From contig VYDB01000016.1 of the NCBI GenBank assembly GCA_009843635.1, forward strand, positions 1-35,727: a stretch of 35,727 nucleotides of DNA, given 5' to 3'. Under the pieces are notes generated by a model. It was not told the DNA's origin, searched no databases, and saw nothing but the letters and a program-made list of their open reading frames with translations. Shown here piece after piece: positions 1 to 35,727 of the stretch. The stretch comes from Gammaproteobacteria bacterium. Lineage in GTDB: Bacteria > Pseudomonadota > Gammaproteobacteria > Pseudomonadales > Azotimanducaceae. How positions within the stretch are numbered: the first letter of the stretch is position 1; the number at the start of each line of letters is the position of its first letter. The position numbers and the translations under genes are program-made.

Positions 1-736
1 TTTTCCGCTGGAAATCCGCCCCCTCTTCAGGCTCATTCCTGATTGGACAAGACTGGCCCTGCTCTCCAAGCTGACTGCGGTATATGATCGCTTCGTACCC
101 CTCGGCGCGGAACAACTCCGCCAATATCTGTGTCGGTACGTAGTCAGCCGGATCGTCCGATCGACTAACCGGCTTTGAGAATGCGTTGTCGATGTTTGTC
201 CAAGCGGCCTTTTCGGCCCCGTCTGCATCGACGGGCATGAACCTGCTGTCATTCGCCGAGAACGTCGGCATCCAGTGCTTGCCAAACTCCGGCGTCAAGT
301 CGAGCCCCCTCAACTCTCTCTTGGTCCTGAACTGGGAGACCGACACTGCCGACCCGATCCACGGTCTCACCTCTGCTATCGCGGTCTCAATCTCCATCGC
401 CAGGTACAGCACGGGTATCCCCGCCGTGTTTGCCCTGTAGTCGAGCGCGTGATTGGCAGTCGGCTTCATCCGTTTCGGACCATACGCCCTTGGTCCATCG
501 AGCTTCCCATCGTCCCTTTCCTCCACGTCGTGCTTCCACCCTAATTGAGCTCGGTAGAACGGCATGTCCTTCGGTATCAGCAACTCCCTCTTCTTCGCTG
601 TCTGCCGGACTGCCTCAAGGAACTCCTGCACAACGCTCGGCCATACGTACCGGCGCTCGCGTCGAACTGTCTTTGAAAACCTCCAGTAGCTCTGCCAGCT
701 CGCGAACTCCACGTCACGCTTCAACTCTATACTCAT
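1..736 (-). CDS. RES domain-containing protein, partial (C-terminus beyond window edge)
   Basis: Leftward reading frame open from an ATG at 736 to the window edge (245 codons seen, no stop). A GGAG sits 5-6 bases before the ATG. The middle reads YRANTAGIPVLYLAMEIETA and then AIAEVRPWIGSAVSV, the RES-domain core with its conserved Arg, Tyr and Glu. Further on is a SDDPADYVPTQILAELF stretch, typical of the longer RES subfamily. RES proteins of known function are NAD+-degrading toxins paired with an Xre-type antitoxin; that role here is inference from family. No Xre-like gene lies upstream, and any downstream partner would be beyond the window. The N-terminal ~90 residues are the extension usual in this long variant. 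Family call is firm; toxin role is uncertain. Confidence 0.85.
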   Translation of the reverse strand, partial: MSIELKRDVEFASWQSYWRFSKTVRRERRYVWPSVVQEFLEAVRQTAKKRELLIPKDMPFYRAQLGWKHDVEERDDGKLDGPRAYGPKRMKPTANHALDYRANTAGIPVLYLAMEIETAIAEVRPWIGSAVSVSQFRTKRELRGLDLTPEFGKHWMPTFSANDSRFMPVDADGAEKAAWTNIDNAFSKPVSRSDDPADYVPTQILAELFRAEGYEAIIYRSQLGEQGQSCPIRNEPEEGADFQRK

Positions 737-1101
737 TTCCACTCCGCCGTGTCTCACACATAGTCACCACCATGCCAGCGCATCAACGACAGTCCTTGCG
801 TCAGTATCTTAGCGTCGATGATCGCCCATCCCAGTGTCCGTCGGTCCAGCGTCGGAAACGAGTTACTCGCCAGCCGAATGGGCCAGCCAAGCGTTGATTG
901 AACGCGTTCGCATCAGCTACCTGGCAGGCACACGAAATCCGACCATGCCTGCACTACCGGACGCCGCTTCCCAGTGAGTTGATCAACACCAGAGCACGTC
1001 CTAATCACTTCTTCATCAGGTCAACCATTGGAACGGCGCCTTGCCACTCGAAGAGAGTTTTACCACGCGTCGACTTGTGCTCGAAGCAAGAACCCCAGTC
1101 A
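737..1101. other. intergenic stretch without recognisable gene
   Basis: 365 bases between the RES gene and the secreted-protein gene. Frames that stay open here lack recognisable protein features and appear to be chance ORFs. A 14-base stretch (cttcttcatcaggt, 1008-1021) recurs at 1626-1639 just upstream of the next gene, which hints at a small local duplication. I see no RNA gene or terminator. Confidence 0.4.
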
Positions 1102-1614
1102 CTACCACCCGCAGTTCTTCCTCAGTGTAGAGATGCTTGCTCGAACAACCTCCGCCGTGCGCTCGATATCCTCCACAACTTGGGGCCCTAACCACTTTCG
1201 GTTGGCCCTCGCCCATGCCAGGCCTTGTCCGAAACCGAAGATCATCTTGTTCAGAGCGTGGCCCCATTTGGCAGAGCAAGGCCTCCAGCGTTTCGCGCTT
1301 GCCTCTCCTGCGGCGACCAACCCTTCATAGTGTTCGAGCTCACGCGCTAGGAAGTCATCCGCCGATTCGATTCCGGCAATCTCCATGTTCTCAGGGCTCA
1401 ATTCAAACGCTCCTGCTCTTGCCACCATTGAATCTAGTTTGCGTAGGTCGAAGCTGGGTGCGGGAACGTGGCCCGCCTGTCGTTCGGACTCCGCTGCCTT
1501 TTGCAGGAGACCGTCCAGTTCGGCTTGACTAATGCCCAGGACACGCGAAGCCGACTCACCCCGAGCCGTTTGCGCGCCGACAGCTAGTAGTGCGAGGATC
1601 AACAGTATTTTCAT
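1102..1614 (-). CDS. hypothetical secreted protein, 170 aa
   Basis: Unrecognised protein. From the ATG at 1614 the N-terminus MKILLILALLAVGAQTARG is a good Sec signal peptide with a likely cut after ARG or nearby, so the product should be exported. An ATG 18 codons upstream (1665) would bury the signal peptide, and the internal one is preceded by AAGGGA at 9 bases, so I chose 1614. The mature part is mostly helical and charged, with two cysteines (the PCSAKW region and the C-terminal NCGW) that could form a disulfide. It lies in the same orientation as the caspase-like gene upstream (164-base gap) and the RES gene downstream. No function can be assigned. Confidence 0.6.
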   Translation of the reverse strand: MKILLILALLAVGAQTARGESASRVLGISQAELDGLLQKAAESERQAGHVPAPSFDLRKLDSMVARAGAFELSPENMEIAGIESADDFLARELEHYEGLVAAGEASAKRWRPCSAKWGHALNKMIFGFGQGLAWARANRKWLGPQVVEDIERTAEVVRASISTLRKNCGW

Positions 1615-1777
1615 ATGTCTTAATCCCTTCTTCATCAGGTCCCTTTCAAACGAATGACCGCACACGAAGGTGGCAGTCCAATCTCTGTTTGGGAAGGGCG
1701 CTGGTTCCTAGGTCCGGGCAGTGTTTGTCAAAACCCGCAACAGGCCGCTGCTGTGTTTACCCCGAACAGGGGCGAAA

Positions 1778-2392
1778 CTACTCCCCGGCCGCCAGCACCA
1801 TCTTGAATTGACAATCACCGAATCTGCGTTGCAGATCGTGCTCGACCGCTTCGAGCTTCTCTATAGTCCCGTCATCATCGAACCGCTCTAGACCGGTCTC
1901 CCACAATTGGTTGAACAACATAAGATCCAATGGTACCGCCGGTTTCTTGCTTTCAGCCCAACCCACATCCGTACGATAACCCGAGACCGCTGCCGCTCCG
2001 GTCGATGCGATGAAATCGTGGACTGCGGCTTCGTTTTCAAAGACGTTGCACGCGCTGAAATGAACATAGCACCCGACACATTGTCCCCATAGGCAAGGCT
2101 CTTGGCCGAGACTTCTAAGATCTATCGACTCCCGATCGGACAGCGTGATCGAGCCTTCTGAGCCGTGTGAGGCGAAATACAGCACGGACCCGTAATCGCT
2201 CTGGTTCCAACTGTCCGCAAGGAATGACTTCATCTGACCGAGCGTCCTACACCTCTCCCAGACGTGTGGCCAGTACTCCCATTGCGAAAGCAGTTCCAAC
2301 ATAGGCCGAATCGAAGGCTCTTCGACCGTGCCCCCGTACCCGTATATCCCCTCCACGCAGCAAATGCGTCTATTTCGCTCCCTTGTCTTCAC
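1778..2392 (-). CDS. caspase-fold (CHAT/DUF6642-like) protein
   Basis: About 204 aa. The order of motifs matches the caspase-like fold: a central strand ending in LYFASHG (candidate catalytic His), then VHFSACNVF (candidate catalytic Cys), followed by FIASTGAAAVSGY and a VGWAESKKPAVPLD segment. From memory this most resembles the DUF6642 family, small stand-alone caspase-like proteins that begin CLEG..., here CVEGIYGYGG. There is no ATG in a suitable position. I chose GTG 2392, preceded by AAAGGGGG at 7 bases; GTG 2461 would add 23 residues of low-quality sequence. It has no signal peptide, so it should be cytoplasmic. Protease activity is inferred from the His/Cys pair; the target is unknown. 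The downstream neighbours are a secreted protein and a RES protein, all leftward. Confidence 0.7.
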   Translation of the reverse strand: MKTRERNRRICCVEGIYGYGGTVEEPSIRPMLELLSQWEYWPHVWERCRTLGQMKSFLADSWNQSDYGSVLYFASHGSEGSITLSDRESIDLRSLGQEPCLWGQCVGCYVHFSACNVFENEAAVHDFIASTGAAAVSGYRTDVGWAESKKPAVPLDLMLFNQLWETGLERFDDDGTIEKLEAVEHDLQRRFGDCQFKMVLAAGE

Positions 2393-2667
2393 CGCGCGCC
2401 CCCTTTCACTCTCGCCGCTGTCCAGCGTCGACACTCCGGCCAATCGCCGCCAAGAGCCCACGGGACACCCCGCATCGATTGGAAACGTCGGGAGTTTACC
2501 AGCGCTTCTCCAAGCAAATCAGCCCTCGACCACATGACCCCAAACAAGCATCTACAAATTCCCAAGGATGGCTCGACCCAGTTTCACACCCCCCGCCGCA
2601 TAGGGGTTCTCTCCGATTGGTTGTAATCTTGGACTGCTGGAGTGCCCTCAATCAGCCTAGCCGTCAA
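2393..2667. other. intergenic, divergent between caspase-like gene and fic
   Basis: Holds the upstream regions of two divergent genes. I see no convincing ORF. The right-hand part leads into the operator/promoter region of the Fic gene. Confidence 0.4.
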
Positions 2668-2765
2668 ATCGTTTCAATTTTCGTGAAACGATACCTTGAA
2701 ATGTCCGAAAATCGGTTATAGATTAATGGCTTAATTGTTTCATGCCACTGGCTAAATCGTTTCAT
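2668..2765 (+). promoter_or_regulatory. operator cluster and promoter of the Fic gene
   Basis: The 9-base half-site ATCGTTTCA (2668-2676) is repeated inverted as TGAAACGAT (2684-2692), giving a perfect palindrome with a 7-base spacer. Two further direct half-sites follow: ATTGTTTCAT at 2734-2743 and ATCGTTTCAT at 2756-2765. The last covers the ATG of the Fic gene (2764-2766). A candidate promoter lies between: TTGAAA at 2696-2701 and TAGATT at 2719-2724 (17-base spacing). The Fic protein has an N-terminal winged helix, so autoregulation through these sites is a reasonable inference. No Shine-Dalgarno sequence precedes the ATG; translation may be leaderless or weak. Confidence 0.65.
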
Positions 2766-4044
2766 GGCGCTCACCGACCAGTCCATTCTCGACTACATCT
2801 CCGAGCATCCCGGTGCCGGGCGGGAGGAGGTGCGGCGCAACGTTGCCCCGGATGTCAGTTCACCGACGGTCTGGCGCCGCCTAAAGCGGCTTGTCGATGA
2901 CGGTCGGCTTGAAGTTTCCGGCGAGGCGCGCGCCACGGGCTACAGCCTAGCCGGTGCGGCGGTGGTTCGTGCCTATCTGCAGACGCCGTACAACCGGCGG
3001 CGGCTTGCGCTGTACAGGAAGGAGTTTATCGATCGCTACGTCCCGAACAAGAGCTTCTATCTGGACGATGCCGACCGTCAACTCTTGCTGGAGGCCGGGC
3101 GACCAGCATCGCCGCCGCCAGCGGCAGGGACTTTCGCACGGCGCATTCTGGAACGGCTGCTTGTCGATCTGTCCTGGGCCTCATCGCGCCTGGAGGGAAA
3201 CACTTACAACATCTTGGAGACCGAACGACTGATCCGCTTCGGCGAGGAAGCCACCGACAAGGACCGCAAGGAAGCGGTCATGATTCTGAATCACAAGGAG
3301 GCTATCCAGTACGTCGTCGACCATCTCGCCGAGATCGCGATCAGCCGGCTGGACATCCTGGGCATTCACGCCTTGCTGGCAGACGGTCTGCTTGTCGATC
3401 CCTCCATGGCGGGACGGCTGCGCCGGATGCCCGTTGGAATTTCCTTTTCGAACTACCGGCCGCTTGAAGATCGCTTTGCCATCGAAGAGGAGTTTAGAGT
3501 GCTTGTCAATAAGGCTGCAGCGATCACAGATCCCTTCGAGCAGTCGTTCTTCCTTCTCGTTCACATTCCCTATCTGCAGGCGTTTGACGACATCAACAAA
3601 CGAACCTCGCGCATTGCTTCCAACATCCCGCTCCTGAAGTCAGATCTGGCGCCCATGTCCTTTCTCGCCATGGATGACAGTGCCTACATCGACGGCCTGA
3701 TCGGCATCTACGAGCTCAACAACGTCTCACTCTTGCGCGAGACCTTTATCGACGGTTATCTCGCCTCGGCGGATAACTACAGGGTGCTGCGGTCGCAGCT
3801 GGAGTCGCCAGACAAGTCGGCGCTCACTTATCGCGATTTCGTGCGCATGGCCGTCAGGCGCAGTGTGCTTGAGTGGAAAGGCTTCCGACCGCACAGCGTC
3901 GGGGTTATGGCGGCGGAGGCTGGCATTCCCGAAGACGACCGGGAGCAGGTTGTCGCTTATGTCGGCAACGAGTTGAGGGGATTGCACGAGGGCAATGCGG
4001 TCCGCTATCGGCTGCGCGCTGAGGACCTGCGCGGGTTGGATTGA
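2764..4044 (+). CDS. winged-helix/Fic family protein with degenerate active site
   Basis: 426 aa. Residues 1-65 form a winged helix-turn-helix, residues ~125-300 the Fic domain, and the C-terminal ~70 residues look like another small helical domain. The class II inhibitory motif (S/T)xxxE(G/N) is present as SSRLEGN at 140-146. The active-site loop reads LQAFDDINKRTSR (271-283) against the canonical HPFxxGNGRxxR: the catalytic His is replaced by Gln272 and the first Gly by Ile, while Phe, Asp, Asn and both Arg are kept. Canonical Fic proteins AMPylate target proteins. This Gln variant is seen in a wHTH-Fic subfamily I recall, and its chemistry is uncertain. It stands alone, with a cluster of operator-like repeats upstream that suggests self-regulation. 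Confidence 0.88.
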   Translation: MALTDQSILDYISEHPGAGREEVRRNVAPDVSSPTVWRRLKRLVDDGRLEVSGEARATGYSLAGAAVVRAYLQTPYNRRRLALYRKEFIDRYVPNKSFYLDDADRQLLLEAGRPASPPPAAGTFARRILERLLVDLSWASSRLEGNTYNILETERLIRFGEEATDKDRKEAVMILNHKEAIQYVVDHLAEIAISRLDILGIHALLADGLLVDPSMAGRLRRMPVGISFSNYRPLEDRFAIEEEFRVLVNKAAAITDPFEQSFFLLVHIPYLQAFDDINKRTSRIASNIPLLKSDLAPMSFLAMDDSAYIDGLIGIYELNNVSLLRETFIDGYLASADNYRVLRSQLESPDKSALTYRDFVRMAVRRSVLEWKGFRPHSVGVMAAEAGIPEDDREQVVAYVGNELRGLHEGNAVRYRLRAEDLRGLD

Positions 4045-4159
4045 TAAACCGTCCCCTGGTCAAAGCCTTGGCTGCGTTCCAGACCGCCAAAGCGCTTGTT
4101 CGCCAGTGCATCTCTGCAATAGGATTGCGGGGAAAAGCAGTCCGATGCTGGAGTGGCCG

Positions 4160-4744
4160 ATGAGTGCAATGGGAACGGAACTTTCAGCGGCATCCCGCGT
4201 TGGCTTTACCGCCATGGCGGACGGCACCCGTGAGGACTACGAGCTGATCGCGGCGCACGATGCGCACAACGCCGGTCGAACAGCTGAGCGGATGCTCGCG
4301 CTGCTCAAGTCCATGGACGGCCCCTCGCCGTACCCCATCTCCCGCCTGCAGCACGTGCTGCAATCGGCCACCCGGGCGGAGGCGGACGGAGCGGACGACG
4401 AAACCATCGCCGTCGCCTTGCTGCACGACATCGGCGATCAGATCTCGCCGCACAACCACTCCCAGGTGGCCGCCGCCATCCTCAAGCCCTACGTCAGCGA
4501 GCGCAACTGGTGGATCGTGCAACACCACGGCCTGTTCCAGGGCTACTACTGGTTCGCCCACTACCAACGCGACCCGAACGAGCGGGACCGCTACGTGGAC
4601 CATCCCCACTACCAAGCCTGCGTGGACTTCTGCGAGCGCTGGGACCAGAACTGCTTCGACCCCGATTACCCGACCAAGCCGCTGGCCCATTTCGAGCCGC
4701 TGGTCCGCCAACTTTTCGCCACCGCGAAGTCAGAATTCGTCTAG
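4160..4744 (+). CDS. HD-domain protein (PhnZ/MIOX-like oxygenase or phosphohydrolase)
   Basis: 194 aa from an ATG that has GGAG six bases upstream; an in-frame extension further upstream is not needed. The HD signature LLHDIGD places His89-Asp90. Other likely metal ligands are His65 (RLQHVLQSAT), His98/100 (PHNHSQ), His122 (QHHGLFQG) and Asp162 (RWDQN). This spacing and the HGLFQG segment are typical of the HD oxygenase-like branch that includes the mixed-valence diiron enzymes PhnZ and MIOX, but close relatives are usually annotated only as HD-domain phosphohydrolases. Substrate unknown. It sits 183 bases upstream of a desaturase in the same direction. Membership of the HD superfamily is sure; the oxygenase assignment is a guess. 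Confidence 0.8.
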   Translation: MSAMGTELSAASRVGFTAMADGTREDYELIAAHDAHNAGRTAERMLALLKSMDGPSPYPISRLQHVLQSATRAEADGADDETIAVALLHDIGDQISPHNHSQVAAAILKPYVSERNWWIVQHHGLFQGYYWFAHYQRDPNERDRYVDHPHYQACVDFCERWDQNCFDPDYPTKPLAHFEPLVRQLFATAKSEFV

Positions 4745-4927
4745 CCCCTGATTCCAGAGCTTGGGGCTTGCAATGCGGAAGCGTTGTTGTCACAGTTTAT
4801 CTCCGCCCGCGATTGAGGCGCGTTGAATCAAAACAAACCGAGGCCGTCCACCAAGACGCGGAAACGGCCCGGCCTATGGGCGTAAGGGAAGGCGCCTCAG
4901 GTAAACGAGCTAAGGGAGCGACTGCCG

Positions 4928-6130
4928 TTGGACATATTGGATTGGCTTAGCCATGGACTTTCGAATTTCTCCGCTTGGGGCATCGTCGCCTACGTCCTAA
5001 TCACCACGCACATCACCATCGTCACCGTGACGGTCTATCTGCACCGCCACGCCGCGCATCGGGCGCTGGACCTGCACCCGGCGCTGCAGCACGTCTTCCG
5101 CTTCTGTTCGTGGATCACCACGGGCATGATCACCCGGGAATGGGTGGCCGTGCACCGCAAGCACCACGCCAACACCGAAACCGATGACGACCCCCACAGT
5201 CCGCAGAGGCAGGGCTTGGGCACGATTTTCTGGAAAGGCACGGAGGCCTACCGGGCGGCGACCGCAGACCGCGCCTCGATCGAGCGTTACGGCGCCGGCT
5301 GCCCCGACGACTGGATGGAGCGCAACCTATATGCCCGCTTTCCCACCACCGGCGTTCTCACTCTCCTCGCCATCGACATCGTCCTGTTCGGCTTCATCGG
5401 CCTGACGGTCTGGGCGGTGCAGATGCTCTGGATTCCGGTGCTGGCGGCGGGCGTGATCAACGGCGTCGGCCACTTCTGGGGCTACCGCAACTACGAATCC
5501 CCTGACGCCAGCACCAACATGCTGCCTTGGGGCATCGTCATCGGCGGCGAGGAACTGCACAACAACCATCACGCCTACCCCAATTCCGCAAAGCTCTCGC
5601 AAAAATGGTGGGAGTTCGACATCGGGTGGATGTGGATTCGCCTTTTCCAAGCCTTCGGGCTGGCCAAGCCGAAGAGCACCGGCCCCATCGTCAAGCAGGT
5701 GCCCGGCAAGACCACGCTGGACATCGACACCGCCTGGGCGGTGCTCAACGACCGCTTCCGGCTGATGGCCAAATACAAAAACCAAGTGGTCAAGCCGCTC
5801 ATCAAGCTCGAATGCGCCAAGGCCGACCAGGCCACCGGAAAGCTGTTCCGGCGGGCGCGGGCGGCGCTGTGCCGGGAGCAGGCCCGCGTGAGCCCCAGCG
5901 GCAAGCGGCGCATCGAGGCGGCCGTGGATGCCAGCCAGGCCCTCGCGGCGGCCCACAACCTGCGCCTGCGCCTGCATGACATCTGGGCCAAGCGCGGCGG
6001 CAACGCCGACGACCTGCTGGCGGCGCTGCGCCACTGGTGCCGAGACGCCGAGGCCACCGGCATCCAGGCGCTGCGCGACTACGTCGACGAGTTGAAGTCC
6101 TACACCTTGCCGCGGCTAGCCACCGCCTAG
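4928..6130 (+). CDS. membrane fatty acid (acyl-CoA/acyl-lipid) desaturase
   Basis: 400 aa. The three histidine boxes of membrane diiron desaturases are intact: HRHAAH (39-44), HRKHH (76-80) and HNNHH (211-215). Hydrophobic segments at ~15-37, ~50-68, ~142-165 and ~165-182 fit the usual four-helix topology in the inner membrane. It is of the DesC/delta-9 type. After about residue 260 there is a long, charged, Ala/Arg-rich helical tail of ~140 residues, probably cytoplasmic, longer than in the minimal enzyme. The start is TTG; an AAGGGAG lies 9 bases upstream and there is no earlier in-frame ATG. It converges on the ferredoxin gene with only two bases between the stop codons, and that ferredoxin is a plausible electron donor. 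Confidence 0.9.
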   Translation: MDILDWLSHGLSNFSAWGIVAYVLITTHITIVTVTVYLHRHAAHRALDLHPALQHVFRFCSWITTGMITREWVAVHRKHHANTETDDDPHSPQRQGLGTIFWKGTEAYRAATADRASIERYGAGCPDDWMERNLYARFPTTGVLTLLAIDIVLFGFIGLTVWAVQMLWIPVLAAGVINGVGHFWGYRNYESPDASTNMLPWGIVIGGEELHNNHHAYPNSAKLSQKWWEFDIGWMWIRLFQAFGLAKPKSTGPIVKQVPGKTTLDIDTAWAVLNDRFRLMAKYKNQVVKPLIKLECAKADQATGKLFRRARAALCREQARVSPSGKRRIEAAVDASQALAAAHNLRLRLHDIWAKRGGNADDLLAALRHWCRDAEATGIQALRDYVDELKSYTLPRLATA

Positions 6131-6132
6131 TC

Positions 6133-6450
6133 CTATTCCTCCGGCGCAACGGTTACCGGCAGGCCGTCGGGGACGTCCGCGATCTCTAGCTGGCAGGTCA
6201 GTCGAGAGCGTTGAGGGTCGTAGTGGTCCAGGCTGGAGAGCAGGTCCCGCTCATCCTCGGACACATCGGGCAGTTGCGCAAACCAATCCGCTGCCACCCA
6301 GCAATGGCAGGTGGCGCAGGCGCACTGCCCGCCGCAGATGGCCTCGATGCCCATGTCCGCGTCGCGCAGGGCCTCCATCAGGGTGCCGCCCGCATCGGCG
6401 TCCAGTTCATGCCGCGCCCCTTCACGGTCGGTCACATCGAGCCTAGGCAT
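6133..6450 (-). CDS. 2Fe-2S ferredoxin (adrenodoxin type)
   Basis: 105 aa with the plant/vertebrate-type [2Fe-2S] ligand pattern C-x5-C-x2-C-x37-C at Cys39, Cys45, Cys48 and Cys86. Extra cysteines at 43 and 50 sit in the same loop. The MGIEAICGGQCACATCHCWV stretch and the RLTCQL near the C-terminus are characteristic of the adrenodoxin-like group that passes electrons to P450s and other oxygenases. It overlaps the 3' end of the upstream acyl-CoA ligase gene by 8 bases, so the two are very likely translationally coupled. Possible partners are the convergent desaturase or an enzyme elsewhere. Confidence 0.92.
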   Translation of the reverse strand: MPRLDVTDREGARHELDADAGGTLMEALRDADMGIEAICGGQCACATCHCWVAADWFAQLPDVSEDERDLLSSLDHYDPQRSRLTCQLEIADVPDGLPVTVAPEE

Positions 6451-8020
6451 CAGACGGCCCCGTAAACTCTTCCTTCAGCCGAAACTTCTGCACCTTGCCC
6501 GAGGCGTTGCGCGGCAGTTCGTCCATCCAGGTGATTCGTCTCGGCACCTTGTAATTGGCCATGTGCCCGCGCGCCCAAGTGAGCACTTCCTCCGCTTCCG
6601 GGCGCGGTCCCGAGGCCGGCACGATGAAAGCATGGCCCACCTCGCCCAGCCGTTCGTGGGGCGCGCCCACCACCGCCACGTCGGCAACCGCCGGGTGGTC
6701 GAGCAGGCGATTTTCAATCTCCGCCGGATAGCAGTTGAAACCGCCGCAGATGTACATGTCCTTCAGGCGGTCGGTGATCTTGAGGTAGCCCCGATCGTCC
6801 AGAACGCCGATGTCGCCAGTCTTGAGCCAACCGTCGGGGGTGATGGCGGCGGCGGTGGCGGCCGCATCGTCCAAGTAGCCCTGCATGACGTTGAAGCCGC
6901 GCACCCAGACCTCACCGGCATCGCCCGCCGGCACCGCACCGCCGTTGCCGCCCGCGATTCGGATCTCGACCCCGCGCATGGCCCGTCCGCTGGTGTTGGC
7001 GATGGTCTCCAAGTCGTCCCCCGACCGGCACATCGACACCACTCCGGAGGACTCGGTCAAGCCGTAGGCCGTGTAAACCTCCTCGAAGCCGAGCCTTTGC
7101 TTCATGTCCCGGACCAACTGCACCGGCACCGACGCTGCCCCGGTCACCGCGCAGCGCAATGAGCTCAAGTCCGCGTCGGGCAGGCCGGGGTCGGCCAGCA
7201 GCGACTGAAACAGCGTCGGCGGACCCGGCAGCAGGGTGATGCGCTGCCCCTCGATGCGGCGCAGCAGCCGCGCCGCATCGAACTGGGCTTCGGGATAGAT
7301 CGCCGCGCCGCGCAACAACGCCGCCAGCCAGCCCGCCTTGTAGCCGAACGAGTGGAAAAAAGGGTTCACCACCAAGTAACGGTCCTCCGCGGTCAGCCCC
7401 ACGGCCTCGGACCATTCCATGAACGTAGCGATGTTCTGCCCGTGGGTGGTCATGGCTCCCTTGGGCGCCCCGGTGGTGCCCGAGGTGTACAGAACGTCGG
7501 AAATGTCGGTGGGGCCAACGGCCTCAATGCGGCGCTGAAGTTCGGCATCGGACACCGCATCGCCAAGCTGCACAAAGGCATCCAACGAGAGTTCGTCGCC
7601 GGAACCGCTCAGGCGCACCACCCGCCGCAGCCCGGGGCAGGGCTGCGCGGTCAGCAGCGCCGCATAGTCCACGCCGAGGAACTCCCCCATCGCAAAGGCC
7701 AGCCGCGCCCCGGAACGGCGCACGATATCGCCAGCCTCCTCGCCCTTGAAACGGGTGTTGACGGGCACGAGCACACCGCCAACCTGCTGCCCGGCTAGCG
7801 CCGCGACCACCCACTCGGCGATGTTCGGCGCCCAGATGACGAAGCGCTCCCCCGGTTCCAGCCCCGAGGCAATGACCGACTTGGACAACCGATCGGCGCC
7901 CGCCTTGAGCACCGAAAAGGAAATCGCCGCCTGCCGGTCAACGATGGCCGCTCGGTCGGGGTAGCGATCCGCAGCATCCCGAAGAACCTCGGGAAGGGTT
8001 CGGTGCAAGTTATCCGACAT
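6443..8020 (-). CDS. acyl-CoA ligase (AMP-forming, FadD3-like)
   Basis: About 525 aa, full length for an ANL-superfamily acyl-CoA synthetase. Motifs in order: the P-loop LYTSGTTGAPKG (A3), YGLTESSG (A5), GWLKTGDIG with catalytic Asp (A7), RLKDMYICGGFNCYPAEIE (A8) and the C-terminal RNASGKVQKF with the adenylation Lys (A10). Overall it resembles the FadD3/short-to-medium chain ligase branch; the carboxylate substrate cannot be read from sequence. I chose ATG 8020 (MSDNLHRTLPEVL); a TTG at 8050 is possible and neither has a strong Shine-Dalgarno. It overlaps the ferredoxin gene and is divergent from dnaB. Confidence 0.9.
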   Translation of the reverse strand: MSDNLHRTLPEVLRDAADRYPDRAAIVDRQAAISFSVLKAGADRLSKSVIASGLEPGERFVIWAPNIAEWVVAALAGQQVGGVLVPVNTRFKGEEAGDIVRRSGARLAFAMGEFLGVDYAALLTAQPCPGLRRVVRLSGSGDELSLDAFVQLGDAVSDAELQRRIEAVGPTDISDVLYTSGTTGAPKGAMTTHGQNIATFMEWSEAVGLTAEDRYLVVNPFFHSFGYKAGWLAALLRGAAIYPEAQFDAARLLRRIEGQRITLLPGPPTLFQSLLADPGLPDADLSSLRCAVTGAASVPVQLVRDMKQRLGFEEVYTAYGLTESSGVVSMCRSGDDLETIANTSGRAMRGVEIRIAGGNGGAVPAGDAGEVWVRGFNVMQGYLDDAAATAAAITPDGWLKTGDIGVLDDRGYLKITDRLKDMYICGGFNCYPAEIENRLLDHPAVADVAVVGAPHERLGEVGHAFIVPASGPRPEAEEVLTWARGHMANYKVPRRITWMDELPRNASGKVQKFRLKEEFTGPSDA

Positions 8021-8151
8021 GAAGAAAGGGTTGGTCCCGCTAGCGCGCAAGCGAAAACGATAACACGGTTACTCGGCGCAATTCCCTCTTGCAAACTCTG
8101 CCGAAAATGCGACGATTCATGGTCCGCCGACCCCACTTTGCATCCAGTGCC

Positions 8152-9543
8152 GTGTCCGAGCCAGTGCCCTTAAACGAATCCGCGGACCCGCGCCCGCTGA
8201 AGGTGCCGCCGCACTCCATCGAGGCGGAACAGTCGGTGCTCGGCAGCCTGATGCTAAAGCCCGACGCCTGGATCGATGTCATCGACATCCTGGGCGTCAA
8301 TGACTTCTACCGCTCCGAGCACAAGATCGTTTTCGAAGCCATGGATCGGTTGTGGCGGGACAACAAGCCCATAGACGCCATCACCGTAGCCGATACCCTG
8401 TCCACCAAGGGCCAGCTCGACCGCATAGGCGGGGCCGCGTTCTTGGCCGAACTGGTCGAGACCACGCCCGGCACGGCCAACGCCCCCGCCTATGCCCGCA
8501 TCGTGCGCGATCGGTCCACCTTGCGCCAACTCATACGCGCTGGCCAGCACATCACCGAATCCGGCTTCGAGCCGGAAGGGCGCAGCAGCGACGATCTCTT
8601 GGAGGAGGCGGAGCGGGCGGTCTTCGCCATCGCCGAGGGGCGCAGCGCCGACGGCGGGCCGCTGCCCATCACGCCCATGCTGAACACCGCGGCCGACGAA
8701 CTGCGCAAGCTGTACGACAACAAGGGCCAACTGCCCGGCTTGCCAAGCGGTTTCGAAGACCTCGACAAAATGACCACCGGCTTCAAGGATTCGGACCTGA
8801 TCGTGATCGCCGGACGGCCCTCCATGGGCAAGACGGCCTTCGCCATGAACATCGTCGAGTACGCGGTGGTGCAGTGCAACAAGCCGAGCGTGGTGTTCAG
8901 CCTGGAAATGGCCGCCGAGCAGTTGGTGCTGCGCTTGCTCTCCTCCCTGGCGCATATCGACCAAGGCCGCATGCGCATCGGTGAACTCAATGACCGCGAC
9001 TGGGACAATTTCAGCCGCGAGGTGGGGCGATTGAAGGACAAGCCCCTCTACATCGACGACACTCCGGCACTTACCCCGGGCGAGCTGCGCGCCCGCGTGC
9101 GCCGGGTGTCGCGGGAAGCGGGCGGCATCGGCTTGATTGCCGTGGACTACCTGCAGTTGATGAGAATCGCCGGCTCGCCCGAGAACCGCACCAACGAAAT
9201 CTCGGAGATTTCCCGCTCCCTGAAGGCCTTGGCCAAGGAAATGCGCTGCCCCGTGCTGGCCCTCTCGCAGCTCAACCGAGACGTGGAGAAACGCCAGAAC
9301 AAGCGCCCCATGATGGCCGACCTGCGGGACTCCGGTGCCATCGAGCAAGACGCCGACCTGATCCTGTTCATCTACCGCGACGAGGTGTACAACGAAGACT
9401 CCCCAGACAAGGGCATCGCCGAAATCAACATCGGCAAGCAGCGCAACGGCGTCACCGGCACCGTACGGCTCAGCTTCCTCGGCGAGCTGACGAAGTTTGA
9501 AAGCAAGGCACCCGACCGCTACGACGACCTCGAACCGCCCTAG
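8152..9543 (+). CDS. dnaB: replicative DNA helicase
   Basis: Hexameric 5'-3' replicative helicase. The N-terminal domain begins with LKVPPHSIEAEQSVLGSLML, the hallmark of DnaB, and the RecA-like domain has Walker A GRPSMGKT and a Walker B ending IAVDYLQLM; ALSQLNRDVEKR follows. Length from GTG 8152 is 463 aa, normal for the family. The frame stays open upstream to TTG 8089 with ATGs at 8107 and 8119, but that extension (RRFMVRRPHFASS) does not look like DnaB, so the GTG giving MSEPVPLNE is preferred; no start has a clear Shine-Dalgarno. radA follows 12 bases after the stop. Confidence 0.96.
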   Translation: MSEPVPLNESADPRPLKVPPHSIEAEQSVLGSLMLKPDAWIDVIDILGVNDFYRSEHKIVFEAMDRLWRDNKPIDAITVADTLSTKGQLDRIGGAAFLAELVETTPGTANAPAYARIVRDRSTLRQLIRAGQHITESGFEPEGRSSDDLLEEAERAVFAIAEGRSADGGPLPITPMLNTAADELRKLYDNKGQLPGLPSGFEDLDKMTTGFKDSDLIVIAGRPSMGKTAFAMNIVEYAVVQCNKPSVVFSLEMAAEQLVLRLLSSLAHIDQGRMRIGELNDRDWDNFSREVGRLKDKPLYIDDTPALTPGELRARVRRVSREAGGIGLIAVDYLQLMRIAGSPENRTNEISEISRSLKALAKEMRCPVLALSQLNRDVEKRQNKRPMMADLRDSGAIEQDADLILFIYRDEVYNEDSPDKGIAEINIGKQRNGVTGTVRLSFLGELTKFESKAPDRYDDLEPP

Positions 9544-9555
9544 CCTCCTGTTTTC

Positions 9556-10917
9556 GTGCCCAAGACCCAAACCGTTTACGTCTGCTCCGCCTGCGGCGCG
9601 GAGCACGTGCAGTGGCAGGGGCAGTGCAGCGCCTGCGGCGAGTGGAACAGCCTCTCCAAGCTGCGCATCGGCGCAGCACCCGCACCGAAGCTGGGTTTCA
9701 GCGGCGCGGAGGCACAGGTGCGCAAGCTATCGGAGGTGGAGACCGAGGCTTCCGACCGGCTCGCCACCGGCTTCGGCGAACTCGACCGGGTGCTCGGCGG
9801 TGGCTTGGTGCCCGGCTCGGTGGTGTTGATCGGCGGCGACCCCGGCGCCGGCAAGAGCACCTTGCTGCTACAGGTCTGTGCCACCGTGGCCGAGCAATGC
9901 CCCGTGCTCTACGTCACCGGCGAAGAATCCCTGCAGCAGTTGGCCCTGCGCTCGGAACGGCTGGGGCTGCCGGTCGGCAACCTGGAAGTGGCTGCGGAAA
10001 CCCGGGCGGAGACCATCGCCGGCCTGATCGAGGAGCGAAAGCCCAGCCTGGTGGTGCTCGACTCCGTTCAGGTCATGCAATTGGAGAGCATTGACGGCAT
10101 GCCGGGCAGCGTCAGCCAAGTGCGCGAGACCGCCGCCTACTTCACCCGCCTGGCCAAGGGCACCGGCGCCGTGGTGGTGCTGGTCGGCCACATCACCAAG
10201 GAGGGCAACCTCGCCGGGCCCAAGGTGCTTGAGCACATGATCGACTGCTTCATGATGCTCGACAGCCCCGCCGGCAGCCGTTACCGCACCCTGCGCGGGT
10301 TGAAGAACCGCTTCGGGGCGGTCAACGAACTCGGCGTCTTCGCCATGACCGGCAAGGGCATGCGGGAGGTCGCCAATCCATCGGCGATCTTCCTGCAGCG
10401 CGGCGAGGCGGAGTCCCCCGGCAGCGTCGCGACCGTGATCTGGGAGGGCACGCGGCCAATTCTCGTCGAGCTGCAGGCACTGGTGGACGACGTGCAGGGC
10501 GGCTACCCCCGGCGGGTGGCCGTGGGCCTCGACCAGCAGCGCCTAGCCATGCACCTGGCGGTGCTGCACCGCCACTGCGGCATCCAGCTAGCGGACCAGG
10601 ACGTGTTCGCCAACGTGGTTGGCGGCGTGCGCATCGCCGAGACCGGTGCCGACTTGGCGGCACTGTTGGCGGTGCTGTCTTCGCTGCGCAACCGGGCCTT
10701 GCCGAAGGACTTAATCGTGTTCGGGGAACTCGGCCTGACCGGCGAAGTGCGGCCAGTGGCCAACGGCCAGGAGCGCCTGCGCGAAGCCCGCAAGCACGGC
10801 TTCAAGACCGCCATCGCTCCCCACGCCAACCGGCCCCGCGACCCGATCAAGGGCATGGCGGTGCACGGCGTCAAAACCCTCAGCGCCGCGCTGGACGTGG
10901 TGGCCGGGCTGCCTTAA
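9556..10917 (+). CDS. radA: DNA repair protein RadA
   Basis: 453 aa, normal length. Zinc finger with Cys10, Cys13, Cys24 and Cys27 (CSACG...CSACG), Walker [11 protein letters not shown] at 93-102, the RadA-specific KNRFG motif near residue 250, and a C-terminal Lon-like domain without protease residues. RadA promotes branch migration in recombinational repair. The start is GTG ([10 protein letters not shown]), 12 bases after dnaB, which suggests co-transcription. Confidence 0.96.
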
Positions 10918-10988
10918 GTCAATGTGGTGGCGCTTTGCCGGGTCTATCCGGTGTATGGTTCGCCCTAGCCAATTGCCATGGGCCAACC

Positions 10989-11447
10989 ATGCACTGCCCG
11001 TTCTGCGGAACTGACGACACCAAGGTAATCGACTCGCGGCTGGTCAGCGACGGCGAGGCCGTGCGGCGGCGCCGGGCGTGTCAAAAATGCGGCGAGCGCT
11101 GGACCACCTTCGAAACCGCCGAACTGGTCATGCCGAGAATCGTCAAGCGCGACGGCTCCCGGGAGCCCTTTGACGAGAACAAGCTGCGCCGCGGCCTGCA
11201 ATCTGCCCTGGAAAAGCGGCCAGTCCCGGTGGAGGACGTGGAGGCGCTGATCAACCGCGTCAAGCACAACATACGGGTCACCGGCGAACGGGAGGTGGCC
11301 GCCGAACTGCTCGGCCAGGAAGTCATGGGTGAACTGCGCCAACTCGATGCCGTGGCCTACGTCCGCTTCGCCTCCGTTTACCTCAACTTTGAGGACGTGA
11401 GCGAGTTCCAGTCGGAAATCCTGCGCCTCAAAGACGGCGCGCAATGA
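10989..11447 (+). CDS. nrdR: transcriptional repressor NrdR
   Basis: 152 aa. It starts with the canonical MHCPFCG, has a zinc ribbon (Cys3, Cys6, Cys31, Cys34) and then an ATP-cone domain beginning [16 protein letters not shown]. NrdR represses ribonucleotide reductase genes according to (d)ATP level. The frame is open to TTG 10935, but the family start is the ATG at 10989. The stop overlaps the ribD ATG by four bases (ATGA). Confidence 0.97.
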
Positions 11448-12520
11448 TCACCAGCACCGACCAAGCCCATCTCGCCGAGGCAGTTGAACTGGCAAGGCGC
11501 GGTCTCTACACCACCACGCCCAACCCCCGGGTGGGCTGCGTGATCGCGCGGGGCGACCAAGTGTTGGGCCGCGGCTGGCACCAATGGGCCGGCCAGGACC
11601 ACGCGGAGATTCGCGCCCTCGAGGACGCCGGCCAAGACGTGGCGGGCGCCACCGCCTACGTCAGCTTGGAGCCCTGCTCGATCCACGGGCGAACCCCGCC
11701 CTGTGCCGACGCCTTGGTCGCCGCCGGCATCAAGCGGGTGGTGGTCGGCGCGCTCGACCCCGACCCGCGGGTCAACGGCAACGGCCTTAAGCAACTCAAG
11801 GCGGCGGGCATCGAGGTGGACTTTGCCAACGACGAACCCGCCCAAGCGTTGAACCTTGGCCACCGGCAGCGCATGACGCGGGCCCGCCCGTGGGTGCGGG
11901 TGAAGATGGCTGCCTCCCTCGACGGCCGCACCGCCATGGCGTCCGGCGAAAGCCAATGGATCACCGGCCCGGAGGCGCGCCAGGACGTTCAGCAATGGCG
12001 GGCGCGGAGCTGCGCGGTGATCACCGGCATCGGCACCCTGCTGGCCGACAACCCCCGGCTGGACGTGCGCGATGACCGTTTCGCCAGCGACGGCACCTTG
12101 CGCCAGCCCCTGCGGGTGATCGTGGACGGCCGGTTGCGCAGCCCCGCCGAAGCGCAGATCTTCCAACCGCCTGGAACCGCCCTGATCGCCCACGCCGACA
12201 AAGCCAACGCGGACCACCCAAAGGCGGAGTGCCTCCCCTGCGGCTCGGAACAGGTGGATCTGGCGCAATTGCTGGCCCGCTTGGCTGACCGCGAGTGCAA
12301 CGAGGTGTTGGTCGAAGCCGGGCCCACCCTCGCCGGGGCCTTTCTCAATGAAGGCCTTTGCGACGAGCTCATTCTCTATCTGGCGCCAAAGTTTCTCGGT
12401 GCCGAGGCCCGGCCCTTGCTGGACTTGCCGTTCGAGCGCCTGGAGCAGGCGATGGCCGGCGACATCGTCGGAATCGAACGCTTCGGCCCCGATCTGCGCC
12501 TGCGCTTGACGGGGTTTTAG
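11444..12520 (+). CDS. ribD: riboflavin biosynthesis deaminase/reductase RibD
   Basis: 358 aa bifunctional enzyme. The N-terminal cytidine-deaminase-like domain has the zinc motif HAE (His53) and [11 protein letters not shown] (Cys78, Cys87); it deaminates the pyrimidine intermediate made from GTP. The C-terminal dihydrofolate-reductase-like domain begins [17 protein letters not shown] and reduces the ribosyl side chain. Its start overlaps the nrdR stop. In many gammaproteobacteria ribE, ribBA and ribH follow; here nusB comes next, so the other riboflavin genes must be elsewhere. Confidence 0.96.
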
Positions 12521-12524
12521 GGCG

Positions 12525-12989
12525 ATGGCCGAGCAGCGCAGGCGAGGCGCGCCGGGCGTGAACGTGAGCCAACGGCGCAAGGCCCGCCGCGTGTTGGTGC
12601 AAGCGCTCTACCAATGGCAGATGAACCGCACCACCGCCAGGCTCCTGACCGCGGAGTACACCGGCAGCGGAGCGCTGGACAAGGCCGACCGGCCCTTCTT
12701 CGATGCGATGCTCGGCAGGGTGCTGGCCAGCCCCAGCCAGCTCGACGAACTCTTCGGCGACCTGCTCGACCGCGACCAGGAGCGCCTCGACGGCGTGGAA
12801 CTTGCCATCCTGCGCTTGGGTGCCTGCGAACTGCGCCACCGGCCCGACGTGCCCGCCCGGGTGGTGATCGACGAGTACATCGAACTCGCCAAGCTGTTCG
12901 GCGCCGAGGCAAGCCACAGGTACGTCAACGGCGTGCTGGACAAGCTGGCCGGGAGCCTACGGCCCACCGAGATGGGAAGGGAGGCTTGA
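12525..12989 (+). CDS. nusB: transcription antitermination factor NusB
   Basis: 154 aa all-helical protein. It reads SQRRKARRVLVQALYQWQMN near the start and has LAILRLGACELRHRPDVP, VVIDEYIELAKLFG and YVNGVLDKLA, all NusB hallmarks. It binds boxA RNA with NusE (S10) for rRNA antitermination. It begins four bases after ribD, and its TGA overlaps the thiL ATG (TGATG), so coupling is likely. The ~13-residue Arg-rich N-terminal extension before SQRRKAR is slightly longer than usual. Confidence 0.96.
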   Translation: MAEQRRRGAPGVNVSQRRKARRVLVQALYQWQMNRTTARLLTAEYTGSGALDKADRPFFDAMLGRVLASPSQLDELFGDLLDRDQERLDGVELAILRLGACELRHRPDVPARVVIDEYIELAKLFGAEASHRYVNGVLDKLAGSLRPTEMGREA

Positions 12990-13882
12990 TGGACGAGTTC
13001 GCCCTGATCGAGCGCATCCGGGCGCAGTTGGGCGGTGACGCCCCGGAATGGCTGGTGCTGGGGCCGGGCGACGACGGGGCCGTGGTACGGCCGCCGGTGG
13101 GGCACGACATCGCCAGTTCCATCGACAGCTTCCTGGCCGATGTCCACTTTCCCGCCCGCGCCGACGCCGAGCTGATCGGCTACCGCTGCCTGATGGCGAG
13201 CCTATCCGATCTAGCCGCGATGGCGGCGACGCCGGCCTGGGCGCTGGTGGCGCTCAGCCTGCCGGAAGGGGATGCTGGCTGGGCGACGGCCCTGGCTCGG
13301 GGCATGGACGAGGCCGCAATTGCAGCCGGGGCACGGATCGCCGGCGGCAATCTCGCGGCTGGCCCGTTAACCATCACGGTCAGCGTGCAAGGTTGGGCGC
13401 CCGCCGGCACCATGCTGGCGCGCTCCGGGGCGAAGCCCGGCGACGCCATCTGCCTGAGCGGCCCGGTGGGCGGTGCAGCGGGTGCCTTGCGGCAAGTCGA
13501 TCTGGCCGCTTCCCAGCCCGGACAATTGAGCGCCTTGGAACGAGCCTACTGGCGGCCCCAGCCGCCGTTCTCCCTGGCATCGGCGCTGCGCAGCCACGCC
13601 AGCAGCGGCATCGATCTCTCCGACGGACTGCTGGCCGACCTTGGCCACGTGGCCGCCGCCAGCGGCGTCAGCCTGCACTTGGAGAGCGCCGCCATCCCGG
13701 TGGCCAAGGGCGCGGGCCTCGACGATGCGCTAGCCGATGGCGACGACTACGCCTTGGCTTTCACCACCGCGCACAAGCCCCTGATGGCGCGCTTCGACGT
13801 CATCGGCGAAGTGGCCTCGGGCAGCGGCTTGCATCTGGATGGCCAGCGCGTCGACGAGCAGGGGTTTCGCCATTTCCACTGA
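12989..13882 (+). CDS. thiL: thiamine-monophosphate kinase
   Basis: 297 aa. It starts MDEFALIERI and has LGPGDDGAVV (nucleotide/Mg2+ binding), DIASSIDSFLADVHFP, ISDG-type SGIDLSDGLLADLGH and, near the C-terminus, ADGDDYALAF, which stands where E. coli has GEDYEL. ThiL phosphorylates thiamine phosphate to thiamine pyrophosphate. The start overlaps the nusB stop by one base. It is slightly shorter than E. coli ThiL but all key segments are present. Confidence 0.95.
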   Translation: MDEFALIERIRAQLGGDAPEWLVLGPGDDGAVVRPPVGHDIASSIDSFLADVHFPARADAELIGYRCLMASLSDLAAMAATPAWALVALSLPEGDAGWATALARGMDEAAIAAGARIAGGNLAAGPLTITVSVQGWAPAGTMLARSGAKPGDAICLSGPVGGAAGALRQVDLAASQPGQLSALERAYWRPQPPFSLASALRSHASSGIDLSDGLLADLGHVAAASGVSLHLESAAIPVAKGAGLDDALADGDDYALAFTTAHKPLMARFDVIGEVASGSGLHLDGQRVDEQGFRHFH

Positions 13883-14351
13883 ATTGAATTGGCGCGTCTT
13901 GAAGCATCCGTCGGCGTTCATCGCCTGCGGGTTCGGTGCCGGCCTGCTCCCGTTGGTTCCCGGCACTTGGGGTTCGGCTTTGGGCGTTGGCCTGTGGCTG
14001 CTGATTCCGCCGCAGCCGATTTGGCAAATCGGCGCTTGCGTCATCGGCTTCCTAGTCGGCTGGCTGGCCGCGGCGCAGGTGTGCCGCCGTCACGAGCTGA
14101 ACGACCCGCCCCAAGTGGTCGTGGACGAATTCATCGGCGTCTGGATCGCCCTAGCGGCACTGCCCCGAGAGGCTTTTTGGCTATTGGCGGGCTTCGTTCT
14201 CTTTCGCGTCTTCGACGTTCTCAAGCCCTTCCCCGTTGGGGCGCTGGAACGGCGCTTCACCGGCGGCTTCGGCGTGATGATCGACGACGTGGCCGCCGGG
14301 GCTCTCGCTGGCTTGGTTGGCTACGGGGCTTGGTGGGTCCTGGCTAGTTGA
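13839..14351 (+). CDS. pgpA: phosphatidylglycerophosphatase A
   Basis: 170 aa inner-membrane phosphatase of phosphatidylglycerol synthesis. GFGAGLLPLVPGTWGS, QVVVDEFIGVW and FRVFDVLKPFPVG are PgpA signatures, and there are about four hydrophobic segments. ATG 13839 overlaps thiL by 44 bases; TTG 13884 would trim 15 residues and reduce the overlap to nothing, and I cannot separate the two from sequence. The thiL-pgpA order is the classic gammaproteobacterial one. Confidence 0.93.
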   Translation: MASASTSRGFAISTELNWRVLKHPSAFIACGFGAGLLPLVPGTWGSALGVGLWLLIPPQPIWQIGACVIGFLVGWLAAAQVCRRHELNDPPQVVVDEFIGVWIALAALPREAFWLLAGFVLFRVFDVLKPFPVGALERRFTGGFGVMIDDVAAGALAGLVGYGAWWVLAS

Positions 14352-14396
14352 TTGCCTGCAGCGGCTCTCCGATTGCGCGTGTTGCCGGTGGGCGAC

Positions 14397-15272
14397 TCAG
14401 TTGATGCGCTCTACCGCCTGCCGCCCAAGTTCAGCCAGCAACGTGTCTTGCAAGCCCGCTTGCTGCAATAGGTCCGAGGCTTCCTTGCTCAAAGCCCGCG
14501 CCTCCCGCCGCGCCTCGTCCAGGCTCATGAGCGTGACGAACGTGGATTTGTCCGCTTGCTGGTCGGAGCCAGCCGGCTTGCCCAGCGTGGCGGTGTCGCT
14601 GGTGACATCCAGCACATCGTCAATGATCTGAAAGCTTAAGCCCACGCGGTCGCCGAAGGCCTTTGCCACCGCCATCTGCGCCTCGCTGGCGTTCGCGAAC
14701 AGGGCACCGATCTGCACCGCGGCACTCAAGAGCGCCCCGGTCTTGGCGGCGTGCAGCGCCTTGAGTTCCGCCAAGCCCAGCCGCTGGCCTTCGCTGGCCA
14801 TGTCGAAGGCTTGCCCGCCCACCATGCCCCGCCAGCCAACGGCTTCCGCCAACAGCCTCAGCGCTGCGGCCCGACTGGCGGCGCCTCCCCCGGGCGCACC
14901 CGCGAGCACCTCAAAGGCCAGGGCTTGCAGCGCATCACCCACGAGAATCGCCACCGCCTCGCCATAGGCGGCATGGCAACTTGGCTTGCCCCGGCGCAGC
15001 GCATCGTCGTCCATGGCCGGCAGGTCGTCATGCACCAAGGAGTAGGCGTGTATCAGCTCAACGGCGCAGGCGGGCGGCAGCGCATCCTCCAACCGGCCGC
15101 CGAAGGCCATGCAGGATGCGCAGGTGAGCATGGGCCGCAGGCGCTTGCCGCCGCCCAGGGCCGCATAGCGCATGGCGTCCACCAACGGTTGGGCAATGGG
15201 GGAACGACTCGGCAGAACGCCGTGCAGCGCCTCTTCAATGGCGGCCCGGACGGCGTCCGGCTCAGCCGTCAT
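14397..15272 (-). CDS. ispA: geranyl/farnesyl diphosphate synthase
   Basis: 291 aa trans-prenyl diphosphate synthase. [10 protein letters not shown] near residue 41, first Asp-rich motif DDLPAMDDD (82-90) and second Asp-rich motif DDVLD near residue 220, then a [15 protein letters not shown] segment. It condenses IPP with DMAPP/GPP and supplies precursors for quinones, undecaprenyl phosphate and possibly carotenoids. It overlaps xseB by 11 bases, the usual xseB-ispA coupling; dxs, which commonly follows, is not here, since the convergent gene pgpA ends 45 bases away. Confidence 0.95.
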
Positions 15273-15516
15273 TCAAGGATCCGAGGTCCAGGTCTTCGAG
15301 CTCGTTGTCTTCGGTGAGCGTGCGCACCCGCAGTTCCGCCTGCTTGAGCGCGGCTTGGCACTGGCGGGTGAGCTTGACGCCCTGCTCAAAGGCGGCGAGG
15401 GAGGCTTCGAGGCCGAGTTCGCCGGACTCCATCTGCTTGACTAAGTCTTCGAGCGCCTTCAAGGCGGCTTCAAAATCAACTTCGCCATCAGCTCCGTCTT
15501 GGCTGGCCTCGGTCAT
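15262..15516 (-). CDS. xseB: exodeoxyribonuclease VII small subunit
   Basis: 84 aa. The core [20 protein letters not shown], then [20 protein letters not shown], is the XseB coiled-coil signature. It associates with XseA to degrade single-stranded DNA. The ATG at 15516 (MTEASQD) is chosen because the upstream extension is Pro/Ala-rich and overlaps the preceding gene. It begins four bases after the stop of the small upstream gene and overlaps ispA, so the three likely form one leftward operon. Confidence 0.93.
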
Positions 15517-15520
15517 CGCT

Positions 15521-15772
15521 TCAGGCTGCGTCGGAATCGGGCTTGGCGGCTTGGCCGGTGCAGTGCCACGCACCGCTGGCCGGATCGACGGCAATCAGCC
15601 CTTCGTCCTCCAGCTTGGAGAATTCGCGGCGCACCATCCACGCGCCCATGGGCTGGTTGCGATCCCGCAGCAAGGTGCAAATGTCGCCCGGACGAAATTC
15701 AGCCTGCCCCGACGCCACCAGCTCGCAGATCAGGCCAAAGATGGTTTCCGTGCGTTTTCGATCAATGCTCAT
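15521..15772 (-). CDS. small conserved hypothetical protein, winged-helix-like
   Basis: 83 aa from the ATG at 15772. The sequence ([20 protein letters not shown], then [20 protein letters not shown] and [20 protein letters not shown]) has the pattern of a small winged-helix fold, with a helix-turn-helix followed by a beta hairpin. I recall similar uncharacterised proteins in marine gammaproteobacteria but cannot name a function. It ends four bases before xseB, which suggests co-expression. Confidence 0.75.
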
Positions 15773-15833
15773 TGCCGTCTTGTACCAAAAACGGTGCCCG
15801 ACACACAACCGCGCTTTACGTACAGCGCAGACC

Positions 15834-17201
15834 TCATTCCCGCCAAGGCCGGCCTTGCGCGTAAGCGCCCAAGCGGCGGTTTAACTCGCGAACCAAGTCT
15901 TCGTTGCCAGCGGCCACGGCGAGCGCCTCCCGCTGGGTGGCCAGCGCCTTGTCGAACTGGCCGAGTTCCGCGTAGGCGGCGGCCAAGGTATCCAGGTAGG
16001 CCGCGTTGGGCTCCAAGGCCACCGCCTGCTGGGCCTGGGCGAGCGCCAACTCGCCGTTGCGCACCCCGGCGGCGCTGGAGGTGGCGCGCAGCCACGCATA
16101 GCCATTCAGCGCCTCGGCGGTGCCGGCGGCGAGCACCCGCTCCAACCACTCCGAAGCCTCGTCCTCCCGGCCTTCAGCCAGCAGCAGGCGCACCAAGCGC
16201 AGGGTAGGGCGGCTGAAGCCCGCCTCCGCGCCACGCCGATACCAAGCCATCGCCTCGTCACTGTCCGCGGTCACGCCCAGGCCCGCTTCGAAGATATGCC
16301 CCAAGCCGACGAAGCTGCCCGGCGCCTCCAGGGCTGCGGCCCGGGCGAACCACTGCCGGGCTGCGTTGAAATCCTGCTCAAGGCCCCTGCCGGTCAGGTA
16401 GGCGTGGGCCAAGTTGGCCATGCCATTGCCGGAGCCCCGCTCGGCACCTTGCTTGAAGTAGGCCGCGGCCTGCGCCACTGAGGCACCTTTGAGTTCGCCG
16501 CTGCGGACCATGTAGCCCAAGGCGACGGGCGCTTCCGCACTGCCAGCCTCCAGGGCGCGTTCATACCATTGCTTGGCCTGTTCGGGGTCCGGCTCGTCGG
16601 TAAACGCCGTCCTGTAACTAGCGGCAAGCTGCACCATCGCCGCCTCGTGGCCCTGCTGCGCCGCCCGCTCCAGCCAGACGCGGGCCTCTTCGAGATCATG
16701 GGCCGGGCCGGCGCCGGTGAGGTAGGCGTAGCCCAAGTGGTATTCGCCCGCAGCATGCCCTGCGGCGGCCGCCCGCGCAAAGAAGCCGAAGGCCAGCGAC
16801 TTGTCGCTGCGCACGCCGTCGCCGTGAAAGTGCAGGCTGCCGCGGGCGACCAGCGCCGCCGGGTTCTCGGCGTCGAATTCCAGGGCACGGGCGTAGTCCT
16901 GGGCGGCAGAGACGTGCATGCCCTGGGCCTGGAAGCTGTAGCCGCGCAGGTAATAGGCGTGCGAGCGCTCATGCGGGTGCAGCCGATGGGCCACCACCGC
17001 CGGGTCCAGCCAAGCGCGGGCGAAGGTGAACTGCCCCTGCTCGATCAACTCAACGGCCCGGCTGACGAAGGCGCGTGGATCGAAAGTGGCGGCGTGGGAG
17101 AGGGGGCTCAGGCAGAGGGCGAGGGCGGCGGCTGTGGCCGCGAGGCGAACGCTGTCGCACGCGCCAACCGCCAGCCCAACCTTGCTCCACAGCCGCATCA
17201 T
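15834..17201 (-). CDS. Sel1-repeat/TPR secreted protein
   Basis: 455 aa. The N-terminus has a signal peptide with its hydrophobic stretch around residues 20-37 (ATAAALALCLSPLSHAA). The body is a chain of TPR/Sel1-like repeats such as AGEYHLGYAYLTGAGPAHDL, EEARVWLERAAQQGHEAAMV and GFGxxAMAWYRRGAEAGF-type units, with two plain TPR-like units near the C-terminus. Such solenoids bind proteins in the periplasm or outer membrane. No partner is evident. It lies 61 bases upstream of the small winged-helix-like gene and is divergent from ssrA. Confidence 0.88.
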   Translation of the reverse strand: MMRLWSKVGLAVGACDSVRLAATAAALALCLSPLSHAATFDPRAFVSRAVELIEQGQFTFARAWLDPAVVAHRLHPHERSHAYYLRGYSFQAQGMHVSAAQDYARALEFDAENPAALVARGSLHFHGDGVRSDKSLAFGFFARAAAAGHAAGEYHLGYAYLTGAGPAHDLEEARVWLERAAQQGHEAAMVQLAASYRTAFTDEPDPEQAKQWYERALEAGSAEAPVALGYMVRSGELKGASVAQAAAYFKQGAERGSGNGMANLAHAYLTGRGLEQDFNAARQWFARAAALEAPGSFVGLGHIFEAGLGVTADSDEAMAWYRRGAEAGFSRPTLRLVRLLLAEGREDEASEWLERVLAAGTAEALNGYAWLRATSSAAGVRNGELALAQAQQAVALEPNAAYLDTLAAAYAELGQFDKALATQREALAVAAGNEDLVRELNRRLGAYAQGRPWRE

Positions 17202-17263
17202 GCCCCGATGGTAGCGGATTGCGACACCGTGCTAAACTTCGCCTCCGTTTAAGCAAGTCCATT

Positions 17264-17621
17264 GGGGGCGATACGGTCTCGACGTCGGTCTCAAAGCAAA
17301 AGGTGCATGCCGAGAGAGTAGCGGCTCTCGCTAAACAATCGCTGCAAACCCATAGTTGCCAACGACGACAACTACGCACTAGCGGCCTAAACCGCCGCTA
17401 ACGCTGATGATCCCTCGCCTGCGGGGTGAAATCGGCGGCAAAGACAGCAGGATCGCGCTCTCGCCCACGCCTGGGGGTGGCAGCGTCAAACCTTTCCGGG
17501 CTCGCCAACAGCGCCCTGGCCGCCGGGCCGCTTGCGGTTAAAGCAATAGACGGACCCTAAGCATGTAGAGCCGATTGCGGCGAACCCACGGACGCGGGTT
17601 CGACTCCCGCCGCCTCCACCA
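17264..17621 (+). ncRNA. ssrA: transfer-messenger RNA
   Basis: 358 bases. The 5' end GGGGGCGATACGG pairs its first seven bases with CGCCTCC just before the 3' ACCA, forming the acceptor stem, and the T-arm GCGGGTTCGACTCCCGC is intact. The tag frame starts at GCC 17358 after a TAGTT and reads ANDDNYALAA, ending at TAA 17388-17390. The mRNA-like region and the pseudoknot-rich stretch between ~17400 and 17560 are of normal length. The tag is of the gammaproteobacterial type and gives the best single clue to taxonomy. It rescues stalled ribosomes with SmpB. Confidence 0.97.
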
Positions 17622-17661
17622 ACCCTTCCCGCCATGCGGGATGTTTAAGAGCGCAGAAAAC

Positions 17662-19551
17662 ATGTTCCGAGCCCAACTCCTCGCTCCCGTTTTTCTCCTA
17701 TCACTCGTCACGGCCTGCGCACCGCCAGGGACTGACCATCCGGACATACAGGTTCCTGATCTTCTGGGTGCCACGCCTTGGACCGATCTTGAGCTGGAGG
17801 ACGGCGCGGACGACTTTCACTTTGTCATTGTTAGTGATCGTACAGGTGGCGCTCGACCCGGGGTTTTTGCCGGTGCGATGCCCAAGGTAAATCTGCTTTC
17901 ACCTGCATTCGTTGTAAGTGTTGGCGATTTAATCGAGGGCTACACCGAGAACAAAGCCCAGTTGAATCGCGAGTGGGATGAGATGGCGTCGTTTGTCAGC
18001 GAGCTTGAGGCGCCATTCTTCTATGTCGCAGGCAATCACGACATGAACAACGCGGTTATGGCTGAGGAGTGGCAACGACGATTTGGCCCTAGCTACTATC
18101 ACTTCCTTTACAAGGATGTGTTGTTCGTCGTCGTCAACAGCGAACTCTTTGGCATGGTAGGCCAACCTGACACTCCCGTGCCAGGCCCTTGGAAGCAAGC
18201 CGACCAAATGACCTTTATCAAGTCTGTGCTTGCGCAGCACCCAGATCCGCGCTGGACGATCGTGTTGGTGCATCAACCGCTATGGAACTATCCGTCGGTC
18301 AACGAAGATTGGCTTGAGGTTGAAGCGTTACTTGGCGAGCGCGACTACACGGTGTTTGCCGGCCACTTCCATCAGTACAGCCGAGTGACACGCAATGACC
18401 GAAACTTCATCACGCTGGCAACAACAGGCGGAGGCAGCGGGCTGCGCGGCACGGCCTTTGGCGAGTTCGATCACGTAGCTTGGGTGACGATGCGCGAAGA
18501 CGGGCCTCGTATTGCCAACGTCCTACTCGACGGCATCCATGACGAAGATGTATCCAACCCAGAGCTCTTGTCCAGTGTGACAGAAGTGGCGAACGCCATC
18601 GAAATGGAGGCGCTGAAATCCACTGACGATCTCTTCAATGAAGCGAGCCAAAAGGTCACAATAACGAACCCGACCGAGTCGACCCTTACGATCGCTCCGT
18701 CCGTCGCGCGCCAGACGAACTTCAACATCCAAGGGTTAGTGCCCGTGTCGATACCAGCCGGGGAGAGCGTGGAGTTGTTTTTGCGTCTCTCCACCGATGA
18801 GCCCGTACCGTACCACTCACTCACCGCTGCGTCCGTCGAATGGATCGTTACGGGCACTATTGGTGAAAGACTCGTGCAATTCCCGGTTTTAACGCCCGTC
18901 TTACCCCTTTCGAAGTATGCGATTGGCACGATAGACGGCGTAGAGGTCGATGGCGACCTGTCCGAGTGGGGGCCACTCACTTACAACGCCGCCCGGCAAG
19001 GCGATGTTGTATCCCCAGAGCTTGAGCCAAACGATGTTTCCTTTCAGTTCGATGTCAGAGAGGGGCCGGAGCACTTGTACATCGGCGTCAATGTCATCGA
19101 CGATGATGTGAGCGCGCATGCGGACCTCATTCCCAGGGCACAGGATTCAATTAGCTTCTCTATAGATCCGCGCGACCCGCCTGAGAGGGATGCCAACATG
19201 GATGTTGGCCAAGCTGTGCTCAGCGGTGACTTGGCTGCTCAAATTGCAACCATAGTTCCAACCGGTGCGCATGCGAAAGACGAACTTTTATCCTGGGTCG
19301 ACGATGCAAATGCGAATACGCAAATCTCATTTGCTTCGACCGACACGGGCTATGCCGCGGAACTTGCCGTGCCGTTAAGCTACATCGCATCAAAATCACC
19401 CAATGGCGACGACTGGCAAGAGGCGCGCATATCCGTAGGCGTTTTCGATCTCGACAGCGACGCACATGTCGCCGATGTTCTGAACTGGCAACCTTTTCGC
19501 TATGGCGGTGCGCCCTTGGCGGGCAGCCAGGTTTTCGTGCGTCCTAACTGA
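17662..19551 (+). CDS. lipoprotein metallophosphoesterase
   Basis: About 629 aa. The N-terminus MFRAQLLAPVFLLSLVTAC is a lipoprotein signal with lipobox LVTA|C (Cys19). An ATG at 17641 would add seven residues; either may be used. The calcineurin-like phosphoesterase domain follows: VSDRTGG (SDRTGG in place of the usual SDxHG), SVGDLIEGY, VAGNHDM, VLVHQPLWN and FAGHFHQYSRV give the metal-binding Asp, Asp, Asn-His, His and His. A middle beta-rich region is followed by a C-terminal domain with IDGVEVDGDLSEWGP and FDVREGPEHLYIGVNV, like CBM9-type binding domains. It is exported and membrane-anchored; substrate unknown. It starts 40 bases after ssrA, and its base composition is lower in GC than the block before. 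Confidence 0.88.
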   Translation: MFRAQLLAPVFLLSLVTACAPPGTDHPDIQVPDLLGATPWTDLELEDGADDFHFVIVSDRTGGARPGVFAGAMPKVNLLSPAFVVSVGDLIEGYTENKAQLNREWDEMASFVSELEAPFFYVAGNHDMNNAVMAEEWQRRFGPSYYHFLYKDVLFVVVNSELFGMVGQPDTPVPGPWKQADQMTFIKSVLAQHPDPRWTIVLVHQPLWNYPSVNEDWLEVEALLGERDYTVFAGHFHQYSRVTRNDRNFITLATTGGGSGLRGTAFGEFDHVAWVTMREDGPRIANVLLDGIHDEDVSNPELLSSVTEVANAIEMEALKSTDDLFNEASQKVTITNPTESTLTIAPSVARQTNFNIQGLVPVSIPAGESVELFLRLSTDEPVPYHSLTAASVEWIVTGTIGERLVQFPVLTPVLPLSKYAIGTIDGVEVDGDLSEWGPLTYNAARQGDVVSPELEPNDVSFQFDVREGPEHLYIGVNVIDDDVSAHADLIPRAQDSISFSIDPRDPPERDANMDVGQAVLSGDLAAQIATIVPTGAHAKDELLSWVDDANANTQISFASTDTGYAAELAVPLSYIASKSPNGDDWQEARISVGVFDLDSDAHVADVLNWQPFRYGGAPLAGSQVFVRPN

Positions 19552-20140
19552 CTGGCTTTCCATTATTCCAGACGATCTCGAACAGAATCTGAGGCGAATC
19601 ATCCGGAACACGCCGTGGTTCATGGACGCACTGCGCGCCGTGCGTTCGGTCGCTCCGCCCGAAGCCTGCATCGGCAGCGGGGCGATTCGAAACGCTGTGT
19701 GGGACGCACTGCACTCGTACTCGACGCCGTCGTTTCTGGCGGATGTCGATGTGCCCTACTTCGACCCAGATGACTTATCAGAAGCCACAGAGCAACGATA
19801 CGAGAAGCGGCTTAAGGCGCTTAGACCTGAGTTGACCTGGGACGTGAAGAACCAAGCCGCCGTGCATCTCTGGTTCCACAAGGTGTTTGGCCATGAAGTC
19901 GAACCGCTACGCTCCATGAGAGATGCCGTAGCAACTTGGCCTGAGACCGCGTTGGCCGTCACCGTTGGGCTGCAGCCAGACGACAGCATCACGATTACGG
20001 CGCCAATTGGATTGGACGATCTATTCTCGATGGTAGTCCGCCGAAACCCCAGACGGGTCAGCGTCGAAACCTACCGGAAACGGATTGCCGAAAAGATGTA
20101 TTCGAAAAGATGGCCAAGGGTTCGCATCGTTCAGGAGTAA
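19502..20140 (+). CDS. nucleotidyltransferase family protein (COG3575/DUF925 type)
   Basis: About 212 aa. ACIGSGAIRNAVWDALH (helix with G-S-G-A-I-R-N), SFLADVDVPYFDPDD (the paired Asp of nucleotidyltransferases) and DLFSMVVRRNPRR match the DUF925 family, predicted nucleotidyltransferases of unknown substrate. The ATG at 19502 overlaps the phosphoesterase gene by 50 bases; a shorter start around the TDWLSIIPDD segment is possible but lacks ATG/GTG. The tight overlap suggests coupled expression with the phosphoesterase. Confidence 0.75.
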   Translation: MAVRPWRAARFSCVLTDWLSIIPDDLEQNLRRIIRNTPWFMDALRAVRSVAPPEACIGSGAIRNAVWDALHSYSTPSFLADVDVPYFDPDDLSEATEQRYEKRLKALRPELTWDVKNQAAVHLWFHKVFGHEVEPLRSMRDAVATWPETALAVTVGLQPDDSITITAPIGLDDLFSMVVRRNPRRVSVETYRKRIAEKMYSKRWPRVRIVQE

Positions 20141-20170
20141 CTTGTCGGAGTTGTCCAACTCGCGAGCGAC

Positions 20171-20584
20171 TCAGTCGATGTGCCTTGCCATGATGAGATT
20201 GTCCTCGATCTCGAAGCCCAAGGATTCGTAGAACTCGCGAACTTCGAGATTGGTCGCTCGAATCTGCAGATTGACCTTTATGCAGCCAGCAGACCGCAAT
20301 GTGCGGATGGCATGACGGACAAGCGCCGTGGCCAAGCCTCGACCTTGATGTTGGGGCGAGACAGCCACCTTGTGCAGCCAACCGCGGAAGCCGTCATATC
20401 CCGCCATCGTGGTGCCGACTACGGCGCCATCTTCCACCGCAACCAACAGCATGTCGTCCTGAACGGCGAGCTTGGCGTCGAACACTTTCGGTGGAGCGTT
20501 GTGGGGCGGGTCATCGGGGAAGACCGTTTCCCACAATGCGATAACGCTGGAACGGTCAGCGACGGTGGCGGGTCTTATGATCAT
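20171..20584 (-). CDS. GNAT acetyltransferase, YpeA-like
   Basis: 137 aa single-domain GNAT protein. Motif A VAVSPQHQGRGLATALVRHA carries the acetyl-CoA-binding Q/RxxGxG/A loop, preceded by VVGTTMAGYDGFRGW and followed by the C-terminal FYESLGFEIED. The AGYDGFRGWLHKV segment and overall length point to the E. coli YpeA branch. The acceptor is unknown. It lies convergent to the nucleotidyltransferase gene, 30 bases away. Confidence 0.88.
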   Translation of the reverse strand: MIIRPATVADRSSVIALWETVFPDDPPHNAPPKVFDAKLAVQDDMLLVAVEDGAVVGTTMAGYDGFRGWLHKVAVSPQHQGRGLATALVRHAIRTLRSAGCIKVNLQIRATNLEVREFYESLGFEIEDNLIMARHID

Positions 20585-20691
20585 TTTTTAACCTATTCTG
20601 AGAGTGATCTTTCTCTGACTTCTGTCTTCCTGATTGGCTTGGCATTACGCAACGGGTTACGCCTTTAAACGCACATTCAGGGTCGTCGACT

Positions 20692-21324
20692 TCAAGCCAG
20701 CAGGGCGGCAAGTTCCTGCATTGTCCGAATCCGCTGATATTGACAGGCTGGGTCCACCTCCAGATCACCGCTGACATCAAACAGGCAGGCCTGCATCCCT
20801 GCGCGATTTGCCGCCAGAATGCCCGCTTCACTGTCTTCCACCACCAGACACTCTTCCGGGTTAACGTTCATGGCGTCAGATGCGTGAAGAAAAAGTGTCG
20901 GGTCTGGTTTCCAGCTTCCTATCTCGTATGAACTGAAAACACAATTATCGAAATATTGACTTAGACCGGTCAGTGACAACGCACGTTGAATTTTGGCCTT
21001 GGGTCCGTTTGAAGCGACACAGAAGGGAATGCTGAGATTGTCCAGAACTTCAACAACGCCGTCTATGGGCTGCAGATGGTCGACAAATAGTGCATCAACC
21101 TGGGCGCGGTATTCATCAACAAACTGTTCATTGAATTGGACCTGATGGCGCTCCTTGAGTGCCGAAAGAATCTCGGCGAGCTTCCCTCCACGAAATCGTT
21201 TCATCAGGTCGTGCTCGTCTTCTCTTATACCGTATTGATTAAGCATCATGACGAGCGCGCGGTTGCAAAGCAGTTCGCTGTCAACCAGTGTTCCATCACA
21301 GTCGAAGATGATGCCTTTGATCAA
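20692..21324 (-). CDS. HAD-superfamily phosphatase (YieH-like)
   Basis: 210 aa. Motif I DCDGTLVDSE starts at Asp8 (nucleophile) with a C1-type helical cap after it; motif II is VASNG, motif III KPDP and motif IV VVEDSEAG. This set is typical of subfamily IA phosphatases such as E. coli YieH or beta-phosphoglucomutase relatives. The substrate cannot be read. It is followed downstream by the acetyltransferase in the same direction, 107 bases on. Confidence 0.9.
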   Translation of the reverse strand: MIKGIIFDCDGTLVDSELLCNRALVMMLNQYGIREDEHDLMKRFRGGKLAEILSALKERHQVQFNEQFVDEYRAQVDALFVDHLQPIDGVVEVLDNLSIPFCVASNGPKAKIQRALSLTGLSQYFDNCVFSSYEIGSWKPDPTLFLHASDAMNVNPEECLVVEDSEAGILAANRAGMQACLFDVSGDLEVDPACQYQRIRTMQELAALLA

Positions 21325-21422
21325 TCGTTGAACTCCTGCATGTTAAAACGGCCGCTTCCTAGCCAAACTCCACTTGATCGCTGTCTTTGACGACGATGAC
21401 GGCATCGTCGCTCCCGAGGTGG

Positions 21423-21600
21423 TTAAGAAATTTTGTTGGCACGCACCCTTTCCTTGTAAACCGAACCGACATCGGTCGGGGCGATGGGCAGAAAGGGCAC
21501 CTCCCATTGGTCCCGGTCCACTCTGGCCATGCCCTTCTTGATGGCAGCATCCTAGTGGGATCCCGAGAACGCCGTGAATACCAGGTCGCCGGCTACGCCG
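21423..21600 (-). pseudogene. leuA-like remnant (2-isopropylmalate synthase)
   Basis: The minus strand reads [15 protein letters not shown], a TAG stop, DAAIKKGMARV, then RDQWEVPFLPIAPTDVGSVY, ending at TAA 21423-21425. This matches 2-isopropylmalate synthase, where the order is [20 protein letters not shown] and then WEVPYLPIDPADVG. The TAG stands exactly where the family has a Gln codon (CAG to TAG). Sequence on both sides has no more of the gene, so only a ~55-codon internal piece is left. Confidence 0.7.
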
Positions 21601-21709
21601 GCAGGAGCAGCAGTTTCGGAAGGGACGGACGCTGGTGGCGGGATGGTGCGTTCATGGCGCGCGCATTGTAGCCTTGGGCAATGCGGTTGCCAAACACTGG
21701 TGTGAAGAA

Positions 21710-21769
21710 TTTAGGGAGTTCGATGAGCGCGCCAACCGTCTGGCCAGGCATCTCGTTGCGGCGGGCTTG
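21710..21769 (+). pseudogene. adenylation-domain (acyl-CoA synthetase-like) remnant
   Basis: The plus strand reads FREFDERANRLARHLVAAGL, the conserved N-terminal helix of AMP-forming ligases and adenylation domains (usually YxELxxRANRLAxxLxxxG). No further motif follows; the frame drifts into unrelated sequence and stops at 21824-21826. It is short, so chance similarity cannot be excluded. Confidence 0.45.
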
Positions 21770-21992
21770 GTGTTACTCGACCCGCTCATTGCGGATACAG
21801 CGCGGTATGCGGAGGCAAGCTGTTAACTCAGCGCCCGGTCCAATGCGGCAATCTACGAGAGCGTTCGTAACACGCGCTGCCATGCCGATTGCCCATCCGC
21901 TATTCCACTGTTTCAAGCCCGGCGCTTCGACCCTTCGATGTAACGCGTTATAAAAGTGACAATACGAGCCAATCACTGAAGAACGGAGAGCC

Positions 21993-22034
21993 ATGGAATA
22001 TCAGACCATTTCCCAGCCGCTGCGCAACGAATGA
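21993..22034 (+). CDS. 13-codon ORF overlapping the sugar dehydrogenase start
   Basis: ATG at 21993 is preceded by CGGAGAG four bases upstream and encodes MEYQTISQPLRNE, then TGA, whose last two bases overlap the ATG of the next gene (ATGA). It may be a leader that couples translation, since the dehydrogenase ATG has no Shine-Dalgarno of its own. The first seven residues also resemble the start of enoyl-CoA hydratase-family proteins, so it may be a truncated remnant. Confidence 0.4.
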   Translation: MEYQTISQPLRNE

Positions 22035-23554
22035 GTATCGGCATGCGTTGGTTGGTTAGGATCGTCGTCGGATTGCTCATCACCGGCATCTTCGCCGTTG
22101 GTGCAGGTTTCTGGTACGTGATCACGCGGGATGCGCGTGAACCGTCCATGCTTGCCTTTCGGTCAGATTGCGCGTCTTGTCATGGTGAAGATCTCAAGGG
22201 CACTGATCGGGGGCCCAATCTGCTGGTGCAACTAACAAGCGGGGATTCGGCAGAGGAACTCATCCAGAGCATTGCGCGATATCATCCCGAACTGGTTGCG
22301 GAGGCGGAATATCCTGAGCCGATGGTCAAGGCGCTGGCGTTGTACATCAGCGAGCAGCGACAGGAGATCCCCAGCACTGCCGACTCCCACATCCACACCA
22401 TTCCCGAAGGAGTCGTTGAGTCGAGACATCACAACTTTACGATTGAACTGGTGACCGAGGTTGGCAAGGGACCCTATTCCATTGCGCCACTACCAGATGG
22501 CCGGATACTCCTGGTGGAAAAAGTCCGGGGCTTGTCGGTCATCGACACATCCGGGCAACAGGGTGAACTGGTTGAAGGTACGCCACGTGCCTGGTCAGAG
22601 ATAGCTAAAGTGCGTGGTAGCTTTGCGGTTCTGGGAGCCATGCTGGACGTAGAACTCCATCCTGACTATGCCACCAATGGCTGGATCTATATGTCGCACA
22701 GCGATCGGTGTCAATTCGATTGTGGCTCACCCTGGCCCGTTACCATGGTTCGTGTCGTTAGAGGCAGGTTGGATGGAAACCGGTGGGTGGACGCCGAAGT
22801 TATCTGGTCAGTGGACAAAGACAAATACACAGTGGTGCCGGATACAGTGGCATCAGGGAGGCTCGCGTTCGATCATGAGGGTTATGGCTATGTCACCGTC
22901 GGCGGCAAGAGCACCTATGACAATCTGCACGTCATGGATACCCCTTATGGCAAGATTCATCGATTCAGAGACGATGGCGCCATACCGACAGACAATCCCT
23001 TTTGGCAGGCTGAGCACCTGCGTGATCCTGCTTCAAGCCGCAATACAGTGTGGAGCTACGGGCATCGAACCGCGCAGGGGTTAACAAGCGATCCACGTAC
23101 TGGCGATATCTGGGCCACCGAGATGGGTCCGCGCGGAGGAGATGAAATCAATTTGATTCGGCGTGGCGGCAACTACGGCTGGCCACTCTACACGGAAGGG
23201 CTCGACTACAACGCAGAATACATCAGCATCGGCCAGGATCTGGGGCTGGACTTCGCTTTCTCTGAAACGATTCCACCTGTGGTCGACTTCACCCCGGCGC
23301 CATCACTATCAAACCTTAGTTTTCACGAAGGCGGCAAATTCCCCAATTGGCAGAATGACCTGCTGGTTGGCAGCTTGCGGGCGCAGACCCTGTTTCGAGT
23401 TCGTATTGAAGGTGGTGAGGTTGTTGAAAAGGAAAAACTGGTTACCAAGCTCGGTCGAATTCGAGACGTTGAGATGGGTAGTGATGGCTTTGTCTACGTG
23501 CTGATCGAGCACGACGAAACAGGGTCGCTGTTGCGCCTGGTGCCTACCTCGTAG
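22031..23554 (+). CDS. cytochrome c/PQQ-dependent sugar dehydrogenase fusion
   Basis: 507 aa. Residues ~8-30 form a signal anchor. A short cytochrome c domain follows with the heme motif CASCH (47-51) and a probable Met ligand in YPEPMVKAL near residue 98. From ~135 on there is a six-bladed propeller of the soluble glucose/aldose sugar dehydrogenase type: GPYSIAPLPDGRILLVEK, LDVELHPDYATNGWIY, VWSYGHRTAQGL and ATEMGPRGGDEINLIRRGGNYGWP with the conserved Gly-Pro-Gly-Gly-Asp-Glu region. PQQ binding is inferred from family. The fused heme would accept electrons in the periplasm. No PQQ synthesis genes are in the window. Confidence 0.88.
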   Translation: MSIGMRWLVRIVVGLLITGIFAVGAGFWYVITRDAREPSMLAFRSDCASCHGEDLKGTDRGPNLLVQLTSGDSAEELIQSIARYHPELVAEAEYPEPMVKALALYISEQRQEIPSTADSHIHTIPEGVVESRHHNFTIELVTEVGKGPYSIAPLPDGRILLVEKVRGLSVIDTSGQQGELVEGTPRAWSEIAKVRGSFAVLGAMLDVELHPDYATNGWIYMSHSDRCQFDCGSPWPVTMVRVVRGRLDGNRWVDAEVIWSVDKDKYTVVPDTVASGRLAFDHEGYGYVTVGGKSTYDNLHVMDTPYGKIHRFRDDGAIPTDNPFWQAEHLRDPASSRNTVWSYGHRTAQGLTSDPRTGDIWATEMGPRGGDEINLIRRGGNYGWPLYTEGLDYNAEYISIGQDLGLDFAFSETIPPVVDFTPAPSLSNLSFHEGGKFPNWQNDLLVGSLRAQTLFRVRIEGGEVVEKEKLVTKLGRIRDVEMGSDGFVYVLIEHDETGSLLRLVPTS

Positions 23555-23619
23555 AGCAGCGCGTATGAGGTATGGAAGCAAACGCTCTTGGCATCAACCT
23601 ATTGGGCATGGAGAAGAAT

Positions 23620-23684
23620 ATGCTATTGGTAGTTACAGGTGGGTCGTCCGGCGTCGGTGCGGCACTGGTCAGAAGGCTCAGATT
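23620..23684 (+). pseudogene. short-chain dehydrogenase N-terminal fragment
   Basis: A GGAG six bases before the ATG at 23620 leads into MLLVVTGGSSGVGAALVRRL, the Rossmann TGxxxGxG motif of SDR enzymes. Homology ends after about 20 residues; the frame then reads unrelated sequence to 23788-23790. It is therefore the 5' stub of an SDR gene cut by a rearrangement. Confidence 0.6.
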
Positions 23685-23747
23685 TCGAGTTTCGTCAATT
23701 GGTGCACGTTCGTTTCTCGCCGAAGGCTGGACGAGCCACCCGCGGCA

Positions 23748-24719
23748 TCACTCGCACTCAAGCTGCACCATAGCCAGCCATCGCATATGACATGACCGCA
23801 GCGTCAGCAATGCGTCGATGGTCACTCTTCCCCGCCATTCCAGTTCTACGCCCGGGCTGATCGCCGGCCACTTGATGGGCCAGCCGCCATCGTCACGCTG
23901 GGCGTTGGCCAGGGCGGCAAGGCCCTCGATGAGCTGATCCCGGGTGAAAAGGCCATGGCTGAATCCAATGGGAGCGGGCGCCCAGTCGAGCGGAGTGTGC
24001 ACATATCCGGGGGCGCTTAGGTCATATTCGATCTCGTCGGAAGAGAACAGGTAGTCACGCATCCGGGCCAATGAAGCCGCTGCCCGGTCGCGGTCGGCTG
24101 CCTGTTCCAGGAAAGCGATCGCGCAACGCAGATCATTGAAACCCGTAGTCTGTTCATCCTCCAAGGTTCGCCAGCAGAATTCAGTGCCCCGCTCAACCCA
24201 AGGGTGGGCAACGTTTCGTTTGGTCAGGATTGCGACGATCGACCCGGTCGGGTTGATCGAAGGAGGTGGTTCAGGTGGCGCTTCCCACCAAGGTGCATGG
24301 GGATAGTCGTTTGCACTCGGCAACACAAATGGCACGCCTCCAGTCGCGTCCGCGGTCTGTTCAAGCCAGTCGCAGGCTCCCTCCACCATCGGGTCGTCAA
24401 ATCCATCCACGACATCGAGAATCTTGAGCGCCTCCTCCGCATCGACCGGTTGGCTGTCTGGACATCGCTTGTCCGGCTCGAGCGCATTGCCGAATCCACC
24501 GTCCGGATTTCGATAAGCCCGCAACGCTTCGCGCACGGGTTCGTTCGACGCGCCCTCGAACAGGCAGGCAAAGAGATACCGGTCGACCAGCCGCGCGTTG
24601 CGCAGCACGAAGTCGCGCGCGCGGGCGAAACGATGGGCATCAATTCCCGATTGAATGCCACTGCCAACCGCCATCCCCCCAATCGACACGGCCCCTACTC
24701 CCTTGACGGAGTCGTTCAT
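23748..24719 (-). CDS. alpha/alpha-toroid (prenyltransferase/squalene cyclase-like) protein
   Basis: 323 aa from ATG 24719, or 331 aa from ATG 24743. The repeats REALRAYRNPDGGFGNALEP, GVPFVLPSANDYPHAPWW and LANAQRDDGGWPIKW are QW-like units of the alpha/alpha-toroid fold of terpene cyclases and prenyltransferases. No DxDD cyclase motif is visible. Close relatives that I recall are uncharacterised and common in Actinobacteria. ATG 24719 has AAGGAGA six bases upstream. The longer start would add MALSRRQF in front of MNDSVKGVGAVSIGGMAVGSG, which looks like a twin-arginine signal, so localisation depends on the start. The carotenoid oxygenase gene lies ~108 bases upstream in the same direction, so the two may work together. 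Confidence 0.75.
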   Translation of the reverse strand: MNDSVKGVGAVSIGGMAVGSGIQSGIDAHRFARARDFVLRNARLVDRYLFACLFEGASNEPVREALRAYRNPDGGFGNALEPDKRCPDSQPVDAEEALKILDVVDGFDDPMVEGACDWLEQTADATGGVPFVLPSANDYPHAPWWEAPPEPPPSINPTGSIVAILTKRNVAHPWVERGTEFCWRTLEDEQTTGFNDLRCAIAFLEQAADRDRAAASLARMRDYLFSSDEIEYDLSAPGYVHTPLDWAPAPIGFSHGLFTRDQLIEGLAALANAQRDDGGWPIKWPAISPGVELEWRGRVTIDALLTLRSCHMRWLAMVQLECE

Positions 24720-24826
24720 GAATTGTCTCCTTGATAGCGCCATGGATCTGTGTCGCGAACAGTACCTTACCGGCACCAGACCACCACGTAGCGCTGCAGT
24801 TCCTCGGGAGCCTGAAGGGATAAGCC

Positions 24827-26176
24827 TCAGTCCGCGATGGATGCCGGAATCCAGCTGCCGTGAAAGCCATTCGGAATGCGCGGCAGTTCAATCGACGCGA
24901 CCGGCTCATTGTCCATGGTCGCCGCGTCCATGATGACAAAGCGGCTGCTGTCCGAATGGGCATCGTAAACGAACGTCATCAGGTAGCCGTCATCCTCGCT
25001 CTTCGGGTCGGCCGCGGGGGCGAACACCGCCTCACTACAGACGCGATCCCTTCCAAATTCGATCGCCGAACGCGCACCCCTCTCCCGGTCGTACTTCAGA
25101 ATGGTGCCCGAGCCATTCATTGGGTCGACGGTGAAGCCCGGCTCCGACAGGCTCATCATGTAGCCGTAGCGATGCTTGAGGCCGATGACGCTGTCGGCAA
25201 CCCGGGGGAATTCGGCGATGCGGTCGTCCACCTGCTCCTCGCGCACCTTGCCGGTGACGGTGTCGATGGTGAACCGCCAGAGTTCCGGCGGCGGAAAGTC
25301 CATGGACGATTCGCGCCAAATGTGGCTGGAACGGGGCACGTCAAGCACGATGGCGTCGCCGTCCTCATAGGAATTCATGGGGTGGAAGACGTAGCAGGGA
25401 TTGATGTCGTACCAGGTCACCTGGTCGTCGGTGCCGTTGCGCGGCATCACGCCCAAGCGGGCCGGGTAGCTGTCGTCCCAGCAAAAGGGCATTTCGCCCC
25501 TCATCGCCAATTCCATGTTGAACACTGCCGGCAGGTCCATGAACACGACGTGGTTCCGGGTGACGTTGAAGTCGTGCATCATGGTCGGCCCGCCAACCGT
25601 GATGTTCTCCACCTGCACCAATTGGCCATCCGCCGCCACGCGCAGGTAGCGCAGGTAGGGCGGCATCGCCGAGTAGCCGAAGGCGAGCAGCTCGCCGGTG
25701 ACCGGGCAGATCTTCGGATGCGCGGTGAACGAGCCGTTCAGGACGCCGTCGAAGTCGGTGGGGCCCACCGTGCCCAACTCGCCATCGACCACATAGGGGA
25801 AGTGGCCTTCCTCGAGCGCGAGGATCTTGCCGGCATGGCCGATGACGTGGGTGTTGGCCTTTGACGACTTCATGTCCATCAACACGGCCCAGTCCAGGTC
25901 GGTTGTGGGATTGGCGATGAAGGGGGTCTGCACGTACCGGTTGCGGTACCACTCGGCGCGGCCGTCACGAATCCTGACGCCGTGCAGCATGCCGTCGCCA
26001 AGGAACGGGTGGCTGCTGAATCCGGTGAAGGGGTTGGCGCCGTTGCGCACGAAACGGCCATCAAGCTCGGCGGGAATGGTCCCGGTCACCTTTAGCGCCG
26101 TTAGTGTGCGCTCCTCGCTGATGGGGCGGCCATTCCCGCGCAGGTGGATCGGTGTGTCTTCAATCGCTTCTGCCAT
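24827..26176 (-). CDS. carotenoid oxygenase (carotenoid cleavage dioxygenase family)
   Basis: 449 aa, full length for the family. The four iron-binding histidines of the propeller are in place: His153 (FTAHPK), His201 (MMHDFNVT), His265 (YVFHPMNSYEDGD) and the C-terminal His in GFHGSW. DGRFVRNGANPF and FLGDGMLHGVRI are typical N-terminal signatures. It cleaves conjugated double bonds of carotenoids or related aromatic stilbenes with O2. An AGGGAG is 9 bases before the ATG. Substrate not predictable; ispA is the only isoprenoid gene nearby. Confidence 0.92.
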   Translation of the reverse strand: MAEAIEDTPIHLRGNGRPISEERTLTALKVTGTIPAELDGRFVRNGANPFTGFSSHPFLGDGMLHGVRIRDGRAEWYRNRYVQTPFIANPTTDLDWAVLMDMKSSKANTHVIGHAGKILALEEGHFPYVVDGELGTVGPTDFDGVLNGSFTAHPKICPVTGELLAFGYSAMPPYLRYLRVAADGQLVQVENITVGGPTMMHDFNVTRNHVVFMDLPAVFNMELAMRGEMPFCWDDSYPARLGVMPRNGTDDQVTWYDINPCYVFHPMNSYEDGDAIVLDVPRSSHIWRESSMDFPPPELWRFTIDTVTGKVREEQVDDRIAEFPRVADSVIGLKHRYGYMMSLSEPGFTVDPMNGSGTILKYDRERGARSAIEFGRDRVCSEAVFAPAADPKSEDDGYLMTFVYDAHSDSSRFVIMDAATMDNEPVASIELPRIPNGFHGSWIPASIAD

Positions 26177-26436
26177 CGCTGGAATCTCCCTGTCTTCTGG
26201 TGGGCGCCATTGGCCGGGCCCTTGTTCAAGGCGGCCATGGTAAGTTGCATGTCAAGGGGTTGTTTCCTGATCCCCGATAAGGTTGGGGTGATGGGCGATC
26301 TGCGCCCTCGCCTTGACGAAGCCGCCTGGGCATCGCAACAATGGCGTCCGGTCGCAACCGCGGGAACCTACGCCACTTGGATTAGTGAGGGCGGTTCCTT
26401 GCGGCGACTGCCTAAAACCAACCCACGAGATGTCAA
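26177..26436. other. divergent intergenic region, no recognisable gene
   Basis: About 260 bases between the divergent oxygenase and glyoxalase-fold genes. I see short open frames but nothing recognisable. Confidence 0.35.
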
Positions 26437-26853
26437 ATGATCCAACTGTCCAGGTTGTTTCCGGTGATCTACTCCAAGAAGCTCGAAGAGACGAAGCACT
26501 TCTATTGTCAGTTGCTGGGCTTCCAAGTCGAGTTCGACAGCGACTGGTTCGTCAATCTCACGGGAGGCGCGAGCGGCCAACTGGAGATTGGGATCCAGCG
26601 GTACGACCACGAGCTCATTCCTGAAGCGTTTCGGGCCGTTGCCAAGGGCGTCAGTCTGGCGTTGGAGGTCGACGACGTGGACGCTGTCTACTCGAGTTTC
26701 AGGGACCGGGAGGATCTGGTGGCCCAGATCACGGACGAGGAGTACGGACAAAGACACTTCATGTGCGTGGATCCCAACGGCGTGCTCGTTGACGTGGGGA
26801 TGCCGATCGAACCGTCCGACGCCTTCAAAGCGGAATACATGGACAACGAGTGA
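26437..26853 (+). CDS. glyoxalase/bleomycin-resistance (VOC) family protein
   Basis: 138 aa VOC-fold protein: FPVIYSKKLEETKHFYCQLLGF at the start, LALEVDDVDAVYSSF in the middle and HFMCVDPNGVLVDVGMPIEP at the end, the paired beta-alpha-beta-beta-beta modules. The usual metal-binding His/Glu pattern is only partly visible, so enzymatic activity is uncertain. It stands alone. Confidence 0.85.
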   Translation: MIQLSRLFPVIYSKKLEETKHFYCQLLGFQVEFDSDWFVNLTGGASGQLEIGIQRYDHELIPEAFRAVAKGVSLALEVDDVDAVYSSFRDREDLVAQITDEEYGQRHFMCVDPNGVLVDVGMPIEPSDAFKAEYMDNE

Positions 26854-27253
26854 GAAGCTCTTGTCTGGGTGGCAGACACCGTCCGGCCGCGATTCCGGGT
26901 GCGTGACCGACGAGTAGATAACTGACGAAAGTCCAGTAGCGCGAGAACAGCTCGGTGTCGTGACCGCCGCAGCCCAGCGCACTGATAATGCTGGCGGCAA
27001 CGCAACCCTACGCGTCAAAATCAGGAAAACAACGTGTCCAACCCGTGGGGTTCACTCCAATGGCACTAGATTCCCAACAAGTGGGCTTTCAAAGTGTCCC
27101 CATTGCTCATCAAACATGGCGAGCAGTCCGGGCAACCGGTTGGGGCTCTCTGTGCCAACTACGATTTGCGTCATGTTCTGTGCTCAGTGGGGCTCAAGCG
27201 GTAGTGGTGGGGTAGGGCGCGAGCGTCACATAGGACGGGCTGCGTTTTCTGCC
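26854..27253. other. gene-poor stretch with one possible 40-codon ORF
   Basis: About 400 bases. The minus strand holds an ORF of 40 codons (27174 to 27052) beginning MTQIVVGTESPNRLPGLLAM, with no recognised family and no clear Shine-Dalgarno. A second minus-strand frame around 26840-27000 stays open and reads SALGCGGHDTELFSRYWTFV, but has no start. Both may be gene fragments. Confidence 0.3.
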
Positions 27254-27346
27254 TCAGCCGGCAGCACTCGCCACTTGGAATGCTGGCCGCTCGCGCAGGC
27301 GAGCGAAACAAGCCTGGACGTTCGGATAGTCGTCAGTTAGCACCAT
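27254..27346 (-). pseudogene. internally deleted glutathione S-transferase gene (30-codon ORF)
   Basis: An ATG with GGAGGA upstream opens directly into VLTDDYPNVQACFARLRERP and AFQVASAAG, then TGA. This aligns to the last 29 residues of the intact GST at 31331-31945 (VVSEHYPNSRAYFARLRERP...). The start codon and leader of that GST (31943-32010) also align with 27344-27416. So the gene has lost about 174 codons in frame, keeping its start, ribosome-binding site and C-terminus. It may still be translated as a 30-residue peptide. Confidence 0.75.
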
Positions 27347-27408
27347 GTGGTCCTCCGCACGGTCCGCACAAGCGATGGGAGCGGGAGGCTGCCAGAAAAA
27401 TGGTGGAC

Positions 27409-27717
27409 TCAACCCGATGCAGCCAACCGCCCGTCGCTCCCGATTGACGGCAGGCGCCCGATCTCGTCGCCGTGCTCGCGTTCGGCTAATCTCAGCTCGT
27501 AGAGCTTCTGCAGATTCAGCCAGAACTCGCCCGACGTCCCGAAGAACCTCGCCAGTCGAAGGGCGGTGTCTCCCGTAACAGCGCGCTGACCGTTCAGGAT
27601 CTGGGTAATGCGGTTCACCGGCACTTCGATCCGCCGCGCCAGCTCCGCCGCGCTCATTCCTAGCGCATCTAGGTCTTCCCGCAGCGTCTCGCCCGGATGT
27701 ATTGGTTCACGTGTCAT
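27409..27717 (-). CDS. higA: HigA-type antitoxin (XRE family)
   Basis: 102 aa with the start HPGETLREDLDALGMSAAELARRI and the helix-turn-helix MSAAELARRIEVPVNRITQI, LNGQRAVTGDTALRLARFFG, typical of HigA. The C-terminal part binds and blocks HigB. It starts 16 bases after the higB stop. Its stop lies inside sequence shared with the upstream region of the other GST copy, so the HigBA module sits at a duplication boundary. Confidence 0.93.
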   Translation of the reverse strand: MTREPIHPGETLREDLDALGMSAAELARRIEVPVNRITQILNGQRAVTGDTALRLARFFGTSGEFWLNLQKLYELRLAEREHGDEIGRLPSIGSDGRLAASG

Positions 27718-27733
27718 GTTCTATCTCCCTATC

Positions 27734-28015
27734 TCAGTGGTAGTCGACAATCTGCACCTTCGTCGGACCGGGGCTCCCATCGGCCCATTCGAAGCAGATT
27801 CGCCACTGATCGTTGATGCGTATGCTCCATTGTCCCTTGCGATCGCCCTTCAGGCCTTCAAGGCGATTGCCGGGTCGCGCCAAGTCCCGCAGCCCGATCG
27901 CCGCGTCGAGCTGGTCGAGCTTGCGCGAAGCGGTTCGCGCAAAGCCGGAGAAAGCGGCAACCCTGCGTCCGTTGTAGAAGCTCTCCGTTCTCTTGTCTGC
28001 AAAGCCGACAATCAA
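27734..28015 (-). CDS. higB: HigB-type toxin (RelE superfamily)
   Basis: 93 aa starting at TTG 28015. It reads VGFADKRTESFYNGRRVAAF, LDQLDAAIGLRDLARPGNRLE, GLKGDRKGQWSIRINDQWRI, CFEW, the HigB/RelE-like fold with the conserved Arg/Trp and SIRIN-type strand. HigB cleaves mRNA on translating ribosomes. The toxin gene comes first, as is normal for higBA. The neighbour in the other direction is vapBC, transcribed divergently from an 80-base promoter region. Confidence 0.92.
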   Translation of the reverse strand: MIVGFADKRTESFYNGRRVAAFSGFARTASRKLDQLDAAIGLRDLARPGNRLEGLKGDRKGQWSIRINDQWRICFEWADGSPGPTKVQIVDYH

Positions 28016-28048
28016 CGCCCATTCGACTCGTTCAGTTGTTGACGTTCG

Positions 28049-28077
28049 AGCCTAAGCTTTGGTATGCATTACGTCAA
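28049..28077 (-). promoter_or_regulatory. higBA promoter
   Basis: On the minus strand TTGACG (28077-28072) and TAGGCT (28054-28049) are spaced by exactly 17 bases, ~35 bases ahead of the higB TTG start. Confidence 0.55.
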
Positions 28078-28081
28078 GCGT

Positions 28082-28095
28082 AACTCAGTTGAGTT
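28082..28095. promoter_or_regulatory. palindrome between divergent higBA and vapBC promoters
   Basis: AACTCA-GT-TGAGTT, six-base arms with a two-base centre. It lies between the -35 elements of higBA and vapBC and is not present in the second vapBC copy. A HigA operator is a likely role. Confidence 0.45.
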
Positions 28096-28098
28096 TGC

Positions 28099-28150
28099 TT
28101 GCCCGAAATCGATCAACGCGTTAGGGTAGAAGGCTGATCGATCTTCTACC
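28099..28150 (+). promoter_or_regulatory. vapBC promoter and operator, copy 1
   Basis: TTGCCC (28099-28104) and TAGGGT (28122-28127) are spaced by 17 bases. The perfect inverted repeat GGTAGAAG (28125-28132) / CTTCTACC (28143-28150) overlaps the -10 box, as expected for VapB autoregulation. The same elements with the same spacing stand before the second vapBC copy although the spacer bases differ. Confidence 0.65.
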
Positions 28151-28161
28151 TGCTGTACGTC

Positions 28162-28419
28162 ATGGGACTCAACATCAAAAACGACGAAACCTGCCAGCTC
28201 GCCAGCGAGCTTGCGCACCTAACCGGCGACACTATGACCGGCGCAATCACGATCGCGCTGCGCGAGCGTCTCGAGCGGGAGCGCCGAGCCCGCGGCGTGG
28301 AGAAGCGCCTCCGGCACATGCGCGGCATAGCCGAACGCTGCGCTCGTCTGCTCGGACCCGGCCCATCCGCCATCGAGCACGGCGACGTTCTCTACGACGA
28401 CCGGGGATTGCCGTCTTGA
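28162..28419 (+). CDS. vapB: VapB-type antitoxin, copy 1
   Basis: 85 aa of the Rv0623/PSK-type transcription factor family: MGLNIKNDETCQLASELAHL, TGDTMTGAITIALRERLERE and the C-terminal IEHGDVLYDDRGLPS that docks on VapC. Its protein sequence is identical to copy 2 (32166-32423). The stop TGA overlaps the TTG start of vapC by three bases. Confidence 0.93.
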   Translation: MGLNIKNDETCQLASELAHLTGDTMTGAITIALRERLERERRARGVEKRLRHMRGIAERCARLLGPGPSAIEHGDVLYDDRGLPS

Positions 28420-28820
28420 TCATTGATAGTTCGGCTCTGCTTGCCGTCCTCTATCGGGAGCCTGACGCAGCGCTGTTCGAGCAGGCGATCGCGACAACCT
28501 CCTCCTCCCGGATGTCGGTAGCAAACGCGCTGGAGGCCTCCATGGTTGTCGAAGGCCGCGGCGGCGTTGCTGCCGGGGACGAACTCGACGCGTTCCTGGA
28601 GGCCGCCGACATAAAGCTGGCACCAGTGACGGCAGAACACTTTGTCGCTGCTCGGCGCGCTTGGCGGCGCTTCGGCAAGGGCAACCATCCAGCAGCGCTC
28701 AATTTCGGCGATTGCTTTGCCTACGCACTCGCCGAAGCGGCCGGCGAGCCGCTTCTATTCAAAGGCGACGACTTCGCCCAAACTGACATCACGCCCGCAC
28801 TCGCGGGCGAAGACCCTTAG
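28416..28820 (+). CDS. vapC: VapC-type PIN-domain toxin, copy 1
   Basis: 134 aa PIN-domain ribonuclease starting at TTG. Acidic residues are in the right places: Asp4 (MIIDSSALLA), Glu40 (NALEAS), Asp99 (NFGDCFAYALA) and Asp118 (FKGDDFAQTDI). VapC cleaves specific tRNAs or rRNA. It differs from copy 2 at 14 of 134 residues; no active-site residue differs. Confidence 0.94.
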   Translation: MIIDSSALLAVLYREPDAALFEQAIATTSSSRMSVANALEASMVVEGRGGVAAGDELDAFLEAADIKLAPVTAEHFVAARRAWRRFGKGNHPAALNFGDCFAYALAEAAGEPLLFKGDDFAQTDITPALAGEDP

Positions 28821-28843
28821 CCTTTTGTGGCCAGCTAAAGGCT
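28819..28843 (+). terminator. terminator-like hairpin after vapBC copy 1
   Basis: AGCCTTT (28819-28825) pairs with AAAGGCT (28837-28843). There is no T-run after it, so Rho-independent termination is doubtful. Confidence 0.3.
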
Positions 28844-28990
28844 TGAACCAAGGACAGATGCGCGGGTTGGCTGGCCGCACGGGTATGGTTCCGCCCTAAG
28901 GCAACACGTTTTGATAAAACATGTTCATGCTTCCGCTTCGCAATCGGTGGGAGCGACGGTGCGACCCTCGGAACTGGGACCGGTGCCGCC

Positions 28991-29491
28991 ATGACTATCA
29001 CGCAACGCCGACAAGCCGTACGGGCTGTGATCCTGTCAGAGGCCGACCACACCGTGTTGCTTTTGCGCATGCAACACCCCGACCGCCAAAGTGACTTCTG
29101 GCTGTTGCCGGGCGGCGGAGTCGAGCCGCACGAAACTCCGATAGAGGCGTTGCGCCGGGAGCTGTGGGAAGAAACGGGCTTGGCCTTGACGAGCAAGCCC
29201 ACCTTGATATGGCATCGTGCTCACCAGTTCGAACGCGGTTTTCACGAAAACGCCCAGGTCATTGAGCAGCACGAGGAAATCTACCTTGTAAGCGCACGGC
29301 GATTCGAACCATCCACGCACAACAACCCGGAACCTAGCCAAGTCGGGAACTTCCAAGAATACCGCTGGTGGTCAATAGCCGAACTGAAGGCCGCCACCGG
29401 CGAACAGTTCGCGCCGAGGGCGCTTCCCGCTCTCGTCGAAAGACTCGTTTCCAGCGGTCCGCCCCCCTCACCGGTCTCCCTATGCGATTAG
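28991..29491 (+). CDS. NUDIX hydrolase
   Basis: 166 aa. The Nudix box GGGVEPHETPIEALRRELWEETG begins at residue 41 and is complete (Gx5Ex7REUxEEXGU). It follows WLLPGG and precedes a beta-rich C-terminal half with EEIYLVSARRFE. It hydrolyses a nucleoside diphosphate derivative; the substrate cannot be read. It stands alone, 170 bases after vapC. Confidence 0.92.
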   Translation: MTITQRRQAVRAVILSEADHTVLLLRMQHPDRQSDFWLLPGGGVEPHETPIEALRRELWEETGLALTSKPTLIWHRAHQFERGFHENAQVIEQHEEIYLVSARRFEPSTHNNPEPSQVGNFQEYRWWSIAELKAATGEQFAPRALPALVERLVSSGPPPSPVSLCD

Positions 29492-29528
29492 ACCGCTGAG
29501 TTTCAGCAATTTGTCACTGAGCGCGCCG

Positions 29529-30396
29529 TCAGCCCTTCCCCGGTATCCCCGGCTCGGTCATCCCGCGCACGTCGAGCGCGTCGTCCAACTGCTCCGGCGC
29601 AACTAGCCCCATCTCCTCAACCACGTCCCGCACCGACCGACCCTCGCTCGCCGCCTTCTTCGCCACCACCGCCGCCTTGTCGTACCCGATGTACGCGTTC
29701 AGCGCCGTCGCGATCGACGGATTCCGTTCGAGCAGTTCGCGTGCCCGCTCCGGCCGCGCCGTGATCCCCGCGACGCAACGCTCCGTGAACACCGCCGAGC
29801 CGTGCGCCAGCAGGGTGATCGACTCCAGGAGCGCATCGGCCATCACCGGCATCATCACGTTCAGTTCGAAGTTCCCGCGCTGGCCTCCGATAGTGACCGT
29901 CGTGGTGTTCCCGGCCACCCGCGCGCACACCATCATCAGCGCCTCGCAGATCACCGGATTCACTTTGCCCGGCATGATCGAGCTCCCCGGCTGCAACGCC
30001 GGAAGTTGGATCTCCGAAATCCCCGAGGTGGGCCCGCTCGCCAACCAGCGGATGTCGTCCGCGATCTTCATGAGGCTCGCCGCCACGGTGTTCAAAGCTC
30101 CGGCGAGCGACACGCACGCGTCCTTCGCCCCCTGGGCCTCGAAGTGGTTCTCGGCCTCGCGGAACTCGATGCCATACCGCTCCGCGACCTTCGCCATCGT
30201 CTTCCCCGCAAACTCCGGGTGCGTGTTGATGCCGCTCCCGGTTGCGGTCCCCCCCAGCGCCACTTCCGCCATTTCCTCCGATGCCCGCTCCACCCGCTCA
30301 ATCCCCTTCGCCACCTGGGCCGCATATCCGCCGAACTCCTGCCCCAGCCGCACCGGCGTCGCGTCCATCAGATGGGTGCGCCCTGACTTGACGATC
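29529..30396 (-). pseudogene. fumC: 5'-truncated class II fumarase
   Basis: Contains the C-terminal ~60% of a class II fumarase: IVKSGRTHLMDATPVRLGQE, GGTATGSGINTHPEF, the signature GSSIMPGKVNPV (128-139 counted from MDATP) and the C-terminal domain. Everything upstream of IVKSGRTHL is missing and replaced by the 64-bp repeat at 30401-30464. The frame continues in phase into the repeat but meets a TGA without a normal start. An internal start at MDATP would lack the N-terminal domain and part of the active site (a full enzyme needs ~460 aa). So it is non-functional as read. Confidence 0.85.
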
Positions 30397-30400
30397 CCGC

Positions 30401-30464
30401 CTCCGGGACCCGCAGGGGAAAAACTAACAGATAAGGGCGTCCCGCCCTCGATTGGGCCGTTGGA
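30401..30464 (-). repeat. 64-bp repeat (copy 1, inverted relative to window end)
   Basis: On the minus strand this reads TCCAACGGCCCAATCGAGGG, then CGGGACGCCCTTATCTGTTA and GTTTTTCCCCTGCGGGTCCC, GGAG. It matches the last 64 bases of the window with one difference (C versus T at base 11). It contains a GGGCG-GGA-CGCCC hairpin. It abuts the truncated fumC. It is likely a dispersed element or the end of a mobile element; the class is unknown. Confidence 0.85.
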
Positions 30465-30504
30465 ATCTGCTTGCCATCAGGAGGTTGGGGTTTGTTTCAT
30501 TAGG

Positions 30505-31230
30505 TCACTTTCTACGTGCTACGACCCGATGAAAGCCAAGGTTCTCGCCGGCGCTGGAGGTTAGATATTCGTCACCAGAAGCGCCGGTGATCTGGTGCCA
30601 GAGGAGCCAGAGATCGCGACCGCCCGGCAGCTCATCCGCGCACTCCACCTCGACGCATCTTGGGAGTGTCCAGTGATGGCGCCACCAGTCCGCAGAATGA
30701 AAGGAACTGAATTCCGAAGGCCACTCCGGGGGCAACTCCTCTATTTCCTGTAGAACCCCAGCATTCACTATCCCGATCTGGCCTCCCGGCACCAAGTATT
30801 GGCTGATCGCTGGAAGAAACGTGGCGTCAGTGCCGAAGTACTCGAATGCATCAATTGACACGATTGCGTCGAAGAACTCGTTCGCGAAGGGCAGATTTCT
30901 GGCGTCAGCGTGAATGGGAAACACGCTCTCGCTCATCCCTTGACGGGCAATTCGCGTGGCGTTGTCTGACGCCGAAATCCAGAGGTCAGTGGCCCAAACC
31001 TGCACCCCAAACTCGCGGGCAAGAAAGACCGAGCTGACCGTTTTTCCACATCCCAAATCGAGGACGCGCATCCCGGGCCGCAAATCCATGGCTTCGCACA
31101 GAAACTCAGTCAGCCAGAGGACGTTGGGGCCCATTTCATTTTCCATGATCCATTCAATGGGATATGCGCTCGCCTTGGGAAATCTCGCGAGCGGTGCCGA
31201 CACTCTAGCGTTGGGTGGTGTGGTGGGCAT
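30505..31230 (-). CDS. class I SAM-dependent methyltransferase
   Basis: 241 aa. Motif I VLDLGCGKTVSS at 56-67, then VWATDLWISASDN (acidic loop), HADARNLPFANEFFDAIVSI and LVPGGQIGIVNAG fit the Rossmann-like methyltransferase fold. The GPNVLWLTEFLCEAMDLRPG lead-in is shared with a broad group of uncharacterised enzymes. Acceptor unknown. It lies between the fumarase fragment and the GST. Confidence 0.88.
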   Translation of the reverse strand: MPTTPPNARVSAPLARFPKASAYPIEWIMENEMGPNVLWLTEFLCEAMDLRPGMRVLDLGCGKTVSSVFLAREFGVQVWATDLWISASDNATRIARQGMSESVFPIHADARNLPFANEFFDAIVSIDAFEYFGTDATFLPAISQYLVPGGQIGIVNAGVLQEIEELPPEWPSEFSSFHSADWWRHHWTLPRCVEVECADELPGGRDLWLLWHQITGASGDEYLTSSAGENLGFHRVVARRK

Positions 31231-31330
31231 GGTTGGTATCCTAGTCTAGTCCAGCGCCCTCGACACACCTTGTCTCGACGCGAGGTGTCAGGCGCAACGT
31301 GCCGCCACCGGAGTCTTGGCCAGGGCTGCC

Positions 31331-31945
31331 TCAGCCAGCGGCACTCGCTGCTTGGAACCCCGGCCGCTCGCGCAGGCGTGCGAAATAGGCCCGGCTGTTG
31401 GGGTAGTGCTCTGATACCACACCGTGGTGGTTCGCGAGGGCCAGGGTATAGCCGATCATGATGTCCGCGATCCCGAACGTGTTCGCGACGAGGTAGTCGG
31501 CTTCGGTGAGAGCGCCTTCGAGCGCATCGAGACACTGGCGTGTCTTTGCCCAGTAGTCTTCGAGCACAAACGGGACGGTTCTGCCCTCCGGCGCGATGCG
31601 GTGGTGATTGATCAATCCGCCAAGTGAGCGCGCAAAGGTGGATTCCCCAAACCAGCACCACTGTCGACAGAGCGCACTGTCTGCCGTGCCCGGCGCGGGC
31701 ACCAAATCTCCTCCGCCGTAGCACTCGACAAGGAAGTCCACCATGGCCCCGGATTCGAACATCGTGAAGTTCCCGTCGGTCATCACCGGAACCTTGCCGG
31801 TCGGGCTGAGTGCCCGCCATTCCCGGCTCGACCGAAACTCGGTGGAGAAATCGACAACCTCGACCTCGTAGGGCAGCCCGCGCTCCTCGCAGAACCAGAT
31901 GGGGCGAAAGCCGCGGGTGTTCTTGACGTGATAGATCTTCAGCAT
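31331..31945 (-). CDS. glutathione S-transferase family protein (intact copy)
   Basis: 204 aa. The N-terminal thioredoxin-like half begins MLKIYHVKNTRGFRPIWFCE with the SPTGKVPVMTDGNF and MFESGAMVDFL glutathione-site segments; the C-terminal half is helical with a conserved N-capping NTFGIADIMIGYTLA. An AGAGGA lies before the ATG. It is followed upstream by vapBC copy 2. The C-terminus and leader are duplicated at 27254-27416. Confidence 0.92.
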   Translation of the reverse strand: MLKIYHVKNTRGFRPIWFCEERGLPYEVEVVDFSTEFRSSREWRALSPTGKVPVMTDGNFTMFESGAMVDFLVECYGGGDLVPAPGTADSALCRQWCWFGESTFARSLGGLINHHRIAPEGRTVPFVLEDYWAKTRQCLDALEGALTEADYLVANTFGIADIMIGYTLALANHHGVVSEHYPNSRAYFARLRERPGFQAASAAG

Positions 31946-32102
31946 GGGATCCTCTATTCGATCCGCACGAGCGATGGGGGCGAGAGGCTACGGGAATGGA
32001 CGATCCAACCCGTGTCCCGTGCGTACTCACTTCATTGTCAATCAACCCTGCAGCCCACGCAATGGGGCCTTCTGAAACGCCCTGACAACGCACCAAGGTG
32101 GC

Positions 32103-32154
32103 TTGCCCGAAATCAATCCACGCGTTAGGGTAGAAGGCCAATCTATCTTCTACC
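32103..32154 (+). promoter_or_regulatory. vapBC promoter and operator, copy 2
   Basis: TTGCCC (32103-32108), TAGGGT (32126-32131) and the inverted repeat GGTAGAAG (32129-32136)/CTTCTACC (32147-32154). Arms are the same as in copy 1 while the spacer differs at several bases, which supports selection on the arms. Confidence 0.65.
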
Positions 32155-32165
32155 TGCTAAACGTC

Positions 32166-32423
32166 ATGGGACTCAACATCAAAAACGACGAAACCTGCCA
32201 GCTCGCCAGCGAGCTTGCGCACCTAACCGGCGACACTATGACCGGCGCAATCACGATCGCGCTGCGCGAGCGTCTCGAGCGGGAGCGCCGAGCCCGCGGC
32301 GTGGAGAAGCGCCTCCGGCACATGCGCGGCATAGCCGAACGCTGCGCTCGTCTGCTCGGTCCCGGCCCATCCGCGATAGAGCACGGTGACGTTCTCTACG
32401 ACGACCGGGGATTGCCGTCTTGA
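32166..32423 (+). CDS. vapB: VapB-type antitoxin, copy 2
   Basis: 85 aa, protein identical to copy 1; four silent base changes occur, all in the last 70 bases. An in-frame upstream extension to 32103 passes through the operator and is not a real start; the ATG at 32166 matches copy 1. The stop overlaps the vapC start. Confidence 0.93.
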   Translation: MGLNIKNDETCQLASELAHLTGDTMTGAITIALRERLERERRARGVEKRLRHMRGIAERCARLLGPGPSAIEHGDVLYDDRGLPS

Positions 32424-32824
32424 TCATTGATAGTTCGGCCCTGCTTGCCATCCTCTATCAGGAGCCGGACGCAGCGCTGTTCGAGCGGGCAATCGCGACG
32501 GCCCCCTCCTCCCGGATGTCGGCGGCAAACGCGCTGGAGGCCTCCATGGTCGTAGAAGGTCGCGGTGGCGTTGCTGCTGGAGACGAACTCGATGCATTCA
32601 TGGAGGCTGCCGACATAAGGCTGGCGCCAGTGACGGAAGAGCACTTTGTTGCGGCTCGGCGCGCTTGGCGGCGTTTCGGAAAGGGCAATCATCCAGCAGC
32701 GCTCAATTTCGGCGACTGCTTTGCCTACGCACTCGCCGAAGCGACCGGCGAACCGCTTCTATTCAAGGGAGACGACTTCGCCCAAACCGACATTGCATCA
32801 GCTCTCGCGGACGAACGCCCTTAA
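32420..32824 (+). CDS. vapC: VapC-type PIN-domain toxin, copy 2
   Basis: 134 aa from TTG. Catalytic acids Asp4, Glu40, Asp99 and Asp118 are kept. It differs from copy 1 at 14 positions, mostly in the 11-35 and 61-73 stretches and in the last ten residues. With identical antitoxins, each VapB should be able to neutralise both toxins unless these positions matter. Confidence 0.94.
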   Translation: MIIDSSALLAILYQEPDAALFERAIATAPSSRMSAANALEASMVVEGRGGVAAGDELDAFMEAADIRLAPVTEEHFVAARRAWRRFGKGNHPAALNFGDCFAYALAEATGEPLLFKGDDFAQTDIASALADERP

Positions 32825-32883
32825 GCGTGTGTCGTCGGTTGACGATATGGATGAAAGTTTGGAAGTAGCATAAGGAAAAACAA

Positions 32884-33108
32884 ATGAACACGTTGCACGA
32901 AATCGGCGCCGAGGGGCTGCGCGAGGCTGTCAAGGTCGCGCACCGATGGAACCGTTGGCACATTACACTAGACACATTCGCCAAGGCTTGCGGCATGCCG
33001 GAAGACTCTCGACGGCGGCTTAAGCTAGGCAGGCTCCTGCGGCACAGAGATGCCAGCTCAGAACTGTTTCGCAATTGCCGTGGAAGCTATCCGAACCCCG
33101 CCCGATAA
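32884..33108 (+). CDS. small hypothetical protein, 74 aa
   Basis: ATG with AAGGA seven bases upstream. The protein (MNTLHEIGAEGLREAVKVAH, RWNRWHITLDTFAKACGMPE...) is helical and basic, and has no recognised family. It overlaps the end of the nuclease-like gene on the other strand by 22 bases. The good ribosome-binding site supports it as real. Confidence 0.5.
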   Translation: MNTLHEIGAEGLREAVKVAHRWNRWHITLDTFAKACGMPEDSRRRLKLGRLLRHRDASSELFRNCRGSYPNPAR

Positions 33109-34406
33109 AGTACAGGATTCAAGCGCACATGGTCTTCGACCTGGCCCGGCATTCGGTAGAGGCGGCGGCCGCGCTTCCTAAAGTCATACACACGATAGAG
33201 ACTGTACTGTCGAGTAAATTCCCGTGAAAATTCAACTTCGTTCTGGCTGATGTAGAAGGGCTGGTACTTTCCGCTATTGGTGGTCTTAACCTCTATGAAC
33301 ATCTCTTCCTCCCTCGCGACGCCGTCGTCTCCTATTGGGAAGGAACGTACGTCATAGCCAAGCCCATCGCCTTGCTCCTTGCTGCTCCATTCTACGTCTT
33401 CCGCCAAGTCTTCACGTCCGGCCCGTCTTAGATGAAACTTCTCGAATTCCAAAACGAACTTTTCTCCTGATTCACCTAGTGCTCGATTCTCCGCCTCCCG
33501 TTGAGAATAGTTGACGTGGCGCGCTAAGTACTTACGGTCAGGCGGCGTTATTACTGGTATGCGATCTGGTAGATCTTGATCCAGCACTTTATCCCAGTTC
33601 GCAGTGTATGGAGCGCGTTCGATGTCGCGCAAAGTATTGATCCGCTTCAAATCGCTTTGCTTTCCGGCCAGATGCGCGAGGACTACATCTCGCAACTGAG
33701 ACTGATAGTTGAACAGCGGCTTGTATCCAGAAATGTAAGTAAACCCAAGCCCGACCAAGATGGCGCTGATGTTCTGGTGTTTTCGCTCCACTGCACCATC
33801 GGGGCGATTTCGGAGTTTGTTCCTCAGCGCCCGCCGATGCCCTGTTTTGTTATAACGTTCGCCGCGTAGCTCCTTGCCTAGCATATCGAAATAGTCTTGA
33901 ACGCACGCTTCACATTCAAGCCAATCCCAACCCCTCACTTGCAGCCGCGATTGTCTCTCTTCAGGCGTTATCGCCATGTTTTCCAACAGAGCGGATCGCA
34001 ACAGCTCGCGCACAGTATGGTTGTTCAAGAGTTCAAACAACTCATCGTCCAAATACGCATATGCGATATGCTGTTCGACTTGGCTGCGGCTGGTGACAGT
34101 GGTTAGCTCGCTGTACGACTCGCGCTGTCCGGGCTTGAGCCGATGGTGCCAGAAGCCTTCGCTGCGTAGATGGAAGTACGGGTAGATTGGCCTTGGGCTA
34201 TCTCCCTCCATTCGCAGCTCCCTAAAGCGCTCCGTAAACGCTCTTATCAAGGGATCGGAATACTCGATGTTGTTGTCAGTTAGTGTTTCTTTCTCGATCA
34301 AATCCGTCACCGCCAAAAGCATCGCAACCTTGTGCGGACTCTCACGCGTACCTCTTCTATGAAGGTTCAGAGCGGAAAACACGGATTCGTAGTAGAGTAG
34401 CGTCAT
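33087..34406 (-). CDS. DUF3883 (PD-(D/E)XK-like) protein, predicted restriction-type nuclease
   Basis: 439 aa. The N-terminal part (GTRESPHKVAMLLAVTDLIE) resembles the N-terminal domain of ScoMcrA-type HNH proteins. The middle holds a helical region RGERYNKTGHRRALRNKLRN. The C-terminal DUF3883 domain reads GYDVRSF and FIEVKTTNSGKYQPFYISQN, giving D and ExK of a PD-(D/E)XK nuclease, followed by YSLYRVYDFRK. DUF3883 occurs in restriction and anti-phage proteins. No methylase or helicase accompanies it. A role in defence is inference. Confidence 0.8.
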   Translation of the reverse strand: MTLLYYESVFSALNLHRRGTRESPHKVAMLLAVTDLIEKETLTDNNIEYSDPLIRAFTERFRELRMEGDSPRPIYPYFHLRSEGFWHHRLKPGQRESYSELTTVTSRSQVEQHIAYAYLDDELFELLNNHTVRELLRSALLENMAITPEERQSRLQVRGWDWLECEACVQDYFDMLGKELRGERYNKTGHRRALRNKLRNRPDGAVERKHQNISAILVGLGFTYISGYKPLFNYQSQLRDVVLAHLAGKQSDLKRINTLRDIERAPYTANWDKVLDQDLPDRIPVITPPDRKYLARHVNYSQREAENRALGESGEKFVLEFEKFHLRRAGREDLAEDVEWSSKEQGDGLGYDVRSFPIGDDGVAREEEMFIEVKTTNSGKYQPFYISQNEVEFSREFTRQYSLYRVYDFRKRGRRLYRMPGQVEDHVRLNPVLYRAGFG

Positions 34407-34496
34407 ATGTTGAGGTGTACAGCCTCTCTTAAGCCGTATTCAATTCGCCCTAGCTTGACGGCAAATCGCTCAACGGTTTCCCTCCCAAACACCACA

Positions 34497-35345
34497 TCAC
34501 TCAATCGGCGACAACAACTCCACCGCCGTCACCAACTGCCGAACCCCATGCGAGTGGGTTTCGTTGAACACATTTCCCTGCTCGGCCCAGCGGTGCAGTG
34601 AGTTGATGTCGAGCTTGGCGCACTGCGGCCTCACGTTCCAGGTCACGCGGGCCGGGGAGCAGGTGCTCTGGTTGTACGACGGCCCGGTGGTCGAGCCTCG
34701 GAACAGCACGGGCTCGCCGGTTTGCGACGGGATCGATTTCGCTTGGTGCAAGCCTTCAACCATGTTCCCGTCGTAGGTCATGGTGGTGAAGTCGAGGGCT
34801 TCGGGATCGTTAACCACCAGGAACGCTTGCGCCTCCACCCGCAGGAGCGGGTCGCTGCAGGCCTCCGGGACGCAGGCGCCGAGCCCTTCGCCTGGCGATG
34901 CGTCGCAGGACGTGTGCACCCAATGCACTTCGATGGTGTCGCCGGGCTTCACGCCTTCGTAGGCGCCTGGCGCTGGCGACAGCTCGGCCTCGCTGAGGTC
35001 TGGCGTTTCGTTGCAGGCGTAGCCGCCGTCATCGGCGTCGCTGACGAACAGGCTGAATCCCGGCCCCTTGTGTTCGGCGTTGGTGTGCGTATGGATGTTG
35101 CACAGGTTCATCCCGCTGGCCGGTGGCGCCAAGGGGAACGCTTCCGTGTTCAAGCCCATCGCGCTGGCGATGTCGCGCGGCGTTTGCGGCCCCATGTCGG
35201 TGCATAGCTCGGCGCTTGCCGGTTCCGGTGCTGGGATTGCCTCTGCCGGTTCCGGGATGGCCTCGGCGGGTGGGCTGGTGTCAGGCGTGCTTTCCGTGCC
35301 GCAGGCAGCGGTCAGCAGGGCAATGGCAAGAACTAAAAATCTCAT
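34497..35345 (-). CDS. delta-class carbonic anhydrase, lipoprotein
   Basis: 282 aa from ATG 35345, preceded by GGGAG at 9 bases; an upstream TTG/ATG at 35420 would spoil the signal. MRFLVLAIALLTAAC is a lipoprotein signal (lipobox Cys15). A Pro/Glu/Ala linker with PAEAIPEPAEAIPAPEP follows. The catalytic domain has CTDMGPQTPRDI, CNIHTHTNAEHKGPGFSLFV, EVHWVHTSCD and LRVEAQAFLVVNDP, as in bacterial delta-class carbonic anhydrases. Zinc ligands are among the His of NIHTHTNAEH and VHWVH. It hydrates CO2 outside the cytoplasm. Confidence 0.88.
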   Translation of the reverse strand: MRFLVLAIALLTAACGTESTPDTSPPAEAIPEPAEAIPAPEPASAELCTDMGPQTPRDIASAMGLNTEAFPLAPPASGMNLCNIHTHTNAEHKGPGFSLFVSDADDGGYACNETPDLSEAELSPAPGAYEGVKPGDTIEVHWVHTSCDASPGEGLGACVPEACSDPLLRVEAQAFLVVNDPEALDFTTMTYDGNMVEGLHQAKSIPSQTGEPVLFRGSTTGPSYNQSTCSPARVTWNVRPQCAKLDINSLHRWAEQGNVFNETHSHGVRQLVTAVELLSPIE

Positions 35346-35534
35346 GAGAATGGGCTCCCGTTGCAGGTTGAATCGAGCCGCGTCCGCCGCCCGTAGGGCT
35401 TGGCGGCGGGTATGGTCCAACTTACAGGGATGCGCTCGATGCCGTCAACGGGCGTCCCGCTGCCGCGTTCAGAGCACAAAGCAGGCGTTGACCCCGGTGG
35501 CACGCAGAATTACCGTAGCGGCAAGGAGGCATTC

Positions 35535-35727
35535 GTGACAGTCAAGTCCTCAATCTCGCTCACAGACGAGCAGCACGGCGTCAACCTGCTGCGTCAGCGC
35601 ATGGACGCTGAGGAGTTGGAGTCCGCAGCGTTGCGCGAGCTTTTGTCGCGGCGGGAGGCGCAATCCAACGGCCTAATCGAGGGCGGGACGCCCTTATCTG
35701 TTAGTTTTTCCCCTGCGGGTCCCGGAG
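35535..35727 (+). pseudogene. ParD-like antitoxin with internal deletion, partial at window end
   Basis: GTG preceded by AAGGAGG reads VTVKSSISLTDEQH, then GVNLLRQRMDAEELESAALR, ELLSRREAQ. ParD antitoxins carry about 20 more residues (the helix-turn region with YSSVSAV) between TDEQH and GVELLRQRM, so this gene has lost them. After REAQ the frame runs into the 64-bp repeat and off the window with no stop. No parE is visible. Confidence 0.65.
35664..35727 (+). repeat. 64-bp repeat (copy 2, cut by window end)
   Basis: Matches 30401-30464 inverted, with one mismatch. The window ends inside it, which suggests the assembly broke at a repeat present in several copies. Confidence 0.85.

Follow-up and report, generated by a model that had tools for sequence, protein, structure and literature searches.

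The described toxin-antitoxin system with which the cassettes reported here are most readily compared is VapBC30 of Mycobacterium tuberculosis, which we take to bear the locus numbers Rv0623-Rv0624, in line with the Pfam name 'Rv0623-like', and whose antitoxin, VapB30, is of the ribbon-helix-helix type. The VapBC30 entries 4xgq and 4xgr were the only PDB sequence matches for both proteins (E<=1 for VapB, E<=0.01 for VapC). According to the available portions of PMC4803016, the N-terminal part of most antitoxins binds DNA and the C-terminal part binds the toxin, and its table of antitoxin structures, arranged by DNA-binding domain, includes VapB30. A question of evolution still under discussion is how toxin-antitoxin pairs that have been duplicated escape harmful mismatch while the toxins diverge, and cross-interaction of close homologs is treated as a presumed intermediate step before insulation in the accessible part of a review (PMC10305079). 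A 2026 preprint (PMC13061034) describes, in its available text, gene conversion in the M. tuberculosis modules vapB25-vapC25 and vapB31-vapC31, with short tracts (median 101 bp over all of its events), and it was the only one of the texts consulted, with most subscription papers outside the search, to report conversion in vapBC modules.

In contrast with VapBC30 of M. tuberculosis, the locus described here holds two linked paralogous cassettes with identical VapB proteins, and among relatives with a public record, the one closest to the draft host genome is a Pseudomonadales MAG (L019). Whereas the preprint, in its available text, draws on 151 assemblies of one species, the comparison here is between paralogs in one genome, with a tract confined to the antitoxin gene. 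The pair is a new, clean instance of an already known process.

Organization of the two cassettes

The window, the whole stretch of DNA that was analyzed, spans 35,727 nucleotides, and its VapBC30-type cassettes at 28162-28820 and 32166-32824 are referred to below as copies A and B, respectively (Table 1). Both are on the plus strand with a spacing of 4004 bp, and their alignment proved gap-free at this constant offset, as an earlier note on this DNA had described. VapB falls in PF07704 (PSK_trans_fac, Rv0623-like) with 81.6 bits against a cut-off of 28.3, the VapC proteins of both copies carry a PIN domain (PF01850), and NCBIfam held no family for either VapB or VapC. The source assembly is a 4.49 Mb draft of 152 contigs, with A and B on one contig.

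Table 1. Features of copies A and B and their surroundings, in window positions
Feature	Position	Strand	Evidence
GST remnant of copy A (3' end and leader, without middle)	27249..27390	-	blastn 80/103 + 39/50 identities to GST B region
higA-like antitoxin, in the interval of A only	27409..27717	-	TIGR02607 antidote_HigA E 2e-27; HTH_3
higB-like toxin	27734..28015	-	PF05015 E 3.4e-15
Predicted VapB operator A, perfect inverted repeat GGTAGAAG-N10-CTTCTACC	28125..28150	.	exact-arm pattern search
Putative conversion tract, copy A (identical to 32161-32359)	28157..28355	+	
vapB A, 85 aa, PSK_trans_fac	28162..28419	+	PF07704 E 8.2e-23; VapB30 4xgq_B E 6.5e-10
vapC A, 134 aa, PIN domain	28416..28820	+	PF01850 E 5.9e-15; VapC30 4xgq_A E 6.2e-35
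GST B, complete, 204 aa	31331..31945	-	PF13409 and others
Predicted VapB operator B, arms as in A, spacer different	32129..32154	.	
Putative conversion tract, copy B	32161..32359	+	
vapB B, protein identical to vapB A	32166..32423	+	
vapC B, 14/134 residues unlike vapC A	32420..32824	+	PF01850 E 1.7e-15

The earlier note had described a duplicated segment in which both copies share GST sequence and vapBC, and this sharing was confirmed. GST-derived sequence does accompany both cassettes, with blastn matches of 27249-27351 to 31326-31428 (80/103; 117 nt at 75% in a repeat search) and of 27341-27390 to 31940-31989 (39/50). Since these two short matches are the only ones, copy A retains a GST remnant from which ~0.5 kb of the middle is missing. 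Moreover, in copy A a minus-strand higBA pair (27409-28015), absent from the earlier note, separates vapBC from the GST remnant, so that colinearity does not hold over the full length of the duplicated GST-vapBC segment. An extra 16-bp match in the GST region (E 0.34) was taken as chance, and antisense ORFs under vapB, of 75 aa and 60 aa in the two copies, were taken as spurious.

The nearest relative with the same vapB is a genome of the same genus, G007, whose VapB shares 95% amino-acid identity. Positions 14392-19558 of the window and a gene at 34497-35451 match a stretch of G007 at 86-89%, and between 19558 and 34497 the match is limited to vapB and a short upstream flank. The interval at 19.6-34.5 kb, which houses both cassettes, is thus variable relative to G007, which has its own vapB there. 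This variability would fit the separate entry of two cassettes from related sources, followed by exchange of vapB sequence and with no duplication. However, GST pieces are shared, in the same orientation, beside both cassettes, and their divergence (23/103 and 11/50) is like that of vapC third positions, 30/134 of which are changed between A and B, so that separate entry is an unlikely origin for the pair.

An identity block confined to vapB

The longest identical run between A and B is exactly 199 bp (28157-28355), starting 5 bp ahead of the ATG and ending at codon 64-65. There are 4 differences in the 258 bp of vapB, at 28356, 28371, 28374 and 28383, all of which are silent and fall in the last 64 bp, and 46 differences in the 405 bp of vapC, which change 14 of 134 residues. 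The block of about 199 bases, the four silent changes beyond it and the divergence of VapC had all been pointed out previously, and each was reproduced. When the 59 differences within 28092-28820 were shuffled 20000 times, a run of 199 bp never arose, and with third positions only, where the run covers 64 of 218 codons, the shuffle p was 8e-5.

Substitution density along the aligned segments, a check that had been proposed with these observations, gave an A/B dS of 0.370 in vapC (30 of 102.7 silent sites), 0.289 in the vapB tail, defined as its last 21 codons (4 of 16.7 silent sites), and 0 in the block (0/49 silent sites). As the 95% upper bound for the block is 3/49 (~0.06), conversion would have taken place, by this rough estimate, within about the most recent sixth of the period that has elapsed after duplication.

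Comparison with G007 provided a third sequence for the same region. Between A and G007, 16/199 sites differ in the block and 14/138 in the flanks, compared to 0/199 and 13/138, respectively, between A and B (Fisher p 5.9e-4). Across the same 64 block codons, dS between A and G007 is 0.264, with 11/64 third positions changed. In G007, vapC is reduced to a short remnant, the frame after vapB stopping at codon 22.

The block could also have arisen if true vapB differences were collapsed during assembly, given that the genome is a 152-contig draft. Short-read assemblers can homogenise near-identical stretches, and short reads cope poorly with identity over such a length. However, such a collapse requires shared words flanking each difference on both sides, and at the density of differences found in vapC (46/405) few long words are shared, so that an unusually high similarity of the block would still be required; the flanks, in addition, are unique and on one contig. 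We consider an assembly artefact very unlikely.

Tests of constraint and conversion among related cassettes

The alternative that purifying selection on VapB, at the level of protein or nucleotide, was enough to keep the antitoxin genes alike while vapC diverged was evaluated by aligning 68 cassettes, including A and B, by codon. Of the related loci, 80/94 were kept; L003 and L004, which have the same DNA as L019 and L020, and L017, a duplicate of L018, were left out. A further 29 matches were rejected, with a vapB that did not end at codon 84-85 or a following frame of <118 codons, and matches running off the start of a locus were skipped. Acceptance rested on the length of the frame after vapB, so that L070, which has no vapC match, and L072, with a partial one, are among the 68, while neither enters the 76 pairs with a vapC divergence of 5-20% (A/B included), in which 35/68 cassettes take part. 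These pairs share members and are not independent.

Across the 76 pairs the median ratio of vapB to vapC divergence was 1.05, and vapB was less divergent than vapC in 26; A/B had the lowest ratio, 0.14, and was the only pair below 0.53, the next lowest value. When the range was widened to 559 pairs of up to 30% divergence, A/B was still lowest, followed by L077/L081 at 0.36. The earlier note had held that purifying selection would suffice if unlinked loci in related genomes showed equally conserved vapB beside equally divergent vapC, and the 68 cassettes display no such pattern. Site-specific rates from 57 close pairs in the family led to an expectation of 16.1 third-position changes in the block, of which 0 were observed (P 3.5e-9, or 1.6e-4 with the scale halved), compared to 4 observed and 6.3 expected in the vapB tail. 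Third-position rates in the family average 0.318 in the block and 0.296 in vapC. These ratio and site-rate results indicate that vapB is not a slow gene within its family.

Some observations would nonetheless fit constraint on vapB: all of its changes are silent, and third positions in certain distant pairs have diverged less near the 5' end of vapB than elsewhere. The vapB tail, with 4 silent and 0 replacement changes, has too few changes to show constraint beyond ordinary purifying selection. However, given the near-equal divergence of vapB and vapC in comparable pairs, the family rates, and the third-position changes that G007 has accumulated in the very same block, it is scarcely credible that purifying selection produced the identity of A and B on its own.

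The check with GENECONV that had been suggested was carried out as a GENECONV-like run test on sites polymorphic among A, B and 12 selected relatives, in which the A/B run was matched in 0/100000 shuffles with all positions and in 13/100000 with third positions. Applied over pairs, the run test gave p<0.05 in 6/81, A/B included, where ~4 are expected by chance. A one-breakpoint test placed the change between A and B at codon 128 of vapB+vapC and not at codon 64 (z 4.12), which counts against conversion. Among 1037 pairs in that test six ranked above A/B, namely L077/L081 (z 6.08) and five others, with low divergence at the vapC 3' end in four of these and at the vapB 5' end in the fifth. Such pairs hint that silent sites are to some extent conserved at both ends in distant pairs, for which the site-rate test allowed.

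Probable duplication followed by conversion

Taken together, these data favor an old duplication followed by a recent conversion tract of ~199 bp confined to vapB, a reading to which we assign a probability of roughly 0.87. The earlier note had offered this as one of two explanations, and it is supported by the identity of the block, the A/B ratio, the differences from G007, the site rates and dS. The local identity, the older flanks and the failure of constraint to account for the identity are all computed results. In the proposed sequence of events, the GST-vapBC segment would have been duplicated in this lineage, and the copies would have drifted to ~0.3-0.4 silent substitutions per site with both toxins under purifying selection. 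One non-reciprocal homologous recombination event (gene conversion) of ~199 bp would then have replaced the 5' three quarters of one vapB with the sequence of its twin, presumably by RecA-type conversion between the linked copies.

A protein search of the source genome at E<=0.001 found A and B and no third vapB, which rejects a third donor copy within the genome and implies that donor and recipient are both at hand. Outside the block, B has 8 private changes and A has 3 in 138 sites, a weak lean toward A as donor, although donor and recipient cannot be told apart. Among 8 other genomes of the genus, a vapB search found one close copy, the 95% match in G007. A second match on the same contig of G007 is only 44% alike, and those in the remaining genomes, including matches on three different contigs of G002, are 46-74% alike, with the query covered in part or in full. 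No second genome of the source species was found, and the unconverted state has thus not been seen.

Predicted operators and shared regulation

The inverted repeat upstream of vapB has identical arms and different spacers in the two copies. A search of nine genomes of the genus for the exact-arm pattern (spacer 8-12) found just three sites, two in the source genome and one in G007, all directly preceding this vapB, and a backwards control pattern had no occurrences. A similar repeat precedes vapB in 70/93 related upstream regions, a count that includes the duplicates L003 and L004 and was made without a shuffled control. Given identical VapB proteins and identical operator arms, the two operons would form one regulatory pool, and cross-regulation of the A and B operons is predicted from sequence: either VapB would bind either operator, and probably either VapC. 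A sigma-70 promoter scan of 27900-33000 found none, and terminators in the same interval were no more frequent than in shuffles. A known structured RNA under the block was also considered and was rejected with 0 Rfam matches at the gathering threshold over 26900-33100.

Both toxins are probably functional, because vapC has an A/B dN/dS of 0.14 and the 14 residue differences are at positions variable in the family. Additionally, eight acidic columns conserved in >95% of aligned VapC proteins (D4, E40, D99 and five others) are intact in both copies. By analogy with other antitoxins, the tract would cover the DNA-binding part of VapB and leave out its toxin-binding tail.

The second explanation in the earlier note was selection for antitoxin sharing. 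Such selection would maintain one common antitoxin, and conversions of vapB would be favored and recurrent. The identical VapB proteins, the identical operator arms found only at these two places in the genome, the purifying selection on vapC and a second antitoxin-side mosaic in Nitrospira (L077/L081/L075) are consistent with such selection. However, one neutral tract is enough to account for the block, the tract stops short of the vapB tail, the toxin-binding part by analogy, and the Nitrospira mosaic is between genomes and not between paralogs. Furthermore, L049/L049_2, the sole other same-contig pair among the 68 cassettes, shows no bias (vapB 0.165, vapC 0.151). This proposal is therefore unsupported, and we regard selection for sharing as doubtful, if less so than separate entry of the cassettes. 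Antitoxin sharing, in the form of cross-neutralisation and cross-repression, is a plausible consequence of duplication and conversion, not a demonstrated cause. Compared to the cross-talk in the accessible part of the review (PMC10305079), the shared stage would here be renewed by sequence copying. A locus that combines an identical antitoxin and a single pair of operator arms with two toxins that are diverging lends itself naturally to tests of the shared stage that precedes insulation.

Recombination within vapB in other cassettes

Recombination inside vapB is not unique to A and B, and no rule is established. One could envision that in VapBC30-type systems the operator and the DNA-binding part of vapB constitute an exchangeable module that is repeatedly homogenised while the toxin-binding tail and vapC diverge, placing several toxins under a common repressor-antitoxin; we consider such a generalization improbable, although the Nitrospira trio points the same way, because the vapC of L081 resembles that of L075 and the start of its vapB resembles that of L077. 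The A/B pair is also a warning that antitoxin trees can mislead where recombination ends inside vapB. Between L077 and L081, third positions differ at 5/70 to the left and 71/143 to the right of a breakpoint inside vapB. Over the first 48 vapB codons, L081 differs at 3/48 third positions from L077 and at 10/48 from L075, and its vapC differs from that of L075 at 13/128 third positions.

An inverted repeat upstream of VapBC30-type vapB

The inverted repeat GTAGA...TCTAC was found approximately 37 to 12 bases upstream of VapBC30-type vapB in 70 of the 93 upstream regions compared (duplicates L003 and L004 included), and the labels of the records in which it precedes vapB span many different phyla. 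Judged from sequence, this repeat is likely to represent a family-wide operator of VapBC30-type vapB. The predicted operator is retained in G007, a congener of the window's genome, where vapB is solitary (locus L019:5001-5258) and vapC has shrunk to a short remnant; at several further related loci, the vapC beside vapB is likewise short or absent. In the mosaic Nitrospira cassettes L075, L077, and L081, the breakpoint lies within vapB itself.

Variable interval, dispersed repeat, and other genes

The variable interval of the window is bordered on either side by parts that are conserved in G007, and in genome G002 a different vapB (62%) is located directly behind the same flanking gene. With 40 of 89 first-look candidates scored, the dispersed repeat had at least 40 genome matches, and at least five of the best-scoring of these lay at the ends of contigs. 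Next to one copy is a gene fragment, which we take to be fumarase-like and which appears to have lost its N-terminal part.

Coordinates of features in the window
Feature	Position	Basis
Variable interval	19558-34497	
449-aa gene	24827-26176	
Gene fragment, presumably fumarase-like	29529-30368	
Dispersed repeat	30401-30475 and 35653-35727	Repeat search and genome matches
Protein with NOV_C domain	33087-34406	

The 449-aa gene has seven genome matches in total, with a second copy (91% identity) elsewhere in the genome, on contig C14. In genome G000, two GST-like genes 2.6 kb apart on contig C108 (11146-11718 and 13749-14321) gave identical match scores, possibly reflecting another recent duplication. 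The NOV_C-domain protein weakly matched a phosphorothioated-DNA restriction enzyme model, under the model's cut-off.
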